From Faecalibacterium sp. I4-3-84 (GTDB lineage Bacteria > Bacillota > Clostridia > Oscillospirales > Ruminococcaceae), in the NCBI RefSeq assembly GCF_023347255.1, contig NZ_CP094466.1:372001-436000 (forward strand): a DNA stretch of 64,000 bases. The letters are read 5' to 3'. Below the pieces are notes generated by a model, which was not told the origin of the DNA, ran no database searches, and was given only the letters and a program-made list of their open reading frames with translations. Below, piece after piece: positions 1 to 64,000 of this stretch (its first letter is position 1; each line of letters opens with the position of its first letter). The translations under genes were made by a program, and so were the position numbers.

Positions 1-690
1 CACGCAGTCGGAAATGCGCTCCACGTTCAGTTCCTCAGCATAATGCTCTTCCACAAAACGCAGCATCTGTTTCATGCGCTGGGCCGCGATCTGCTCCTGC
101 TGAGAGACCTTTGTTTTTCCACCCTCGCACTGCATTCCCAGCAGATGCACCGCCGCCGAAAGATGGTACCGCGCCTGATTCTCATAGTCAAAGACCTCTT
201 GGGCCACTGCGTCCCAGACTTTCCGCAAATGGCAGAGCACGGCCTTCTGCCCGTCGTCTGCCTCGTTCAGCAGAAAGAACGCCGGTGCTCCCGGCTGAAG
301 CAGCGGGTGTACGAGCTTTTGCCAGAAGATGGTATCCATGCCGCCGATCAGGCGCGGATGGAATACCCCGGAATGCAGCAGAGCATCCCCGGTCTCAGCC
401 TGCTCCACCGCATGGAACACTCCGGAATTGACAAATACGCCCTGCCCGGTCTGCAAAATCAGACGGGCTTTGTTCACGTCCACCGCCAGCGGGCCTTTTA
501 CGGCAAGGATGTATTCAAACTCTTCATGCCAGTGCCATGCTACCGAATAGCTTTTGAGGTCTTCTTCATAGCAGGCAATGGGAAACAGTGCGCTGCCGTG
601 CTGCACCAGCTCCCTGCCCTCGCTATCCGCCACAATATCCGGCGGGCAGTTGAGCCCGCCCGCTGCTGCACAGCTGGTCTGAAATGCCAC
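1..690 (-). CDS. AraC-family transcriptional regulator, 3' part outside window
   Basis: DNA-binding regulator with an N-terminal cupin-like sensor domain and a C-terminal AraC helix-turn-helix pair. About 230 residues are visible. WHWHEEFEYI near residue 53 is a typical cupin signature. RMKQMLRFVEEHY at the window edge is where the first AraC helix-turn-helix normally begins, so most of the DNA-binding part lies outside. I chose a GTG start at 690 because GGAG lies about 8 bases upstream; the ATG at 700 is out of frame. It is divergent from the MFS transporter at 861, which is a plausible target (inference). Ligand unknown. Confidence 0.85.
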   Translation of the reverse strand, partial: MAFQTSCAAAGGLNCPPDIVADSEGRELVQHGSALFPIACYEEDLKSYSVAWHWHEEFEYILAVKGPLAVDVNKARLILQTGQGVFVNSGVFHAVEQAETGDALLHSGVFHPRLIGGMDTIFWQKLVHPLLQPGAPAFFLLNEADDGQKAVLCHLRKVWDAVAQEVFDYENQARYHLSAAVHLLGMQCEGGKTKVSQQEQIAAQRMKQMLRFVEEHYAEELNVERISDCV

Positions 691-860
691 GATCAGCCAT
701 CTCCTTTCCGTCAAGGTGCACATCCGCATCCGCGCCGGTTTTGTTGTACCAATCGGGCGTTTTTATCCTAATATTCCGCTCCGATGTGTGATATTATTAC
801 ATCAGCAAAGCACAAGATGCATTGCAAGTATAACACCCTTCCCGGAGGAACTCAAGGTTT

Positions 861-2024
861 ATGGTACAGCTTCTGCTTCCGATCATTTACATCTCGTTCA
901 TCAGTCTGGGCCTGCCGGATTCCCTGCTGGGGTCGGCGTGGCCCTCCATGTATCCGGCGCTCGGTGTGCCGGTGTCCTATGCGGGGCTGATCTCCATGAT
1001 CATCTCCTTTGGCACCATCGTTTCCAGCCTGAACAGCGACCGGCTCACCCGTGCGCTGGGCACTGGAAAAGTGACCGTCCTCAGTGTGGCCATGACAGCT
1101 GCCGCGCTGTTCGGCTTTTCGATCTCCACACAGTTCTGGATGCTCTGCCTGTGGGCCGTGCCCTATGGGCTGGGTGCAGGCAGCGTGGACGCGGCCCTGA
1201 ACAACTATGTTGCCTTACATTATAAAAGCCGCCACATGAGCTGGCTGCACTGCATGTGGGGCATCGGCACCATGATCAGCCCCATGGTCATGGGCCGGGT
1301 GCTGGCAGGCGGCGGGCCGTGGACATCCGGCTACCGGTACATTGCCCTGTTCCAGATCCTGCTGAGCGCAGTGCTCTTTTTCAGTTTGCCGCTATGGCAG
1401 GGCCGTACTGCAGGCACTGAAGCCGAAGCTGCTTCGCCGCAGGCGCTGAGCCTTGGACAGGTATTCTGCCTGCCGGGTGCCAGAGAGGTGATGCTGTGCT
1501 TCTTCTGCTACTGTGCATTGGAGACCACGGCCGGTCTGTGGGCCAGCAGCTACCTCACACTGACGAAAGGCGTTGCCGCCGGCACTGCCGCCAGCTTTGC
1601 CAGCCTGTTCTACATCGGCATCACTGCCGGGCGCGCCGCCTGCGGCTTTTTGACCCTGAAATTCAACGATACGCAGATGATCCGCATGGGTCAGTGCATT
1701 CTGGCCGCAGGGGTGCTGGCTCTGCTGCTGCCCGGACCGCAGATCCTTGCCCTGAGCGGTCTTGTTCTTGTGGGGCTTGGCTGTGCGCCCATCTATCCCA
1801 GCATCATCCACTCCACGCCGGAACACTTCGGTGCGGACAGATCGCAGGCGGTCATCGGCATCCAGATGGCAAGCGCCTATTTGGGCAATCTGGCCATGCC
1901 GCCGCTGTTCGGCCTGCTGGCAAACAACATCACTCCGGCACTGTTCCCTTTTTACCTGCTGGCACTGCTGGTGCTCATGGTATTCATGCACGAACAGCTG
2001 GTGCGCAAAACAAGCCGCTGCTAA
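861..2024 (+). CDS. MFS transporter
   Basis: Integral membrane transporter of the major facilitator superfamily, 387 residues, the usual length for a 12-helix member. Hydrophobic segments run through the whole chain, starting with LLLPIIYISFISLGLPDSLL. The loop after the second helix has NSDRLTRALGTGKV, which resembles the MFS basic loop motif. The ATG at 861 has GGAGG 11 bases upstream. It is divergent from the AraC-type regulator. The short GATGT...ACATC inverted repeat in the shared intergenic region (about 783-803) could be an operator (inference). Substrate not predictable from sequence; sugar or drug export are both possible. Confidence 0.85.
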   Translation: MVQLLLPIIYISFISLGLPDSLLGSAWPSMYPALGVPVSYAGLISMIISFGTIVSSLNSDRLTRALGTGKVTVLSVAMTAAALFGFSISTQFWMLCLWAVPYGLGAGSVDAALNNYVALHYKSRHMSWLHCMWGIGTMISPMVMGRVLAGGGPWTSGYRYIALFQILLSAVLFFSLPLWQGRTAGTEAEAASPQALSLGQVFCLPGAREVMLCFFCYCALETTAGLWASSYLTLTKGVAAGTAASFASLFYIGITAGRAACGFLTLKFNDTQMIRMGQCILAAGVLALLLPGPQILALSGLVLVGLGCAPIYPSIIHSTPEHFGADRSQAVIGIQMASAYLGNLAMPPLFGLLANNITPALFPFYLLALLVLMVFMHEQLVRKTSRC

Positions 2025-2065
2025 TTCTGCCATTCTCCTATTCTCCTATTTCATATACAGCAAAA

Positions 2066-2104
2066 GGCTCCCTGTCCGGTCTCGGGCGGGGAGCCTGCTG
2101 TTTT
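2066..2104 (+). terminator. intrinsic terminator after MFS gene
   Basis: Stem GGCTCCC / GGGAGCC followed by TGCTGTTTT. It lies between convergent genes and has CAAAA on its other side, so it may also act on the minus strand. Confidence 0.7.
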
Positions 2105-2115
2105 AAAGGAGTTAT

Positions 2116-2493
2116 TTACAGGATGCACCGGCTGATGGCGTTGGCGACCGCAAACAGTTCCTGCTGGCCGATAAAGCCAAACTTTGCCTCGTGTCCGTCC
2201 GCAAAGCAGACGGTCAGCTGCGATGCCTGCACCGGGTCGCCAAAGCCTGCCGTCTGGATCCCGAAGTGCAGCACCTTGCGGTACGGCAGCACAAAGATCT
2301 GCTGCCGGGTTCCGGTAACGCCCTGCATATCCACCATGATGATGCGGTGGGTGGTAAAGATCACCTGATCGCGCACCGTCTTGTAGGCCCCCACGATGCT
2401 CTCACCGTCCAGCAGCAGCGCGCGGGCATTTTTGCAGATGTCCTTTTCCTGAAGGCGGATGAGGTTTTCCATTGGCTTATCACGGAATTCCAT
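2116..2493 (-). CDS. bacterial PH-domain-like small protein
   Basis: Soluble protein of 125 residues. Centre and end resemble the bacterial pleckstrin-homology fold: an amphipathic strand series around VIFTTHRIIMVDMQGVTG (residues about 44-62) followed by strands and a C-terminal helix (FIGQQELFAVANAISRCIL). 'Fttr Rii..D.qG..Gkk' is the hallmark of this family (family knowledge). Start ATG has AAGGGG 8 bases upstream, and a good promoter sits at 2531-2559. It is a single-gene unit. Cellular role unknown; such domains usually mediate oligomerisation or envelope-stress sensing. Confidence 0.65.
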   Translation of the reverse strand: MEFRDKPMENLIRLQEKDICKNARALLLDGESIVGAYKTVRDQVIFTTHRIIMVDMQGVTGTRQQIFVLPYRKVLHFGIQTAGFGDPVQASQLTVCFADGHEAKFGFIGQQELFAVANAISRCIL

Positions 2494-2530
2494 GTTTTTT
2501 GTCCCCTTTCCTGCGTGGTTTTCTGCCCTT

Positions 2531-2559
2531 ATTGTAGCATTCCTGCAGGCGGTTTACAA
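2531..2559 (-). promoter_or_regulatory. sigma-A promoter of PH-domain gene
   Basis: -35 TTGTAA, 17-base spacer, -10 TACAAT with an extended TGC. Start codon of the gene is 38 bases downstream. Confidence 0.7.
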
Positions 2560-2636
2560 GATGTGCTCTCGCCTTTTGGGCCGGGCTGTGCTATACTGTA
2601 TGCCAAAGAGATTCTTATAAAAACGAGGTAACTCCC

Positions 2637-3626
2637 ATGGAGATCATCATTCATCAGGCCATTCTGCACGTGCTGGACACCACCATGGATGCGCCTGTAC
2701 TCAGCGGCAGCGGCATGGAAATGACCGCCGAAAAGACCGCCTATTTCCAGTACCACATCGAAAAGCTGCTTGCCAGCGACGATATCCGCCAGTGCCGCCC
2801 GCTGCCGGATTCCGCCTTTAAAAACGAGCTGGAGCACAACCACGATTTTGTGGACCTCTCCTGCCGCATCGCGGGCGTTCTGTTCGACTACATGCACGCG
2901 CACACCACCATTCCGGGGGCAGACCTTGCCGTGGTGGATTTTACCCGCGATGGTGAGCCGTGGCTGGGCATCCTGAAGTTGAACTACAAAAACGGCTACA
3001 CCCACTACACCGAGAATGTGGAGGGTGCCCCGGTGAACTCCATCATCCAGCAGCGGGCCTGCCTGCCCAGCCAGAGCGGCAAGGTGGAGGAAGGTGCCCT
3101 TGTCAATCTGACCGACTACTCCATGAAGCTGCTGGAAAAAAAGTTCGACATCGACGGCCACAAGGATTTTTACCTTTCCACGGTAGTGTTCCAGTACACC
3201 ACCGCCCAGCCGGAAAAGAAAAAGCTGCAGGCCATTCAGGAAGCCGCCGTGCAGGCCGTGCAGGAAAACTACGCAGATCAGCCCCACGTAGAGGCTCAGA
3301 TCGCGATGCTGATTGCCAATCAAGCCGCAGACAACGACAATCAGGTATCCATCCAGCAGGTGCGTCAGCAGTTGGAAGAGGAATATCCCCTTGCCGCCGT
3401 GCCCTTTGATGATTATGTGGAAAAGAGTGATGTGCTGGAAGCGCCTGAACAGCCCGTGACCGTGACCCCTGCGCGCATCCGCCGCATGGAGAGCCGCAGC
3501 ATCCACACCGCCAACGGCATTGAGGTGAAGATTCCCACCGAACTGCTCAACTCGGACAACGAGGTGGAATTTCTGCACAGCGACGACGGCAGCATTTCGC
3601 TGCTCATTAAAAATGTGATCCTGTAA
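2637..3626 (+). CDS. nucleoid-associated protein (NA37/YejK family)
   Basis: Protein of 329 residues that matches the NA37 family throughout: start MEIIIHQAILHVLD, the central LAVVDFTRDGEPWLGILKLNYK block (here about residues 99-120), the INLTDYS-like segment VNLTDYSMKLLEKKFDIDG, and the C-terminal EVEFLHSDDGSISLLIKN. Family members bind DNA in the nucleoid; the exact role in Firmicutes is unclear. The ATG is preceded by AACGAGGTAAC. An extended -10 (TGCTATACT at 2589-2597) with a poor -35 is the likely promoter. Single-gene unit ended by the terminator at 3703. Confidence 0.85.
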   Translation: MEIIIHQAILHVLDTTMDAPVLSGSGMEMTAEKTAYFQYHIEKLLASDDIRQCRPLPDSAFKNELEHNHDFVDLSCRIAGVLFDYMHAHTTIPGADLAVVDFTRDGEPWLGILKLNYKNGYTHYTENVEGAPVNSIIQQRACLPSQSGKVEEGALVNLTDYSMKLLEKKFDIDGHKDFYLSTVVFQYTTAQPEKKKLQAIQEAAVQAVQENYADQPHVEAQIAMLIANQAADNDNQVSIQQVRQQLEEEYPLAAVPFDDYVEKSDVLEAPEQPVTVTPARIRRMESRSIHTANGIEVKIPTELLNSDNEVEFLHSDDGSISLLIKNVIL

Positions 3627-3702
3627 GAAACGATTTAAAATTGTCTCCGCGCACGGATTGCGCTCCGACAATATCAGCGGAATCATTATTTTCATATTTG
3701 CA

Positions 3703-3742
3703 AAAGCCGAAAAATCTGCGGATTTTCCGGCTTTTCTTTTTT
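3703..3742 (+). terminator. intrinsic terminator
   Basis: Arms AAAGCCGAAAAATC and GATTTTCCGGCTTT with a TGCG loop, then a T-rich run. Ends the nucleoid-protein transcript. Confidence 0.8.
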
Positions 3743-3770
3743 CACAGGAAGGAGCCGTAACGGGAAACAA

Positions 3771-3813
3771 CAAAAAAGCCATCGTTTTTGCATTTCTGCA
3801 TCAACGATGGCTT
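3771..3813 (-). terminator. terminator of the tRNA operon
   Basis: On the minus strand AAGCCATCGTT pairs with AACGATGGCTT, followed by a run of six T. It lies 6 bases past the last tRNA and ends the cluster. Confidence 0.8.
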
Positions 3814-3818
3814 CGTAT

Positions 3819-3894
3819 TGGAGCGGCCGACGAGGCTCGAACTCGCTACCTCCACCTTGGCAAGGTGGCGCTCTACCAGATGAGCTACGGCCGC
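3819..3894 (-). tRNA. tRNA-Gly(GCC), copy 1
   Basis: Full 76-base cloverleaf with encoded CCA. The anticodon loop reads TTGCCAA, hence GCC. Sequence is identical to the copy at 4324-4399. Last gene of the operon. Confidence 0.95.
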
Positions 3895-3924
3895 ACATTG
3901 GAAACCCTGCTGGATTTCCTTAGC

Positions 3925-4000
3925 TGGTGCCTCCGATCGGAATCGAACCAATGACACGGGGATTTTCAGTCCCCTGCTCTACCGACTGAGCTACAGAGGC
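3925..4000 (-). tRNA. tRNA-Phe(GAA)
   Basis: 76-base cloverleaf with encoded CCA. Acceptor GCCTCTG pairs with CGGAGGC, and the anticodon loop CTGAAAA gives GAA. Confidence 0.95.
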
Positions 4001-4050
4001 ATAAGCGGTGCAATTATCCCTGCACCCTCCCACTCGTATTTCAAGCGGGG

Positions 4051-4086
4051 CCCCCGCAAAAATTTGCGAAGCAAAGTTTTGTGGGG
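4051..4086. repeat. hairpin repeat between tRNA-Phe and tRNA-Asp
   Basis: Inverted repeat: CCCCCGCAAAAATTTGC and GCAAAGTTTTGTGGGG around a GAA loop. It lies in the long spacer of the tRNA operon and would fold in the precursor RNA. Confidence 0.6.
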
Positions 4087-4104
4087 AAGAGGAGGAATTT
4101 CAGA

Positions 4105-4145
4105 GTTTGTTACGGCGGTCTTACTTGTAAGACTGCCAGACAAAC
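4105..4145. repeat. second long hairpin in tRNA spacer
   Basis: GTTTGT...GGC...GTCTTAC pairs with GTAAGAC...GCC...ACAAAC. No T-run follows, so it is more likely a processing or stability hairpin than a terminator. Confidence 0.6.
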
Positions 4146-4164
4146 GACTGACATTCCGACGAAG

Positions 4165-4238
4165 CGACCCGGATCGGGCTCGAACCGACGACCCCCAGCG
4201 TGACAGGCTGGTGCTCTAACCAACTGAGCTACCGGGCC
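4165..4238 (-). tRNA. tRNA-Asp(GTC)
   Basis: 74-base cloverleaf. Acceptor GGCCCGG pairs with CCGGGTC, and G73 is as expected for Asp. The anticodon loop CTGTCAC gives GTC. Unlike its neighbours it does not encode CCA (CTT follows the discriminator). Confidence 0.93.
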
Positions 4239-4241
4239 AAA

Positions 4242-4317
4242 TGGTGGAAGTTAACGGGCTCGAACCGCTGACCCTCTGCTTGTAAGGCAGATGCTCTCCC
4301 AGCTGAGCTAAACTTCC
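4242..4317 (-). tRNA. tRNA-Val(TAC)
   Basis: 76-base cloverleaf with encoded CCA. Acceptor GGAAGTT pairs with AACTTCC, and the anticodon loop CTTACAA gives TAC. Confidence 0.95.
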
Positions 4318-4323
4318 ACAAAA

Positions 4324-4399
4324 TGGAGCGGCCGACGAGGCTCGAACTCGCTACCTCCACCTTGGCAAGGTGGCGCTCTACCAGATGAGCTACGGCCGC
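4324..4399 (-). tRNA. tRNA-Gly(GCC), copy 2
   Basis: Same sequence as the copy at 3819-3894, with encoded CCA and anticodon GCC. First gene of the operon, 46 bases from the promoter -10. Confidence 0.95.
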
Positions 4400-4444
4400 A
4401 CATTCCATGTGTCTGTGCCGGGCTGTTTACCGGCGACGCTGATT

Positions 4445-4473
4445 ATTATACCGTACCGCCCGGCAATTGTCAA
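4445..4473 (-). promoter_or_regulatory. consensus promoter of the tRNA operon
   Basis: Perfect -35 TTGACA, 17-base spacer, perfect -10 TATAAT. Expected strength fits a stable-RNA operon. Confidence 0.9.
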
Positions 4474-4599
4474 CCACAAATTTGCATTTTCTGCAAAAAA
4501 GTTGGAAACCCACCTGTCTGTGTTCAAAAGGCTTCACTTTTGCGGGCTTCACCTGTGTCATCATTCAAGTTTGCCAGGACATACACGAAGAAAATTGAT

Positions 4600-4628
4600 T
4601 TGCTTTCCCTTTTGTAAACTATTATAAT
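4600..4628 (+). promoter_or_regulatory. promoter of the NfnA/NfnB-like operon
   Basis: -35 TTGCTT, 17-base spacer, -10 TATAAT. It leaves a leader of about 106 bases with two predicted hairpins (CTGTTATGCC/GGCATACAG near 4664-4688, and GCGC/GCGC near 4690-4705). Confidence 0.75.
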
Positions 4629-4740
4629 GGAGAGTGTCATTTTGTCGCCTGTAAGAGCTGCGTCTGTTATGCCGCCGAGGGCATACAGGCGCGTTTTCGT
4701 GCGCAGAAATAGGAAAAGCCAGCATAAAGGAGCAAACACA

Positions 4741-5583
4741 ATGTATAAGATCACTGAAAAAGTCGCGCTGAATCCCACCGTGACGAAGATGGTCATTGAA
4801 GCCCCGCTGATCGCCAAAAAGGCAAAGCCGGGCCAGTTTATCATTGTGCGCCCGTTTGAGGACAGCGAGCGCATCCCCCTGACCGTGGCCGGTTACGACC
4901 GCGAAAAGGGCACTGTGGATATCATTTTTCAGATCGTGGGCGGTACCACGATGGAACTGAACAGCCTGCAGGTGGGCCAGAGTGTCCACGACTTTGTAGG
5001 CCCGCTGGGCCGCGCCACCGAGGTGGAAGGCCTGAAGAAGGTATGTGTCGTGGGCGGCGGCGTAGGCTGCGCCATCGCTCTGCCCATTGCCCGTGAGCTG
5101 CACGAGCAGGGCTGTGTGGTGCACAGCGTGGTGGGCTTCCGCAATAAGGACCTGCTGATCCTTGAGGACGAGTTCAAAGCCTGCAGCGACGAGCTGCGCA
5201 TTATGACCGACGACGGCAGCTATGGCACCAAGGGTGTTGTTACCGCTGCACTGGACGAGCTGGTGGCCGCCGGCAACCAGTACGATCTGGTCATCACCAT
5301 CGGCCCGCTGATCATGATGAAGTTCGTGGTCAAGACCTGCCAGAAGCATGGCCTGAAGAGCATCGTTTCCATGAACCCCATCATGATCGACGGCACCGGC
5401 ATGTGCGGCGGCTGCCGCCTGACCGTTGGCGGCGAGACCAAGTTCGCCTGCGTGGACGGCCCCGACTTTGACGGCGATCTGGTGGATTTTGATGAGGCAA
5501 TGGCCCGCGGCACCATGTACCGCCCGTTTGAGGCACACGCCCGTGAAGCGGCATGCAATCTGCTCAATCAGGAGGTAAAATAA
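4741..5583 (+). CDS. NADPH/ferredoxin oxidoreductase alpha-like subunit (NfnA/SudB)
   Basis: FAD- and [2Fe-2S]-binding subunit of 280 residues, of the ferredoxin-NADP reductase/PyrK-like family. An N-terminal FAD-binding barrel (KPGQFIIVRPFEDSERIPLTVA region, residues about 29-50) is followed by an NAD-binding part (VCVVGGGVGCAIALPIAREL). The C-terminal cysteine set MCGGCRLTVGGETKFACVDG is the [2Fe-2S] site. With the next gene it forms the soluble cytoplasmic complex that balances NADH, NADPH and ferredoxin by flavin bifurcation (family knowledge). The ATG at 4741 is preceded by AAAGGAG; upstream in-frame codons belong to the leader. Confidence 0.88.
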   Translation: MYKITEKVALNPTVTKMVIEAPLIAKKAKPGQFIIVRPFEDSERIPLTVAGYDREKGTVDIIFQIVGGTTMELNSLQVGQSVHDFVGPLGRATEVEGLKKVCVVGGGVGCAIALPIARELHEQGCVVHSVVGFRNKDLLILEDEFKACSDELRIMTDDGSYGTKGVVTAALDELVAAGNQYDLVITIGPLIMMKFVVKTCQKHGLKSIVSMNPIMIDGTGMCGGCRLTVGGETKFACVDGPDFDGDLVDFDEAMARGTMYRPFEAHAREAACNLLNQEVK

Positions 5584-5584
5584 G

Positions 5585-6979
5585 ATGGCTTTCAATATGG
5601 ACCCGAAGAAGTGCCCCATGCCCACGCAGGACCCCAATGTACGCAACAAGAACTTTAAGGAAGTTGCACTTGGCTACACCGAAGAAATGGCCGTGAACGA
5701 AGCAAAGCGCTGCGTGCACTGCAAGAACAAACCCTGCCAGACCGGCTGCCCTGTGGGCATCGATATCCCCGAGTTCATCGGCCATGTGGCCGAGGGCGAC
5801 TTTGAAGCCGCTTATCAGGTGATCAACCGTTCCTCTTCCCTGCCCGCTGTCTGCGGCCGTGTATGCCCGCAGGAGAGCCAGTGCGAGGGCAAGTGCACCC
5901 GCGGCATCAAGAACGAGCCGGTGGGCATCGGCCGCCTGGAGCGCTTTGTTGCCGACTGGCACCGTGAGAATGTGCACACCGCCCCCGTCGTGCCCGAATG
6001 GAACGGCCACAAGGTGGCCATTATCGGCGCAGGCCCTGCCGGCCTGACCGCCGCAGGCGATCTGGCAAAGCTTGGCTACAAGGTCACCGTTTACGAGGCC
6101 CTGCATGTGGCCGGCGGCGTGCTGATGTACGGCATCCCTGAGTTCCGTCTGCCCAAGGCCATCGTGCAGCAGGAGATCGACGGCCTGAAGAAGATGGGCG
6201 TTGATTTTGAGTGCAATATGGTCATTGGCAAGGTGCTCACCATCGACGAGCTGATGGACGAGTACGGCTACGAGGCCGTGTTCGTAGGCTCCGGTGCCGG
6301 TCTGCCCCGCTTCATGGGCATCCCCGGCGAGAGCCTGAAGGGCGTCTACTCTGCCAACGAATTCCTGACCCGCTCCAACCTGATGAAGGCTTATCTGCCC
6401 ACCAGCAAGACCCCCATCCGCACCGGCAAAAAGGTCGCCGTTGTGGGCGGCGGCAACGTGGCTATGGACGCTGCCCGCAGCGCCCTGCGTCTGGGTGCCG
6501 AGACCGTGTACATCGTCTACCGCCGCGGCATGGCTGAGCTGCCCGCCCGTAAGGAAGAGGTGGAGCACGCCGAGGAAGAGGGCATCATCTTCAAGACCCT
6601 GTGCAACCCTGTGGAGATCCACGCCAACGACGAGGGCTTTGTCAAGTCCATCACCTGCATTGAGATGGAGCTGGGCGAGCCGGATGCTTCCGGCCGCCGC
6701 CGCCCCATCGAAAAGAAGGGCAGCGAGTTCGAGCTGGATGTGGACACGGTCATTATGAGTCTGGGCACCAGCCCCAACCCGCTGATCCGCTCCACCACCC
6801 CGGGTCTGGAAACCAACAAGCACGGCTGCATCGTTACCGACGGCGACGACGGCAAAACCAGCCGCGATGGTGTGTACGCCGGCGGCGATGCCGTGACCGG
6901 CGCGGCCACCGTCATCAAGGCCATGGGTGCAGGCAAGGCTGCTGCAAAGGCCATTGACGAGTACATTCAGAGCAAGTAA
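5585..6979 (+). CDS. NfnB/GltA-like NADPH oxidoreductase beta subunit
   Basis: Iron-sulfur flavoprotein of 464 residues, annotated in different genomes as homotetrameric glutamate synthase small subunit, SudA or NfnB. The N-terminal domain has cysteine clusters CVHCKNKPCQTGCPVGIDIP and CGRVCPQESQCEGKC (two [4Fe-4S]). A first Rossmann motif AIIGAGPAGLTAA (about 142-154) binds FAD, and a second VAVVGGGNVAMDAARSA (about 281-297) binds NADPH. The terminal GDAVTGAATVIKAMGAGKAAA is the FAD-closing motif. It starts one base after the stop of the alpha subunit gene with GGAGG upstream, so the two are translated together. Pairing with NfnA favours Nfn over glutamate synthase. Confidence 0.88.
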   Translation: MAFNMDPKKCPMPTQDPNVRNKNFKEVALGYTEEMAVNEAKRCVHCKNKPCQTGCPVGIDIPEFIGHVAEGDFEAAYQVINRSSSLPAVCGRVCPQESQCEGKCTRGIKNEPVGIGRLERFVADWHRENVHTAPVVPEWNGHKVAIIGAGPAGLTAAGDLAKLGYKVTVYEALHVAGGVLMYGIPEFRLPKAIVQQEIDGLKKMGVDFECNMVIGKVLTIDELMDEYGYEAVFVGSGAGLPRFMGIPGESLKGVYSANEFLTRSNLMKAYLPTSKTPIRTGKKVAVVGGGNVAMDAARSALRLGAETVYIVYRRGMAELPARKEEVEHAEEEGIIFKTLCNPVEIHANDEGFVKSITCIEMELGEPDASGRRRPIEKKGSEFELDVDTVIMSLGTSPNPLIRSTTPGLETNKHGCIVTDGDDGKTSRDGVYAGGDAVTGAATVIKAMGAGKAAAKAIDEYIQSK

Positions 6980-7021
6980 TCCCCTGTGAAGGTGGGCACC
7001 GCCCACTGAATACCGGATATG

Positions 7022-7056
7022 AAAAATCCCCTGTGCCAGTGCACAGGGGATTTTTT
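7022..7056 (+). terminator. bidirectional terminator
   Basis: AAAAATCCCCTGTGC pairs perfectly with GCACAGGGGATTTTT. It lies between the convergent oxidoreductase and sortase genes. Confidence 0.85.
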
Positions 7057-7061
7057 GCATC

Positions 7062-7718
7062 TTATTCTGCGGTCTCCGTTGTGAGCGCCGGGTAGCCCGT
7101 CCGCACGCACCGCACAGCGCACCGGGCGCTGCCGCCGGTGGTGCAGGTAAAGAGGGTCAGATCCCATTCATCGGACTCCTCCGTCTTTTCGGTCATTTCC
7201 TCAATTTGCGTGGGCTGCAGGTTTTCCACATAGGAGACCTCGTAGGTCCAGCGCATACCGTCCATATCCGTAAAATAGACCTGCGCGCCCTCGGTCAGCC
7301 ACTTGATGGGGCTGAAATGCTTTGCATAGTTGTGGGCGCAGACCACCATGTTATCCGCATAGGTGGAACCGGAGTAACGGCCCGGTGCGATTTTCAGGCC
7401 CGCATAGCTCCACTGGCTCATCACCGGCAGTTCCAGCCCGATGGATGGAATGGACAGATAGCCGATGTAATCCCAGCCGTTCAGTTCGGTCACGGTCATT
7501 TCCTGCGTGGGGTCCAGCTCCGGCTGCAGCGCCACGGTATCCGATTTTGCCTTTTCCTCAATGGAAGCGTTCAGGGTCTGCTCCAGCTCGCCCAGCACCT
7601 CCTGCGAGGCCTTGTCTGCACGGGATGCATCCCACTTGTTATAGGCCAGCAGGGCTGCTGCCGCAAGGATCAGCAGCGCGCCCAGCACCATACACACTCT
7701 TCCGATTTTCTGTCGCAT
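7062..7718 (-). CDS. sortase, class D-like
   Basis: Membrane-anchored cysteine transpeptidase of 218 residues. One N-terminal membrane segment (VCMVLGALLILAAAALLAY) is followed by a sortase barrel. Catalytic residues are visible: His in VVCAHNYAKHF, Cys in LTLFTCTTGG, and Arg in the following RCAVRCVRTG. No substrate with a sorting signal is next to it, so it is likely a housekeeping or unlinked enzyme. The ATG at 7718 has AAGGAAA 8 bases upstream; an earlier in-frame ATG at 7754 has a worse ribosome site. Its own promoter is at 7762-7790. Confidence 0.82.
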   Translation of the reverse strand: MRQKIGRVCMVLGALLILAAAALLAYNKWDASRADKASQEVLGELEQTLNASIEEKAKSDTVALQPELDPTQEMTVTELNGWDYIGYLSIPSIGLELPVMSQWSYAGLKIAPGRYSGSTYADNMVVCAHNYAKHFSPIKWLTEGAQVYFTDMDGMRWTYEVSYVENLQPTQIEEMTEKTEESDEWDLTLFTCTTGGSARCAVRCVRTGYPALTTETAE

Positions 7719-7761
7719 AGCAATGTTTCCTTTTTGTTTCGCGGTAGGTTTCATCCCTTTC

Positions 7762-7790
7762 AGTATATGCGCAATTGGTATGTTTGTCCA
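7762..7790 (-). promoter_or_regulatory. promoter of sortase gene
   Basis: -35 TGGACA, 17-base spacer, -10 TATACT. It lies in the short gap after the Na/Pi gene. Confidence 0.7.
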
Positions 7791-7798
7791 GTAAAAAC

Positions 7799-8782
7799 TT
7801 ACCGCACTGCCCGGTCCGGCACAAGGCGGCACACAAACCGCACCATCAGCGGGGTCAGCGGCAGCCACACCAGCGTGCACACCACATTGAACAAGGTGTG
7901 CGCATTAGCGATCTGCCGGGCGATCACGGCAAGCTCCGGCCCTTTGGGCGAAAGTGCAGCCGTCAGCCGCACATACAACGGCAGACCGGCGCAGAACACC
8001 GCCGCGCCGGTCAGATTGAACACTGCATGGGCCACAGCCACCCGCTTTGCGTCCCGGCTTGCGCTCAAGGATGCCAGCACTGCCGTGATGGTGGTGCCGA
8101 TGTTATCGCCCAACAGCACCGGCAGCGCACCCGCAAGACCCAACAGACTGCTGCCGTCCAGCCCGGGGCGGGCTGCAAAGTTCTGCAGCAGGGCAATGGT
8201 AGCCGAGCTGCTCTGCACTGTCAGGGTCATGCCAAGCCCCGCCAGCAGCCCCAGCCATGGGTGCTGCCGCACCCGACCCAGCCAGTGCACAAACACCGGG
8301 CTTTGCGCCAGCGGTTCCATGGCAGTGCCCATATCGGCAATGCCCTCGAACAGCAGGCCAAAGGCGAACACCGCCCGGCCAATGGCCCGGGCCTTCTGCC
8401 CTGCACAGGCAAAGCAGAGCAGCAGCCCGGCCAGCAGCACAAGGCCGCGCACATCTTCCAGCCGGAAGGCCAGCAGCTGTGCGGTAATGGTGGTTCCGAT
8501 GTTGCAGCCAAAGATCACCGGGACCGCCTGCCGCAGGGTCAGCAGGCCCGCACTTACAAAGCCCAGCACCATCACCGTGACTGCCGAACTGCTTTGCAGC
8601 ACCGCCGTGACCGCAGCCCCCGCCAGCACGCCCCGCACCGGGCTGCCGGTCACAGCGGCCAGCAGGCTTTTCAGGCGGCTGCCTGCCGCTGTTTCCAGAC
8701 TGTGGCTGAGCGCATCCATGCCGTATAAAAACAGTGCCAAGCCGCCAAAAAGTGTAAAAATTCTTGTCAGGTTCTGTTCCAC
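7799..8782 (-). CDS. Na/Pi cotransporter family protein
   Basis: Membrane protein of 327 residues with the duplicated Na/Pi cotransporter domain. Both copies of the QSSSA signature are present: VLQSSSAVTVMVLGFVSAGL near residue 62 and TVQSSSATIALL near 164. NIGTT follows in each half (FGCNIGTTITA and LGDNIGTTITA). Many family members carry a C-terminal PhoU domain; this one stops right after the second repeat, so it is the short form. GTG start at 8782 with GGGAGGGG upstream. Likely imports phosphate or a related anion with sodium. Confidence 0.85.
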   Translation of the reverse strand: MEQNLTRIFTLFGGLALFLYGMDALSHSLETAAGSRLKSLLAAVTGSPVRGVLAGAAVTAVLQSSSAVTVMVLGFVSAGLLTLRQAVPVIFGCNIGTTITAQLLAFRLEDVRGLVLLAGLLLCFACAGQKARAIGRAVFAFGLLFEGIADMGTAMEPLAQSPVFVHWLGRVRQHPWLGLLAGLGMTLTVQSSSATIALLQNFAARPGLDGSSLLGLAGALPVLLGDNIGTTITAVLASLSASRDAKRVAVAHAVFNLTGAAVFCAGLPLYVRLTAALSPKGPELAVIARQIANAHTLFNVVCTLVWLPLTPLMVRFVCRLVPDRAVR

Positions 8783-8900
8783 TGCCGCCGCCCCTCCCGC
8801 AGAAACATTTCTTATTCTATTTATGCAGCTGCCGGGCGGTTCAGGCTTTCTGCCGCCCTCCCCTTTTTGTGAACTTTTTTAAAATTATCCTAAACTGCCC

Positions 8901-8929
8901 TTGCATTCTGGGTGCGGGAGGAATATTAT
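8901..8929 (+). promoter_or_regulatory. promoter of MarR-ABC exporter operon
   Basis: -35 TTGCAT, 17-base spacer, -10 TATTAT. Confidence 0.7.
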
Positions 8930-8945
8930 TGTCAGGCGTTAATAG

Positions 8946-8959
8946 TTAACAGCTGTTAA
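8946..8959. promoter_or_regulatory. probable MarR operator
   Basis: Perfect 14-base palindrome TTAACAGCTGTTAA about 17 bases after the promoter -10 and 26 bases before the marR start. Position and symmetry fit an autorepressor site (inference). Confidence 0.6.
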
Positions 8960-8984
8960 GCATTTTGCAATGAGGAGGGATAAA

Positions 8985-9491
8985 ATGTTGAACGAGACCG
9001 AAGCCGCCGCGAGCTTTCACGGCCTGTGCCATTTTTTCGGACGGCTGAGCAAGGCATCCCGGGCCGGCATGAAGGCGGCTCTGCGGGGCTGTCCCAAGTG
9101 CCACTTTCCCATGCTGGAGGGTCTGGCTCACACGATCAGTACCCATGGGCAGAACGGAGCGGTGTATGTTTCCGATTTTGCCCGGGAGGCACACCAGCCG
9201 CTGCCAGCCATCAGTCGCAGCCTGCGCCAGCTGGAACAGGACGGCCTTGTTCTGCGCGAAGCGGACCCGGCTGACCGGCGCAAAACGCTGGTGCGCATCA
9301 CGCCGGAGGGCTACGCCGCCTGTGCCCGGTGTGAAGATGCCCTCAGCGATTATTTTGCCTGCGTGATGGCCCGGCTGACACCGGAGCAGGTGCAGCAGAT
9401 GAATACTTTGCGCGGCGCACTGATGGATGCCATCCTTGCGGAAAACGCTTCCCGTGAAGCAAAAAACAACGAAGGGAGAACCGAACTATGA
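8985..9491 (+). CDS. MarR-family transcriptional regulator
   Basis: Winged-helix dimeric repressor of 168 residues. The core is SDFAREAHQPLPAISRSLRQLEQDGLV (helix-turn-helix, about residues 63-89) followed by the wing READPADRRKTLVRITPEG, both standard for MarR. Start ATG at 8985 is chosen because GAGGAGGG ends 6 bases upstream; the ATG at 8970 has no ribosome site. It overlaps the first exporter gene by 4 bases, so all three genes form one operon. It probably represses the operon through the palindrome at 8946. Confidence 0.88.
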   Translation: MLNETEAAASFHGLCHFFGRLSKASRAGMKAALRGCPKCHFPMLEGLAHTISTHGQNGAVYVSDFAREAHQPLPAISRSLRQLEQDGLVLREADPADRRKTLVRITPEGYAACARCEDALSDYFACVMARLTPEQVQQMNTLRGALMDAILAENASREAKNNEGRTEL

Positions 9492-11794
9492 CGAAAATTT
9501 TCAAGCAGCTGGCCCGGCACTGGGCCGTCTGTCTTGTGGTGTTCGCGCTGCTGTTCGTGCAGGCGTACTGCGATCTTTCGCTGCCGGACTACACCAGCAG
9601 GATCGTGGACACCGGCATCCAGCAGGGCGGCATTGAAAGCCCCCTGCCGGAAACGATACGCCAGAGCACGCTGGATGCCCTCACGCTTTTGATGAGCGAA
9701 GAGGACGCTGATGCGCTCCAGAACGCCTACGGGTATTATCTTCAGGACGACGGCGTGCTGAAGCTGCGCACCGACCTGACCGATGACGAGCGCACCGCGC
9801 TGGAGGATGCCGTCACCACGCCGGACATCGTGCTGTATATGGCCGCCGCGCAGGCAGCGAGCGCCCCCGCCGGGCAGGACACCATGGGCATGACCGGCCT
9901 TGCTGACATGCAGGCGGCATCCTCTGAGAGCACCACCACGGATAGCGAGACCGTCACCCCCACTGCCGAAGATCTGGACACCGTATGCGCCCAGTTTGCC
10001 GCTATGAGCCAGATGCCCGGCTTCACCCGCGAAGCTGTCCAACAGCAGCTGGCCGGTGCTTTTGCCAGTCTGGATGATACCCTGATGGAGAACCTCAAAA
10101 GCCAGTCCATGCTGCTGGTGCAGCTGGAATACGAGGCACAGGGCATTGCCCACGATGTGCAGATGCGCTACCTTTACCGCGTAGGCGGCCAGATGCTGGG
10201 CCTGACTTTGCTGATGGTGGCTGTGTCCATTGCGGTGGGCTTCCTCGCCTCCCGTGTGTCCGCCGCCATTGGCCGCGACCTGCGCCGTGAGACCTTTGCC
10301 AGCGTCATCGGGTTCTCCAATGCAGAGATTGAGAATTTTTCCACCGCATCTCTCATCACCCGCACCACCAACGACATCCAGCAGGTGCAGTTCGTCTGCG
10401 TCATGCTGCTGCGCATGGTGGCCTATGCGCCCATTCTGGGCATTGGCGGCGTGCTGCATGTGCTGAACAGCAGCACCGGCCTTTCCTGGATCATCGTGCT
10501 GGATGTGGCCGTTCTGCTGCTGCTCATCCTCTTCCTGATGAGTGTGGCCATGCCCAAGTTCAAGATCATGCAGAAGCTGGTGGACCGGTTGAACCTCGTC
10601 AGCCGCGAGATTCTGACCGGCATCATGCCGGTGCGTGCCTTCAGCCGTGAAAAGTTTGAGGAGGAGCGCTTCGACAAGGCCAACAAAGACCTGATGAGCA
10701 CCCAGCTGTTCACCAACCATGCCATGGTTGCCATGATGCCCTTTATGACCCTCATCATGAACGGCACCAGCCTGCTGATCGTCTGGTTCGGCGGCAAGGC
10801 CATGGACAACGGCACCATGCAGGTGGGCGAGATGATTGCATTCATCACCTACACCATGCAGATCGTCATGTCCTTCCTGATGCTGGCCATGGTGGCCGTC
10901 ATGCTGCCCCGCGCCGGTGTGGCTGCGGAGCGCATCGACGAGGTGATCCGCACCAAAGCCACCATCAACGACCCGGACGAAGCTGCTGCAAAGCCCGCGC
11001 AGGAGCACGAAAACTGGCAGGGTGAGGTAGAGTTCCACGATGTGAGCTTCCGCTTCCCGGGTGCGGACAGCGATGCGCTGGAGCACATCAGCTTTACCGC
11101 AAAGCCCGGCGAGACCACCGCCATCATCGGCTCTACCGGCTGCGGCAAATCCACCCTGCTCGACCTCATCCCCCGCTTTTATGATGTCACCGGCGGCAGC
11201 GTGACCGTGGACGGCATCGATGTGCGCAATATGCCGCAGGCACAGCTGCACGACCTGCTGGGCTATGTACCCCAGAAGGGCGTGCTGTTCAGCGGCACCA
11301 TCGACTCGAACCTGAAGTTCGGCGGGGAGCACATCACCGATGCCGATGTGAAAAAGGCCGCTGCCATTGCGCAGGCCACCGAGTTCATCGACGCAAAACC
11401 GCAGGGCTACCAAAGCCCCATTGCACAGGGCGGCTCCAATGTGTCCGGCGGCCAGAAGCAGCGCCTTTCCATTGCACGCGCCATTGCCAAGGACCCCAAA
11501 ATTTATCTGTTCGACGACAGCTTTTCTGCCCTCGACTTTAAGACCGATGTTGCCCTGCGCCGTGCACTGAAAGCCCAGACCGATAACGCTACCGTTATCA
11601 TTGTGGCACAGCGCATCTCCACTGTGCTGCACGCAAACCAGATCCTGGTGCTGGACGAAGGCCGCCTGGTGGGCAAGGGCACCCATGCCCAGCTGATGGC
11701 TTCCTGCCCGGAGTATCAGGAGATCGCCCGCAGCCAGCTGAGCCAGAAGGAGCTGGACCTCAAATCTCTGAATACCGAAAAGGAGGGTGAGTGA
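9488..11794 (+). CDS. ABC exporter half-transporter 1
   Basis: Fused membrane and ATPase subunit, 768 residues, longer than the usual 580 because about 170 residues are inserted after the first helix (residues about 45-220), likely an extracytoplasmic domain. ATPase: Walker A IIGSTGCGKSTLL, signature VSGGQKQRLSIARAI, Walker B IYLFDDSFSALD. Asp replaces the catalytic Glu, which is typical of the degenerate site in heterodimeric exporters. Its partner is the next gene. Pairs of this type behind a MarR repressor usually export drugs or peptides (family knowledge). ATG overlaps the marR stop. Confidence 0.87.
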   Translation: MTKIFKQLARHWAVCLVVFALLFVQAYCDLSLPDYTSRIVDTGIQQGGIESPLPETIRQSTLDALTLLMSEEDADALQNAYGYYLQDDGVLKLRTDLTDDERTALEDAVTTPDIVLYMAAAQAASAPAGQDTMGMTGLADMQAASSESTTTDSETVTPTAEDLDTVCAQFAAMSQMPGFTREAVQQQLAGAFASLDDTLMENLKSQSMLLVQLEYEAQGIAHDVQMRYLYRVGGQMLGLTLLMVAVSIAVGFLASRVSAAIGRDLRRETFASVIGFSNAEIENFSTASLITRTTNDIQQVQFVCVMLLRMVAYAPILGIGGVLHVLNSSTGLSWIIVLDVAVLLLLILFLMSVAMPKFKIMQKLVDRLNLVSREILTGIMPVRAFSREKFEEERFDKANKDLMSTQLFTNHAMVAMMPFMTLIMNGTSLLIVWFGGKAMDNGTMQVGEMIAFITYTMQIVMSFLMLAMVAVMLPRAGVAAERIDEVIRTKATINDPDEAAAKPAQEHENWQGEVEFHDVSFRFPGADSDALEHISFTAKPGETTAIIGSTGCGKSTLLDLIPRFYDVTGGSVTVDGIDVRNMPQAQLHDLLGYVPQKGVLFSGTIDSNLKFGGEHITDADVKKAAAIAQATEFIDAKPQGYQSPIAQGGSNVSGGQKQRLSIARAIAKDPKIYLFDDSFSALDFKTDVALRRALKAQTDNATVIIVAQRISTVLHANQILVLDEGRLVGKGTHAQLMASCPEYQEIARSQLSQKELDLKSLNTEKEGE

Positions 11795-11795
11795 T

Positions 11796-13607
11796 ATGCC
11801 AAGACCCGGACGCATGACGACCGAACGCGCCAAGGACTTCAAGGGCACCCTGCTGCAGCTTGTGCGCACCCTTGGCCGCTACCGCCTTTCGCTCGTTACC
11901 GCCATTGTATTTGCCATTCTTTCTACCATCTTCAATATTGCAGGCCCTAAGGTGCTGGCAAAGGCCACCACGGCTCTTGCCACCGGCTGGATCGCCAAGC
12001 TGCGCGGCACCGGCAGCATCGACTTTGTGTATATCGGCCGCATCCTGCTGTTTTTGCTGGGCATGTACCTGCTGAGCAGCGCCTTCAGCTTTATTCAGGG
12101 CTGGCTCATGACCGGCCTTTCCCAGAAAGTCTGCTACGACTTCCGCAAGCAGATCAGCGAAAAGATCAACCGCCTGCCCCTTGCCTACTTTGAAAAGCGC
12201 ACCGTGGGCGAGGTGCTGTCCCGCATCACCAACGATGTGGACACGCTGGGCCAGAGCCTGAACCAGAGCATCACCCAGCTCATCACTAGTGTGACCACCA
12301 TGATCGGCGTGCTGGTCATGATGCTGTCCATCAGCCCGAAGATGACCCTGATCGCCCTACTGATCCTGCCGGTCTCGCTGGCGCTGGTGCTCATCGTGGT
12401 CAAGTTCAGCCAGAAATACTTCAAGGCACAGCAGGCCATTCTGGGCGTTGTGAACGGTCAGGTGGAAGAAGTCTACTCCGGCCACAACGTGGTCAAAGCC
12501 TTCAACCGCGAGGCCGTGGTGCTGAACGACTTCAACGCCGCCAACGATAAGCTGTACGAATCCGCATGGAAGAGCCAGTTTCTCTCCGGCCTGATGATGC
12601 CCATTATGAACTTTGTGGGCAATCTGGGCTACGTGGCGGTGGCCATCGTGGGCAGCATTTTTGCGGCAAACGGCACCATTACCATCGGTGACATTCAGGC
12701 CTTCATCCAGTACGTCAAGAACTTCACCCAGCCCATCCAGCAGCTTTCTCAGGTGTCCAACATGCTGCAGAGCATGGCCGCTGCCGCTGAGCGGGTGTTC
12801 GAGTTTCTGAACGAGCCGGAAGAGGATCAGCAGGCAGACCCGGCCCGCCGGGCCGACCCCGGCTGCATCAACGGTCAGGTGACATTCAGCCATGTCCGCT
12901 TCGGCTATACGCCCGAAAAGACCGTCATCCACGATTTCAGCTGTGAGGTCAAGCCCGGCCAGAAGGTGGCTATCGTCGGCCCTACCGGCGCGGGCAAAAC
13001 TACCATGGTCAAGCTGCTCATGCGCTTCTATGATGTTGATTCCGGTTCCATCACCCTGAATGGCCACGATGTGCGTGACTTTGACCGCAGCGCCCTGCGC
13101 GAGGGCTTCGGCATGGTGCTGCAGGACACATGGCTGTTCAAGGGCACCATCATGGAGAACATCCGCTATGGCCGTCTGGATGCTACCGACGAAGAAGTGA
13201 TCGCCGCCGCCAAGGCTGCCAACGCCGACCACTTCATCCGCACCCTGCCCGGCGGCTACCAGATGGAGCTGAACGAAGACGCTTCCAACGTGAGTCAGGG
13301 CCAGAAGCAGCTGCTCACCATCGCCCGCACCATTCTGGCAGATAACCGCATCCTAATTTTGGACGAGGCCACCAGCAGCGTGGATACCCGTACCGAGCAG
13401 CGCATCCAAACCGCCATGGACCGCCTGATGGAGGGCCGCACCAGCTTTGTGATCGCACACCGTCTTTCCACCATCCGGGATGCCGACCTCATCCTTGTGA
13501 TGCGAGATGGCGACATTGTGGAGCAGGGCACCCACGACCAGCTGATCGAAGCAGGCGGCTTCTACGCCGACCTGTACAACAGCCAGTTCGAGGACGTGGT
13601 GGAGTAA
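11796..13607 (+). CDS. ABC exporter half-transporter 2
   Basis: Fused membrane and ATPase half-transporter of 603 residues, the standard length. ATPase: Walker A IVGPTGAGKTTMV, Walker B ILILDEATSSVD with the catalytic Glu, but signature VSQGQKQ instead of SGGQ. Together with the Asp-containing Walker B of partner 1, this builds one degenerate and one active ATP site in a heterodimer. I chose the ATG at 11796, one base after the stop of the upstream gene, with AAGGAGG upstream; a GTG at 11787 is in frame but sits on the ribosome site. Confidence 0.88.
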   Translation: MPRPGRMTTERAKDFKGTLLQLVRTLGRYRLSLVTAIVFAILSTIFNIAGPKVLAKATTALATGWIAKLRGTGSIDFVYIGRILLFLLGMYLLSSAFSFIQGWLMTGLSQKVCYDFRKQISEKINRLPLAYFEKRTVGEVLSRITNDVDTLGQSLNQSITQLITSVTTMIGVLVMMLSISPKMTLIALLILPVSLALVLIVVKFSQKYFKAQQAILGVVNGQVEEVYSGHNVVKAFNREAVVLNDFNAANDKLYESAWKSQFLSGLMMPIMNFVGNLGYVAVAIVGSIFAANGTITIGDIQAFIQYVKNFTQPIQQLSQVSNMLQSMAAAAERVFEFLNEPEEDQQADPARRADPGCINGQVTFSHVRFGYTPEKTVIHDFSCEVKPGQKVAIVGPTGAGKTTMVKLLMRFYDVDSGSITLNGHDVRDFDRSALREGFGMVLQDTWLFKGTIMENIRYGRLDATDEEVIAAAKAANADHFIRTLPGGYQMELNEDASNVSQGQKQLLTIARTILADNRILILDEATSSVDTRTEQRIQTAMDRLMEGRTSFVIAHRLSTIRDADLILVMRDGDIVEQGTHDQLIEAGGFYADLYNSQFEDVVE

Positions 13608-13640
13608 AGAACTTTTCCCTTTTTGAATGATTCCCTTATC

Positions 13641-13695
13641 AACACCGCCCGGCAGTTCTCCGAACTGAGAACCGCCGGGCGGTGTTTCTTTTTTA
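13641..13695 (+). terminator. bidirectional terminator after exporter operon
   Basis: ACACCGCCCGGC pairs with GCCGGGCGGTGT; the loop holds an inner GTTCTC/GAGAAC stem. TTCTTTTTT follows. It touches the stop codon of the convergent lysR gene. Confidence 0.85.
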
Positions 13696-14616
13696 TTCCT
13701 GAATCGCTTCCAGCTTCAGGCCGAACAGCTTTTCCGAGAAGGACGGCAGCTGCTGCTGCAACGCGCGGGCATAGGCCATTACCACCGGATCTTCGCGTTT
13801 TTGCCCCAGCACGATGCCAAAGCGGTGTCCCCTGCCCCAGTCCAGCACCCGCACAAAGCTGAGATCCGGTCTGCGGTAATAGACCGCCGGGACCATCTTG
13901 AGCGCCGGGTCCCCATAAGGCGCACTGCGGATGCCGCCCACCGGCGTAAACTCCACCCCGCGTTCCATCCCCTCCTGCAGCAGACTTGTCTCATAGACAG
14001 TCTGGTACATCTCCTTGATGGGCAGCCAGCGGTATTGCAGCGCCTGCTCCAAGGTCAGCCTGCCCACCGGCATATCGGCAGGCGGGTGGATGGGGATGCA
14101 AAGCTCCGGCACATAGAACAGCGGCACAAAGGTAAGCCCCTGCGCGTAGAACTCTGCACTTTCCAGCTGAAAGGAAAGATCCATCTCCCCTTTTTTCAGG
14201 CTGCGCCAGATTTCGCTGCGGTTGGCGCACTTCCCCAGAATGGGCGTGTATTGCAGGCACAGGTCACTGGTGAGGGAAAACACATCATACACGAACATCC
14301 GCATCGCCTCGTGACAACCGGCGATCTGCAGATGCCTTTCCGGTGGGTTTGCCTGCTGCTGCACCGCACGGGCATGGCGCACTGCCTCCTGATACAGGGC
14401 CGTCAACTGCTTTGCCTTGGGGTAAAAGTCCCGGCCTGCCGGGGTAAGGATCACCCGACGCGGCACATGCTGAAACAGTTCAAATTGCAGCTGTCCTTCC
14501 AATGTGCGGATCTGCTGCGAAAGTGCCGACTGCGAAAGATACAGCGCCTCTGCCGCTGCCGAAAAGCTGTCCATCTCTACGATCTTCACAAATCCTTCCA
14601 GTGCACTCTGGTTCAT
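13693..14616 (-). CDS. LysR-family transcriptional regulator
   Basis: Regulator of 307 residues with the LysR layout. The N-terminal winged helix-turn-helix is FSAAAEALYLSQSALSQQI (about 18-36) followed by LEGQLQFELFQHVPRRVILT; the rest is a substrate-binding-type sensor domain. ATG at 14616. It is divergent from the flavoprotein gene at 14790 with 173 bases between them, and LysR proteins usually control the divergent gene. Its own promoter is at 14654-14682. The inducer is unknown. Confidence 0.88.
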   Translation of the reverse strand: MNQSALEGFVKIVEMDSFSAAAEALYLSQSALSQQIRTLEGQLQFELFQHVPRRVILTPAGRDFYPKAKQLTALYQEAVRHARAVQQQANPPERHLQIAGCHEAMRMFVYDVFSLTSDLCLQYTPILGKCANRSEIWRSLKKGEMDLSFQLESAEFYAQGLTFVPLFYVPELCIPIHPPADMPVGRLTLEQALQYRWLPIKEMYQTVYETSLLQEGMERGVEFTPVGGIRSAPYGDPALKMVPAVYYRRPDLSFVRVLDWGRGHRFGIVLGQKREDPVVMAYARALQQQLPSFSEKLFGLKLEAIQE

Positions 14617-14653
14617 CTGTGCGTCCTCACCTTCTCACATTAGGGTTTTCTAA

Positions 14654-14682
14654 ATTATAATATAACAAATTTGAATTGTAAA
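14654..14682 (-). promoter_or_regulatory. promoter of lysR-type gene
   Basis: -35 TTTACA, 17-base spacer, -10 TATAAT. A CAAATTTG palindrome lies in the spacer and could be the autoregulatory site. Confidence 0.65.
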
Positions 14683-14789
14683 GTGTGCCGCTCTACGATA
14701 CAATTGTTAAAGATTCAGCAAAGTAGTTTTTACCCTGCTGCACGATAAGAAGGAACACAACAAAGAACAAAAAGAAAGAGAGCATCCCT

Positions 14790-16820
14790 ATGAACAAGAT
14801 CTCCCGCAAAGGCTTTCTGAAGATCGCTGCTGCCGCCGCCATGAGCGGTGTCACTGCCGGCGCACTGGCTGCCTGCAATTCCGCCTCCAGCTCCACTGCC
14901 TCCGGTGCTGCCGGTCAGTACATCCCCGGCACCTACGAGGGCACTGCCGAGGGCATCTCCTCCACCGTCAAGGTCACCATGACCTTCTCCGACAGTGCTG
15001 TCACCGACGTGGTGGTGGACACCTCCGGTGAGACCGCTTCCTTCGGCGCTGCCGCTGCCGATGAGCTGCGTGAGCAGCTGCTTTCTGCCGGTTCTGCCGA
15101 AATCGACGGCGTTTCCGGCTCTACCATCACCTCCGATGCTGTGATGAAGGCTGCCAAGAGCTGCTATGCACAGGCAAAGGGTGAGGCTGTGGTGTCCAGC
15201 GTGCAGCTGCCCACAGGCGACACAAACGACTGGCTGGGCAAAGAACCCGATATCGACGAGGCTGCCATCACCGAGACCGTAGACACCGACATTCTCATTG
15301 TGGGTGCAGGCAACGGCGGTATGTTTGCTGCCGCCTATGCTGCCAAGAATGGCTTAAACTTCCGTGTCATTGAGCAGAATGCCAACGTACAGGACACCCG
15401 CCACTGGTACGGCGCGATCGACTCCGCTGCTGCCAAGGCCGCCGGTGAGCAGCCCGCCGACCGCGCCAAGCTGCTGAGCGAGATCTCCCGCTATGCCTCC
15501 GGCAAGTGCGACCAGCGCGTCGTCAAGACCTGGATCAACGAGTCTGCCGCTATGCACGATTTCATGCGCAGCATTCTGGAAGACAAGTACGGCTGGGTGT
15601 GCGATTTCACCTCTGGCAGCGAGGCTGCATGGCCCGCAGAGAACGCGGAGCACAACACCGACTACCTCTTCCCTGTGCAGGAGCACAACTACATGGCAAG
15701 CGAACGCGAGTCTGGTCTGGCTCGTAATGAGCTGCTGCTGCAGTACATTCAGGAGCTGGGCTACGATGTAGACTTCAAGACCAGTCTGGCCAAGCTGGAA
15801 AAGAACAGCGAGGGCCGCATTACCGGCATCATCGCCCAGAGCACCGAGGATGACCACTTCATCCGCTACAACGCCAACAAGGGCGTTCTGCTGGCCTGCG
15901 GCGGCTTCCCCGGCAACCCCTACATGATGGAACAGCTGGACCCGCTGGGCACCAGCGTCACCACCGCCTGCTCCTACTCTCCTGCCGACAAGGGCTACGG
16001 CATCCGCGCTGCCGTGTGGGCCGGTGCCAATCTGGACAAGGAAGCTGCTCCCATGCTGTTTGACCGCGGCATCGTGGCTCCCGGCGTGGATGCAGGCTAC
16101 GTGGACAGTGACTCCGCCTTTGGCGGCAAGGCCTTCCCCGGCAAGATCCGCCAGTACAACCCCGGTACCCAGCCCTTCCTGAAGGTGAACCGCAACGGCG
16201 AGCGCTTTGCCAACGAGAGCTGCCCCTACAACGATATCGTCTACGCTGCTGCCCACCAGCCGGGCCGCGTCTACGCACAGATCTGCGATGCCAACATTCT
16301 GGAGGACGCAAAACGTTTCCACACCATCGGCTGCTCTGCCCAGACCCGCAACGGCGGCGAGAAGTACATTCAGGGTAAGATGGACGAGGCTATTGAGGCC
16401 GGAGCATTGTTCAAGTGCGATACGCTGGACGAGCTGGCTGACAAGATGGGCTTTACCGGTGCTGCCAAGGACACCTTCCTTGCTACCGTGGAACGTTACA
16501 ATGAGCTGTACGATAAACAGAACGATGAGGATTTCGGCAAGCCTGCTTACCGCCTGAGTGCCATCCGCACTGCGCCCTTCTATGGCTGCTGGCTGGGTGC
16601 CTCTCTGCTGACCACCGAGCAGGGCATTGCCATCAACGAAAAGGGTCAGGCGCTGGACAACAACAACCAGCCCATGGAGGGCCTGTATATCACCGGTGAT
16701 ATGTCCGGCAGCTTCTTTGCCAACAACTACCCCTGCCTGATGGCTGGTGTGGCCATGGGCCGCACCCTGACCTTCGCCATGAAGGCCGTCAAGCAGATGG
16801 CCGGTCTGGATAACGCCTGA
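14790..16820 (+). CDS. secreted FMN- and FAD-binding reductase (flavocytochrome-like, urocanate/fumarate reductase family)
   Basis: Lipoprotein of 676 residues. The signal MNKISRKGFLKIAAAAA ends in lipobox LAAC with Cys29. Residues about 44-130 are an FMN-binding domain with the flavin-transferase attachment motif DGVSGSTIT (Thr112 is the expected FMN-bearing residue). From about 166 comes a fumarate-reductase-type FAD domain (ILIVGAGNGGMFAAAYAAK) ending with GLYITGDMSGSFFANNYPC. Family members reduce extracytoplasmic acceptors such as fumarate, urocanate or related enoates with electrons from a membrane flavin chain (family knowledge); acceptor unknown here. Divergent LysR regulator is the likely controller. 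Confidence 0.83.
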   Translation: MNKISRKGFLKIAAAAAMSGVTAGALAACNSASSSTASGAAGQYIPGTYEGTAEGISSTVKVTMTFSDSAVTDVVVDTSGETASFGAAAADELREQLLSAGSAEIDGVSGSTITSDAVMKAAKSCYAQAKGEAVVSSVQLPTGDTNDWLGKEPDIDEAAITETVDTDILIVGAGNGGMFAAAYAAKNGLNFRVIEQNANVQDTRHWYGAIDSAAAKAAGEQPADRAKLLSEISRYASGKCDQRVVKTWINESAAMHDFMRSILEDKYGWVCDFTSGSEAAWPAENAEHNTDYLFPVQEHNYMASERESGLARNELLLQYIQELGYDVDFKTSLAKLEKNSEGRITGIIAQSTEDDHFIRYNANKGVLLACGGFPGNPYMMEQLDPLGTSVTTACSYSPADKGYGIRAAVWAGANLDKEAAPMLFDRGIVAPGVDAGYVDSDSAFGGKAFPGKIRQYNPGTQPFLKVNRNGERFANESCPYNDIVYAAAHQPGRVYAQICDANILEDAKRFHTIGCSAQTRNGGEKYIQGKMDEAIEAGALFKCDTLDELADKMGFTGAAKDTFLATVERYNELYDKQNDEDFGKPAYRLSAIRTAPFYGCWLGASLLTTEQGIAINEKGQALDNNNQPMEGLYITGDMSGSFFANNYPCLMAGVAMGRTLTFAMKAVKQMAGLDNA

Positions 16821-16876
16821 TCCAGCGCGGTTTTCCGGCACAACTTAAGCGTTTTTCCATTTCTTCTTTCTTCATG

Positions 16877-16922
16877 AAGAGAGGCGGTCCCTGTTTGGGG
16901 CCGCCTCTCTTTGCCATTTTTT
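16877..16922 (+). terminator. terminator after flavoprotein gene
   Basis: AAGAGAGGCGG pairs with CCGCCTCTCTT; a T-rich stretch (TTGCCATTTTTT) follows. Confidence 0.8.
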
Positions 16923-17021
16923 CGCCACCCGCCCCCTACACAAATCCCCACGATTGTGCTATGATAAAGCTGAACAGCCGGTTTGTGCCAGACAACCGGC
17001 AAAATCGAGGTGTTTGTACAA

Positions 17022-17942
17022 ATGTCTGATCTCCTTGAAACTCTGCAGAAGGAAGGGGTAGACCCCGCTCTGCTGGAAGCAGTCCAACAGTACCGCGCTG
17101 CCCATGCCCTGCCGGACGCACTGCGACCACGCATTCCCTCCCCTGCCTTTACTTATTATGGAAAGGATGTGTGGGAGCAGGCGCTGGCGGCGCTGCTCTG
17201 CGGCGAAAACCTGCTGCTGGCAGGCGGAAAAGCCACCGGCAAAAACGTGCTGGCCGAGAATCTTGCCGCCGCCTTTGGCCGTCCTGCGTGGGACATCTCC
17301 TTCCATGTGAACATGGATGCAGCATCCCTCATCGGTATGGACACTTTTGCGGACGGTCAGGTGGTGTTCCGGCCCGGCCCGGTATACCGCTGCGCCCAGT
17401 GCGGCGGCTTTGGTGTGCTGGATGAGATCAACATGGCCAAAAACGAAGCGCTGGCCGTGCTGCACGCGGTGCTGGACTTCCGCCGTGCCATCGATGTGCC
17501 CGGCTACGACCGCATCCCGTTGGCGGAGGAGACCCGCTTTATTGCCACCATGAACTACGGTTATGCCGGCACTCGTGAGCTGAACGAGGCCCTCACCTCC
17601 CGTTTCGTGGTCATCCAGATGCCCACCATTACGCAGGACGATCTGGAAAAGCTGCTGCGTACGCAGTTCCCCGATCTTGCTTCCAAGTATGTGCGCCAGT
17701 TTGCACTGTTGTTCCTTGACCTGCAGAAAAAGTGCGACAGTGCGGAAATTTCCACCAAGGCGCTGGACCTGCGCGGCATGCTGGATGCCCTGCGGCTGAT
17801 CCGGCGCGGCATCCCGGCAGGCGCGGCACTGGATATGGGCATCACCAACAAGGCCTTTGACTCCTACGAGCAGGGCCTGATCCGTGATGTGATCGCAGCG
17901 CGCATTCCGGCCAAGCTGGATGCCGCCAAGCTCTTTGGCTGA
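17022..17942 (+). CDS. MoxR-type AAA ATPase
   Basis: AAA+ ATPase of 306 residues of the MoxR/CbbQ kind. Walker A reads LLLAGGKATGKNVLAENL (about 63-80) with Asn where Ser/Thr is normal. Walker B is FGVLDEINMAKNEALAVLH, and the sensor-1 area is FIATMNYGYAGTRELNEALTSRF. These ATPases work as chaperones with a VWA protein to insert cofactors or remodel targets (family knowledge). The partner is the next gene. ATG at 17022 has GAGGTG 9 bases upstream. A possible extended -10 TGCTATGAT lies at 16957-16965. Confidence 0.83.
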   Translation: MSDLLETLQKEGVDPALLEAVQQYRAAHALPDALRPRIPSPAFTYYGKDVWEQALAALLCGENLLLAGGKATGKNVLAENLAAAFGRPAWDISFHVNMDAASLIGMDTFADGQVVFRPGPVYRCAQCGGFGVLDEINMAKNEALAVLHAVLDFRRAIDVPGYDRIPLAEETRFIATMNYGYAGTRELNEALTSRFVVIQMPTITQDDLEKLLRTQFPDLASKYVRQFALLFLDLQKKCDSAEISTKALDLRGMLDALRLIRRGIPAGAALDMGITNKAFDSYEQGLIRDVIAARIPAKLDAAKLFG

Positions 17943-19696
17943 TGGACGCCCAGAGTTACACCGCGCAGGAGCGGCGTGCGGCCAATCAGGTCTGGGCTGC
18001 TGCAGGAGCCTATGGCTTTGAGCCGCTGTTTCTGGCCCGCTATACCGACGGCACCACCGATTTTTACATGAACACGGTCGTGGGCCTCATCCACAAATAT
18101 TACGGTGACGCGCTGATTCGCAGCGTCTTTGACGCATGGGACGGTGATCTGCGGCAGACCATGCTGGACGACATGACATGGCTGTATCTGGAAAACGCCG
18201 CCTATCGGCTGGAGCTGCCCCGCCGCCCGGTTCTGGAAGCGCTGCGCCATGCCCATGCAGATTACTTTTTTGCGATTCAATACAAGCTCTCCCGTCAGGA
18301 GTGGATGGCAAAAAATCAGCTGGTGTACACCATGCAGGCTGCACGCTGGCGGCGTGTGCTGGGCCGTGCCGACCCGGTGATGACCCCTTACGAGTCCGGC
18401 CTTGCCGCCGCGCTGGCCCCGGAGCATGTGCCGGAGCCGGAACAGCTGAAAGCCGAAATTTTATCGATCTACGCAAAATTCAACCTGTTCGACGGCACTG
18501 TGCACCAGAGAGCAGCTTTGCATCTGCATCTGGACGGCCTGCTGGCAAAGCTTGCCACCAAAGCCATGCCCACCCAGATGATCAAAACGGACCGCGTGAC
18601 CGTGGAGCACTCAAGCTCCGTGGATGCTGTGGGCGGCGGGCTGGCGGTGGACAAGCGCCGGGCCCACATCACCCTGAAGCAGAATGCCGCGCAGGACAAG
18701 GCCTACATCGAAAGCTGCTTCGGCCGCTCTCTCTACCCGCCGGAACGGCTGCGCAAGGCTGAGCAGGAGCTTTGCGTGGGCGACCATCTGGGGTGCCATT
18801 TGTGGTTCAGTGCCGGTGTGCCCAGCCCGGAGCAGGCTCCCACACCGGAAGCAAAGCATCTGGCTGAGCAGGCTGAACTTCAGGCTGACCGCAACCGCGC
18901 TTATTACGCCAAAAATCGGGAACTGCACCGCAGTGTGGTGCTGCGGCTCACCGAGCAGATCCGCAACTGCATCCTTGTGCACCAGCAGCCCAACGCCCGT
19001 GTTGCCCGCAGTGGCAATCTGAACGCTGGGCGCATCTGGCGCGCACCACTTTTGAACGATGACCGGGTGTTTTTGTGTGCCGAGGAAGAGAACCAGCCCT
19101 CCTTCACGGTGGATCTTCTGCTGGATGCATCTGCGTCCCGCCTGCACTGTCAGGAAGTGATCGCGGCGCAAGGATCCATTTTGGCCCAGAGCCTTGCAGC
19201 CTGCGGTATCCCGGTGCGGGTGTCCAGCTTCAGCAGCCTGCGGGGCTACACCGTACTGCGTGTGCTCAAAGGCTTTGCAGACAAAAACCTGCAGAACATC
19301 AACCGATATTTTGCTTCCGGCTGGAACCGTGACGGCCTTGCCCTGCGGGCCGCAGGCGACCTTTTGCGGTTTGCGCCCGGTCCTGCGCCGCGGCATCTGC
19401 TCATCGTGCTGACGGACGCTTCGCCCAACGACAGCCGCCGCATCCCGCCCAGTGCAGAAAACCCGCTGGGCTGCGGTTACGAGGACGCTGCCGGTGTGGC
19501 TGACACTGCCGCGCAGGTGCGTGCGCTGCAGCGCATGGGCATCCGGGTGTCGGCTGTGTTCATGGGTGAGGACAGCTCTGCCGGTGCCGCTGCACAGATC
19601 TACGGCAAAAACATGGCCCGTATCCGCGGCATGGACCAACTGGCCCGCGCGGCCGGGCGGCTGATCCAAAACGAGATCCGTGAACTGGGCGATTGA
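17942..19696 (+). CDS. VWA-domain protein, partner of MoxR ATPase
   Basis: Protein of 584 residues with a C-terminal von Willebrand A domain. The metal-site motif DxSxS is seen in VDLLLDASASRLHCQEVIAA (near residue 385), and the later acidic motif is LLIVLTDASPNDSRR. The first 350 residues are helical and not recognised. The start ATG overlaps the stop of the MoxR gene (TGATG), so the two are translationally coupled. The layout matches MoxR-VWA pairs such as NorQ/NorD or CbbQ/CbbO, but the client protein is not in the window. Confidence 0.8.
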   Translation: MDAQSYTAQERRAANQVWAAAGAYGFEPLFLARYTDGTTDFYMNTVVGLIHKYYGDALIRSVFDAWDGDLRQTMLDDMTWLYLENAAYRLELPRRPVLEALRHAHADYFFAIQYKLSRQEWMAKNQLVYTMQAARWRRVLGRADPVMTPYESGLAAALAPEHVPEPEQLKAEILSIYAKFNLFDGTVHQRAALHLHLDGLLAKLATKAMPTQMIKTDRVTVEHSSSVDAVGGGLAVDKRRAHITLKQNAAQDKAYIESCFGRSLYPPERLRKAEQELCVGDHLGCHLWFSAGVPSPEQAPTPEAKHLAEQAELQADRNRAYYAKNRELHRSVVLRLTEQIRNCILVHQQPNARVARSGNLNAGRIWRAPLLNDDRVFLCAEEENQPSFTVDLLLDASASRLHCQEVIAAQGSILAQSLAACGIPVRVSSFSSLRGYTVLRVLKGFADKNLQNINRYFASGWNRDGLALRAAGDLLRFAPGPAPRHLLIVLTDASPNDSRRIPPSAENPLGCGYEDAAGVADTAAQVRALQRMGIRVSAVFMGEDSSAGAAAQIYGKNMARIRGMDQLARAAGRLIQNEIRELGD

Positions 19697-19711
19697 ACCA
19701 TATTTTACCAG

Positions 19712-19762
19712 AACAGCCCACAGATGGGAGGCTTTTGCCTTGCCGTCTGTGGGCTGTTTTTG
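19712..19762 (+). terminator. terminator after moxR-vwa operon
   Basis: AACAGCCCACAGA pairs with TCTGTGGGCTGTT, then TTTT. Confidence 0.85.
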
Positions 19763-19857
19763 ATACAGAACACAACTGATTCACTCTTGCAACAACCATG
19801 TTTCGGGTCACTGTTGCAGGATGCGCGGAAATATTTTGTTTTTCTGCAAACTTATAG

Positions 19858-19886
19858 TTGTTTTTTGTTGCAAAGTATGCTATACT
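19858..19886 (+). promoter_or_regulatory. promoter of 250-residue protein gene
   Basis: -35 TTGTTT, 17-base spacer, -10 TATACT with extended TGC. TTGCAACAA (about 19786) and TTGTTGCAA (about 19865) form a distant inverted pair that could be an operator. Confidence 0.6.
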
Positions 19887-20004
19887 ATGTTCAGTCAATA
19901 AAACATTCCTGCGTAAGCCGCCTGCTGTGCACCGGGTCGTTTGGCGCAGTGCCCATCCGTTATACAACGAACTGCTGTGTTATAGTTTCAGGAGGGAACC
20001 GATC

Positions 20005-20757
20005 ATGGATGCCAACCGTTATTTTGATGCCATGCACAACGCTATGTCAGCTCAGCACCCCGGTGCGCAGCTGCTGTTAACGGTAAAGCTGCAGGACACC
20101 TGCGGCAACGATGCCTGCCTGGAGCTGAAGCAGCTGCCCGGTGAGAGCACCTCCATTCTGTGCTACTCCACCATGGGTCGCCGCTGCCTGAACTTCCAGC
20201 TGTTCCGCAAGGGCTGGCAGCTGTGCCACAACGCCGATGGCCAGCTGGTGGGCCGCTTTCCTTCCAGCGCCGACGGTCTGATCGACGAGACCGATTTCCG
20301 CGCCTACTGCCGTGAGGACAGGCTGGATATGGCCCGCACCCAGCGCATCACCGCCGAGCTTCGCCAGTGCGCCGGTATCAATTATCAGGGCAGCATCCCG
20401 CAGAACGCCCGCACCGGCGCTGTGATCACGGTAGAAAGCCATGTAGGGGCCGGTGCCCGCTGGACCTACTGGAGTCAGGATGTTCTGCCCAGCCTGCCGC
20501 TGGGTGCCATCCTCTACTGGCTGGCGGATCATCTGGCCGGTGCCGAGCGCCGCACCCTGCAGGCCGACCTGCAGGCAGCCCGCCTTGCCGCCCAGTGGCT
20601 GGCCGGTGATACAGCCGTATTCTTCCATCCGTCGGTGCCGATGACCGCCATGAATACGGTCTCTTCCGGCTCTGCACCCGCACGCCGCCGCACCACTGTG
20701 CCCGCTGCCCGCAACAAGAGCTGGCAAAGCATCATGGCCGTGATGGCAGGCATGTGA
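20005..20757 (+). CDS. unrecognised 250-residue protein
   Basis: I do not recognise this protein. It has no signal peptide or membrane segment. The first 170 residues look like a compact alpha/beta protein (MDANRYFDAMHNAMSAQHPG at the start, a CGNDACLELKQLPG segment near 32). The last 50 residues are low-complexity and basic (ARRRTTVPAARNKSW). ATG at 20005 has GGAGGG 9 bases upstream, a clear promoter is at 19858, and a terminator follows, so it is a real single-gene unit. Codon use matches the core genes, so it is probably native and not acquired. Confidence 0.7.
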   Translation: MDANRYFDAMHNAMSAQHPGAQLLLTVKLQDTCGNDACLELKQLPGESTSILCYSTMGRRCLNFQLFRKGWQLCHNADGQLVGRFPSSADGLIDETDFRAYCREDRLDMARTQRITAELRQCAGINYQGSIPQNARTGAVITVESHVGAGARWTYWSQDVLPSLPLGAILYWLADHLAGAERRTLQADLQAARLAAQWLAGDTAVFFHPSVPMTAMNTVSSGSAPARRRTTVPAARNKSWQSIMAVMAGM

Positions 20758-20760
20758 ACG

Positions 20761-20800
20761 AAAAAGCAAGGAAAGACCGATCGTCTCTCCTTGCTTTTTC
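20761..20800. terminator. bidirectional terminator
   Basis: AAAAAGCAAGGA pairs perfectly with TCCTTGCTTTTT. Serves both convergent genes. Confidence 0.85.
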
Positions 20801-20804
20801 AGTA

Positions 20805-22088
20805 TTATTCGAGGTACGGGTCCAGCAGGGCATCCACCGTTTTGTTCCGCTTGGGGTTCGGCTTTTTGATCACATGGCCGCGGCAGACCACCAGTTCCAG
20901 ATGCTGCAGCGCACGCAGGTCTTCCAGCGGGTTGTGCTTTGTCACAATAAAATCTGCGCTCTTGCCCGGCTCAATGGAACCGGTCACGTCTCCTACTCCG
21001 GCCAGCTGAGCATTGCGCAGGGTGGCCGTGTACAGGGCGAACTGGTTGCTCACACCGCAATACTTATGGAAATAGCACAGCTCCCGCCAGAAATCGTACT
21101 GGGTGATGTAGGGGCAGCCCACGTCATTGCCCAAGCCCACCGGAATGCCGTTGGCAAGGGCGGTCTTTGCGCTTTCCACCACACCGTCAAACACGATCTT
21201 GCCGTTATACTGGTCCTTTTCCGATGCACCGGAAACCGTTGTATCGAACAGCGCATAGGGCAGTGCCGGGGAGATGGTCGTGCACAGGAAGGCTCCCCGC
21301 TCCTTGTAAAGCCGGATGGTCTCATCGTCCATCTTTGCTCCGTGCTCAATGGAATCCACGCCGTTTTCCAGTGCCACCTTTACGCCCTCTGGCGACTCGG
21401 TGTGTGCCGCCACGGTATAGCCCAGCTTGTGGGCCTCGTCGCAGACGGCTTTGACCATTTCCGGCTTCATCTTCAGCTCGCCGGGGGTTCCCTTTTCGGT
21501 GGCATCCAGCACGCCGCCGGTGATCATCAGCTTGACAAGATCCACCTTCTGTCCGCTGGCCTTTTTGAGCTGAGCAAGTGCTTCGGCATTGCTATGGGCC
21601 GCAACTGCCACCGAGCCTGCCATATGTCCCCCGGGCACCGAAATGCCTTCGTTGGCGGCAAGAATGCGCGGTGCCAGCAGCTTGCCAGCTGCAGCATCAT
21701 CACGGCAGCGGGTGTCAAAATCTGCAATGCCGCCCACGGTGCGGATGGTAGTCACGCCACCCAGCAGTTCCAGCTTCGCGTAGCTGCATACCAGCCTGTA
21801 GGCCACCGCACGGGTCAGGCCATTGCTCAGAATTTTGCGCACCAGCGCGGCATTGTCCCGCGGCTTTGCGCTGGGCTTTCCGTTGCCTGCCAGATGCACA
21901 TGCAGGTTGATCAGGCCCGGGCACAGATAGCCTCCGTGCAGATCGATCACCTCACAACCGTCCAGATCCACGCCCTCATCGACAATGGCAATGATCTTAT
22001 CATCCTCGGTCAGCAGGATCTTGTGCTCTACCGGCTGCATCTGCTCGGTGCCATCCAGCAGGATCCCGTTCGTATAGGCACGCTTCAT
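20805..22088 (-). CDS. metal-dependent amidohydrolase
   Basis: TIM-barrel hydrolase of 427 residues. Metal-ligand motifs of the amidohydrolase superfamily are visible: LINLHVHLAGNG (HxH), AAHTESPEGVKVALENG and SIEHGAKMDD (further His ligands), and GLGNDVGCPY (the C-terminal Asp). The N-terminal DLHGGYLCPGLINLH is typical of imidazolonepropionase/prolidase-like members. The substrate could be a cyclic amide or a dipeptide; I cannot decide. ATG at 22088 with GAGAGG 9 bases upstream is preferred to the upstream in-frame ATG at 22097. Own promoter at 22141. Confidence 0.82.
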   Translation of the reverse strand: MKRAYTNGILLDGTEQMQPVEHKILLTEDDKIIAIVDEGVDLDGCEVIDLHGGYLCPGLINLHVHLAGNGKPSAKPRDNAALVRKILSNGLTRAVAYRLVCSYAKLELLGGVTTIRTVGGIADFDTRCRDDAAAGKLLAPRILAANEGISVPGGHMAGSVAVAAHSNAEALAQLKKASGQKVDLVKLMITGGVLDATEKGTPGELKMKPEMVKAVCDEAHKLGYTVAAHTESPEGVKVALENGVDSIEHGAKMDDETIRLYKERGAFLCTTISPALPYALFDTTVSGASEKDQYNGKIVFDGVVESAKTALANGIPVGLGNDVGCPYITQYDFWRELCYFHKYCGVSNQFALYTATLRNAQLAGVGDVTGSIEPGKSADFIVTKHNPLEDLRALQHLELVVCRGHVIKKPNPKRNKTVDALLDPYLE

Positions 22089-22140
22089 TGGGAACATCCT
22101 CTCTTTTTCAAGTTTTTTCGGACAGGAGTTGTTTTGTTCC

Positions 22141-22169
22141 AGTATAGCACGTTCCGGCAGATGGTGCAA
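22141..22169 (-). promoter_or_regulatory. promoter of amidohydrolase gene
   Basis: -35 TTGCAC, 17-base spacer, -10 TATACT with extended TGC. Confidence 0.75.
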
Positions 22170-22173
22170 TGCA

Positions 22174-22210
22174 AAAACGGGCAGGAAAGGTTCAGCACTC
22201 TCCTGCCCGC
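22174..22210 (-). terminator. terminator of amino-acid ABC importer operon
   Basis: On the minus strand GGGCAGGA pairs with TCCTGCCC, then GTTTTT. It ends directly before the -35 of the amidohydrolase promoter. Confidence 0.8.
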
Positions 22211-22224
22211 TCGATGTTATTTAT

Positions 22225-23187
22225 TTACTGTGCGGCTGCGCTGGAAGCTGCTTCGGAAGCAGCAGCCTCAGAAGCTGCTGCCTCGCTGGCAGCGGTCTCG
22301 CCGCCCTCGACCACCAGCTCGTCCTCGAAGTCGGTGCCGTAGGTATCCACCAGAGTCTCCTCATAGTCCTTGTGGAAGAAGTTCTCCTCGCCCAGAGTCT
22401 TGATCTCCTCGTTCAGCCAATCTAGAACGGTGGTGTTGCCCTGGCTCACAGCGGGAGCAATGGTGTCCTGACTGCCCAGAGAGGGAATGCCGACCGTGTA
22501 GCCGGTGTTCTGCTTTGCAAATGCAATGACCTCGGTGTTATCGTTGGCCCATGCCACGCCGTTGCCGTTCTCCAGTGCATTCTTGGCCGTTGCATAGGAA
22601 TCGTACTTCTGCAGCGGAATATTGGGGTACTCCTTGGTCAGGTAGGTCTCAGCAGTGGTGCCGGAAATGACGATCATCTGATCGTCAGCGTTCCAGTTGT
22701 CCAGAGTGGTGATAACGTTGCTGTCCGGAGAAATGACGCCCAGTGCAACGTTCATGTACGGCAGAGCGAAATCCACTTCCTCTGCGCGCTCGGGGGTCAC
22801 GGTGAAGTTTGCCAAGATCACATCCACCTTGCCGGTCTGCAGATACTCGATACGGTTGGCAGCCTCGGTAGAAACAAAGTTGATCTCTACGCCCAGATCC
22901 TCGCCCAGACGGCGGGCAAAGTAGACATCATAGCCCTGATACTCGCCGTTCTCATCCACGTAGCCGAACGGGTTCTTGTCGGAGAAGACACCGATGTTGA
23001 TGGTGCCGGACTCCTTGATCTGATCCAGCGTGCGGTAGACCACGCTGCTGCCGGATGCTGCGCTGCCAGATGCTGCAGTTGCGGTGGAAGCAGAAGAAGA
23101 GCCGCCGCATGCGGTCAGAACGGCAGCAGCGGATGCTGCGCCCAGACCCAGCAGGAAGGAACGACGAGAAATTTTAGACCGTTTCAT
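22225..23187 (-). CDS. amino-acid ABC importer, substrate-binding lipoprotein
   Basis: Family 3 solute-binding protein of 320 residues. N-terminus MKRSKISRRSFLLGLG has a twin-arginine-like start and then lipobox LTAC. The mature protein has the family blocks INIGVFSDKNPFGYVDENGEYQGYDV and LPYMNVALGVISPDSNV. The last 25 residues are a repetitive Ala-Ser-Glu tail (ASEAA repeats), which is unusual. It feeds the two permeases encoded upstream. Last gene of the operon; a CTGCGG/CCGCAG hairpin at 23222-23238 in the gap before it may raise its mRNA level. The leader peptide predicts a cysteine or cystine ligand (inference). Confidence 0.85.
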   Translation of the reverse strand: MKRSKISRRSFLLGLGAASAAAVLTACGGSSSASTATAASGSAASGSSVVYRTLDQIKESGTINIGVFSDKNPFGYVDENGEYQGYDVYFARRLGEDLGVEINFVSTEAANRIEYLQTGKVDVILANFTVTPERAEEVDFALPYMNVALGVISPDSNVITTLDNWNADDQMIVISGTTAETYLTKEYPNIPLQKYDSYATAKNALENGNGVAWANDNTEVIAFAKQNTGYTVGIPSLGSQDTIAPAVSQGNTTVLDWLNEEIKTLGEENFFHKDYEETLVDTYGTDFEDELVVEGGETAASEAAASEAAASEAASSAAAQ

Positions 23188-23258
23188 AATGGATTCTCCT
23201 TTACAAAATCTTTCCCATTGGCTGCGGAACCCCCGCAGTCTTTATCTTGATCTGTGAC

Positions 23259-24008
23259 TCATTTCACAGCATCAAACGTGAAGGTGCGCAGGAAGCGCTG
23301 CGCGCGCTCGGTCTTGGGCCGGTCAAAGAACTCGGCCGGTGCAGCTTCTTCCACGATCTTGCCGCCATCCAGAAAGATGACGCGGTTGGCAATGGCGCGG
23401 GCAAACTGCATTTCGTGGGTGACGATGATCATGGTCTTGCCCTGCTTGGCAAGGTCCAGCATAACGTCCAGCACCTCGCGCACCATTTCCGGATCAAGGG
23501 CAGCGGTCACTTCATCAAACAGAAGGATCTCCGGGTGCATACACAGTGCGCGCACGATGGCAACGCGCTGCTTCTGTCCGCCGGAAAGCTCACGCGGGTA
23601 GCTGTTTTTCTTGGCAAGCAGTCCCACGCGGTCCAGCAGAGCTTCGGCCTCCTGCTGCACTTCCGCTTTGGGGCGCTTCTGCACCTTGGTGGGTGCCAGA
23701 AGCACATTGTCCAGCACCGTCATGTGCGGGAACAGCTCGTAGCTCTGGAACACCATGCCGATGCGCTGGCGCAGCTGGGTCAGATTTTTACCGCCGTAGG
23801 CAACGGTCTCATTGCCCAGCCGCACCCGGCCGCTCTGGGTGGGCTCCAGGCCGTTCAGGCAGCGCAGCAGCGTGCTTTTGCCGCAGCCCGAAGGGCCGAC
23901 TACCACGATGACCTCACCGGGCTTGACAGCAAAGCTGATATCATCCAGCACGGGGGTCTCGCCATAGGCCTTGATCAGATGTTCAACAGTCAAAATAGGT
24001 TCTGCCAT
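23259..24008 (-). CDS. amino-acid ABC importer, ATPase
   Basis: ATP-binding subunit of the polar amino-acid uptake family, 249 residues. Walker A VVGPSGCGKSTLLRCLNGLE, signature LSGGQKQRVAIVRAL, Walker B EILLFDEVTAALDPEMV, and switch His in TMIIVTHEMQFA. All active-site residues are intact. It lies 6 bases downstream of the second permease gene in the same operon. Closest well-known relatives are GlnQ and TcyC-like ATPases. Confidence 0.9.
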   Translation of the reverse strand: MAEPILTVEHLIKAYGETPVLDDISFAVKPGEVIVVVGPSGCGKSTLLRCLNGLEPTQSGRVRLGNETVAYGGKNLTQLRQRIGMVFQSYELFPHMTVLDNVLLAPTKVQKRPKAEVQQEAEALLDRVGLLAKKNSYPRELSGGQKQRVAIVRALCMHPEILLFDEVTAALDPEMVREVLDVMLDLAKQGKTMIIVTHEMQFARAIANRVIFLDGGKIVEEAAPAEFFDRPKTERAQRFLRTFTFDAVK

Positions 24009-24014
24009 GTACGG

Positions 24015-24689
24015 TCACTTCCATTTCTTTTCGAGATAGGATGCCAGCAGACTGATAGGCCAGCATACGAAGAAATATAACACGAAAACCGTGAGATAAA
24101 TGCCAAACGCTGCGTTGGGGCTGGCGGTGCGGTTGGCCTCGATGATCTGCTGTGCTACCTTGATCACTTCCACAACACCGATCATCAGCACAAGGCTGGT
24201 GGTCTTGATCATGCGGGTAATCAGGTTGATGGACAGCGGGATCAGGCGGCGCACCGTCTGCGGAATGATGATGTACCAATAAGTCTGCGCCCGGCTCATG
24301 CCAAGGGCCTCGGCACTCTCATACTGGTGCTTCGGAATGGCGATCAGCGCACCGCGCACAAGGTCGCTCATTTCTGCGGTGCCCCACAGCACAAACACGA
24401 TGATGGATGCCATCTCGCCGGAAAGGTTCCACCCAAAGGCACGGGTGGTGCCGAAGTAAACGAGGAACAGCAGCACCATCTGCGGCATGATGCGGACGAA
24501 CTCCAGATAAAGCCGCAGAACCGCCTTGATAACGGGGTTGCGGGAGGTCATGAGCACGCCCAGCAGGATGCCCAGCGGCAGGCTGATGATCACCGAGACG
24601 GCACTGATCTTGAGTGCAACGCCAAGGCCGCCCAGCAGGCGGGCCATGTTTTTGCCCTTGAACAGGACATCAAGACCCAAATCCAGCAT
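24015..24689 (-). CDS. amino-acid ABC importer, permease 2
   Basis: Membrane subunit of 224 residues of the HisM/GlnP family, with about five helices and the coupling loop EALGMSRAQTYWYIIIPQTVRRLIP (the EAA motif). ATG at 24689 overlaps the end of the first permease by 20 bases, showing translational coupling. Works as a heterodimer with permease 1. Confidence 0.88.
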   Translation of the reverse strand: MLDLGLDVLFKGKNMARLLGGLGVALKISAVSVIISLPLGILLGVLMTSRNPVIKAVLRLYLEFVRIMPQMVLLFLVYFGTTRAFGWNLSGEMASIIVFVLWGTAEMSDLVRGALIAIPKHQYESAEALGMSRAQTYWYIIIPQTVRRLIPLSINLITRMIKTTSLVLMIGVVEVIKVAQQIIEANRTASPNAAFGIYLTVFVLYFFVCWPISLLASYLEKKWK

Positions 24690-25329
24690 AGCGCAGCCTC
24701 CTTTCGATCAGGCTGCCCACAATGGACACCGGCAGCAGAATGATAAGGTAGAACACCACCAGCAGGAACAGACATTCGATGGTCTTGGAATACATGCCGA
24801 TGAGATCCTTGGCCGTGAACATCAGGTCCATCAGGCTGATGGCGCTGAACACGCTGGTCTCCTTGAGCAGGAAGATCACATTTGCCATGAAAGCCGGCAT
24901 ACTGGTGGACATGGCCTGCGGCAGAATGATGTAGCGCATGGTCTGCCAGCGATCCATGCCAAGGCTGTAGGCGCTTTCCGTCTGAATCGGCTCAATGGCT
25001 TCCAGACCGCTGCGGAACGCTTCGGCCATGTAGCTGCCGCCCAGAAACGCCAGACCGGCAATGCCGCAGATCTCGGCATTGGTGCGGATGCCCACCTTGG
25101 GCAGGCCATAATAAATGAAGAACAGCTGCACCAGCAGCGGTGTGTTGCGGGACAGCTGGATGTAGACACCCACGATCTGCCGCAGAACGGGCACCTTGTC
25201 ATACTGGATCACTGCGCAGGCAAGGCCAATGATGATGGCAAAAATGATGCCTGCAACGCCCAGCCGCACGGTAAGTACAGCGGCTTTCTGGTAGAGCGGC
25301 AAATATTGCTGGATCGCATTCCAGTCCAT
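24670..25329 (-). CDS. amino-acid ABC importer, permease 1
   Basis: Membrane subunit of 219 residues of the HisM/GlnP family. Its EAA loop is AYSLGMDRWQTMRYIILPQAM, and SRNTPLLVQLFFIYYGLP is a family signature. ATG at 25329 with GGGAGGA 9 bases upstream. First structural gene of the operon, located 36 bases after the attenuator terminator, so its expression depends on read-through of that terminator. Confidence 0.88.
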   Translation of the reverse strand: MDWNAIQQYLPLYQKAAVLTVRLGVAGIIFAIIIGLACAVIQYDKVPVLRQIVGVYIQLSRNTPLLVQLFFIYYGLPKVGIRTNAEICGIAGLAFLGGSYMAEAFRSGLEAIEPIQTESAYSLGMDRWQTMRYIILPQAMSTSMPAFMANVIFLLKETSVFSAISLMDLMFTAKDLIGMYSKTIECLFLLVVFYLIILLPVSIVGSLIERRLRYAGFGS

Positions 25330-25365
25330 TGCCGGATTCCTCCCTTGTATCCTGATTTGCGGGTC

Positions 25366-25411
25366 AAAACAAAACGCCCGGAAGCTCCCTCTTCAAGTAA
25401 GCTCCCAGGCG
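25366..25411 (-). terminator. attenuator terminator of the ABC importer operon
   Basis: On the minus strand CGCCTGGGAGCTT pairs with GAGCTTCCGGGCG (13 pairs, 3-4 of them G-T), followed by TTTTGTTTT. It lies between the Cys-rich leader ORF and permease 1. A segment within the leader ORF, GCTTCCCGG (25494-25502), can pair with the left arm (CCTGGGAGC, 8 of 9) and would act as antiterminator. Confidence 0.82.
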
Positions 25412-25461
25412 ATCAGCGACAGATCCTTCTGCGTGTTCCCACACAGAATATGCAGATATGC

Positions 25462-25542
25462 TCACACGGCATACCATACTGCAGGGCGGCCGGTCCGGGA
25501 AGCGTTTGCGGTACAACAACACATTGCGCAACAACACATCAT
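25462..25542 (-). CDS. Cys-rich leader peptide (transcription attenuation)
   Basis: Short ORF of 26 codons starting MMCCCAMCCCTANAS: two runs of three consecutive Cys codons within the first ten positions. The ATG at 25542 has GGGAGG 8 bases upstream, so it is set up for translation, and it starts about 50 bases after the promoter. Downstream are a possible antiterminator segment and an intrinsic terminator. Established logic of amino-acid leader peptides: when charged tRNA-Cys is scarce the ribosome stalls on the Cys run, the left terminator arm is captured, and the importer is transcribed. This is the strongest evidence that the importer takes up cysteine or cystine. Confidence 0.8.
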   Translation of the reverse strand: MMCCCAMCCCTANASRTGRPAVWYAV

Positions 25543-25598
25543 AGCCGTTTCCTCCCTGAATGATCTCAATTTTCAGATTTGCTCGACCCGATGCACGT

Positions 25599-25627
25599 AG
25601 TTTACACCCCATTACCCATTATGTCAA
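25599..25627 (-). promoter_or_regulatory. promoter of leader peptide / ABC importer operon
   Basis: Consensus -35 TTGACA, 17-base spacer, -10 TAAACT. Strong, as expected for an operon controlled by attenuation rather than initiation. Confidence 0.8.
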
Positions 25628-25737
25628 TATGATTATGGGGCTTCTTTCGATTCTTTGCTCATTCAGCCTAAAAACATCTCATTCTATGTGCAAATTTTAT
25701 TCATTTTTCAACTTGACCGTATGCGTCGTGCGGACAG

Positions 25738-25764
25738 CAAAAAGCCCTCCCGTCGGGGGAGGGC
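25738..25764 (-). terminator. terminator of efflux/SLH operon
   Basis: GCCCTCCC pairs with GGGAGGGC on the minus strand, then TTTTTG. Confidence 0.8.
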
Positions 25765-25774
25765 CGGGCCGGAT

Positions 25775-27886
25775 TCAGTTTTTCCTGACCGCGATCAGCA
25801 CGCGGATCTTGCTGCCTGCTGCGCGGCCGTCGTTATCAAACCAGCCAATGAGGGTGTAGTCCTCGCCGTTCACCTGCGAAAGGGTGGTGGGATAGTAGGT
25901 GCCCTTATACCACAGATACACCTGCATATCGTCGGCAGTCTCGTACTTCTTGCCGCCGCTCATCACCGAGGCCGCGCCCACCTTGTCGATCACGGCAGGC
26001 ATCAGCTGCCGCATGGACTTGACCTTGCCGGAAGTGCTGATGCCCACAGCAATGCCGCCCGCCAGCACCGGGTACTTGGTGCTGGTCTTGTAGGTCGTCT
26101 GCTTGCCGTTCACGTAGCACACGTAATCTGCACCGCTTCCCAGATAGTTGAGCACAGTGCTCAGACCGCCGCTGGTGTTAGCTGCGCCCAACTTGAGCAG
26201 ATAGCTTGCCAGCTTGTCGGTGCTGCCGGTCACGCTTTCCCACACACTGCTGCCGATGCTTCCGTCCACAAGGCCCCACAAAAGGTCGCCGATGCTGGGC
26301 AGCACGATCTCGGCCACATCGCCTGCGATGGAAGCTGCATCGGTGCTGGAAGAGGTGCTTGTGGTGGTACCGGTCGTCGTGCCGGTGGATGTGGTGCTGC
26401 TGGAAGAGGTGACATTGTTGATGAGGTTTTTCACGTCGTCCAGCACGCCGTAAGTCCACAGATCACCCGTGACATCGTTCAGGATCAGTCGATCGATCTG
26501 ACCGTTCTCATTGGTGGTATAGTAGCGCACATCGGCATCCGAAAGTGTTACCCCCGATAGGCGGCTGGGACTTACCGTCCCAGCCACACCCTCCGAAGTC
26601 GTATCCAGAATTTCCACGCCGTCCGCAAGGGCTGTTTCGCCCAGAGCGGTACCGTCTGCATTGATCGTACCGGAAGTGCCCTTTTTACCAATGGCATCCA
26701 CCTGCTCGCCGTCGGCGTTCACGGTGATTTTCACCATCCAGCCGGCCGGGTAGTTCAGGTCCTTGGCCACGCTCACTGTGCGGGTGATGCCGTCGGTGCA
26801 CTTCACTTCCACCTTCTGCTGCACGTCCGCGCCGTTTTCTTCCACAAGGCTGCGGGTGGCCGTTTGCACTACGCCGTAGAACACTTCGTCTGCGGCATCA
26901 CCGGTCAGCACGGCAACGGCTTCGTTGTTCATGCCCAGCAGCAGGGTGACTACCTGACCCACGCCGCCGCCGTTCAGGCTGGACAGCTGGGCTGCTGCCG
27001 AGGAGCTTGCAATGGTGTAGCTGGTGCCAGCCACGGTAACAGATGTGGGTGCGCTGGCGCTGGGCGACACCGCCGTGATGCGGCCTGCCGCCTTGCGGGT
27101 GTAGACCCACACGGTCTTTGCGCTGGCATTATAATAGTACACATCATAAGCGGACAGCTGGGCGTTGGTGCTCACGCTGTCGTTGCAGTAAACGGCCTCC
27201 GGCTCAAAGGGCAGGCTTTCGCCTTCCGATGCCACAAAGGGGCCTTCCAGATTGCTGAGCAGGATGGACGAAACATCCACCTGACCATTTGTCACCGTAA
27301 AGCCAAGGGTGGTACCGTACACACTGCCGCTGGCCGTGTTTGCGGTGAGGGCGTTGTACAGCAGGATGGCTCCGTCTTCCATGGTCATGGCCTGACCCTG
27401 GGTGCGGCTCAGATTTGCACGCAGTCCGATGGCGTTTGCCTTGTTCAGCTGTGCTGCGGGGAAGCCGCCGGTCAGGGTCGTCACATCATAGCCCAGCAGG
27501 GTCAGAGCGGCGGTGCAGGCTTCTTCCAGCGTCACGGTCTGATTCGGGCGGAAGGAGCCATCGGTATAGCCGCTCATCCAGCCCTGCTGCACTGCAATGC
27601 GGATATAGGGCGCATAAGCGCTGCTGCCGTTCACATCAGTATACAGAGTGCCGATGCTGCCCTGCGTATTGGCGTTATCGTGGTAGGCGGAAAAGGCCAC
27701 CAGCAGCTTTGCCAGCTGCCCACGGGTGAGCGGCGTGCTCAGCCCGGCAGCTTCCTCGGTGGAGAAAGCGCCCAGCGTTACCGCCGTCTGCACCGCCGTG
27801 TTGGAGCCAGCTGCCGATGCGGGCAGCACCAGCATGGACACGCCGATGCACACCGACAGCAGCAGTGCGAGGAATCGTTTTTTCAT
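25775..27886 (-). CDS. SLH-domain surface protein
   Basis: Secreted protein of 703 residues. Signal peptide MKKRFLALLLSVCIGVSMLV ends at ASA-A. S-layer-homology units follow at about residues 30-190 (TPLTRGQLAKLLVAF; YAPYIRIAVQQGWMSGYTDG; FRPNQTVTLEEACTAALTLL), which anchor proteins to wall polymers. The remainder up to residue 700 is not recognised; it includes a Ser/Thr-rich linker (SSSSTTSTGTTTGTTTSTSS, about 525-545). ATG at 27886 with AAGGAGG upstream, 10 bases after the permease gene. Being last in a MacAB-type efflux operon suggests a role at the cell surface linked to that pump. Confidence 0.8.
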   Translation of the reverse strand: MKKRFLALLLSVCIGVSMLVLPASAAGSNTAVQTAVTLGAFSTEEAAGLSTPLTRGQLAKLLVAFSAYHDNANTQGSIGTLYTDVNGSSAYAPYIRIAVQQGWMSGYTDGSFRPNQTVTLEEACTAALTLLGYDVTTLTGGFPAAQLNKANAIGLRANLSRTQGQAMTMEDGAILLYNALTANTASGSVYGTTLGFTVTNGQVDVSSILLSNLEGPFVASEGESLPFEPEAVYCNDSVSTNAQLSAYDVYYYNASAKTVWVYTRKAAGRITAVSPSASAPTSVTVAGTSYTIASSSAAAQLSSLNGGGVGQVVTLLLGMNNEAVAVLTGDAADEVFYGVVQTATRSLVEENGADVQQKVEVKCTDGITRTVSVAKDLNYPAGWMVKITVNADGEQVDAIGKKGTSGTINADGTALGETALADGVEILDTTSEGVAGTVSPSRLSGVTLSDADVRYYTTNENGQIDRLILNDVTGDLWTYGVLDDVKNLINNVTSSSSTTSTGTTTGTTTSTSSSTDAASIAGDVAEIVLPSIGDLLWGLVDGSIGSSVWESVTGSTDKLASYLLKLGAANTSGGLSTVLNYLGSGADYVCYVNGKQTTYKTSTKYPVLAGGIAVGISTSGKVKSMRQLMPAVIDKVGAASVMSGGKKYETADDMQVYLWYKGTYYPTTLSQVNGEDYTLIGWFDNDGRAAGSKIRVLIAVRKN

Positions 27887-27896
27887 AGTTGCCTCC

Positions 27897-29096
27897 TTAA
27901 TCGTAACGCAGCGCTTCGATGGGGTTGAGCCGTGCCGCGCGCTTTGCGGGCAGGTAGCCGAACAGCACGCCGATGCCCACCGAGATGCCAAAGGCCACGG
28001 CCACCGAGCTGAGAGACGGTGCCACGGTCATTTCCATATCGGACATGACCAGCGGCAGGATCTTGTTTGCCAGTGCCGAGAGCAGATAGCCCAGACCGAT
28101 GCCCAGTATGCCGCCCAGCGCCGAGGTGGTGGCAGCTTCGGTGACGAACAGGCCCAGAATGACCCGTTCCTTGGCACCCAGCGCCTTGCGAATGCCGATC
28201 TCGCGGGTGCGCTCGGTGACGGACACCATCATGATGTTCATGATGCCGATGCCGCCCACCAGCAGCGAGATGGCCGCAATGGCTGTGAGGATAGTGACGA
28301 CCATGTTCACCATGGAGGTCATCATATCCAGCATTTCGCTCATGCTGGTGACCATGTAGCCCTTATCGGAGCTGAGCAGCTCCTGCAGGCCGTTTTCCAG
28401 TGCGGTCTTCGCTTCGGAAATGTTGTCCTCACTGGTCACAGTGACGGCGTAGGAGCTGGCGGTGCTGGTTTGTGAAACACGCAGCGCCGTGGTGTAGGGC
28501 AGCAGAACGATATCATCGCTGCTGCCCTCCTGATCCGAGGTGTCTGTCACCTTGGCTTCCAGTACACCCACAATGGTATATTTCTCCGCTCCGATTTTGA
28601 TGGTCTGGCCCACGGCATTGCCGCCATAGGCCACACGGCTGATGTAATCGCCCACTACGCAGATCTTCTTGTTGTCAGTCAGATCCACGTAGTTGATGCC
28701 GCGCCCGACGCGGACGGTGCAGCCGCTCATTCCAAGATAGCTCTCGCTCACGCCCTTGACGCTGGTGTTGCTGTAGCTGGTGGTACCCACCTTCACGGTC
28801 CCGTTGATGCTGGCCGTAGGCGACACCGCCTCGAACAGGTCCGGGTGGGCATCCACGAGGCTGTAAACATCCTCCACTTTCACAGAGCGGGAACCGTAAC
28901 CCATGACCTGCACGCTGATGATGTTGGTGCCGAGATCTGAAAAGCTGGACTGGATGCTCTGGGTCATGCCGTTGCCAAGGCCCACGATAACGATGACCGC
29001 CGTCACGCCGATGATAATGCCCAGCATGGTGAGGAAGGTGCGGAACTTATTGCTCCAGATGTTCTGGATGGCTTCACGGAAGGTCTCATAGATCAT
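27897..29096 (-). CDS. MacB-like ABC permease
   Basis: Permease of 399 residues of the FtsX/MacB family: a first helix (FRTFLTMLGIIIGVTAVIVI), a large extracytoplasmic domain (about 45-270), then three helices with the conserved SVTERTREIGIRKALGAK loop near 300. Starts by a 4-base overlap with the ATPase gene. It acts mechanically with that ATPase and the adaptor to move substrates such as peptides outward. Confidence 0.9.
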   Translation of the reverse strand: MIYETFREAIQNIWSNKFRTFLTMLGIIIGVTAVIVIVGLGNGMTQSIQSSFSDLGTNIISVQVMGYGSRSVKVEDVYSLVDAHPDLFEAVSPTASINGTVKVGTTSYSNTSVKGVSESYLGMSGCTVRVGRGINYVDLTDNKKICVVGDYISRVAYGGNAVGQTIKIGAEKYTIVGVLEAKVTDTSDQEGSSDDIVLLPYTTALRVSQTSTASSYAVTVTSEDNISEAKTALENGLQELLSSDKGYMVTSMSEMLDMMTSMVNMVVTILTAIAAISLLVGGIGIMNIMMVSVTERTREIGIRKALGAKERVILGLFVTEAATTSALGGILGIGLGYLLSALANKILPLVMSDMEMTVAPSLSSVAVAFGISVGIGVLFGYLPAKRAARLNPIEALRYD

Positions 29097-29842
29097 GATG
29101 CACTCCCCTCCTGTTCTGCCTTGGGTGCATAATTGGGCTGCACCACGGCTTCGGGTGCGTGGGCATCGCCGTCGTACACCACATGGCCGTCCTCCAGCCG
29201 GATGATGCGCTGGGCCTGCACGGCAATGGAGTTGTCGTGGGTGATAAGCACCACGGTGTTGCCCTGCCGGTGCAGGTCCTGCAGCATGCCCAGCACTTCA
29301 CGGCCGGTGTGGCTGTCCAGTGCGCCGGTAGGCTCGTCGGCCAGAATGACAGCCGGACGGCCTGCCAGTGCCCGCGCGATGGAAACACGCTGCTGCTGAC
29401 CGCCGGAAAGCTGGTTGGGCTTGTTCCGGAGCTTATCGCCAAGGCCCACCCGCTCCAGTGCGGCGGCGGCACGGCGGCGGCGCTCCCCACGCGGCACTCC
29501 GGCATACACCAGCGGGACCCCCACGTTTTCGATCAGGCTGAGCTTGGGCAGCAGGTTGTACTGCTGAAAGATGAATCCCAGCAGCTCGTTGCGGATCTCG
29601 GCCAACTCGTCGCGGCTCATTCTGCCCACATCCCGGCCATTGAGTTTATAGGTGCCCGCCGTGGGCACATCCAGACAGCCGATGATGTTCATGCAGGTGG
29701 ATTTGCCGGAGCCGGACTGGCCCACGATGGCCACGAACTCGCCCTTGTTGATCTGCATCGAAATGTGATCTGCAGCCTTTACAAGGGTATCGCCCATCTG
29801 GTAATACTTGCACACATGATCAAATTCAATAAGGGCACTCAT
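29093..29842 (-). CDS. MacB-like ABC ATPase
   Basis: ATPase of 249 residues, LolD/MacB group. Walker A IVGQSGSGKSTCMNIIGCLD, signature LSGGQQQRVSIARAL, Walker B VILADEPTGALDSHTG, switch His TVVLITHDNS. ATG overlaps the stop of the adaptor gene by one base (TGATG). The C-terminal 25 residues are an extra tail. Confidence 0.92.
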   Translation of the reverse strand: MSALIEFDHVCKYYQMGDTLVKAADHISMQINKGEFVAIVGQSGSGKSTCMNIIGCLDVPTAGTYKLNGRDVGRMSRDELAEIRNELLGFIFQQYNLLPKLSLIENVGVPLVYAGVPRGERRRRAAAALERVGLGDKLRNKPNQLSGGQQQRVSIARALAGRPAVILADEPTGALDSHTGREVLGMLQDLHRQGNTVVLITHDNSIAVQAQRIIRLEDGHVVYDGDAHAPEAVVQPNYAPKAEQEGSAS

Positions 29843-31629
29843 CAGAAGCCACCTCCCGGGCCTCCGCCGCCGGGGCCTCCGTTCCCTCCGCCGTGCCCGC
29901 CGCTGCCGCTGGCGTTCTGTTTTTCAGCAGCGTCGGCATCGTAGGCGATGGTGCCGCCCGGGCCCACCATGAATTCCATGCTGTCGCTGGCGTTCTGCTT
30001 TTCAGCAGCATTGGCATCGTAGGCGATGGTGTCGCCCTCCTGCAGGCCGCCGGTCACTTCGATCGAATCGTTGTCGCTGGTGCCGGTGGTGATCTTTACG
30101 TACACATAGCCGTCCGGTGCGGTCATATCCTGCACGGCATTGGCAGCACTGGGCGAATCCTTGGTGACCAGCACATAATTGCCGCGCACCACGGAACCGT
30201 TGGGAACGGCAAGGGCGTTGGACGCACTGCTCACCTCGATCTCGGCCGTGGCGTTCATGCCGGGCAGCAGGTCGCCGGTGTCATCGATGCGGATGGTCAC
30301 CGGGTAGGTCGTGGTGCCGCCGGTGGTGGTTCCTGCAGCGGAAACACTGGTGACCACGCCGGTAAAGGTACGGTCAGAAATGGCATCTGCCGTAATGGTG
30401 ACGGTCTGACCCTCCTTGATGGAGAGGATTTCCAGTTCGTCCACATTCAGCGTCATTTCCAGATAGCTCAGGTCGTAGATGGTGCACAGCGTCTCGCTGG
30501 CTGTAGTATCGGTGCCCACAGTGTCACCAGCCTTGACATTCTTCTGGATCACGGTGCCGCTGATGGGCGAGGGAATGGTGTAGTTTTCCATCTGCTTTTG
30601 GGTATCGCTCATGGAAAGCTGCGCGTTGAGCAGGCTGTCGGCAGCGGACTGTACCTGCCTGCTCAGCTCGGTGCCGGAAAGCTGCACGATGGCCGTGTTG
30701 GCCTCAATGGCAGTGCCTTCCTTGACGCACACAGCAGCCACCGTGCCGCTGGTGGTGGCTGTGACGGTCTGCTGGTGCTGATAATCGAACCGGGCCGAAG
30801 CCAGCGCGCTGACACCGTTGATGGTGGCGGATGCGGCCTGTGCGGTGGTCAGGCTGCCATTATTCTTCACGGCAATGGTCACGGTGCGCACCAGCAGATT
30901 GCCGCTGCTGATGGTATCGGTGCCGGCCACGGCCTGCACCGTGCCGGAAAGGGTCTCAAAGGTACCGTTGAGTATGACCTCCGCAGCCTGACCCACGGCA
31001 AACCCCGAAGCATCCGCTGCCGGGAATTCCAGCGTGAGCAGCAGGCTGGAATCGTCCCGCACGGTGGCGATCTCCTGCCCGGCGGTCACGTAGTCACCGG
31101 CCTTGACTTTGATGGAAGCCACTGTGCCGCCAATGACGCTGCGGATGTACTGGGCATCGGCTGTATCGTCGTAGCTGCGCTGTGCCTGCTCCAGCGCAAG
31201 CTGGGCCTTTTCCACACTGGTGGCAACGTCTGAACTGTCGATGGTGTACAGCACGGTACCCTTCTCGATGGTATCGCCCACCTCAAAATCTGCGGTGAGC
31301 ACAGTGCCCTTCACCAGCGACTTGACCGTATAGGTGTTAGCTGCGGAAATGGTTCCGGAACCGCTGAAGGTGTTGGTGATGTCCCGCCGTTCCAGTGCGG
31401 CCTCCATGTACTGGGTGCTGGCCTGCACAGCCTTTTTGCTGTTTTTGGGCAGCAGCACCGCAGCGGCCACCGCCGCCACGCAGACCACCGCAGTGATCTT
31501 TTTCCAGTTGCGCTTCAAAAACTGTTTCGGGTCTTTTTTGCCCGGCTGCACCGCCGGGTTCTCAAAGTCCAGCAGTTCCTGCTGGGCATCCGGCTGCTGT
31601 GCCGGTTCGCTGTTTTTCTTTCGCAGCAT
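29842..31629 (-). CDS. HlyD/MacA-like efflux adaptor
   Basis: Membrane-anchored adaptor of 595 residues. One helix (KITAVVCVAAVAAAVLLP, about 43-60) is followed by a barrel-hairpin-lipoyl layout: ERRDITNTFSGSGTISAANT, a helical hairpin (VEKAQLALEQAQRSYDDTAD), and a lipoyl half GTVIQKNVKAGDTVG. It couples the ABC pair to the outside. The C-terminus is odd: TIAYDAxAAEKQNAS occurs twice, then comes a Gly-rich tail. ATG at 31629 with GGAGGGG upstream. First gene of the operon, controlled by the site at 31684-31738. Confidence 0.88.
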   Translation of the reverse strand: MLRKKNSEPAQQPDAQQELLDFENPAVQPGKKDPKQFLKRNWKKITAVVCVAAVAAAVLLPKNSKKAVQASTQYMEAALERRDITNTFSGSGTISAANTYTVKSLVKGTVLTADFEVGDTIEKGTVLYTIDSSDVATSVEKAQLALEQAQRSYDDTADAQYIRSVIGGTVASIKVKAGDYVTAGQEIATVRDDSSLLLTLEFPAADASGFAVGQAAEVILNGTFETLSGTVQAVAGTDTISSGNLLVRTVTIAVKNNGSLTTAQAASATINGVSALASARFDYQHQQTVTATTSGTVAAVCVKEGTAIEANTAIVQLSGTELSRQVQSAADSLLNAQLSMSDTQKQMENYTIPSPISGTVIQKNVKAGDTVGTDTTASETLCTIYDLSYLEMTLNVDELEILSIKEGQTVTITADAISDRTFTGVVTSVSAAGTTTGGTTTYPVTIRIDDTGDLLPGMNATAEIEVSSASNALAVPNGSVVRGNYVLVTKDSPSAANAVQDMTAPDGYVYVKITTGTSDNDSIEVTGGLQEGDTIAYDANAAEKQNASDSMEFMVGPGGTIAYDADAAEKQNASGSGGHGGGNGGPGGGGPGGGF

Positions 31630-31683
31630 CGTATCGCCCCTCCTGTATTGCATGCGGCGGGATCTTCTCCGCCAATATCTGGA

Positions 31684-31738
31684 AGTATACAGGATGATTC
31701 TTAGGATTTTGGGCAAAAAAGTCTTAAGATGACTTAAG
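31684..31738 (-). promoter_or_regulatory. efflux operon promoter with tandem response-regulator site
   Basis: -10 TATACT (31684-31689), no good -35. Exactly 33 bases upstream are two direct half-sites CTTAAG spaced 10 bases (31723-31728 and 31733-31738). The same geometry is found upstream of the adjacent response-regulator gene (33910-33964). Confidence 0.72.
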
Positions 31739-31756
31739 AGAAGGCAACAATGTGTG

Positions 31757-31803
31757 AAAAAGCAGAGAAGGCCTCCCTCAGCGGGAAGCCTTCTCTGCTT
31801 TTT
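31757..31803 (-). terminator. terminator of two-component operon
   Basis: AAAAAGCAGAGAAGGC-TCCC pairs with GGGA-GCCTTCTCTGCTTTTT. Very strong and usable in both directions. Confidence 0.88.
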
Positions 31804-33152
31804 TATTCTTTGACGGTCTGGAACAGCAGTGTCATGCGGAAAATGCCTTCAGGCTGTTCAATACGGCAGATGCCCTGCATCTTTTCCATCATTGTTTCAA
31901 TGCTGGGCAGTCCCACCTTGGTGCTCTCCGAGGAGGCGGGCACCGGCAGGACGCGGTTCTCAAAGCACAGGCCCGCCCTGTCTTCTTCCTGCACAAAGCG
32001 CACAAGGATATCACTGCAGGGGTCGGCATACTTGACCAGATTCGAGGTGATGTTATCCAGAATGCGGCGCACGTACTGCCCGCTGACCAAGAGCAGCACG
32101 TCCTCCTCGCCCAGTTCCAGTGCGCAGGCAAACCCGCGCTGCTGCAGCGTTTCCACCATTTCCGTGAGTGGCTCTTCAAACACAGTGGAAAAATGTGCCG
32201 GCGGGTCCAGCACGGCCACCGTATCCCGCGTGACAAGGGCATATTCAAACAGGTTATCCGAAAGCTGCTTGATCTGCCGGGCCTTCGCGTCGATCTTGTT
32301 CAGGTAATTGTCGGCCTGTTCCGGTGTCTCGTACTTATGATACTGCAAGATCTCTGTATACAGCAGCAGAGTGGTCAGCGGCGTGCGCAGATCGTGCGAC
32401 ATCTCGGTGATGAGATTCTTTACCTTGGCAGCGGCCTGTGCTTCCTCTTCCTGCTGCTGGCGCAAAGTCACCCGCATGGAGTCCAGACAGGAGGCCAGCG
32501 TGGTGATCTCATCGCTGCCGCGGATGGTAATGGGGTGGTCGAGGTCGCCGCCCTCCATGGCCTGGATCTCCTCACTGAGCTGCACCACGTACCGCACGAT
32601 CTTACGGCTGTTCAGAAGGAAAAAGCCCGGAAACCACCATAAAATGCACAGGAAAAGCAAAATTTTGCACCCGGTGCCGTAATAGGTATTGAAGCCGTTG
32701 TAGTAGAGCATCGCGCTCACCTCACCGTCTGCAAAGGTGAGCGTGTAGCAGGGCAGCCAATCGTAAACGCCGGTCTTATCCACCAGGACCCCCGGGTTCT
32801 GATCCGATGTGCCGTTCTGCGGCAAAAACGAGATCATCCCGTCTTTGGGTGCAAACGAAGAGTAGATCATCGTCTGGCCCCGGTAGAGTTCCAGCAGGGT
32901 ATAACGCCGCTTATGGCTCCAATCCGTCAGTTCCTTTACATCCGTGCTGGCAAGATGATGTTCCGTCACATAGCTCTGCAGCTCCTGCACCTGTTTCTGG
33001 GTGGCATGCTGCTGCACCTCCGTGCGGCTGAACCAGAAGCGCAGTCCCTTGGCAAGCACCACCTGCGATACTGTCAGCAGCAGCACGCTTTCCAGCGCCG
33101 CCAGTGCGATCATGCCCATAAACTGCTTTGCAAGGCCGTTCTGCTTTTTCAT
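31803..33152 (-). CDS. sensor histidine kinase of efflux operon
   Basis: Membrane kinase of 449 residues. Two helices (about 12-34 and 165-185) enclose an outer sensor part. A HAMP-like segment and a HisKA box MSHDLRTPLTTLLLYTEIL (phospho-His, about 250) follow. The ATPase domain has the N box ILDNITSNLVKYA but a poor G1 box (CFENRV in place of DxGxG), as in kinases of antimicrobial-peptide systems. ATG overlaps the stop of the regulator gene (ATGA). With that regulator it likely controls the neighbouring efflux operon. Confidence 0.87.
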   Translation of the reverse strand: MKKQNGLAKQFMGMIALAALESVLLLTVSQVVLAKGLRFWFSRTEVQQHATQKQVQELQSYVTEHHLASTDVKELTDWSHKRRYTLLELYRGQTMIYSSFAPKDGMISFLPQNGTSDQNPGVLVDKTGVYDWLPCYTLTFADGEVSAMLYYNGFNTYYGTGCKILLFLCILWWFPGFFLLNSRKIVRYVVQLSEEIQAMEGGDLDHPITIRGSDEITTLASCLDSMRVTLRQQQEEEAQAAAKVKNLITEMSHDLRTPLTTLLLYTEILQYHKYETPEQADNYLNKIDAKARQIKQLSDNLFEYALVTRDTVAVLDPPAHFSTVFEEPLTEMVETLQQRGFACALELGEEDVLLLVSGQYVRRILDNITSNLVKYADPCSDILVRFVQEEDRAGLCFENRVLPVPASSESTKVGLPSIETMMEKMQGICRIEQPEGIFRMTLLFQTVKE

Positions 33153-33874
33153 AGACCGCCTTCCTCTCCGGAAACAAAGCGGTAGCCCTTGCCCCACACA
33201 GTGCAGATGCGGGTGGGCTTCTGCGGGTCGTCCTCCACCTTCATACGCAGGTTGCGGATATGCACCATCACTGTGCCGTTGGAAACATAGTAGTACGGCT
33301 CGTTCCACACCGTCTCATAAATGACCTGAATGGAAAAGATGCGCTGCGGGTTCTGCATGAGCAGCCGCAGAATTTTGTATTCCGTCTCGGTCAGATCCAC
33401 TTCCCGCTCGTCCACCCACACACGGTTGCAGTCCAGTGCAAGGCGCACACCGTGCAGCTCCAGCGTGGTGTTGTGCGGCTTGTGATGCACCTGATCCTTG
33501 CCCTGATACACGCAGTACCGGCGCAGCAGCGCCTTGACCCGCGCGCTCAGCTCCGCAAAGGAGAACGGCTTTGCCAGATAGTCGTCGCCTCCCGCCGTCA
33601 GGCCCAGCAGCTTGTCCGACTCCTGCGATTTTGCGGTAAGGAACAAAATGGGCACCGCCGAGGTCTTGCGCAGCTCTTCGCACACGCGCAGACCGCTCAT
33701 GCCCGGCATCATGATATCCAGAATGACCAGATCCACCTCCGGGTCGAACAGCTCCAATGCCCGCAGGCCGTTCTCTGCCTCCAGAATGTGGTAGCCCTCG
33801 CCTGCCAGCAGGATGCGCACACCGTCCCGGATATCCGGGTCGTCCTCCACGATCAGGATCGTCTGTTCTGCCAT
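33149..33874 (-). CDS. OmpR-family response regulator
   Basis: Regulator of 241 residues. Receiver domain: acidic pocket EDDPD, phospho-Asp in LVILDIMMPGMSG (about 54), Lys in DDYLAKPFSFAEL. C-terminal OmpR winged helix: VDLTETEYKILRLLMQNPQR and VHIRNLRMKVEDDPQKPTRI. ATG at 33874 with GGGGGAAG upstream is preferred over the more upstream codon at 33901. Its promoter carries the same tandem site as the efflux operon, so autoregulation is likely. Confidence 0.9.
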   Translation of the reverse strand: MAEQTILIVEDDPDIRDGVRILLAGEGYHILEAENGLRALELFDPEVDLVILDIMMPGMSGLRVCEELRKTSAVPILFLTAKSQESDKLLGLTAGGDDYLAKPFSFAELSARVKALLRRYCVYQGKDQVHHKPHNTTLELHGVRLALDCNRVWVDEREVDLTETEYKILRLLMQNPQRIFSIQVIYETVWNEPYYYVSNGTVMVHIRNLRMKVEDDPQKPTRICTVWGKGYRFVSGEEGGL

Positions 33875-33909
33875 ATTCACACTTCCCCCTTGTACTGTCA
33901 TTCGATTTT

Positions 33910-33964
33910 AGTATACCAGCAGAACGTTTTAGTTTCTACAAAAGATTTCTTAGGAAAGTTTAAG
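33910..33964 (-). promoter_or_regulatory. response-regulator gene promoter with tandem site
   Basis: -10 TATACT (33910-33915) and weak -35. Half-sites CCTAAG (33949-33954) and CTTAAA (33959-33964) have a 10-base period and begin 33 bases from the -10, as at the efflux operon. Confidence 0.72.
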
Positions 33965-34056
33965 AAACAGCCGGTTTTGCTTTCTGCTGCCATATGCTCC
34001 CCTGCTGCCTTTTCTTTTATCAATAAGTATAATGATTTCCCGGGAAAAGTGCAACC

Positions 34057-34090
34057 AAAAGGCACCGGCTTGTGCAAAAAAGCCGGTGCC
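34057..34090 (-). terminator. terminator of GHKL kinase gene
   Basis: GGCACCGGCT pairs with AGCCGGTGCC on the minus strand, then TTTTGG. Confidence 0.8.
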
Positions 34091-34106
34091 TTGGGGCAGG
34101 AATATT

Positions 34107-35423
34107 TTACAGGTTCAGCAGCACATTGGCCCGGAAAACGTTGCCGCCCGTTTCCACCGTCAGATTGCCGTGATACCTGTGCACGGCAGTTTCGACGGAA
34201 ACAAGGCCGATGCCCTGTCCGTCATGCTTGGTGGAGCGCAGAACGCCGCCCTGCTTTTTCAGCACGCCATCGTAGCGGTTCTCCACCATCAGGCCCATCA
34301 TGGCCGGGCTGAGCATCCGGGCCAGCACCTTGATCTGCCGTTCTTCCGGCGGCAGCTTCTGGCTGGCATGGAGCGCATTTTCCAGCAGGTTGCCAAGAAT
34401 GGTGCACAGGTCGGCCTCCGGCAGGGGCAGGAGCTTGGGCAGTTCCAGCTTCCATTCGATCTGGATGCCCTGTCTCCGGGCCTCGTAGTCGTAGTGGCCG
34501 GCAAGCGCATCCACCGCAGCGTTGGCGCACAGGGTGGGTCTGGTATCGCTGAGTTCGCTCTCGTACTGGCTCAGGTAGCTTTTCAGTTCATCCAGCTGCC
34601 CGGCCTCGGTCAGGCCGGAGATCACATGCAGGTGCTGGCGGAAATCGTGCCGCAGGTGGCGGGTCTGTTCCAGATAGCTGCGCAGCTCCATATAGCGGCG
34701 GGACTCCACGGCCAGCAGCTGGTTTTCGCGGTCCAGCTGGGAGCTGCGGGCATACTCCTTTGCCACGCGGTACATCTCGTACAGCAGCAGAAAAACGCCC
34801 AGCAGTGAGATGCTCACTGCCAGCACCGCGATGATGCGGATGCGGTTCATCAGGATGATGCCGATCTCCTTCGGCATACAGAACACCAGAAACGCCGCGT
34901 ACAGTGCCGGCAGCGGCCATGCCGACTCCCAGAAGGCTTCTCCGTGGTACTCCTGCAGCAGCCACCGGCTCCAGCGCACTGCCGTAAAGCGGAAGATGGT
35001 GCTGAGTATCACCGCGAGGGTCAGGCAGATGACCGAGGTGCTGGGCAGAAACACCGGCTGTGCATTGTCCAGCTCAGCTTCCGCGTTCAGCACAACGGCA
35101 AGCAGGGTGCACACAGACATCATCACTGCCGACACCGAGAACAGAAACATGGTCTGGCTGATCGATACTTCCCGGTCGGTGCGCCAGCGCAGCAGCCAGA
35201 AGCTGATGATGAGCAGCGGGATGAGCAGGAAGTTCGTTTCCATGTCCAGCATGCAGCACACCGCTGCGCCAGCCAGACCCATCAGTGTGATCGCCGACGC
35301 ACCGATGGCATAGGTTTTACGCGGTGCACGCAAGTGCTCCTGCAGCGAGGCAAGGCAGAGGTATTCTGCCGGATACATCATTGCAAATTCCAGAAAAAAA
35401 CGTCCAAACAATGCAAAATTCAC
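34107..35423 (-). CDS. GHKL sensor kinase (AgrC-like)
   Basis: Membrane kinase of 438 residues with about six N-terminal helices (to about residue 215), a linker helix, the phospho-His segment TRHLRHDFRQHLHVISGL and a GHKL ATPase (ILGNLLENALHASQKLPPEER; HDGQGIGLVSVETAVHRY). This is the layout of peptide-sensing AgrC/NatK kinases. Its partner is the LytTR regulator 20 bases upstream. I used a GTG start at 35423 with AAGGAG 7 bases upstream; an ATG 13-14 codons later is the alternative. Signal unknown; no AgrD-like gene is visible nearby. Confidence 0.82.
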   Translation of the reverse strand: MNFALFGRFFLEFAMMYPAEYLCLASLQEHLRAPRKTYAIGASAITLMGLAGAAVCCMLDMETNFLLIPLLIISFWLLRWRTDREVSISQTMFLFSVSAVMMSVCTLLAVVLNAEAELDNAQPVFLPSTSVICLTLAVILSTIFRFTAVRWSRWLLQEYHGEAFWESAWPLPALYAAFLVFCMPKEIGIILMNRIRIIAVLAVSISLLGVFLLLYEMYRVAKEYARSSQLDRENQLLAVESRRYMELRSYLEQTRHLRHDFRQHLHVISGLTEAGQLDELKSYLSQYESELSDTRPTLCANAAVDALAGHYDYEARRQGIQIEWKLELPKLLPLPEADLCTILGNLLENALHASQKLPPEERQIKVLARMLSPAMMGLMVENRYDGVLKKQGGVLRSTKHDGQGIGLVSVETAVHRYHGNLTVETGGNVFRANVLLNL

Positions 35424-35442
35424 AAGCGTTCTCCTTTCCAGA

Positions 35443-36165
35443 TCAGAATTCCCGCTGCATCCCACGGAACTGGTACTGCGTAAATTGGGCGAGCAGGCTG
35501 TTTTTGTCCTTCTGCCGCACCGGCAGATGGGTCCCATCCAGCATTTCAATGCAGTCGCCCTCAAACCGCAGCACCTTGGACATGTTGATGATCACGCCGC
35601 GGTTGCACACCAGAAATTCCGGCTGGGTCTGAAGCTGTTCCTGCACCTGTGCAAAATTTGCCGTGGCCCGGCACTCGCCGTCATCCGTGACCACACGCAC
35701 ATAATGGTTCTGTGCCGTAGCATAGTAGATCTTGGTCAGCGGCAGCCGCACGATCTGCCGGGCAATGCGCACCTCCAGCTCTGGCTGCTGGCGGCACAGC
35801 ACCCGCCGCAGCTCCCCTGCCAGCTGCTCAAACTTTTCTTCCTTATAAGGCTTGAGCAGATAATCGAATGGATGTACCGGAAAGGCATCCCACACGTACT
35901 CCGGCGAGGATGTCACAAACACGATCAGCAGGTCCGGGTCGGCCGCACGCAGCCGCCGCGCCGTCTCAATGCCATTGGTGCCCTCCATGCAGATGTCCAG
36001 AAACACTACCTGATACCCTTCGCGCCAGTCGGCCCGCAAAAATTCATCTCCGCTGGCAAAACAGCTGCAGGATATGTTCTCATTTTCAAATGCCTTTTTC
36101 AGCAGCTGTTCCAACCGTTCGGCATCCGGCTTGCGGTCTTCCACGATCGCCGTCCGCAGTTTCAT
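35443..36165 (-). CDS. LytTR-family response regulator
   Basis: Regulator of 240 residues. Receiver: AIVEDRKPDAERL, phospho-Asp in VVFLDICMEGTNGIE, Lys in FDYLLKPYKEEKF. The C-terminal LytTR DNA-binding domain runs from about 145 (IYYATAQNHYVRVVTDDGE; LVCNRGVIINMSKVLRFEGD). ATG at 36165 with GGGGG upstream. First gene of the operon with the kinase. A direct-repeat site of LytTR geometry precedes its promoter. Confidence 0.88.
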   Translation of the reverse strand: MKLRTAIVEDRKPDAERLEQLLKKAFENENISCSCFASGDEFLRADWREGYQVVFLDICMEGTNGIETARRLRAADPDLLIVFVTSSPEYVWDAFPVHPFDYLLKPYKEEKFEQLAGELRRVLCRQQPELEVRIARQIVRLPLTKIYYATAQNHYVRVVTDDGECRATANFAQVQEQLQTQPEFLVCNRGVIINMSKVLRFEGDCIEMLDGTHLPVRQKDKNSLLAQFTQYQFRGMQREF

Positions 36166-36207
36166 CGCTGCATCCCCCGTTCCTTCTGCTTCCCTATTTT
36201 TTATTCT

Positions 36208-36271
36208 ATTATAGCACAAGTTCCGCCTTCCGTGGTCTGCCATTCGCGCACAAAACAGCCCGTTTCGCGCA
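36208..36271 (-). promoter_or_regulatory. LytTR operon promoter with direct-repeat site
   Basis: Extended -10 TGCTATAAT (-10 at 36208-36213) without a good -35. Upstream, TGCGCGAA occurs twice (36243-36250 and 36264-36271), 21 bases apart, the two-turn spacing typical of LytTR regulators (family knowledge). Confidence 0.6.
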
Positions 36272-36374
36272 GGCTGCGGCAGTGGGCAGAAATTTTTTGT
36301 GTGTTTTCGTGGCTGCTATGATCGTAATGCTGGCAAAGTGGTGGAACTGGAGAACGAAGTGACAGCTGTTCGCA

Positions 36375-36403
36375 TTGACTTCATTGCACAATATGGATAT
36401 AAT
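36375..36403 (+). promoter_or_regulatory. toxin-antitoxin promoter
   Basis: -35 TTGACT, 17-base spacer, -10 TATAAT. An AT-rich imperfect inverted repeat (ATAATA...TATTAT) overlaps the -10 and start region and may be the autoregulatory operator. Confidence 0.78.
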
Positions 36404-36453
36404 ATAATTAGAATTTTACTATTATAGATCGTTCAGGAGCAGGAGGTGCTTTT

Positions 36454-36741
36454 ATGAATATCCGTCCATCTGCAGCGATTCGTCAGAACTACAACGAGAT
36501 CGCCGATTTGTGCAGAGAAACCGCCGAGCCGATTTTTCTCACCAAGAACGGCGAGGGTGACTTGGTCGTCATGGACATCGAAACCTACAACCGCCGTGAA
36601 AAAATGCTGAAGCTCCGTGAAGAGCTGCTTTCCGTGGAAGAGGACCGGATGCGTGGAAGCGAGGGCTATTCGATTGACGAGGTCACTTCCATGATGCGCA
36701 GTGCGGTCAAGGAGGCCACAGGGCATGGCACAGCAAAATAA
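36454..36741 (+). CDS. Phd/YefM-type antitoxin
   Basis: Antitoxin of 95 residues. The N-terminal Phd/YefM fold reads MNIRPSAAIRQNYNEIADLC, then EPIFLTKNGEGDLVVMDIETYNR, the most typical family stretch. The C-terminal 40 residues should wrap the toxin. ATG with AGGAGG upstream (9 bases). It overlaps the toxin gene by 17 bases. Likely represses its own promoter together with the toxin. Confidence 0.9.
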   Translation: MNIRPSAAIRQNYNEIADLCRETAEPIFLTKNGEGDLVVMDIETYNRREKMLKLREELLSVEEDRMRGSEGYSIDEVTSMMRSAVKEATGHGTAK

Positions 36742-37042
36742 ATACCACGTGATCGTGTCAGCACGGGCTGCTCAGATGCTGGTGTCCCACGCCGCATTTC
36801 TGGCACATGTCAGCCCTGCAGCAGCTGAACGGCTTACAGTCGAATTTGAAAAGGCTGCAAAGTCTTTGGAGCAGATGCCGCAGCGCTGCCCATGGCTCAA
36901 AGGCGAATACATTCCTAAAAATGCTTACCGATTCATCTTGTTTGAAAAACGCTATATGCTTATCTTCCAGATTGTAGATCATACGGTTTATGCGGATCAT
37001 GTGGTAGATTGCAGACAGGATTACGGCTGGCTCATCCGATGA
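36725..37042 (+). CDS. RelE/ParE-superfamily toxin
   Basis: Toxin of 105 residues with the ParE/RelE small alpha/beta fold: YHVIVSARAAQMLVSHAAFLA at the start and the late block YRFILFEKRYMLIFQIVDHTVYADHVVDCRQDY. It is a probable ribosome-dependent RNase or gyrase poison; sequence alone does not separate the two. ATG at 36725 lies inside the antitoxin gene. The pair lies directly beside the mobile region and may be a stabiliser of it or native. Confidence 0.87.
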   Translation: MAQQNKYHVIVSARAAQMLVSHAAFLAHVSPAAAERLTVEFEKAAKSLEQMPQRCPWLKGEYIPKNAYRFILFEKRYMLIFQIVDHTVYADHVVDCRQDYGWLIR

Positions 37043-37047
37043 TCATC

Positions 37048-37090
37048 AAAGGCGGTGGCTTTCCCTTTTGTGGGAAGCTCCCGCCTTTTT
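37048..37090 (+). terminator. terminator of toxin-antitoxin operon
   Basis: AAAGGCGG-GGCTTTCCC pairs with GGGAAGC-CCCGCCTTTTT. Confidence 0.8.
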
Positions 37091-37108
37091 CTGCGTCTGT
37101 ATAAAAAG

Positions 37109-37145
37109 AAAAGCACCATACTTCAAACGAAGTACAGTGCTTTTT

Positions 37146-37146
<1 letters not shown>
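37109..37146 (-). terminator. terminator next to tRNA-Ala remnant 1
   Basis: AAAAGCAC..TACTT pairs with AAGTA..GTGCTTTT. It touches the CCA end of the tRNA remnant, so it was probably the terminator of the original tRNA gene. Confidence 0.7.
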
Positions 37147-37204
<58 letters not shown>

Positions 37205-37221
37205 GAACGGTATCGAAACAC

Positions 37222-37329
37222 ACCCCCACACGAAAGCGTGGGGGCGGGCTTAATTTCGCGTTGTTACGTTCTATCCACCGAAAAGGTTCACAGCTGCATC
37301 CTGCTTCCAGGAATCATGCTCCGCCTACA
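37222..37329 (-). ncRNA. candidate antisense RNA in the repA leader
   Basis: A minus-strand promoter (-35 TTGACA at 37359-37364, 18-base spacer, -10 TAAAAT at 37335-37340) would produce an RNA of about 100 bases ending at the hairpin CCCCCAC/GTGGGGG (37223-37244). RepA_N replicons such as pSK41 use antisense RNA here (established for that family). The T-run after the hairpin is poor. In copy 2 the -10 is TGAAAT. Confidence 0.35.
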
Positions 37330-37422
37330 AGGCAATTTTACCACCCAATTTTTAAGTGTGTCAATGGGTTTTGCTCAGAGAGAAGGTCATTTACGAGAAA
37401 AGTTTTTTCTGACAGCTTACTT

Positions 37423-37466
37423 AGCGCAATTTTGATTTTACACATCAAAGTTGCGCTTTTTATTTT
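37423..37466 (+). terminator. attenuator-like hairpin before repA, copy 1
   Basis: AGCGCAATTTTGAT pairs with ATCAAAGTTGCGCT, then TTTTTATTTT. It lies 35 bases before the leader ORF and is conserved in copy 2 (44515-44558), so it probably controls rep transcription. Confidence 0.65.
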
Positions 37467-37500
37467 CCCCAAAAGTATTGACAAGGAGGTTTTCTCAACG

Positions 37501-37554
37501 ATGCCGATATATTATCGCTGTTTTTTATCTGTGAACCAACCGCATGACCCTTGA
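37501..37554 (+). CDS. 17-residue leader peptide overlapping repA, copy 1
   Basis: MPIYYRCFLSVNQPHDP with AAGGAGG 10 bases upstream. Its end overlaps the repA start (ATG at 37544), so repA translation is probably coupled to it. repA itself has no ribosome site of its own. Copy 2 encodes MPMYFCCFLSMNQPHDP, so the frame is conserved. Confidence 0.6.
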   Translation: MPIYYRCFLSVNQPHDP

Positions 37555-38422
37555 CTACTTCTACGGACAGGCCGGAGAGCTTTTCTCCTTCTACCGCATT
37601 CCCAAGGCACTTTTTCAAGAAACACGGTTTCAAGACCTGTCAACCGATGCCAAAACACTCTATGGCATCCTGCTCGACCGCATGAGCCTGTCTGCTAGAA
37701 ATGGCTGGCTGGACGAGCAAGGCCGAGTGTTCATCATCTTTACGATTGAGGATGTCAAGAGGGCATTGTGTTGCGCAGACAACAAAGCGACTAAGCTGCT
37801 GCGATAACTTGAAGAATTTGGTTTGATTGAACGAAAACGCAGAGGTTTGGGCAAGCCAAGTTTGGTGTATGTGAAAAACTTTTCGGCAGAATCGTCAAAA
37901 TCAATATTCCAGAATCGTGATTTTCACGATTCTGGAGGCTTCAAAACCACAAGTCAAGACCCTGCAAAATCACGATGTAATAAGACTGATGAGAATAATA
38001 CTGAAATGAGTGAACCTTATCCCTTCTATTCGGAAGAAGATGATGCGATGAGCAAACGCGAACAGTTGGAAGGATATTTTTCACAGTCTTTGGAGGTTGA
38101 CACTCTGCTCCGGCTCTGCCCGGACGATGAGGACACCATCTATCAGATTGTGGACTTGCTTGTGGACACCTGCGCCACCAACCGCAAGACGCTGCACATT
38201 GCCGAGGACGATAAACCCGCCGAGGTGGTGCGTAGTCGTTTCATGAAGCTGAATGCTGACCACATCCGCTTTGTGCTGATGTGCCTTGCAGAGAACAGCA
38301 GCCCAATCCGAAACATGAAACAATACCTGCTCGCTTCTCTGTACAACGCACCCACCACGATGCAGCTTTATTACCAGAACAAGACGAACCATGAATTTAC
38401 GCATGGCTCACCGAGGGGGTGA
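37544..38422 (+). pseudogene. repA: RepA_N-type replication initiator, broken by nonsense codon
   Basis: Would encode 292 residues: RepA_N-terminal domain (MTLDYFYGQAGELFSFYRIP; DAKTLYGILLDRMSLSARNGW; IIFTIEDVKRALCCADNKATKLLR) and a C-terminal domain ending YLLASLYNAPTTMQLYYQNK. At 37805-37807 a TAA stands where copy 2 has GAA, so only 87 residues are made. The frame stays open after that, which shows a recent single-base mutation. It would start replication of the excised circle of this element. Its parA neighbour is also gone (38419), so this element is a remnant. Confidence 0.82.
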
Positions 38423-38452
38423 TTTTATCGCAAAGAAATGTACTACGATTCT
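38419..38452 (+). pseudogene. parA start relic
   Basis: GTG overlapping the repA stop, then codons matching AKKCTTI, like the first codons (SKKATTIA) of intact parA at 47240. Homology ends near 38452, where the accessory module begins, marking a breakpoint. Confidence 0.5.
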
Positions 38453-39120
38453 ACAGCCGGAGATGTTGTGCTGTTTAGATGAGTTTGAGTTTTTTCTGCG
38501 GAGTGGATCACCTGATAATAGTCCTGCATGAGCTTTTGGTACTCCTGCTTCACAGTTTCCACACTGCGCAGGGCGGCATTGTCCGGCGCGTGGTCCATCG
38601 TCCATTGGACGACGCGTTGGAATGCGCTGGACTCCAAAATCTGTGCAACAAAGAGGTCACAGCTTTCGGATTCGGCAAGTCGCTTTTGGTCACAGTTGAA
38701 AGGAGAAATAATGGCGTTGCAGTGTGAAAAACTGCTGTACATGACACCGACCGGAAGCCTGGATACACACAGATTGGGATAATCGGCAAGTCCGGAAATC
38801 GCCCGGCGGCGGGGAGAATGTTCTTCGTCGTCAAAAATAGTGCGCGAGATTAGTGTCCGTTCGCCGAGGGATTTCAAAAGGAGTTCTCTGGTCTCCGCAT
38901 CCACCTGCAGACCAACAGGAAAAAGCGAAATCTGGTAGAGGAAGAGGCCGTTTGCTCTTCGGATAAACGCTTTGTGACAGTTGGAAGCTGCGCGAATCAA
39001 GCGCTCATCCAACGGAAGGATAATTTTTTGGAGGTCTGGGGCTTTTTCAGCAGCTGCGGTCAGCTTTTTGCAGACATCATCAATGCGGTCATAGTCCAGA
39101 CCATCAACGGTCTTAAACAT
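38443..39120 (-). CDS. unrecognised protein downstream of HD-GHKL ATPase, probably frameshifted from it
   Basis: Frame of 225 residues from the first ATG (MFKTVDGLDYDRIDDVCKKL). The same frame stays open upstream to about 39315 and reads well (NSDGNCFVLQYVNDSFKIQQ; LGSILPFDDNLFFVHGS) but has no ATG, GTG or TTG there; it overlaps the last 40 codons of the ATPase gene in another frame. I infer that a -1 shift, mutational or programmed, joined the two into one product of roughly 1,030 residues. No domain recognised; the middle has RTLISRTIFDDEEHSPRRRA. Confidence 0.5.
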   Translation of the reverse strand: MFKTVDGLDYDRIDDVCKKLTAAAEKAPDLQKIILPLDERLIRAASNCHKAFIRRANGLFLYQISLFPVGLQVDAETRELLLKSLGERTLISRTIFDDEEHSPRRRAISGLADYPNLCVSRLPVGVMYSSFSHCNAIISPFNCDQKRLAESESCDLFVAQILESSAFQRVVQWTMDHAPDNAALRSVETVKQEYQKLMQDYYQVIHSAEKTQTHLNSTTSPAVES

Positions 39121-39200
39121 GGAGCCGTGGACAAAAAAGAGATTATCGTCAAAGGGGAGGATGCTGCCAAGCCTGACCTGCTGGATCTTGAAGGAATCGT

Positions 39201-41564
39201 TTACATACTGCAGTACAAAACAGTTTCCGTCAGAGTTTTCAAATGATCTGTTTTGATTTCGGCTTTTTGCCTTGGCAGGCAGGCAAGCCAGAAATGGAAC
39301 AAGTTGAACTGCTTACTTTGCAAAAGAGCGATGTCCTGTTTGTCAGTACCATTCAGACGTGCGAGAACGGCCTCGATGTAGCAATCGTGGAGTTCGAGCA
39401 TCAGGTCACTCAGAATACGGTTTCCTTCTTTTGTCAGTTCAGAGCGGTTCAGCCGCAGACAGCTCTTGGTATCAAAACCATAAATGTCGATCACGGCACC
39501 TAGGCACTGCTCGTGGAAGAGGAGATTGTCCTTTACCCGGACGCCCTTAAAACGCACCTCCGAGAGACTTCTGGATTCCGGATGGAGAGACAACTCCGCG
39601 TAGACGGCGTTCGTTTCGTTCCAGAGCTTTGCGGTGGAGCAATCGTTTTCAAACTGGACTAGGTAATTGTCACGGCGTTCCCATTTGTCTGCTGCAAAAT
39701 TCTCGCAGATGGGAATCAGATGTGTGATCGTCTGGCTCCCCACCGAAGGATTATTGCTTGAAACATGGACCGTGAAAAGCGATGTTCCGTAGTTATTGCT
39801 GACTTCGTCCAAAATCTGAAGTTCTCCCAGACAGTTTTGTGCTTCCATAGGGTCGTACTGGAAGTACCAGTAGTAAAAGGACTTGCCAGCAAACGTAAAC
39901 GAAGGAGCAATGGGGACCTTGAGTGCGATGCGAATCGTTGTACCCCGGAAAGGTCTGCTGCCCTCTTTTTTGATTTGCAGGTAGCCGCCGTTTTGGTTGG
40001 AGTGTGCGATTGCAGTGAGAACTTCGGTGCCGTTGTTCGTCACAATCTCAAAGCGGTCGGCCACGAGGAAAATCGACTGAAGTCCGATGCCAAAACCTGC
40101 GGTAGGCCGCAGCCATTTTGGCATACACTGAATCTCCTTTTTCAGTTCGTCGGAGCCAGAAGGGCTGGCACCGACATTGCACATACGCTTGAAGGTATCA
40201 AGGGTGATGCCAGTACCCCGGTCTTCGATTTCGATTTGTGTCACCTGATCCTCGTCGGTGCTCAAATGAATCTTGATGGGGTAGCTATGATAAATCTCTG
40301 CCTGCAGGCTGTAAGGTTGCAGGGCTTGCAGCTTCTTGCTGTCCTTTTCACCGATCCACGCCTGATAGGTGCCGGCACAAAGATCCCGCCAGAGCTGAAT
40401 TTTGGAAGCATCCATGGCGTTCTGCAGCAGTTCACGGATGAACACCAACTTGTTTTCGTAAATGTTGGAGCCTTCAATGATCTCAAATGCCTTTTTCTGT
40501 GAGATCTCAAAGTGGAGCCCGGCCAGCCCTTCTGCATCGGGTACGCCCTTGATACACAGCTTAGGCTTTTCAAAGCGCGGTGCAAATCCCCCAAAGCCTT
40601 TTGGAACAAGAATGACCCAATTCATGGTCAAAAAACGGATCTCAGCTTCCAGCCAGTTCACAAAGCGGCGGGCTTCCAGGTAGGAAGGCTCGTCGGGACC
40701 GTCGCTTGCAAATTCGATCTGCTCAGGCGTGATCAAAAGATGCTTGGTGGCTTCATGCTTTTCCTTGTGTGCAACGGAACTTTCCGGCAGCCCGCCGATC
40801 ACCTCTTCGGCAGCGGCGTTAAAGCGTCCGTTATCCACATCCAGCAGATCACCCAGCCGGAGCAGCATGGCAACAAAGCGGGGATGCGCATAGTCAGAGC
40901 CAAAACCGTTGGTCTCATACGGAAGCTCCAACACCTGGTCTTCCGGGGCGGTGTGACAGGCGCAGATCTCGCCCAGCAGTTGCAGCAGGCGGCTGCGCAC
41001 CAAGCCGCTGTGTCCAAGGTCGATCTGCAACCCTTGGGCGATGCGCTCAATGTAGCTTTTGGACATGGCGGCATGTTGGCTGCGGAAATAGGCAGCGTCG
41101 ATGAGCTGGACGCTGCGGACGATATGGAGGGGCCACAGTGCATCATCCTTCTTGCCTGCCTCCATTTTGCGCAGCCACTGTACTGCATTGCGCAGATCTT
41201 TGTCTTCGCCCTCGGCAAGCGAAGTGAGATAGTTTTGAAACGCCAGGTCAGACCAGGCTTTTTGTAAATCGCGCCACTGCACCACCATGCCAAGGTCGTG
41301 TGCGTAGGCGGCGTGAAGCACCAGCCATGTGTCCGTAGGGGACAGCTGGCTCACGCGGCTGCCCAGAAGCATTTCGATTTTCGATAAAATGGCTTCGGCA
41401 TGGCTGGCATCATGCAGGCTGTAATGCGGGTAGCGCAGAAGAACCGTTTTCAGCATTTCAGAGCAGCTTTTCCGGTTCAGGCTCCATGTCGCATACAGAT
41501 TCTGATATTCCTCGTGGGCATCGCAGTAGGATTTAAGGTGTCGGTCTAAACTGTATTCTTCCAT
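39201..41564 (-). CDS. HD-domain / GHKL (Hsp90-like) ATPase protein
   Basis: Cytoplasmic protein of 787 residues. The N-terminal third is an HD-type helical domain (YSLHDASHAEAILSKIEMLL with HD at about 51-52; HAAYAHDLGMV; then FVAMLLRLGDLLDVD). From about 370 comes a GHKL ATP-binding domain: FIRELLQNAMDASKIQLW (N box), IEIEDRGTGITLDTFKRM (DxGxG), TAGFGIGLQSIFLVAD (G2 loop). HD plus Hsp90-like ATPase is a combination found in predicted defence or conflict genes (recollection of the family, not proof). ATG with GGAGGGA upstream. It lies between remnants of mobile elements, so it is cargo. Confidence 0.75.
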   Translation of the reverse strand: MEEYSLDRHLKSYCDAHEEYQNLYATWSLNRKSCSEMLKTVLLRYPHYSLHDASHAEAILSKIEMLLGSRVSQLSPTDTWLVLHAAYAHDLGMVVQWRDLQKAWSDLAFQNYLTSLAEGEDKDLRNAVQWLRKMEAGKKDDALWPLHIVRSVQLIDAAYFRSQHAAMSKSYIERIAQGLQIDLGHSGLVRSRLLQLLGEICACHTAPEDQVLELPYETNGFGSDYAHPRFVAMLLRLGDLLDVDNGRFNAAAEEVIGGLPESSVAHKEKHEATKHLLITPEQIEFASDGPDEPSYLEARRFVNWLEAEIRFLTMNWVILVPKGFGGFAPRFEKPKLCIKGVPDAEGLAGLHFEISQKKAFEIIEGSNIYENKLVFIRELLQNAMDASKIQLWRDLCAGTYQAWIGEKDSKKLQALQPYSLQAEIYHSYPIKIHLSTDEDQVTQIEIEDRGTGITLDTFKRMCNVGASPSGSDELKKEIQCMPKWLRPTAGFGIGLQSIFLVADRFEIVTNNGTEVLTAIAHSNQNGGYLQIKKEGSRPFRGTTIRIALKVPIAPSFTFAGKSFYYWYFQYDPMEAQNCLGELQILDEVSNNYGTSLFTVHVSSNNPSVGSQTITHLIPICENFAADKWERRDNYLVQFENDCSTAKLWNETNAVYAELSLHPESRSLSEVRFKGVRVKDNLLFHEQCLGAVIDIYGFDTKSCLRLNRSELTKEGNRILSDLMLELHDCYIEAVLARLNGTDKQDIALLQSKQFNLFHFWLACLPRQKAEIKTDHLKTLTETVLYCSM

Positions 41565-41586
41565 AGTTCCCTCCTTGTTGTGGTAT

Positions 41587-41622
41587 TAAAACAAAAAGGG
41601 CATTGCAGACTTCTGTACAATG
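41587..41622 (-). terminator. hairpin terminator next to decayed tRNA remnant
   Basis: AGCATTGTA..TGCAATGCC pairing on the minus strand followed by TTTTTGTTTT. Ends transcripts from the DUF4143 ATPase side. Confidence 0.6.
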
Positions 41623-41630
41623 CTCTTGCT

Positions 41631-41700
41631 TGGGCAGAGAATACCGGGACATTCCAAATTACGGTGAACGATTGCAATCCATGCACAGCGTACTCCCGAT
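41631..41700 (-). pseudogene. decayed tRNA-Ala 3' remnant
   Basis: Aligns with the remnants at 37146 and 44237 after several small gaps: GAGAATACCGGGA, CGGTGA, TTGCA, CCATGCA and CTCCCGA all occur in the right order. Too diverged to be functional; an older attachment site. Confidence 0.45.
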
Positions 41701-41811
41701 CGAACTGATTTCCTCACGCATTTATACATTGATGAGAAAAGACGATGCTAATATTGTTTGTGCATCATAAGCATTTTTAACAAGTTCAAGTACAACCGTA
41801 CATATCGAAAA

Positions 41812-43035
41812 TCAGATGACCCAAATCGGGACAACGTAGTTATCCCGGTCCACGACCCCAACCTTGGGCTTCATGCAGACGATAGCACCTTTCCCACGCG
41901 GGACAGAAGCTTTATCCAGCAAAGAGAATACCTTCGTCAGCTCAGTGCCGGGGTTCGAGGTCTTTTTGATTTCGATGGGATTTAGAACACCATCTTGCTC
42001 CAAAATAATATCGATTTCTTTTGCATCTTTGTCGCGGTAATAGTACAGAAACGGCTCTCTGCCGGTATTCAAATAGGTTTTCGCAATTTCAGAAACAACA
42101 TAGTTTTCGAGGATTGCACCGTTCATTGCACCATACTCCAGAACCTCTGCACTGCTCCACTTGGTCAGATAGCAGACCAACCCGGTATCATAAAAATAGA
42201 GTTTTGGGGTCTTTACCAACCGCTTCAGCAGATTATTGGAATAGGGGTGCAGATAGAAGATGATGCCCAGCGTTTCCAGAATGTGCAGCCAATCTTTTGC
42301 CTGCTTCTGATTGATGTCCGCATCCTGTGCAATTTCGGCAATATTTAGCATCTGTGAGCAGCGAGCCGCAACCGCTGTCATGAAACGCAGAAATTTCAGC
42401 GCATCGATGGCATCTGAAAGCTCTTTTACGTCACGTTCAATATAGGTGGAAAGGTAGCTACTGTAAAAAATCTGACTATTAGTATTTTTTTCGCTTGCAA
42501 TAGCGGGCATGGAACCCCTATAGATACGCTCAAAGATACCTTTGGTATCTGCGGGCACAGCTTTTTCCTCACGTTTCAGCAGAGCATCCAAATCCACACG
42601 GAAGGGTTCGGTATCTGCACCGTTTATTTCTGACTGCGAAAGAGAAGTCATTGACAGTACTGCAACACGTCCGGCGAGCGACTCCTGTACCCCACGCATC
42701 AGCTTGAACACCTGTGAACCAGTCAGCCAAAAAGCACCCGGTTCGTGGTGAGTATCTGCATAGACTTTGATATAGGTAAATAGTTCCGGTGCATACTGAA
42801 CCTCGTCAATCAGAACCGGTGGCTTATGCAGCTGTAAAAACAGTTCCGGGTCATTTTTGGCGAGTGCACGCTCATTCAGGTCATCCAGCGAGACGTACCC
42901 ACGGGAACTTCCCTCCATGAGCTTTTGCAGCATGGTCGTCTTTCCCACCTGCCGGGGGCCAGTCACAAGCACAACTGGATATTCCTGCGTAACTTGCTGA
43001 ACTACCTTTTCAAGACTTCTTGTGATGTAACTCAT
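41812..43035 (-). CDS. AAA ATPase with DUF4143 domain
   Basis: P-loop protein of 407 residues: AAA_14-type ATPase (Walker A VLVTGPRQVGKTTMLQKL, Walker B PPVLIDEVQYAPELFTYIK, then WLTGSQVFKLM) and C-terminal DUF4143 (about 200-360), ending with a nuclease-like fold segment ILEQDGVLNPIEIKKTSNPG. Members are common in Firmicute genomes and mobile DNA; function is unknown. ATG at 43035 has AGGTGA 6 bases upstream; a GTG three codons earlier is less likely. Confidence 0.8.
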   Translation of the reverse strand: MSYITRSLEKVVQQVTQEYPVVLVTGPRQVGKTTMLQKLMEGSSRGYVSLDDLNERALAKNDPELFLQLHKPPVLIDEVQYAPELFTYIKVYADTHHEPGAFWLTGSQVFKLMRGVQESLAGRVAVLSMTSLSQSEINGADTEPFRVDLDALLKREEKAVPADTKGIFERIYRGSMPAIASEKNTNSQIFYSSYLSTYIERDVKELSDAIDALKFLRFMTAVAARCSQMLNIAEIAQDADINQKQAKDWLHILETLGIIFYLHPYSNNLLKRLVKTPKLYFYDTGLVCYLTKWSSAEVLEYGAMNGAILENYVVSEIAKTYLNTGREPFLYYYRDKDAKEIDIILEQDGVLNPIEIKKTSNPGTELTKVFSLLDKASVPRGKGAIVCMKPKVGVVDRDNYVVPIWVI

Positions 43036-43175
43036 ATCGGTCACCTGCTTTCGGCTGATTTTTCTTATAATTCCATTATAGCCGAAAAAATTGCTTTTTC
43101 AAGTACATTCGGACGAATCTTTTACAGATAGATATTTCTTCACAACACATAAAAAGGGGCTGTTGCAAAATAGCG

Positions 43176-43235
43176 CCAACGAAAAAAATGAGATAGACTT
43201 CCCCGAAAGGGGTTGCCTATCTCATTTTTTGTTGG
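43176..43235. repeat. long inverted repeat beside recombinase remnant
   Basis: CCAACGAAAAAAATGAGATAG-type arm pairs with CTATCTCATTTTTTGTTGG; the loop has an inner CCCC/GGGG stem. GGGGCTGTTGCAAAAT just left (43156-43171) resembles insertion-sequence ends. It looks like a leftover IS terminus that also works as terminator. Confidence 0.5.
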
Positions 43236-43239
43236 AAGC

Positions 43240-44170
43240 TGAGGTTGTGAAAAAACAGATACAACAAGAACAGTATACAGGAAAGGGCGGCATATATCAA
43301 CAGCTGACCCTTCCAATAAGCGAAAATGCACGGTCAGAATTGATGCCGGATTTGCAGATTGTCCCGCAGGAACAGTTTGAAAACGCACAGCGCATTCGGA
43401 ATGAACGTTCTGTACGCTCAACTGCGGAAGCCGAAAATCGCCTTCCTTTGAACATCCATGGGAAGTCGCTGCTTGCCGGCAACGCTTACTGCGGACACTG
43501 CGGTGCAAAGCTGGAACTGACCAGCAGCCGTAAATGGCGAAAAATGGCAGATGGTTCGTTAGACGATACGCTGCGTATTCGCTATACCTGTTACGGAAAG
43601 CTCCGCAAGCAGACCAACTGCACCGGGCAGACGGGTTATACGGTACATATTTTGGATGAGATCATTGATAAGTCAGTCCGTCAGATCTTTTCCAAAATGA
43701 GAGGCATCCCGAAAGAGCAGATCATTACAAGGCGTTACGAGCGGGAAGTTGTCGAACGCAAGAATCATCTGCAAACTATTCAGGTAGAGCGGGATAAAGC
43801 CCAAAAAGACTTGATTTCCCTGAAAGCCGAGATTCTTGCCTGTATCAAAGGCGAGAGTGTCTTTCCCAAAGAAACCCTTGTCGAGATGATTACAGCGCAG
43901 GAGGAAAAACTTCGGGAATTGGATGCTCTTTATGAATCTTCCTATGCAGAAACAGAAAAAACTGCCGAACTGATGGACAACGTATCAAAACTGTACGAAG
44001 AACTGATTTCTTTTTCTGATCTCTACGACAGTGCCAGCTTTGAAGCAAAAAAGATGATCGTCAGCCAGCTTATCCGCAGGGTAGACGTTTATCGCGGATA
44101 CCAAATCCATGTGGACTTCAACTTTGATCTTGCACAGTATTTGGAGAATAGCGATGAACTTGCTTGCTGA
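43240..44170 (+). pseudogene. large serine recombinase lacking its catalytic domain
   Basis: C-terminal 300 residues of a large serine recombinase: the LPLNIHGKSLLAGNAYCGHCG region with zinc-ribbon cysteines CGHC...CYGKLRKQTNC, then a coiled coil (VVERKNHLQTIQVERDKAQK) and the terminal MIVSQLIRRVDVYRGYQIHV block. The N-terminal serine-bearing domain (about 200 residues) is absent, replaced by the IS-like end at 43156. It cannot catalyse recombination. It was probably the integrase of an earlier element whose right end touches tRNA remnant 2. Confidence 0.8.
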
Positions 44171-44178
44171 CAAACACA

Positions 44179-44217
44179 AAAACACCGTTGACTTCGATTT
44201 GAAATCAACGGTGTTCT
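44179..44217. terminator. bidirectional hairpin between recombinase remnant and tRNA remnant 2
   Basis: AACACCGTTGA pairs with TCAACGGTGTT. It follows the recombinase stop and lies on the CCA side of the tRNA remnant. Confidence 0.7.
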
Positions 44218-44236
44218 TAACTCTCATTTGAGCTAA

Positions 44237-44295
<59 letters not shown>

Positions 44296-44514
44296 GAACG
44301 GTATCGAAACACACCCCCACACGAAAGTGTGGGGACAGGCTTAATATCGCGTTGATACGTTCTATCTGCCAAAAAGGTTCACAGCTGCATCCTGCTTCCA
44401 GGGATCATGCTCCGCCTACAAGGCAATTTCACCACCCAATTTTTAAGTGTGTCAATAGGTTTTGCTCAGAGAGAAGGTCATTTACGAGAAAAGTTTTTTT
44501 CTGACAGCTTACTT

Positions 44515-44558
44515 AGCGCAATTTTGATTTTACACATCAAAGTTGCGCTTTTTATTTT
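44515..44558 (+). terminator. attenuator-like hairpin before repA, copy 2
   Basis: Same stem as in copy 1 (AGCGCAATTTTGAT / ATCAAAGTTGCGCT) and T-rich tail. Confidence 0.65.
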
Positions 44559-44592
44559 CTCCAAAAGTATTGACAAGGAGGTTTTCTCAACG

Positions 44593-44646
44593 ATGCCGAT
44601 GTATTTTTGCTGTTTTTTATCCATGAACCAACCGCATGACCCTTGA
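44593..44646 (+). CDS. 17-residue leader peptide overlapping repA, copy 2
   Basis: MPMYFCCFLSMNQPHDP, with AAGGAGG upstream; ends inside the repA start region (ATG at 44636). Substitutions relative to copy 1 are mostly conservative (I/M, Y/F, V/M). Confidence 0.6.
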   Translation: MPMYFCCFLSMNQPHDP

Positions 44647-45341
44647 CTACTTCTACGGACAGACTGGAGAGCTTTTCTCCTTCTACCGCATTCCAAAGGC
44701 TCTTTTTCAGGAGCAGCGGTTCCAGAGCCTGTCCACGGATGCCAAGACGCTCTACGGCATCCTGCTGGATCGGATGAGCCTGTCAGCCAAAAACGGCTGG
44801 CTGGACAAGCAGGACCGGGTGTTCATCCTCTTCACGATCGAGGATGTCAAGAGGACATTGTGTTGCGCAGACAACAAAGCGACCAAGCTGCTCCGGGAAC
44901 TTGAAAAGTTTGGTCTGATTGAACGAAAACGCCGAGGGCAAGGAAAGCCAAGTTTGGTGTATGTGAAAAACTTTTCAGCAGAATCTTCAAAAGAGAGTGT
45001 CAAGAATCGTGATAATGACGATTCTTGTGGCTTCAAAATCGCGTGTCAAGACCCTGCAAAATCACGATATAATAAGACTAAAGACCTGCTAATAAAAGTC
45101 AAGTCCCAAAACAAGAAAATTCGCTAACCGACCGCTGCCCATGACAAACAGTATTCAAATGCTGGTCAAAACACAGCGAGGGCGACGGAGGGGATAGCAA
45201 AGCAAGCCCAGCCAGCCCTCGCAAAATCAGGATAGCATTTGAATGCTTCGGTTTGTCAAGGGTTCGCTGCGCCAGCTAAGCGGTTCTTTGAATTCAGCTC
45301 AGGCTCAAGAGGAAATTACGACCAAAAACAAATATCCATGC

Positions 45342-46547
45342 TTATTTTGAGTGTTTGGAGTCCATTACAGCTTTCACTCTAGCATAATAGATTCGCAAGA
45401 ACTTGTTGGCTGAAGCCATCATGTAAACTTTGTAGGGTTTTCCCTCAGAGCGCTTTTTGTTCATGAATTGAAAAACCGGCTCATCCTGAGGTTGTGTCTT
45501 CAAGATGACAGTCATAATCAGAAAGAGCGTCCTACGTAGAACAGCCGAACCCACTTTACTAATTCCGCTATCGTTGCCCACAATCTTGCCAGAATCATTT
45601 GGCTGCGGTTCAATTCCTGCAAATGCAATGAGTGATTTCTTGGATGAGAAACGACGGACATCTCCGATCTCAGCCATCAGTTGAGGACCGAGAGAAGGGC
45701 CGACGCCGTACATTTCCATCACAGTATCAAATTCCGGAAGCTGTTGAGAAAGGCGAAGCATCTCCTGCTGGAATGCAGCCACGGACTGAGATACGGCTTT
45801 CAGCTGAGCGACCTGTTGCTGAATAAGGAGTTTTGAGGTTGGGGATTTTGGAAGAGAAGCAGCATTGACTGCACAGGCATAGATCGTATCCGATTTTGAG
45901 CGAGTGAAATTATATCCGTGCTTCTGACACCACTTTAAATACTTTTTAGCAAAGGCATCAGAGGAAAGGCTTGAAACACACTCACTGTGCCAGAAGTCTC
46001 CAATGAAATCGACCCATTTTTCGCACCCGTTGCTCTTTGCGGGGCTTGAAAATAGCTTGTTTGCATCTGGAAAGGTCAGGTCAAGAGATGAGATCAGATT
46101 ATTCTTCAGCATAGTACGAACTGCCACGGCTTGCTGGTACTGACGATAACAATTCTTCAAAGCCAGCCGGGTATCATCTTCGGGAAGATACTGTCGTAGC
46201 CGTGTCCACTTGTCGAGCGTATAGTTGGCGATTTTAACAGCGTCTTTTCTATCCGTTTTGACACGTCTTAAACTGTTGTTGTCATAGTCATGAATCAGAA
46301 CAGGATTGACTACGGAAACGAATAAGCCCGCATCGTGTAAAACGAAAGCAACTGGTTTGTGGTAATTCCCGGTGGCTTCCATGACGACACGGGTCTCTCC
46401 GTCCAAAGCTTTGAGCTTCCCAGCCAGATCGTTCAGGCTTTGGGCGGTGTGTAAAACTTCAAAGGGTTCGAGTACTACTTCTCCAAAGGGGCGCATGACG
46501 CAAACCATGCTCTTTCCTTTGGAAACGTCAATGCCTACAGCGTTCAT
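45342..46547 (-). CDS. IS110-family transposase (DEDD recombinase)
   Basis: Transposase of 401 residues. The N-terminal DEDD domain starts MNAVGIDVSKGKSMVCVM and includes VVMEATGNYHKPVAFVLHDAG and VKTDRKDAVKIANYTL. The C-terminal Transposase_20 domain has MYGVGPSLGPQLMAEIGDVRRF and LIAFAGIEPQPNDSGK with the catalytic-Ser region (NDSGISKVGSAVLRRTLF). Length and motifs are complete, so it may be active. ATG at 46547 with GGAGGAACC upstream; the in-frame codons before it belong to the non-coding end. Confidence 0.88.
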   Translation of the reverse strand: MNAVGIDVSKGKSMVCVMRPFGEVVLEPFEVLHTAQSLNDLAGKLKALDGETRVVMEATGNYHKPVAFVLHDAGLFVSVVNPVLIHDYDNNSLRRVKTDRKDAVKIANYTLDKWTRLRQYLPEDDTRLALKNCYRQYQQAVAVRTMLKNNLISSLDLTFPDANKLFSSPAKSNGCEKWVDFIGDFWHSECVSSLSSDAFAKKYLKWCQKHGYNFTRSKSDTIYACAVNAASLPKSPTSKLLIQQQVAQLKAVSQSVAAFQQEMLRLSQQLPEFDTVMEMYGVGPSLGPQLMAEIGDVRRFSSKKSLIAFAGIEPQPNDSGKIVGNDSGISKVGSAVLRRTLFLIMTVILKTQPQDEPVFQFMNKKRSEGKPYKVYMMASANKFLRIYYARVKAVMDSKHSK

Positions 46548-46820
46548 AACGGTTCCTCCATTACTTTGTATTTGCAACCGGAATCCATCTTTTACTCGTT
46601 GCCGATTCAATCTATTGGGTGACACGAACGCTCCGCTTGGCGGGTGGCTCAACCTGCTTAAAACGAATGCTACAACAAGAGAGATGGTCAACTGTCTTTA
46701 GAACGGGCGTAGAAGCCCAGAGAATGATGCGTTAGCCGATTACTCTCTTATTGTAGCTTAGGTACGAGTTGGAATGGAATATGGCTGGCTGCCATATCCG
46801 GTTCCATGTTTATTGTAATA
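46548..46820 (-). ncRNA. IS110 non-coding end, probable bridge-RNA region
   Basis: 270 bases upstream of the transposase with no ORF of note. A large inverted repeat (46669-46683 with 46743-46757, 14 of 15 bases) encloses 59 bases. Many IS110 elements transcribe a structured bridge RNA from the end preceding the recombinase gene (established for IS621); I infer the same here. Confidence 0.45.
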
Positions 46821-47239
46821 GAGAATGATACTGAAATGAGTGAGATCGATTCCTTCTATTCCGAAGAATCGGATGGGATGAGTAAACGCGCCCAACTGGA
46901 AGAATATTTTTCGCAGTCTTTGGAGGTAGACCTTCTGCTCTGGCTTTGCCCGGATGACGAGGACATCATCTACCAGATCGTTGATTTGCTGGTGGACACC
47001 TGTGCTACCAACCGCAAGCTGCTGCACATCGCCGGGGATGATAAGCCCGCCGAGGTGGTACGCAGCCGGTTTATGAAGCTGAACGCCGACCACATCAAAT
47101 TTGTGTTGAAGTGCCTTGCAGAGAACAGCAGCCCAATCAGGAACATGAAGCAATACCTGCTCGCTTCTCTGTACAACGCACCGACCACCATACAGCTTTA
47201 CTATCAGAATCAGACCAACCACGATTTAGCGAAACGGGG

Positions 47240-48076
47240 GTGATAAAAATTTCCAAAAAAGCAACCACGATTGCCATTGTCAACCAAAAGGGAGGCACTG
47301 GCAAAACAACAACCTGTGAAAACTTGGGTGTCGGTCTTGCCGCCGAGGGTAAGAAGGTCCTACTTGTAGACGCTGACCCGCAGGGTTCACTCACCATTAG
47401 TATGGGCTGGCAGAAGCCGGACGAACTGCCCGTTACCCTTTCGACCCTGATGCAGAAAGCCATGAATGATCAGTGCATTCCACCCGGTGAAGGTGTGCTA
47501 CACCATGCAGAGGGCGTAGACCTCATCCCAGCCAACATAGAGTTGGCTGGGATGGAAGTTGCCCTTGTCAATACCATGAGCCGCGAAAAGATGTTGAAAC
47601 AGGTCTTGGACAGTGCAAAGCAGGACTATGACTATATCCTGCTGGACTGCACTCCTTCCCTTGGGATGCTGACCATCAACGCATTGGCGGCGGCAGACAC
47701 TGCCCTGATTCCTGTGCAGGCACAGTATCTTTCCGCGAAAGGTCTGGAACAGCTTTTGCAGACCATCAACAAGGTGCATCGGCAGATCAACCCAAAGCTG
47801 AAAATTGAGGGCATCCTGCTCACCATGACGGACAGCCGCACCAACTATGGCCGACAGATCGACACGCTGATTCGGCAGGCATACGGTAAACACATCAAAG
47901 TGTTTGAGCAGACGATTCCCCACTCCGTCCGTGCTGCGGAAATCAGCGCAGCGGGCAAAAGCATTTTTCAGTATAACCCGAAGGGTAAAGTGGCAGAAGC
48001 CTACAAATCTCTGACAAAGGAGGTGTTGGCCAATGCCGAAAAGCAGCGTAAACGTCAGTCTGAACAGTTACGATGA
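47240..48076 (+). CDS. parA: ParA-family partition ATPase
   Basis: ATPase of 278 residues with the deviant Walker A IVNQKGGTGKTTTCENLG (about 11-28), Walker A' LLVDADPQGSLTISMGW and Walker B DYILLDCTPSLGMLTINAL. Drives segregation of the excised element with ParB. The GTG start overlaps the repA stop (GTGA), so it was co-translated with repA. The same overlap is kept in the relic at 38419. Overlaps parB by 44 bases. Confidence 0.9.
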   Translation: MIKISKKATTIAIVNQKGGTGKTTTCENLGVGLAAEGKKVLLVDADPQGSLTISMGWQKPDELPVTLSTLMQKAMNDQCIPPGEGVLHHAEGVDLIPANIELAGMEVALVNTMSREKMLKQVLDSAKQDYDYILLDCTPSLGMLTINALAAADTALIPVQAQYLSAKGLEQLLQTINKVHRQINPKLKIEGILLTMTDSRTNYGRQIDTLIRQAYGKHIKVFEQTIPHSVRAAEISAAGKSIFQYNPKGKVAEAYKSLTKEVLANAEKQRKRQSEQLR

Positions 48077-48962
48077 TATTTTTTCAACCGAAGAATCCCG
48101 GCAGGAAGAACAGCATGAGCAGGTGCAGCAGATTCCGATTAGAGAGTTGTTTCCGTTCAAAAATCACCCATTCAAGGTCTTAGATGACGAAGCGATGCAG
48201 CGGACGGTGGAAAGTGTGGCGCAGTATGGTGTGCTTGCACCGCTGCTTGCCCGCCCCAGACCAGAGGGCGGTTATGAGATCATCTCCGGGCACCGCCGTC
48301 AACACGCCGCAGAACTGGCCGGGCTGGAAACGCTGCCGGTCATTGTTCGAGAGATGTCGGACGATGCGGCTGTGATCCTTATGGTGGACAGCAATTTGCA
48401 GCGTGAGCATATTCTGCCCAGTGAACGCGCATTTGCCTACAAAATGAAGCTGGAGGCGATAAAAAAGCAAGGTGCTAGGTCGGATTTAACTTCTGGACAA
48501 GTTGTCCAGAAGTCAAAACTGTCCATTGAACAGGTCGCTGAGGGTACTGGTGAAGGCTATAAGACAGTCCAGCGGTTTATCCGTCTGACAAATCTTGTTC
48601 CCGAATTGCTCGACATGGTGGATGAAAAGAAAATTGCATTCAATCCCGCTGTGGAACTGTCCTATCTGGACGAAGCCCAACAGCGGGATTTTTTAGAAGC
48701 AATGAACGATACACAGAACTTTCCCTCTCTTTCGCAGGCACAGCGGCTCAAGAAGATGGCGCAGAATGGGCAGTTTTCGTATGATGTGGCTTTTGCCATC
48801 ATGGGAGAAGCCAAGAAGGACGAGCTGGATAAGGTCGTCATCAAAAATGACACCCTGAAAAAGTATTTTCCGCGCAGCTACACGCCCAAACAGATGGAAG
48901 ATACCATCATCAAGCTGCTGGAACAGTGGCAGAAAAAGCGTCAGCGCAGTGAAGAACGCTGA
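48033..48962 (+). CDS. parB: ParB/Spo0J-family partition protein
   Basis: DNA-binding partition protein of 309 residues. The N-terminal ParB nuclease-like domain is IPIRELFPFKNHPFKVLDDE, then VAQYGVLAPLLARPRPEGGY, EIISGHRRQHAAELAGLETL and DSNLQREHILPSERAFAYKM, followed by a helix-turn-helix (LSIEQVAEGTGEGYKTVQRF). ATG with GGAGG upstream. A perfect 25-base palindrome sits in the coding sequence at 48489-48513. Confidence 0.9.
   Translation: MPKSSVNVSLNSYDDIFSTEESRQEEQHEQVQQIPIRELFPFKNHPFKVLDDEAMQRTVESVAQYGVLAPLLARPRPEGGYEIISGHRRQHAAELAGLETLPVIVREMSDDAAVILMVDSNLQREHILPSERAFAYKMKLEAIKKQGARSDLTSGQVVQKSKLSIEQVAEGTGEGYKTVQRFIRLTNLVPELLDMVDEKKIAFNPAVELSYLDEAQQRDFLEAMNDTQNFPSLSQAQRLKKMAQNGQFSYDVAFAIMGEAKKDELDKVVIKNDTLKKYFPRSYTPKQMEDTIIKLLEQWQKKRQRSEER
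48489..48513. repeat. perfect palindrome inside parB
   Basis: ACTTCTGGACAA, central G, TTGTCCAGAAGT. Encodes residues of LTSGQVVQKSK. Candidate centromere-like (parS) or regulatory site. Confidence 0.6.
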
Positions 48963-48976
48963 CAGGATATGAATTT

Positions 48977-49004
48977 GAAAAGACCCGGTTGGGTCTTTTT
49001 CTTT
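48977..49004 (+). terminator. terminator after parB
   Basis: AAAGACCC GGTT GGGTCTTT followed by TTCTTT. It overlaps the leader of the next gene, so it may be partial. Confidence 0.65.
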
Positions 49005-49025
49005 AGGAAAAAGGAGAAAATGCCT

Positions 49026-49451
49026 ATGAAGAATGATTCCAATCCCATTATTCGTTCCGAGGAAATCACCATTGATATGCATATCTGTGCAGCATTGTCG
49101 GAGAGCGGTGGCAGCGGCGAGACCTACTTTGCCGCCATCGCCCCGGACATGGAGCTGACGGTCATCACGTTGGACGAAGCTCCCGACATCCTGCCCTGCT
49201 TTGACGAGGATGATGCGTACCTGAACATCCCCGACAGCTCGCTGCTGCTCAGCTACAACCCGGCTCAGGTTCTGAAACTGGCAGGCAAGCACTATCTGAC
49301 CGGCCCGGTCATTCTGGTGCGCACCAACATGGATGGCGAGTTCATCTCGCTGACGATTGATCAGGTCTACCTCTTTCAGAAGTACCTGATGCGCCACAGC
49401 GTCACCCTGATGGCTGACGGCCAGAAGCTGCCCTGCATCTGCATGGAGTGA
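49026..49451 (+). CDS. unrecognised ICE accessory protein, 141 residues
   Basis: Acidic soluble protein, not recognised. SGETYFAAIAPDMELTVITL and LLLSYNPAQVLKLAGKHYLT are its clearest blocks. The second block and the following TGPVILVR resemble IRYQPEQILAASGRKILTGT in the next gene, so the two may be distant paralogues. ATG at 49026 with GGAG 9 bases upstream; ATG at 49020 is an alternative. It sits between parB and the transfer genes, a slot for small accessory genes in this ICE type. Confidence 0.65.
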   Translation: MKNDSNPIIRSEEITIDMHICAALSESGGSGETYFAAIAPDMELTVITLDEAPDILPCFDEDDAYLNIPDSSLLLSYNPAQVLKLAGKHYLTGPVILVRTNMDGEFISLTIDQVYLFQKYLMRHSVTLMADGQKLPCICME

Positions 49452-49461
49452 GGTGCCTTTT

Positions 49462-49935
49462 ATGTCAACCAGAGAAAAAAGAGAACAGCGGAAAGCCCAG
49501 AAAGCGAGGTTTGTTGCAATGTATCCGGGCTTGTCGCACGATGAGATTATCGAGGAGTGTCTCAAGGAACTGAAGCACCATTTCGAGGTTGGGCCGGAAG
49601 TTGCCCTTATCAGTGCCGAAAAAGGTGTTCAGTGTGTGCCGTTTGATGAATCCCTTCAAAAGAAGTTTCCTTACTTTGAGGGGACTTACGAAGTCTTTGA
49701 CGTTCCGCATACGGATTTTCAGATTCGCTACCAGCCAGAGCAGATTCTCGCCGCAAGCGGAAGAAAAATCCTGACCGGCACGGCATTTCTTTGCCGCAGG
49801 GAAAATGAGCGTTGTCTTATGCTTCCGAGCCGATATGAAAAGGTCGATGTGGAAGATTTTATTCGGGAGCATCTGTTTTTCTATGACGATGCTGAGATGC
49901 GCCATGTTGGTGTTGCGCTTTCGGAGGTTGCGTAA
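49462..49935 (+). CDS. unrecognised ICE accessory protein, 157 residues
   Basis: Soluble protein with a basic start (MSTREKREQRKAQKARFVAM) and the segment DFQIRYQPEQILAASGRKIL. Similar in fold pattern to the preceding protein. ATG at 49462 with GAGGTG 6 bases upstream. Stop overlaps the next start (TAATG). Function unknown. Confidence 0.65.
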   Translation: MSTREKREQRKAQKARFVAMYPGLSHDEIIEECLKELKHHFEVGPEVALISAEKGVQCVPFDESLQKKFPYFEGTYEVFDVPHTDFQIRYQPEQILAASGRKILTGTAFLCRRENERCLMLPSRYEKVDVEDFIREHLFFYDDAEMRHVGVALSEVA

Positions 49936-50138
49936 TGGAGTTCGTGAAAGACTTTCTGATCTATGAAGCCGGTGCGCTCTGTGGGTTCTTTATCGCAGCC
50001 CTGATGAATGCGGCGCGCGCCGGACAGGAAATCACCATTAAATTTGAGGAGGATAAGCATGGAACAGGAAAAGAACACCCTGACGGTGCTGAAAATTGCA
50101 CCGGGACAGTACCCGAAGCAGGTCGAGATCAATCCTGA
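49935..50138 (+). CDS. small membrane protein, 67 residues
   Basis: One hydrophobic stretch near the N-terminus (LIYEAGALCGFFIAALMNAA, about 8-27) followed by a polar tail. Start overlaps the previous stop, which argues that it is translated. Its last 80 bases overlap the next gene in another frame. Similar tiny membrane proteins occur in this slot of related ICEs; role unknown. Confidence 0.5.
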   Translation: MEFVKDFLIYEAGALCGFFIAALMNAARAGQEITIKFEEDKHGTGKEHPDGAENCTGTVPEAGRDQS

Positions 50139-50505
50139 CCTGAAAGCCTTGCAGCAGGCAGTCGGTGGAAACATCGGTGCCAGCTATCCGTTCAGTGACC
50201 CGGTCGCCATCGTCTATAACGATGACGGCAAGCTCATGGGACTGCCGTTGAACCGTGCCTTATGGGACGAGGACGGGCTGATGTACGATGTTATTGCCGG
50301 GACCTTTTTGGTGGTAGGTCTGGGTGAGGAGGATTTTGTATCGCTCTCCCCGGAGCTGGCGCAGAAGTATGAAGAAGAATTTCATCAACCCGAAGCTTTT
50401 CTCCCTCTGGGGCGTCGCCTGATGGTCATTCCGGTTCCGGATGAATCGGTTCAGAATGACGCAGAGAAGGCCGTAAACAAGCCCCCGGTGGAACATGACC
50501 GCTAA
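50059..50505 (+). CDS. DUF3846-domain protein
   Basis: Soluble protein of 148 residues. The family pattern is clear: TVLKIAPGQYPKQVEINPDL, then VGGNIGASYPFSDPVAIVYN and NDDGKLMGLPLNRAL, ending with DVIAGTFLVVGLGEEDFVSL. DUF3846 proteins are common on Firmicute ICEs and phages; function unknown. ATG at 50059 with GGAGGATAAGC upstream. Confidence 0.8.
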   Translation: MEQEKNTLTVLKIAPGQYPKQVEINPDLKALQQAVGGNIGASYPFSDPVAIVYNDDGKLMGLPLNRALWDEDGLMYDVIAGTFLVVGLGEEDFVSLSPELAQKYEEEFHQPEAFLPLGRRLMVIPVPDESVQNDAEKAVNKPPVEHDR

Positions 50506-50534
50506 GACGATTTTCTGCACAGGAGGTGGTAACG

Positions 50535-50993
50535 ATGCAGGAAGAAATCGAGCATAAGACGGTCAACCTTGCCATCTCGACCACAAAACTGTCCGCCCGC
50601 ACCCTGCTGCGCGGGATGCAGTTTCTGTTGCGGCAGTACGACAAGCACGCTTCGCAGGGCAAGCAGTCCATGAAGCGGCTGGTACGACAGAACCGTGGTG
50701 TGACAAATGTGGAGATTCAGAAAACCGGTATCAAGGATTTTGACCGCTATGCCAAGCGGTATCACATCGACTACTCCATCCAGAAAGACCTGTCCTGCAA
50801 GCCGCCCCGGTATCTAATCTACTTCAAGGCACAGGACACGGATGCCTTGAATGCAGCTTTCAAGGAATATTCGGCATCGGTGCTGGATAAAACCAAGCGT
50901 CCTTCCGTGCTGGCAAAGCTACATGATCTGGCGCAGTCCGTTGCAAATCTGCCGGACAAAGTGCGGCACAAGCAGGAGGAGCGCGGCCTATGA
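50535..50993 (+). CDS. PcfB/DUF3801-family conjugation protein
   Basis: Soluble protein of 152 residues of the PcfB family, which in pCF10-type systems helps the coupling protein recruit the relaxosome (family knowledge). Diagnostic parts: HKTVNLAISTTKLSARTLLR at the start and SMKRLVRQNRGVTNVEI, DFDRYAKRYHIDYSIQKD. ATG at 50535 with AGGAGGT upstream. Overlaps virD4 by 4 bases. Confidence 0.82.
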   Translation: MQEEIEHKTVNLAISTTKLSARTLLRGMQFLLRQYDKHASQGKQSMKRLVRQNRGVTNVEIQKTGIKDFDRYAKRYHIDYSIQKDLSCKPPRYLIYFKAQDTDALNAAFKEYSASVLDKTKRPSVLAKLHDLAQSVANLPDKVRHKQEERGL

Positions 50994-52771
50994 GCAAAAA
51001 GAAGCTTTCCAAGCTGCTGGCGCTCTATCTGCCCTATGTGGTGATTGGGCTTGTAGCTACCAATCTGGGCGAGGCATGGCGGCTGGCTGCGGGTAAGGAA
51101 CTTGGCGACAAAATCGTATCGCTGATGGATACGCTCCCGGCTGCATTTTCAAATCCGCTGCCCAGTCTGCACCTATTTGACTTGTTCATTGGTCTGTGCT
51201 GCGGTGCTGGAATGCGGCTGGCGGTGTACCTGAAAGGCAAAAACGCCAAAAAGTACCGGCATGGCATGGAGTACGGCTCTGCCCGGTGGGGAACTCCGAA
51301 GGACATTGAGCCGTTCATGGCACCAAAGTTCGCCGACAACATCATCCTAACCAAAACGGAACGGTTGATGATGAGCAATCGCCCACCGGACCCCAAGAAT
51401 GCCCGGAATAAAAATGTGCTGGTGGTGGGCGGTTCCGGCAGCGGTAAGACAAGGTTCTTTATCAAGCCGAATCTGCTGCAATGTGATTCCAAGAATTTTC
51501 CGGTATCATTCGTGGTTACAGATCCGAAAGGTAGTATCGGCGTGGAATGTGGAGAAGCCCTGTTAAAGCACGGCTACAAGCTAAAATTCTTCAACACGAT
51601 CAACTTTTCCAAGAGTATGCGCTATAACCCTATGGCGTACATCCATAGTGAAAAGGATGTGCTGAAACTCGTGACTGCACTGATGACCAACACCAAAGGT
51701 GAAGGTCAGGGCGGCGACCCATTCTGGGACAAAGCGGAACGGCTTTTGCTGGTTTCATTGATTGCCTATCTGCATTATGAAGCCCCGGTTGAGGAGCAAA
51801 ACTTCGCAACACTGCTGGAAATGTTGAATACTATGCAGGTTTCGGAAGATGATGAAACTTATCAAAATCCGGTAGACCTGTTGTTTGAGGATCTGGGCAA
51901 GAAGAAGCCAAAATCCTTTGCAGTGCGGCAGTACAAACTTTATAAACTGGCTGCCGGCAAAACGGCTAAGTCCATCCTTATTTCCTGCGGTGCCCGGCTC
52001 GCACCCTTTGATATTCAGGAAGTCCGGGATGCCACCATGTACGATGAGCTGGAACTGGACAAGCTGGGTGACCGGAAAACGGCGCTGTTCCTTATCATGA
52101 GCGATACGGACAGTACATTTAACTTCCTGATCTCCATGATCTACACCCAGCTTTTCAATCTGCTCTGTGATAAGGCAGATGACCAATACGGCGGCAAACT
52201 GCCAGTCCATGTGCGGTGCCTGATCGATGAGTGTGCTAACATCGGTCAGATTCCGCAGCTGGAAAAGCTGGTGGCTACCATCCGCAGCCGTGAGATCTCG
52301 GCGTGTCTGGTCTTGCAGACCCGCAGCCAGTTGAAAGCCATCTACAAAGATAATGCGGATACCATCGTGGGCAATATGGACAGCCAGATTTTCCTCGGCG
52401 GCAGTGAGCCTACCACCCTGAAAGATCTTGCCGAAGCACTCGGCAAGGAAACCATCGACAGCTACAACAATTCAGATACCCGTGGCAATAGCCCAAGCTA
52501 TGGCACCAACTATCAAAAACTCGGCCACGAACTTATGAGCCGGGATGAACTGGCGGTGCTGGATGGCGGCAAGTGCATCCTGCAATTGCGGGGTGTGCGC
52601 CCGTTTATGAGCGACAAGTACGACCTGACCCAGCACCCGAACTACAAGTACACCTCCGACTATGACCCCAAGAACGCACTCGATATCGAGAAGTTCTTGA
52701 ACCGAAAAGAAAAAATCCACCCAGACGATACCTTTGTCATGGTGGATGCTGATTCACTCCCGCCCGCCTGA
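50990..52771 (+). CDS. VirD4-type conjugative coupling protein
   Basis: Coupling ATPase of 593 residues. Two N-terminal helices (LLALYLPYVVIGLVATNLG; HLFDLFIGLCCGAGMRLAVY), then Walker A VLVVGGSGSGKTRFFIKPNL (about 143-162), Walker B VHVRCLIDECANIGQIPQLE and a RecA-like end (AVLDGGKCILQLRGVRPF). It delivers the relaxase-DNA complex to the secretion channel. Translationally coupled to pcfB. Full length and intact. Confidence 0.92.
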   Translation: MSKKKLSKLLALYLPYVVIGLVATNLGEAWRLAAGKELGDKIVSLMDTLPAAFSNPLPSLHLFDLFIGLCCGAGMRLAVYLKGKNAKKYRHGMEYGSARWGTPKDIEPFMAPKFADNIILTKTERLMMSNRPPDPKNARNKNVLVVGGSGSGKTRFFIKPNLLQCDSKNFPVSFVVTDPKGSIGVECGEALLKHGYKLKFFNTINFSKSMRYNPMAYIHSEKDVLKLVTALMTNTKGEGQGGDPFWDKAERLLLVSLIAYLHYEAPVEEQNFATLLEMLNTMQVSEDDETYQNPVDLLFEDLGKKKPKSFAVRQYKLYKLAAGKTAKSILISCGARLAPFDIQEVRDATMYDELELDKLGDRKTALFLIMSDTDSTFNFLISMIYTQLFNLLCDKADDQYGGKLPVHVRCLIDECANIGQIPQLEKLVATIRSREISACLVLQTRSQLKAIYKDNADTIVGNMDSQIFLGGSEPTTLKDLAEALGKETIDSYNNSDTRGNSPSYGTNYQKLGHELMSRDELAVLDGGKCILQLRGVRPFMSDKYDLTQHPNYKYTSDYDPKNALDIEKFLNRKEKIHPDDTFVMVDADSLPPA

Positions 52772-52908
52772 TAAGACGAGCGGTTATTTTTTACCCATTG
52801 ACCCAACAGGTACACCGGAAAATCAGCCTTCGCCGTGGTTTTCGGCTTTTTGCAAACGGATTTCAGGTGTGTGCAGAGTCACTTTTTCAAAACAAAGGAG
52901 ATTTTTCT

Positions 52909-53030
52909 ATGGAATTCTTTAACAGCGCAGTGGACGTTCTGAAGACTCTGGTCGTGGCATTGGGTGCCGGTCTGGGCGTGTGGGGTGCCGTCAACCTGAT
53001 GGAGGGTTACGGCGGCGATAACCCCTCCGC
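52909..53030 (+). pseudogene. Maff2-family membrane protein, 5' part cut by the IME
   Basis: MEFFNSAVDVLKTLVVALGA to GYGGDNPSA is the N-terminal half of a Maff2 protein. Reading continues into the inserted element for a few foreign codons and stops at 53049. The other half is at 62274-62367. Maff2 is a small pilin-like protein of about 70 residues in the transfer operon of this ICE type. ATG at 52909 with AAAGGAG upstream. Confidence 0.85.
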
Positions 53031-53033
53031 AAA
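53031..53033. other. left attachment core of the IME
   Basis: AAA in CCTCCGCAAATGCTC. ICE sequence lies to the left and IME sequence to the right. Confidence 0.65.
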
Positions 53034-53262
53034 TGCTCATGTACGGTAGAGAAGCACAAAGCAAAACAAGGATAGCCAGCCCTGCCACTATTCCGAAGTC
53101 AGGGGAACGCAATAGAAAAATTCATAGCTGTATGCTATACTTAATTAGCATTTGAACATATCAAGCTGACACAGCAATCTCTTTACTTGCCGTTAATGCG
53201 CGTCTACCAATAGTCCGCACAAAGCAAGAGTAGCGTAAAGGTATAAAAATTTCAAACTTCTT

Positions 53263-53290
53263 TGTAACGAAATTCCGATTTCTCCGTCTA
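53263..53290 (+). promoter_or_regulatory. ECF-type promoter of the sigma/anti-sigma operon
   Basis: -35 TGTAAC, 16-base spacer, -10 CGTCTA, the pattern of Bacillus SigM/SigW-like promoters (established). The sigma gene starts 32 bases downstream, so autoregulation is expected. Confidence 0.65.
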
Positions 53291-53321
53291 ACCTATGAAG
53301 CTGAAGGAGGTGATGACAAGT

Positions 53322-53807
53322 ATGGACTATGAAAAGCTCTATAAAGCCTACTATTTACAGGTATACTCGTATACTATTTCTCTTGCCAAAAATCGTGAGA
53401 TAGCAGAGGAAATCACGCAGAACACATTCTATAAGGCTGTTTCTACAACATCACAATTCAAAGGTAAGTCAGATGAATTGACATGGCTCTGCTCCATAGC
53501 AAAAAACCTTTACCATGATGAAATGCGAAGCCGTCAGCGAGTAGCTGATGTGAGTGAAATCAATGACTTGCCATCAAATGAAAATGTTGAGAACTCAGTT
53601 GCAGATTCTGACATGGCGTTCCGCATACACCTCGTTCTTCACCGTTTGGAAGAACCATACAAAGAAGTCTTTCAGCTTCGCGTATTCGGGGAACTATCTT
53701 TTTCACAAATCGCTGCAATTTTTGGAAAAACAGAATCATGGGCGAGAGTTACTTATCATCGTGCAAAGCTAAAAATTCAAGAAAGGATGGATGAAAAGCA
53801 TGAGTAA
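53322..53807 (+). CDS. ECF RNA polymerase sigma factor
   Basis: Sigma factor of 161 residues with regions 2 and 4 only. Region 2 runs KLYKAYYLQVYSYTISLAKN and REIAEEITQNTFYKAVSTTS; LTWLCSIAKNLYHDEMRSR is region 2.3-2.4. Region 4 is VFQLRVFGELSFSQIAAIFG with TESWARVTYHRAKLKIQERM. ATG at 53322 with GGAGGTG upstream (an ATG at 53313 is too close to it). It overlaps the anti-sigma gene. It probably reads the ECF promoter at 53263. Codon use is AT-richer than the rest of the IME, so this pair is a separate acquisition. Confidence 0.88.
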   Translation: MDYEKLYKAYYLQVYSYTISLAKNREIAEEITQNTFYKAVSTTSQFKGKSDELTWLCSIAKNLYHDEMRSRQRVADVSEINDLPSNENVENSVADSDMAFRIHLVLHRLEEPYKEVFQLRVFGELSFSQIAAIFGKTESWARVTYHRAKLKIQERMDEKHE

Positions 53808-54504
53808 ACAATGCGATATTGTTCGAGATATTCTTCCGCTGTATGTTGACGGTGCTTGCAGCGAAGCAAGCGCAGAGATGGTAAAAGAGCATTTGAACGC
53901 CTGTGCTGACTGTAACGCAATTTATCAGAAATTGCTTTCTCACACGAGCGAAGATGTTCTTCACGAAGAAAGCGAAAGCGTTATTATGCGCCATGAGGCA
54001 AAAGAAAAGCAGAGAGGCAGAAAAAAGATAACGATTGCTGTTCTCGTTTCCATCGCTCTTTGTATCATTGCAATTTTTACAGCTCTCTTTCTGTTACCTA
54101 TAAACATTGCTTATGAGCCTGTCAAAATCGACTTCCCATTTGAGGTTGAAGATGTCGAAAACGTTGAAATGTACCACTATGACGGAGTGCCTGCATCAGC
54201 AGAAAAGAAAGTAGTTGTTGCTGAAAATGATATAAAGACCCTATATGATAAGTTCAAGGGCTTATCCCTAAAAGACAAAACGACTGAGGAAACTGCCGGA
54301 GCAGATGTGACCAGCTTTAGATTTAACCTCTCAGATGGAACAAGCTACGATTTGATTTACGCCTGCTATGGGGTTAAAAACGGCGAATTGAAGTCAGCAG
54401 CAGGCGGTTTTAAGTATTTCACAAGTGCGGATATCGGCTCTTATTGGAACAATTTGAATACGGAACTTGAGGCAATTCCTATCAATGAGAGTGAATTGCC
54501 GTGA
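53791..54504 (+). CDS. anti-sigma factor with zinc-finger and membrane helix
   Basis: Membrane anti-sigma protein of about 235 residues. N-terminal zf-HC2 pattern: CDIVRDILPLYVDGACS and HLNACADCN (HxxxCxxC), which clamps the sigma factor. One helix (ITIAVLVSIALCIIAIFTAL, about 78-97) leads to an outer domain of 135 residues that should sense the signal. Start is 53791 or 53800; both ATGs share AAAGGA upstream. It overlaps the sigma gene. The cue is unknown; cell-wall stress is typical for this class. Confidence 0.82.
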   Translation: MKSMSKQCDIVRDILPLYVDGACSEASAEMVKEHLNACADCNAIYQKLLSHTSEDVLHEESESVIMRHEAKEKQRGRKKITIAVLVSIALCIIAIFTALFLLPINIAYEPVKIDFPFEVEDVENVEMYHYDGVPASAEKKVVVAENDIKTLYDKFKGLSLKDKTTEETAGADVTSFRFNLSDGTSYDLIYACYGVKNGELKSAAGGFKYFTSADIGSYWNNLNTELEAIPINESELP

Positions 54505-54527
54505 GCAGATAGCAAACCCAGCCGAGC

Positions 54528-54573
54528 CTGTCAACGGTCAAGATGAACGGCGCAAATGCGCCGCCGTTGACAG
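54528..54573. repeat. nested hairpin between anti-sigma gene and next gene
   Basis: CTGTCAACGG pairs with CCGTTGACAG; the loop holds GGCGCA/TGCGCC. A second hairpin (GAGGGCG...CGCCCTC, 54604-54634) follows. Probable end of the sigma operon. Confidence 0.6.
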
Positions 54574-54662
54574 CCCCGCCCGTCTTTGCTGTTCGGTAAT
54601 CAAGAGGGCGACAGCACAAGATGCTGCCGCCCTCTGCCATTATTCAGAAAGGGGGATTTTCC

Positions 54663-55121
54663 ATGACCGAACACGAAAAGTATCAAGAACATATCCGGCA
54701 TACACACGATGCCTTTTGCAAGACTGTTATTCGCCACGCTGCCATAGACGCAGCCCGGAGCATACGGAGCCGCCGCAAGCGGGAAATCTCGCTTGAATAT
54801 CTGATAGAAGAAAAACACTATCCATTCAGTACCACAGATAAATACTTTGCGGAGCAATCCGGCATGACCAGCTATCCGCTTTTCGTCTGTGGTCAGATGG
54901 TGCTTTTGGAAAGTCCAGAGCTTGCCGCAGCCCTGTCCGCACTATCACAGATGGAACAGGAAATCATTTTCTTGTACTACTTCCAACGATTGACGCATAG
55001 GGAGATTGGACGGAGATATGGACGGGCTGGCAACACAACCGGGCGGCGTATTCAGATGATTTTACGGCGGCTACGGGCAGAGTTGGAGGGTTTGTCCTAT
55101 GAGCCAGCTACTTCCCTATGA
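54663..55121 (+). CDS. sigma-70-like regulator of Tn916 type
   Basis: Protein of 152 residues with a C-terminal sigma region-4 helix-turn-helix (LSQMEQEIIFLYYFQRLTHR, EIGRRYGRAGNTTGRRIQMI) and a helical N-terminal half. Similar proteins in Tn916-like elements regulate excision and transfer (family knowledge). ATG with GGGGG upstream. Overlaps the next gene by 23 bases. Confidence 0.8.
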   Translation: MTEHEKYQEHIRHTHDAFCKTVIRHAAIDAARSIRSRRKREISLEYLIEEKHYPFSTTDKYFAEQSGMTSYPLFVCGQMVLLESPELAAALSALSQMEQEIIFLYYFQRLTHREIGRRYGRAGNTTGRRIQMILRRLRAELEGLSYEPATSL

Positions 55122-55296
55122 GACAATCGTTAAGGCAAGCGAGGGCGACCCGGAAGCTGTTGCCGCCGTCCTATCCCATTATGCGGGATATGTCCGCTCT
55201 TGTGCGAAAATGGACGGACAGATTAACACGGATATGCAGGAGCATATTGTCAGGCAACTGATAGAAAGCCTGTTGAAGTTCCGCTTTGACCGCTAA
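55099..55296 (+). CDS. small helix-turn-helix protein
   Basis: Protein of 65 residues: MSQLLPYETIVKASEGDPEA then VAAVLSHYAGYVRSCAKMDG, the pattern of small helix-turn-helix_16 proteins next to the Tn916-type sigma-like gene. It resembles a sigma region-2 fragment, so the two may work as a split sigma factor. Overlaps its neighbour by 23 bases. Confidence 0.75.
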   Translation: MSQLLPYETIVKASEGDPEAVAAVLSHYAGYVRSCAKMDGQINTDMQEHIVRQLIESLLKFRFDR

Positions 55297-55353
55297 ACAG
55301 AAAAGTTGTATAATTAGAGCCTGACAAATTAAACTTCAATGAGGGTAGAGCAA

Positions 55354-55764
55354 ATGGAACAGATTATCAATTATAGAGACATACCCACAGATAAAAGGAT
55401 TGACATATTAAATGCTCTTGAGCGAATAGGTTTTTTTCCGGCATACGGCGGCGTGAGAACAATGCAGCAAATTATGGAAAAGTCAGTTCCAGGTTCAGGC
55501 CCACAATTCTATTTCGTTTTCCGTGAAAATGAGTTGATAGGGTACAATTTTCTCATTGGGGACACTAAGAAATATAAAGCGTTCCCATGGCTTGCTATTA
55601 GCAATATGGATGAGCAGAAGTTGACTGTTTGTGAAGAACTGATGAAAATACAAATTGCCTTTTTTGAAGAACTCGGAATGCAAAAGATAGCAGATCATTG
55701 CGTTAGGATTATGGAAGATTACAGAAAAGGAATTGGAAAGCGGAAAGAAAGCGATTGCAGATAA
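55354..55764 (+). CDS. unrecognised IME cargo protein, 136 residues
   Basis: Soluble protein, not recognised. Segments: INYRDIPTDKRIDILNALER, FYFVFRENELIGYNFLIGDT, MQKIADHCVRIMEDYRKGIG. Base composition is AT-rich compared with its neighbours. ATG at 55354 has GAGGG 10 bases upstream; an ATG at 55339 is the alternative. Followed by a strong terminator. Confidence 0.65.
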   Translation: MEQIINYRDIPTDKRIDILNALERIGFFPAYGGVRTMQQIMEKSVPGSGPQFYFVFRENELIGYNFLIGDTKKYKAFPWLAISNMDEQKLTVCEELMKIQIAFFEELGMQKIADHCVRIMEDYRKGIGKRKESDCR

Positions 55765-55820
55765 ATTCCATTTGAAAAACGGCTGACAATTTAATACCGC
55801 CGCCCATCACAGCGGCAGAT

Positions 55821-55857
55821 AAGCAGTAAATCTTGAAAAGGTTTACTGCTTTTTTTG
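55821..55857 (+). terminator. terminator before the mobilization genes
   Basis: AAGCAGTAAA-C pairs with G-TTTACTGCTT then TTTTT. Confidence 0.82.
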
Positions 55858-56298
55858 CGCCCATTTTCAAAAATCTTTGGCAAACCACACCGCCGGATTG
55901 TTGTAGGGAGCAGACAGGTAAAACAAAAAAATTTCCGCTGCGTTTGCCAAAACGCCCCCTTTTCACCGTTGTAGTGGTGAACAGCGGGCAGAACACGCCG
56001 CCGCAATCGCTATATTGGTGGAGCAAGCCAGTATATCCGCAAACCAGAGCCGCCGAGGAAAGCGGTAGTTTTTTAGAGCAAGATTCTACCGCAGTACCAA
56101 AATTCGCTTTTCGCTCATTTTGCCCCTGCGGGAATCTTGTTGGGGAGTGCCTTCCCCAAACCCTGCTAATGCGGCTTACGCCGCTTAAAAATCCCTCAAA
56201 ATATTTTTTCGGATTTTTCAAAAACAGTTCCGCTTCACACCCTGTTTTTCTCCTATTAGTGAGAGGACACCACGCACAGCCGAAAGGAGGTTTTTACC
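55858..56298 (+). other. non-coding stretch before mobC, candidate oriT
   Basis: About 440 bases with no convincing gene. It has repeated GCGTTTGCC/GCAAACC-like words and the inverted repeat TTCACC...GGTGAA (55962-55981) just before GCGGGCAG. Position directly upstream of mobC and the relaxase is typical of oriT; I infer the nick site lies here. Confidence 0.4.
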
Positions 56299-56697
56299 AT
56301 GCGAAAACGATATAACACGCCGCACCGCAGCCGGGTAGTCAAGACCCGCATGACCGAGGAAGAATACGCCGAGTTTGCGGAAAGGCTTTCTGCCTACAAC
56401 ATGAGCCAAGCCGAGTTTATCCGGCAAGCCATAACCGGGGCAGCCATACGCCCCATCATAACTGTTTCCCCCGTCAACGACGAGCTGCTTGCCGCTGTCG
56501 GGAAGCTGACCGCCGAATACGGCAGGATCGGCGGCAACTTAAACCAGATAGCCCGGACACTGAACGAGTGGCACAGCCCCTACCCGCAACTTGCCGGGGA
56601 GGTGCGGGCGGCGGTTTCCGACCTTGCTGCCCTAAAGTTTGAAGTCTTGCAGAAAGTGGGTGACGCTGTTGGCAACATTCAAACATATCAGCTCTAA
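56299..56697 (+). CDS. mobC: MobC-like relaxosome protein
   Basis: Accessory protein of 132 residues that helps the relaxase bind oriT. The N-terminal ribbon-helix-helix is SRVVKTRMTEEEYAEFAERL and YNMSQAEFIRQAITG; the MobC-type core is YGRIGGNLNQIARTLNEW. ATG with AAAGGAGG upstream. Overlaps the relaxase gene. Confidence 0.85.
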   Translation: MRKRYNTPHRSRVVKTRMTEEEYAEFAERLSAYNMSQAEFIRQAITGAAIRPIITVSPVNDELLAAVGKLTAEYGRIGGNLNQIARTLNEWHSPYPQLAGEVRAAVSDLAALKFEVLQKVGDAVGNIQTYQL

Positions 56698-58291
56698 AAA
56701 TGCCGACTATGGCGCAGCGGAAGCCTACCTCACATTTGAGCATGACGAGTTTACCATGAAGCCCACCCTTGATGAAAACGGGCGGCTGATACCGAGGGAG
56801 GATTACCGCATTTCTTCCCTTAACTGCGGGGGCGAGGATTTCGCCGTTGCCTGTATGCGAGCCAATCTCCGCTATGAGAAAAACCAAAAACGGGAAGATG
56901 TGAAAAGCCACCACTATATCATCAGCTTTGACCCACGGGACGGGACAGACAACGGCTTGACCGTAGACCGGGCACAGGAGCTGGGCGAGCAGTTCTGCAA
57001 AGAGCATTTCCCCGGACACCAAGCCCTTGTATGCACCCACCCGGACGGGCATAACCACAGCGGCAATATCCATGTGCATATCGTCATCAACTCCCTGCGG
57101 ATTTATGAAGTCCCGCTTCTGCCCTACATGGACAGACCAGCCGATACACGGGAGGGCTGCAAGCACCGCTGCACCAATGCCGCTATGGAATATTTCAAGA
57201 GTGAAGTCATGGAGATGTGCCACCGGGAGGGGCTTTACCAAATCGACCTCTTGAACGGCAGCAAGGAACGGATAACCGAACGGGAATACTGGGCGGCAAA
57301 GAAAGGGCAGCTTGCCCTTGATAAAGAGAACGCCGCCAGAGAAGCCGCAGGACAGCCGACCAAGCCCACCAAGTTTGAAACGGACAAGGCGAAGCTGCGC
57401 CGGACGATACGGCAGGCACTTTCCCAAGCTGCCAGCTTTGACGAGTTTTCTTCCCTTTTGCTGCAGGAGGGTGTGACCGTCAAGGAGAGCCGGGGGCGGC
57501 TTTCCTACCTCACGCCGGACAGGACGAAGCCTATCACAGCCCGGAAGCTGGGGGACGATTTTGACAAGGCTGCTGTCCTTGCCCTGCTTACGCAGAACGC
57601 CCACAGAGCCGCCGAACAGACCAAAACCATACCGGAATACCCACACACCCAAAAGGGACGCTTGCAGGAGGAAAAAGCCGCAAAAACCACCCCGGCAGAC
57701 AACATCTTGCAGCGCATGGTTGACCGGGAAGCCAAGCGAGCCGAGGGCAAGGGCGTGGGTTATGACCGCTGGGCGGCAAAGCACAACCTAAAGCAGATGG
57801 CGGCTACCGTTACTGCCTACCAGCAGTACGGCTTTTCTTCCCCGGAGGAACTGGACGAAGCCTGTTCTGCCGCCTATGCCGCCATGCAGGAAAGCCTTGC
57901 AGAGCTGAAGCAGGTGGAAAAGACGCTGAACGGGAAAAAGGAGCTGCAACGACAGGTGCTTGCCTATTCCAAGACCCGCCCTGTCCGGGACGGGCTGAAA
58001 CAGCAGAAAAACGCCAAAGCAAAAGCAGCCTACCGTCAGAAGTACGAAAGCGACTTTATCATAGCAGACGCAGCCGCCCGCTATTTCAGGGAGAACGGCA
58101 TTTCCAAGCTGCCGAGCTATAAAGCCCTGCAAGCAGAGATTGAAACCCTTATCCAAGAGAAAAACAGCGGCTACAACGATTACCGGGCAAAACGGGAGGA
58201 ATACCGCCGCTTACAGACTGTCAAGGGCAATATCGACCAGATTTTACACCGGGAGCGCAAGCCTGTGAAAAGGCAGGAACAGGAACGATAA
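56669..58291 (+). CDS. relaxase (MobA/VirD2 family)
   Basis: Mobilization nuclease of about 540 residues. Catalytic Tyr is probably in YGAAEAYLTFEHDEFT (about 14-29), and the metal-binding HxH is in HSGNIHVHIVINSLRIYEVP (about 130-150). The C-terminal half is helical with coiled-coil parts. It nicks oriT and travels with the DNA strand. A TTG at 56669 gives the start MATFKHISSKNADYG expected for the family; GTG at 56660 or ATG at 56639 are alternatives. Overlaps mobC by about 29 bases. Confidence 0.85.
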   Translation: MATFKHISSKNADYGAAEAYLTFEHDEFTMKPTLDENGRLIPREDYRISSLNCGGEDFAVACMRANLRYEKNQKREDVKSHHYIISFDPRDGTDNGLTVDRAQELGEQFCKEHFPGHQALVCTHPDGHNHSGNIHVHIVINSLRIYEVPLLPYMDRPADTREGCKHRCTNAAMEYFKSEVMEMCHREGLYQIDLLNGSKERITEREYWAAKKGQLALDKENAAREAAGQPTKPTKFETDKAKLRRTIRQALSQAASFDEFSSLLLQEGVTVKESRGRLSYLTPDRTKPITARKLGDDFDKAAVLALLTQNAHRAAEQTKTIPEYPHTQKGRLQEEKAAKTTPADNILQRMVDREAKRAEGKGVGYDRWAAKHNLKQMAATVTAYQQYGFSSPEELDEACSAAYAAMQESLAELKQVEKTLNGKKELQRQVLAYSKTRPVRDGLKQQKNAKAKAAYRQKYESDFIIADAAARYFRENGISKLPSYKALQAEIETLIQEKNSGYNDYRAKREEYRRLQTVKGNIDQILHRERKPVKRQEQER

Positions 58292-58476
58292 AAACCGCCC
58301 CAAAATGTACCCGAACCTATACAGAACAAGGGGGCTGCCCCGTACCCTATCCGCAAATACCAAAGGATTTTTTAACGGGCTTATAGGGCAGAAAAACCCC
58401 GAAAATGATACCGAGATGATACAGAATTACCGCCGATACCGCCACACCAGCGGAAACGGCAGAAAGGAGCGCACCC

Positions 58477-58689
58477 ATGCCAAGAATGAGCAAGAAACGG
58501 CGGCTGGAATGGTCTTTTTTCCTGCGGCAAGTGAAAGTCGGGAATTCCACCTGCGACCGTATCACATACAATGACCTCTGCCGGGGCTGTACCCATAGCT
58601 GCAAGCAGAGCTTCCGGGCGATTATCATACTCTGCCCCCACTACTACTCCAAACGCCGGAAAAAGGAGGACAGGGACAATGGCAGATAA
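58477..58689 (+). CDS. small Cys-rich IME protein, 70 residues
   Basis: MPRMSKKRRLEWSFFLRQV start and a later set of cysteines in CDRITYNDLCRGCTHSCKQS, which could bind metal. Basic ends. ATG with AAAGGAG 7 bases upstream. It overlaps the replication gene by 11 bases. Similar small proteins are common between relaxase and rep genes of such elements; function unknown. Confidence 0.65.
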   Translation: MPRMSKKRRLEWSFFLRQVKVGNSTCDRITYNDLCRGCTHSCKQSFRAIIILCPHYYSKRRKKEDRDNGR

Positions 58690-59428
58690 CCGCAAATATT
58701 ATTACCTCAAGCTGAAAGAGAACTTTTTTGACAGCGACTCCATTGTGCTGCTGGAAGATATGAAAGACGGGATTTTATACTCCAATATCCTCTTGAAGCT
58801 GTACTTAAAATCGCTGAAAAACGGCGGGAAATTGCAGCTTGACGAGCATATCCCCTACACAGCGCAGATGATAGCGACACTGACCCGCCACCAGATAGGA
58901 ACGGTTGAGAGGGCTTTGGAGATTTTCCGGCAGTTGGGGCTTGTGGAGCAGCTTGACAGCGGGGCTTTCTATATGACCGACATTGAGTTGATGATAGGAC
59001 AGTCCTCTACCGAAGCCGAGCGAAAACGGGCTGCAAGGCTGGAAAACAAGGCACTTTTACCGCCCCGGACAAAAGGCGGACATTTGTCCGACATTCGTCC
59101 ACCAGAGAAAGAGATAGAGTTAGAGAAAGAGATAGAGATAGAAAAAGAGAGAGAGGGAGAAACGGGACACCCCGCCCCCGCCGCTTATGGCAGATACAAC
59201 AATGTGATACTGACCGATACAGAGCTTTCCGGGCTGAAAACAGAGCTGCCCGACAAGTGGGAGTATTATATTGACCGGCTTTCCTGCCATATCGCTTCCA
59301 CTGGGAAGCAGTACCACAGCCATGCAGCCACCATTTACAAGTGGGCGCAGGAAGACGCTGCCAAAGGCAAGGCTGCCCCGAAACAGGGTATACCCGATTA
59401 TTCATGCAAGGAGGGCGAGAGCTTATGA
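58679..59428 (+). CDS. replication initiator with phage replisome-organizer N-terminus
   Basis: Protein of 249 residues. The N-terminal winged helix of the phage_rep_org type is YYYLKLKENFFDSDSIVLLE, ILLKLYLKSLKNGGKLQL, then HQIGTVERALEIFRQLGLVE. An acidic-basic linker of alternating Glu/Lys (KEIELEKEIEIEKERE, about 145-160) follows. The C-terminal part should contact the helicase loader encoded next. ATG at 58679. Stop overlaps the next start. Suggests that the excised IME replicates. Confidence 0.8.
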   Translation: MADNRKYYYLKLKENFFDSDSIVLLEDMKDGILYSNILLKLYLKSLKNGGKLQLDEHIPYTAQMIATLTRHQIGTVERALEIFRQLGLVEQLDSGAFYMTDIELMIGQSSTEAERKRAARLENKALLPPRTKGGHLSDIRPPEKEIELEKEIEIEKEREGETGHPAPAAYGRYNNVILTDTELSGLKTELPDKWEYYIDRLSCHIASTGKQYHSHAATIYKWAQEDAAKGKAAPKQGIPDYSCKEGESL

Positions 59429-60279
59429 AAAACGAGATTGAAGCTATGATTACGGACATTACAGCCACTACCGCCGAAGCGGAGGACTACACAGGCGAGG
59501 ACGGGCTTTTATACTGCGGCAAGTGCCATACGCCCAAAGAAGCCTACTTTGCAGAGGGAAAGACCTGTTTCGGGCGTGACCGCCACCCGACAGACTGCGA
59601 CTGCCAGCGGGCAGCCCGTGAAAAGCAGCAAGCCGCCGAAAGCCGACAGAAGCACCTTGAAAAAGTGGAGGACTTGAAACGCCGGGGCTTTACCGACCCT
59701 GCTATGCGGAACTGGACATTTGAGCATGACAACGGCAGAAACCCGCAGACCGAAACCGCCCGCTTTTATGTGGAGAGCTGGGAAACCATGCAGGCTGAAA
59801 ATATCGGCTACCTGTTTTGGGGCGGCGTGGGGACAGGAAAAAGCTACCTTGCCGCCTGTATCGCCAACGCCCTTATGGAGAAAGAGGTTGCCGTCTGTAT
59901 GACAAACTTTGCAACCATACTCAATGACCTTGCTGCCAGCTTTGATGGCAGGAACGAATATATTTCCCGCCTTTGCAGCTACCCCCTGCTGATACTTGAT
60001 GATTTTGGTATGGAGCGAGGAACAGAATACGGGCTGGAACAGGTTTACAGCGTGATTGACAGCCGTTACCGAAGCGACAAGCCGCTGATCGCCACGACCA
60101 ACCTCACGCTGGAGGAATTGCAGCACCCGCAGGACACGCCCCACGCCCGTATCTATGACAGGCTGACTTCCATGTGCGCCCCCGTCCGCTTCACGGGCAG
60201 CAACTTCCGAAAGGAAACCGCACAGGAAAAGCTGGAACGCTTAAAGCAACTGATGAAGCAGCGAAAGGAGAGCCTATGA
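59425..60279 (+). CDS. DnaC/IstB-like helicase loader
   Basis: ATPase of 284 residues. A zinc-ribbon-like start (LLYCGKCHTPKEAYF, CFGRDRHPTDCDCQ) precedes an AAA+ core: Walker A LFWGGVGTGKSYLAACIANA, Walker B PLLILDDFGMERGTEYGLEQ, sensor 1 PLIATTNLTLEEL and arginine finger region HARIYDRLTSMC. Loads the replicative helicase for the rep protein encoded just upstream; their genes overlap (ATGA). Confidence 0.88.
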   Translation: MKNEIEAMITDITATTAEAEDYTGEDGLLYCGKCHTPKEAYFAEGKTCFGRDRHPTDCDCQRAAREKQQAAESRQKHLEKVEDLKRRGFTDPAMRNWTFEHDNGRNPQTETARFYVESWETMQAENIGYLFWGGVGTGKSYLAACIANALMEKEVAVCMTNFATILNDLAASFDGRNEYISRLCSYPLLILDDFGMERGTEYGLEQVYSVIDSRYRSDKPLIATTNLTLEELQHPQDTPHARIYDRLTSMCAPVRFTGSNFRKETAQEKLERLKQLMKQRKESL

Positions 60280-60464
60280 CAGAAACGAAACAGACAAGCA
60301 CCACCAAAACAGACCGCCGCCCGGACTGTGTAACGGAAATCCGCATGGGCAACTCCGTCCTTACCGTTTCCGGCTTCTTCAAGCAGGGCGCAACCGATAC
60401 CGCAGCCGACAAGATGATGAAAGTGCTGGAAGCGGAAGCTGCTACACAAAAAACGGCGATTTGA
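60276..60464 (+). CDS. transposon-encoded protein TnpW
   Basis: 62-residue protein: DCVTEIRMGNSVLTVSGFFK followed by TDTAADKMMKVLEAE, the typical TnpW pattern found next to TnpX-like recombinases. ATG overlaps the DnaC-like stop. Possibly a directionality or regulatory factor. Confidence 0.78.
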   Translation: MTETKQTSTTKTDRRPDCVTEIRMGNSVLTVSGFFKQGATDTAADKMMKVLEAEAATQKTAI

Positions 60465-60575
60465 CCGACCATAAAGAAGCAGATTTGACGCTTTTGCCGC
60501 TATACAGACCGCCGCCCCATGTGGTACAATCAAGGTACGGAATAGTGGGGCTGGCTGTCGGAAACGGAGGATTTT

Positions 60576-62186
60576 ATGTTAAGACAGACCAACCAACAAC
60601 CAATTACCGCCCTTTACCCAAGACTTTCCCATGAGGACGAGCTGCAAGGCGAGAGCAATTCCATTTCCAACCAGAAGCGTATTCTTGAAACCTATGCAAA
60701 GCAGAACGGTTTTTCCAATCTGCGCTGGTACACGGACGACGGTTATTCTGGTGCGAACTTTCAAAGACCCGGTTTTCAAGCCATGCTTGCGGACATTGAA
60801 GCCGGAAAAGTCGGGACAGTTATCGTAAAGGATATGTCGAGGTTAGGGCGAAACTACCTGCAAGTGGGAATGTACACGGAAATGATTTTCCCACAGAAAG
60901 GTGTCCGCTTTATCGCTATCAATGACGGAGTGGACAGCGCACAAGGCGACAATGACTTTGCCCCGCTGCGGAATATCTTTAACGAATGGCTGGTGAGAGA
61001 TACGAGCAAGAAAATCAAAGCAGTAAAACGCTCAAAAGGCATGAGTGGCAAGCCCATCACAAGCAAGCCTGTGTATGGCTACCTCATGGACGAGGACGAA
61101 AATTTCATTATTGACGAGGAAGCTGCACCCGTAGTCAAGCAGATATACAACCTCTGCCTTGCCGGGAACGGTCCGACTAAGATAGCCCGTATGCTCACAG
61201 AGCAGCAAATCCTCACGCCGGGGACGCTGGAATACCGTAGGACGGGCAGCACCCGCCGCTACCACCCCGGCTATGAGTGCAAGTGGGCGACCAATACCGT
61301 TGTGCATATCCTTGAAAACCGGGAATACACAGGCTGTCTGGTAAACTTCAAGACAGAAAAGCTCTCTTACAAAGTCAAGCACAGTGTAGAAAATCCCCTG
61401 GAAAAGCAAGTGATTTTCGAGAACCACCACGAGCCTATCATAGACACCCAGACATGGGAACGGGTGCAGGAACTTCGCAAGCAGCGCAAACGCCCCAACC
61501 GCTATGATGAAGTGGGCTTGTTCTCCGGCATACTGTTCTGTGCGGACTGCGGTAGTGTCATGTATCAGCAGCGATACCAGACGGACAAGCGCAAGCAGGA
61601 CTGTTATATCTGCGGCAACTACAAGAAACGCACCCATGACTGTACGGCGCACTTTATCCGCACCGACCTCTTGACCGCTGGCGTACTCTCCAATCTGCGG
61701 AAAGTGACAAGCTATGCGGCAAAGCATGAAGCCCGGTTTATGAAGCTCTTGATTGAGCAGAACGAGGACGGGGGCAAGCGCAGGAACGCCGCCAAGAAAA
61801 AGGAACTGGAAGCCGCCGAGAAACGCATAGCCGAGTTATCCGCTATTTTCAAGCGGCTGTATGAGGACAGCGTGACCGGGCGCATATCAGACGAGCGTTT
61901 CACAGAGCTGTCGGCAGACTATGAAGCAGAACAACGGGAGCTGAAAGAAAGAGCCGCTGCTATCCAAGCGGAGCTTTCCAAAGCACAGGAAGCCACCGTG
62001 AACGCAGAAAAGTTTATGAATGTTGTTCGGCGGCATACCAGCTTTGAAGAACTTACCCCTACTCTGTTGCGGGAGTTTGTAGAGAAAATCGTTGTGCATG
62101 AGTGCAGCTATGACGAGAACAAGACCCGTAGGCAGGACATTGAGATTTATTATTCTTTTGTTGGCAAGGTGGACTTGCCCGAATAA
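60576..62186 (+). CDS. large serine recombinase (TnpX-like), integrase of the IME
   Basis: Site-specific recombinase of 536 residues. The N-terminal catalytic domain has the nucleophile in ALYPRLSHEDE (Ser about 18), SNSISNQKRILETYAKQNGF, and VIVKDMSRLGRNYLQVGMY with the catalytic Arg. The recombinase domain is KPVYGYLMDEDENFIIDEEA, with a zinc ribbon ILFCADCGSVMYQQ...CYICGNYKKRTHDC and a coiled coil (KKKELEAAEKRIAELSAIFK). Complete and probably active; TnpX-type enzymes cut at a 2-base core. It ends 87 bases from the right attachment site. Confidence 0.92.
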   Translation: MLRQTNQQPITALYPRLSHEDELQGESNSISNQKRILETYAKQNGFSNLRWYTDDGYSGANFQRPGFQAMLADIEAGKVGTVIVKDMSRLGRNYLQVGMYTEMIFPQKGVRFIAINDGVDSAQGDNDFAPLRNIFNEWLVRDTSKKIKAVKRSKGMSGKPITSKPVYGYLMDEDENFIIDEEAAPVVKQIYNLCLAGNGPTKIARMLTEQQILTPGTLEYRRTGSTRRYHPGYECKWATNTVVHILENREYTGCLVNFKTEKLSYKVKHSVENPLEKQVIFENHHEPIIDTQTWERVQELRKQRKRPNRYDEVGLFSGILFCADCGSVMYQQRYQTDKRKQDCYICGNYKKRTHDCTAHFIRTDLLTAGVLSNLRKVTSYAAKHEARFMKLLIEQNEDGGKRRNAAKKKELEAAEKRIAELSAIFKRLYEDSVTGRISDERFTELSADYEAEQRELKERAAAIQAELSKAQEATVNAEKFMNVVRRHTSFEELTPTLLREFVEKIVVHECSYDENKTRRQDIEIYYSFVGKVDLPE

Positions 62187-62273
62187 CCGCCCGACCTATC
62201 CGACATACCTCATGTGCCGGATAGGAACGGCAAAATTTTTTACACTTCTATTACTTCTTTATCACACATCAGT

Positions 62274-62278
62274 AAAAA
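62274..62278. other. right attachment core of the IME
   Basis: AAAAA in CATCAGTAAAAAGTCAGGG. ICE sequence (Maff2 3' part) begins here. Confidence 0.65.
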
Positions 62279-62367
62279 GTCAGGGTATGAAGCAGCTCAT
62301 GGCTGGCGGCGGTGTTGCCCTGATTGGCATCACCCTGATCCCCCTGCTGAGCGGTCTGTTCGGCTAA
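62274..62367 (+). pseudogene. Maff2-family membrane protein, 3' part
   Basis: KSQGMKQLMAGGGVALIGIT and LIPLLSGLFG, the second membrane helix of Maff2. Cut off from its start by the nested IME; see 52909-53030. Confidence 0.85.
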
Positions 62368-62509
62368 TCTTTTCCGGGCGGCGTCTGCCGCCCCGTACAT
62401 ATTTACTTGCAAGTGTTTCCAGCCCCTCCGTGGCAAACGGATTCTTATCACAAGAGGAAACGCATTGCAAATCGAATATTCACCTTTATACTGAAAGGAC
62501 GGTGCTATT

Positions 62510-62578
62510 ATGCAGATTCTGACTCACCTTATTTTTCTGCTCAACCTGCTCAAGACCCTTATCAACCATTTTTCTTGA
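62510..62578 (+). CDS. possible 22-residue hydrophobic peptide
   Basis: MQILTHLIFLLNLLKTLINH (then FS and stop), with AAAGGACGG 8-10 bases upstream. It lies between Maff2 and the TrbL-like gene. Could be a small membrane peptide or a translational leader for the next gene. Confidence 0.35.
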   Translation: MQILTHLIFLLNLLKTLINHFS

Positions 62579-62594
62579 TAGGTGGTGGCGCTGA

Positions 62595-63461
62595 GTGGAA
62601 ACAGTTCTCAAAGCGATCTCAGATTGGATCAAGTCGCTGCTGACAGCGGCGATCATGTCCAATCTTTCCGGCTTGTTTGATGATGTGAATACCCAAGTGG
62701 GCAACATCGCACAACAGGTCGGCACCAAACCATCCAGTTTTGAACCGAGAGTTTTTGCCATGATTGAAGCCCTCTCTCGAAATGTGGTGCTGCCCATTGC
62801 AGGCGTGATTTTGACCTTCATTGCCTGTTATGAATTGATTGAGATGATCACCCAGCATAACAACATGGCACAATTTGAACCTGCGCTGCTGATGAAATGG
62901 ATCTTCAAAACTGCCATTTCGGTCTGGATGATCTCCAACACTTTCGACATCATCATGGCGGTGTTCGATGTGACGCAGCAGGTGGTGGCAAATTCCAGCG
63001 GCATCATCAGCGGCAACACACGGGTGAACGACATCGGGCTTTCCATGTTGCAATCCAGCATGATGCAGATGGACGTAGGACCCTTGTTCGGACTGTTCTT
63101 GCAGTCCTTCTTCATCGGTATCACCATGCGCATCCTGTCCATCGTGATTTTCGTCATCGTCTACGGAAGAATGATTGAAATCTACATGATGGTCAGTCTG
63201 GCTCCAGTGCCCATGGCAACATGGGGCAACCACGAGCAATCCCATGTTGGACAGAACTATCTCCGTTCTCTGTTTGCGCTGGGATTTCAGGGCTTCCTGA
63301 TCCTGATCTGCGTGGCGATCTATGCCGTTCTGCTTCAGAATGTTGCCATATCCGGGGATGCCATCAACTCGATCTGGAGCATCGTGGGGTACACGGTGCT
63401 GCTATGCTTTACGCTGTTCAAGACTGGTTCCGTCGCCCGAAGCATTCTGGGCGCACACTAA
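62595..63461 (+). CDS. TrbL/VirB6-like conjugation membrane protein
   Basis: Polytopic protein of 288 residues with about six helices (NVVLPIAGVILTFIACYELI; ILSIVIFVIVYGRMIEIYMM; LGFQGFLILICVAIYAVLLQ) and the conserved SLAPVPMATWGNHEQSHVGQ loop typical of the VirB6-like proteins of Tn1549/CTn elements. It forms part of the inner-membrane transfer channel. GTG start at 62595 with GGTGG upstream. Confidence 0.85.
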   Translation: METVLKAISDWIKSLLTAAIMSNLSGLFDDVNTQVGNIAQQVGTKPSSFEPRVFAMIEALSRNVVLPIAGVILTFIACYELIEMITQHNNMAQFEPALLMKWIFKTAISVWMISNTFDIIMAVFDVTQQVVANSSGIISGNTRVNDIGLSMLQSSMMQMDVGPLFGLFLQSFFIGITMRILSIVIFVIVYGRMIEIYMMVSLAPVPMATWGNHEQSHVGQNYLRSLFALGFQGFLILICVAIYAVLLQNVAISGDAINSIWSIVGYTVLLCFTLFKTGSVARSILGAH

Positions 63462-63473
63462 GGAGGTGGAATT

Positions 63474-63836
63474 TTGGCAGCTTATATTTCCGTGCCGCGC
63501 GATTTCAGCAAGGTGAAGTCCAAAGTAGCCTTCAACCTGACCGCCCGGCAGCTTATCTGTTTTGGTGCAGCGGCAGTCGTAGGGGTGCCGCTGTTTTTTG
63601 TTCTGCGGGACACCGCTGGCAATTCCGGTGCTACCCTCGGCATGATGGCGGTCATGCTGCCCATGTTCTTTCTGGCCATGTATCAGAAGAACGGTCAGCC
63701 GGCTGAAAAGATCCTGCGGTACTACTTTCAGGCGCGCTTTGTTCGCCCGAAGGTGCGTCCGTACCAGACCCGCAATTACTATGCACTGCTTGTGAAGGGA
63801 GATGACGCCCATGATTCCGTTTCTGAAAAAGAATAA
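63474..63836 (+). CDS. PrgI-family conjugation protein (VirB3-like)
   Basis: Small membrane protein of 120 residues: AAYISVPRDFSKVKSKVAFN, two helices (LICFGAAAVVGVPLFFVLRD; LGMMAVMLPMFFLAMYQKNG), then a polar tail. PrgI proteins lie before the VirB4 ATPase and anchor it. TTG start at 63474 with GGAGGTGG upstream. Overlaps the next gene by 26 bases. Confidence 0.87.
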   Translation: MAAYISVPRDFSKVKSKVAFNLTARQLICFGAAAVVGVPLFFVLRDTAGNSGATLGMMAVMLPMFFLAMYQKNGQPAEKILRYYFQARFVRPKVRPYQTRNYYALLVKGDDAHDSVSEKE

Positions 63837-64000
63837 GGACGGCAGGAAGCCGCCCAAGTCCACGGTGCCCCGCACGGCACAGGAGAGCATTCCGTTCCAG
63901 CGGATGTTTGAGGACGGTACCTGCCGTGTCCGTCCCGGCTACTACACCCGCACCATCCAGTATCAGGATATCAACTATCAGTTGGCGCAGCAGGAGGACA
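63811..64000 (+). CDS. VirB4-like conjugation ATPase, 5' end only
   Basis: First 63 residues: MIPFLKKNKDGRKPPKSTVP, then SIPFQRMFEDGTCRVRPGYY and TRTIQYQDINYQLAQQED, the usual N-terminus of the VirB4/TraE ATPase that powers the transfer channel in this ICE type. The P-loop domain is beyond the window edge. ATG at 63811 lies inside the prgI gene. Confidence 0.85.
   Translation, partial: MIPFLKKNKDGRKPPKSTVPRTAQESIPFQRMFEDGTCRVRPGYYTRTIQYQDINYQLAQQED

Follow-up and report, generated by a model that had tools for sequence, protein, structure and literature searches.

What controls the importer operon that lies at 25329 to 22225 of the window, the 64,000-nucleotide stretch of Faecalibacterium sp. 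I4-3-84 DNA analysed here, and which substrate does it take up? Ahead of the operon is a short ORF whose peptide starts MMCCCAMCCC. From the sequence and its comparison with relatives, we consider it highly probable that this region is a ribosome-mediated transcription attenuator, which would sense a shortage of charged tRNA-Cys and control an L-cysteine importer.

The leader region and the importer operon

A preliminary description of the locus had listed a promoter, a ribosome site, a 26-codon ORF, a 13-pair terminator with a T-run and a complete importer operon. These elements are present on the minus strand in the order promoter, Shine-Dalgarno site, leader ORF and terminator (25627 to 25366), with the importer genes directly after the terminator:

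25599-25627, minus strand: predicted sigma-70-type promoter, TTGACA at 25627-25622, 17-nt spacer and TAAACT ending at 25599 (10 of 12 consensus positions)
25551-25556, minus strand: Shine-Dalgarno site of the leader ORF, GGGAGG, from the sequence
25462-25542, minus strand: leader ORF MMCCCAMCCCTANASRTGRPAVWYAV followed by TGA; 26 codons, with six Cys codons in two runs of three
25495-25503, minus strand: region 2, the putative antiterminator strand, GCUUCCCGG, within the ORF and aligned with CUCCCGGGCA of relatives
25401-25411, minus strand: region 3, CGCCUGGGAGC, terminator left arm and putative partner of region 2, from folding and the alignment of relatives
25366-25411, minus strand: intrinsic terminator, hairpin 25411-25375 followed by TTTTGTTTT
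24670-25329, minus strand: importer permease 1 (HEQRo/BPD_transp_1 family), from family models
24015-24689, minus strand: importer permease 2 (HEQRo-type), from family models
23259-24008, minus strand: importer ATPase (GlnQ/TcyN-like), from family models
22225-23187, minus strand: solute-binding lipoprotein (family-3 binding protein), its nearest solved relatives being L-cysteine receptors
20805-22142, minus strand: amidohydrolase-family gene, nearest NCBIfam model Xaa-Pro dipeptidase, below its cut-off

Promoter matches at 10 of 12 consensus positions are common by chance (0.7 per shuffle); TATTGACAT of the window promoter and its flanking sequence recur in the loci L003, L004, L005 and L008. 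The predicted -10 box ends 57 nt upstream of the leader start codon, an ATG at 25542. Paired cysteine runs of the pattern TGYTGYTGYN6TGYTGYTGY occur once in the window, with 0.00 expected, and a narrower pattern with TGT as the first codon occurs once in the 3.1 Mb genome. The terminator hairpin consists of 12 outer and 3 inner pairs (-24.1 kcal/mol), close to the number previously given; it was absent from the output of a terminator scan of the window, probably on account of an internal loop in the stem. Leader and terminator together are more stable than their own shuffles (z -3.7, 0 of 200 as low), and the terminator ends 36 nt before the permease ATG. Within the ORF, GCTTCCCGG at 25503-25495 could pair with CCTGGGAGC of the terminator left arm, with a bulge or mismatch. 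Upstream of the leader lies a gene for an SLH-domain protein (25743-27892, minus strand) with a terminator-like hairpin after it (25765-25743), and five tRNA genes (Gly, Phe, Asp, Val, Gly) are clustered at 3819-4399 of the window, also on the minus strand.

The substrate of the importer is left unnamed by family models: no NCBIfam equivalog at or above its cut-off was among the matches listed for the operon proteins (25 of 190 for the ATPase, 25 of 33 for the amidohydrolase). Judging from its spacing, the amidohydrolase gene would be a further member of the operon. The best sequence matches of the binding protein in the PDB are 1xt8 (E 7.6e-71) and 2yjp (7.9e-70), with the third far behind (4.1e-36). 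A predicted structure based on 32 sequences from the window and the loci (mean pLDDT 81.5) matches best to 2yjp, titled as solute receptors for L-cysteine from Neisseria gonorrhoeae (Z 34.2, rmsd 1.6, 243 residues, 49% identity), and then to 1xt8, a Campylobacter jejuni cysteine-binding protein (Z 34.1, rmsd 1.7, 243 residues, 47%); the next entry follows at Z 30.3 (rmsd 1.7, 237 residues, 25% identity). Sequence and predicted fold thus support a binding protein of the L-cysteine receptor type, with cysteine as the likely importer substrate, in agreement with the assignment that the preliminary description had made. The leader codon and the likely substrate thus agree, each on its own line of evidence.

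Leaders and their target genes in related genomes

Among 31 genomes of the genus, the permease was found in seven (kept at E 1e-55 or better) and the leader in five of these, two of which are the same species: the window and L032, together with L003, L004 and L006. The L004 leader, MMCCCAMCCCSANASRTG, carries a G to A change in the terminator arm that preserves both pairings. L006, with a permease 61% identical to that of the window, has a diverged leader, MQYSIVRGMMCCRCMQ..., with MMCCRCM and a terminator hairpin of its own. In L005 and L008 the promoter is kept and the leader is absent; the L008 permease has an internal stop. No comparable Cys-run leader was seen by eye upstream of the paralogous importers L009-L031.

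In a wider search, the permease was found in 18 of 396 family genomes at E 1e-50, and 80 permease loci on named contigs were kept from more than 575 relatives, mostly Clostridia. Their upstream regions contain ORFs led by a Shine-Dalgarno site, for example MHNVVVNRHDNMMCCRMLYSRAYDMAG... and MRNAIVNISKSMCCCSMRPSRAY.... Most of the first set of leaders came from a regular-expression search, whose pattern combined two Cys codons close together with a region 2 of CCGG type, a region 3 of CCGGGA type and a run of T; L033 and L006 were added by eye. Without L006, 24 leaders form alignment A1, which has the core TGYTGYCGAATG...CTCCCGGGCA...ATGGC and, ahead of the terminator, GCCAT.TGCCCGGGAG. The covariance model R1, built from A1, was matched by 15 of 396 family, 13 of 391 class and 5 of 378 phylum genomes (E 0.001 or better; the sets overlap, and the search filters lose weak matches). 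Applied to 100 loci, which were almost all permease loci and held 23 of the 24 leaders used for training, R1 matched 33; among these, the match in L058 lies downstream of the permease and that in L056 is cut by the contig end. R1 does not match L006, in which the pairing has another register. Named species with the element include Gemmiger formicilis, Hungatella hathewayi, [Clostridium] citroniae and Hominifimenecus microfluidus.

The preliminary description had taken homologous loci devoid of the leader features as evidence against its reading. Such loci exist in part, with L005 and L008 in the genus and, among the homologous permease loci outside it, L049, L051, L055 and others. As these have no leader and only 33 of the 100 loci match R1, the element and its control are patchily distributed among homologous loci.

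The genes next to the leaders widen the picture. Of 65 leaders, 25 precede a cysteine importer (22 a permease, 2 a binding protein, and L138), 22 metY (O-acetylhomoserine/O-acetylserine sulfhydrylase), 6 metQ, 5 a cystathionine lyase/synthase gene, 3 a cysteine synthase gene (a fragment in L154), 1 metN and 1 metF, so that a sulfur amino-acid gene is next in 63; the remaining two precede a LanM-like gene (L058) and no recognised gene (the first leader of L090). Gene names were given by comparison with reference proteins; the metY, cysK and metF references pass an NCBIfam cut-off, and for metQ, metN and the cystathionine genes the name is taken from the best model, whose cut-off is not reached. 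For gene context, the loci fetched by permease are not independent and those found by the model are. The R1 genome searches returned 36 distinct places, three of them already tabled (the window, L033 and L035); all 33 new ones precede sulfur amino-acid genes, 28 are not copies of training sequences, and two are weak (L147, 62 bits with a truncated permease, and the L154 fragment). The strongest single case is MANNCCKNLCCCRMLVYRICCVIRCSSRLCYA, with nine Cys, ahead of cysK in L076 (TIGR01139 460 bits, cut-off 351). The role in importer control that had been proposed for the element is supported, and the element occurs more widely than proposed, extending to metY, cysK, cystathionine, metQ/metN and metF-type genes.

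In L138 the start of the permease runs into ATPase sequence; a script had labelled it metN, and we read it as an importer with an internal deletion. The importer operon of L147 looks broken, with the permease start alone recognisable, and in L154 (1299-1876) what lies behind the leader is just the C-terminal fragment of a cysteine synthase gene, apparently the remains of a decayed cysK. L090 contains two leader copies (1734-1881 and 3575-3722), of which the second alone stands directly before metY. In L058 the match at 9246-9386 (E 3e-8) has the leader MKTVTVNLCMNMCMCRMLFSQAMKSFRCMADLSCTI and is followed by a gene for a LanM-like lanthipeptide synthetase (9411-10652), the only recognised target outside sulfur amino-acid metabolism.

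All 61 distinct leaders among the 65 contain at least two Cys. Cysteine makes up 12% of their 2115 residues (start Met excluded) and 0.63% of 19270 downstream residues, the latter taken from first ORFs that were chosen by script and are partly in the wrong frame; the leader value and the counts of Cys runs given below are inflated, because the regular expression, R1 and the ORF-picking script, which scored the Cys count besides the Shine-Dalgarno site, all favour Cys. Adjacent Cys codons are found in 49 of the 61, and CC or CxC in 51. As ten leaders have neither, the Cys-run rule is strong and not absolute. The conserved Cys runs for which the preliminary description had called are hence present at homologous loci, as are compensatory changes in the alternative pairings (see below).

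Another reading would be a functional Cys-rich peptide, metal-binding or RiPP-like, with the conserved RNA being incidental. Clusters of cysteines can bind metals or undergo modification, and one leader does precede a LanM-like gene. The peptides differ widely, however, in length and in the residues that lie outside the Cys core and the segment that pairs in the RNA, the pairing segment covaries with the terminator arm, and sulfur amino-acid genes follow nearly all leaders, which makes this explanation very improbable.

Equally improbable is that the ORF arose by chance over a metabolite riboswitch or a T-box. Firmicute sulfur genes are often under SAM riboswitches or T-boxes according to the available parts of two papers (PMC3766115, PMC2494555), and of the 15 T-box matches in the host genome, 8 exceed the family cut-off. 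Yet a search of 20000-31000 with Rfam at E up to 1 gave three sub-threshold matches, none within the leader, and Rfam 15 had no match at E up to 0.1 in nine loci holding other leaders, so that a T-box (RF00230) or another Rfam family was rejected for these leaders. Furthermore, Cys is preserved while its codons interchange (TGT 181, TGC 72).

A more substantial alternative concerns the codons that are read. The leaders share the core MCCRM, with Met at a fixed position in 50 of 60 (L155 was dropped here), and directly after the Cys codons the sequence is almost fixed as CGA ATG (among the 49 leaders with Arg at this position 45 use CGA, and 50 of 60 have the ATG). Met accounts for 8.7% of leader residues (start excluded) and 1.4% of downstream residues, and metQ-, metN-, metF- and metY-type genes are among the targets. 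In three leaders Met takes the place of one Cys: L162 (MCMRM, before metY), L163 (MCMFRM, metN-type) and L167 (MCMRM, metY-type); a shift towards Met sensing is possible for these. The leader may thus read both Cys and Met, and so sulfur amino acids as a class instead of cysteine alone, perhaps with some slowing at the near-fixed CGA, a reading that we hold to be rather doubtful and still worth serious consideration. Against it stand the adjacent Cys codons of most leaders and the nine Cys in both full-length cysK leaders. Moreover, the fixed ATG at +5 is explained by the pairing of the RNA, as AUGGC forms helix 2 of the antiterminator, and CGAAUG may have a structural role. The two codons lie, for example, at 2307-2302 of L036 (minus strand), and at the nucleotide level CGA ATG is kept even in several leaders with Cys replaced.

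Antiterminator pairing and the proposed mechanism

The conserved pairing between regions 2 and 3 was evaluated in two sets of sequences. In the 24 sequences of A1, the 15-pair antiterminator helix is 90.0% paired, compared with 21-48% for slid versions of the structure, and has a covariation score of 0.161 (at most 0.121 slid), which was reached by 1 of 500 shuffles. For 34 sequences outside the training set, aligned independently of structure, the values are 86.4% (22-49% slid) and 0.243 (at most 0.139 slid), and none of 500 shuffles came as high on any of five measures; the regular expression and R1 favour sequences that keep the pairs, and the shuffles ignore kinship. Changes on both sides affect 6 of the 15 pairs in A1 and 10 of 15 in the 34 other sequences. 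Since slid structures come close in such counts (12 of 13 pair types in A1; 9 of 10 double-changed pairs and 29 of 30 types in the 34), these are weak evidence, and the argument for the antiterminator rests on the percentage paired and the covariation score. Individual compensatory changes include GGGCA/UGCCC to GGACA/UGUCC (L148, L155), GGAUA/UAUCC (L076) or GGGCG/CGCCC (L150), CCCGGG/CCCGGG to CCCAGG/CCUGGG (L163) and AUGGC/GCCAU to AUGAC/GUCAU (L126). A local hairpin across region 2, CCCGG:CYGGG, which is a candidate for the 1:2 (pause or anti-antiterminator) hairpin of an attenuator, keeps each of its pairs in 33 to 43 of 49 sequences. A long GUCGAAUGC:GCGUUCGAC stem spotted by eye in L036 is absent from the consensus of these 49 and is not claimed.

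For the window itself, the duplex energy is at chance, with 583 of 1000 shuffles of the upstream segment as low; the corresponding numbers are 121 for L004, 150 for L006 and 171 for L076, and L036 alone stands out (9 of 1000). A proof of the antiterminator from the window sequence alone was therefore dropped. Because its own duplex is imperfect and at chance, the pairing in the window rests on homology. The pairing of the leader with the terminator left arm that the preliminary description had named is feasible with a bulge or mismatch and corresponds by alignment to a conserved family helix, and the window's own energy lends it no weight. An antiterminator that would be exclusive with the terminator is apparent at the level of the family, the window alone not being above chance.

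Terminator-like hairpins of -7 kcal/mol or better follow 59 of the 61 distinct leaders. This argues against a control of translation initiation or of mRNA stability in which the terminator is no more than a leaky roadblock, as does the double use of region 3 as terminator arm and antiterminator partner. Such control would resemble that of mycobacterial polycysteine leaders, for which the available part of PMC9031893 describes a Cys-dependent effect on downstream translation; we regard it as unlikely here.

The arrangement suggests the following mechanism of transcription attenuation, in which translation of the ORF, stalling, the choice between termination and read-through, the response to cysteine and the identity of the codons read are inferred. 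With plentiful cysteine, the ribosome would pass the Cys codons and cover region 2, region 3 would pair with region 4, and the resulting terminator would halt transcription ahead of the importer. A shortage of charged tRNA-Cys would make the ribosome stall at the Cys codons and leave region 2 free ahead of it; region 2 would then pair with region 3, block the terminator and allow transcription of the operon.

Folding was calculated for nascent transcripts that stop after region 3, a ribosome footprint of 28 nt being placed at each codon in turn. In the window, 0.2 pairs between regions 2 and 3 are expected without a ribosome and 0.0 with the ribosome at the stop codon, region 2 being held in another fold. 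The values rise to 8.0, 6.1 and 6.3 once the A-site is on the Cys codons 8, 9 and 10, respectively, and over codons 12-20 they are about 0. The first Cys run has a weak effect (1.8-4.0), and 5 to 8 pairs are also expected at codons 1-2 and 21-25. The predicted pattern, open on Cys codons 8-10 and shut at the stop codon, hence follows the logic of an attenuator. When region 4 is included, no ribosome position in the window keeps the terminator from winning at equilibrium; the contest between the two pairings would therefore be kinetic, with timing deciding.

The models fit the window better than its relatives. On average over 52 relatives, 7.6 pairs are expected in nascent RNA without a ribosome, 7.3 with the ribosome at the stop codon, 8.3 as the mean over Cys codons and 8.9 at the best Cys codon. 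Many relatives have the 2:3 pairing dominant in nascent RNA even without a ribosome, so that a simple equilibrium switch is unsupported for the family as a whole. The cost of opening region 2 averages 7.7 kcal/mol without a ribosome or with one at the stop codon and 6.3 kcal/mol with the ribosome on Cys. Compared with no ribosome, it is at least 1 kcal/mol lower in 26 of the 52 and higher in 4, a modest effect whose p-values were set aside because the sequences are related.

Relation to known leaders and biological meaning

Ribosome-mediated attenuation is classical, with transcription attenuators of the His/Trp type in Proteobacteria. The element shares with these a leader ORF with a run of codons for the amino acid to which the controlled genes relate, alternative antiterminator and terminator structures and structural genes directly downstream. 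The layout stated in the preliminary description, that of a His/Trp-type attenuator with Cys codons, is thus borne out, the antiterminator at family level. In contrast to the classical cases, the control codon is Cys, region 2 lies in the ORF past the control codons, and the hosts are Clostridia. According to the available text of a 2010 report on a His leader in bacilli, that leader was the authors' first known outside Proteobacteria and Actinobacteria, and reports of leader-peptide attenuators for amino acids are rare from Firmicutes, whose usual device for this purpose is the T-box (PMC2965389). T-boxes (RF00230) likewise act by antitermination ahead of Firmicute amino-acid genes, through uncharged tRNA; the leaders searched had no T-box match, and sensing would here be by the ribosome and not by tRNA binding.

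Cys-run leaders are known from other phyla, as had been noted before. The parts available of the respective papers describe Cys runs in short ORFs upstream of sulfur genes in Actinobacteria (PMC1262725) and the mycobacterial polycysteine leaders mentioned above (Canestrari 2020, via PMC9031893; reference entry in PMC9094748). These share with the present leaders the position of their Cys runs, and as far as those parts describe them they are leaderless mRNAs that act on translation, or have no conserved terminators, whereas the Clostridial element combines an ORF led by a Shine-Dalgarno site, an intrinsic terminator and a conserved antiterminator. The window ORF, with its Shine-Dalgarno site and a predicted -10 box 57 nt upstream of the ATG, would not be leaderless as the ORF of the mycobacterial polycysteine attenuator is. 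In Rhodobacterales, the uORFC-8-2 motif before cysS has tandem Cys codons, a predicted terminator and predicted ribosome-mediated attenuation (PMC8632094, in part). Going by its description there, it is set apart from the present element by its phylum and by its target, cysS, compared with importer, metY, cysK, cystathionine, metQ, metN and metF-type genes here.

In the available text of a 2013 regulon survey, the attenuators covered are limited to those that Rfam then had, for His, Leu, Thr and Trp (PMC3766115), and a Cys leader was not found in the accessible portions of PMC2494555 and PMC6429828. In line with the preliminary description, no report of Cys leaders in Clostridia was among the matches listed in our literature search, with most subscription journals lying outside it. 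The family is therefore known in kind, as ribosome-mediated attenuation, and as a Clostridial Cys-leader family it appears to be new.

Tentatively, and with somewhat less than even confidence, we propose that Clostridia repeatedly use a so far undescribed RNA/ORF element, with the core MCCRM-x-x-SRA and the antiterminator CUCCCGGGCA...AUGGC : GCCAU...UGCCCGGGAG, which would couple the progress of the ribosome over Cys/Met codons to the genes for cysteine and methionine uptake and synthesis; leader peptides would then do the job that T-boxes and SAM riboswitches have in other Firmicutes. One conserved element would stand ahead of six kinds of sulfur amino-acid gene across Clostridia, and the leader may supply a substrate for importers not named by family models. 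It would define a testable sulfur regulon in gut-type bacteria and may offer a simple genetic cysteine sensor for anaerobes.
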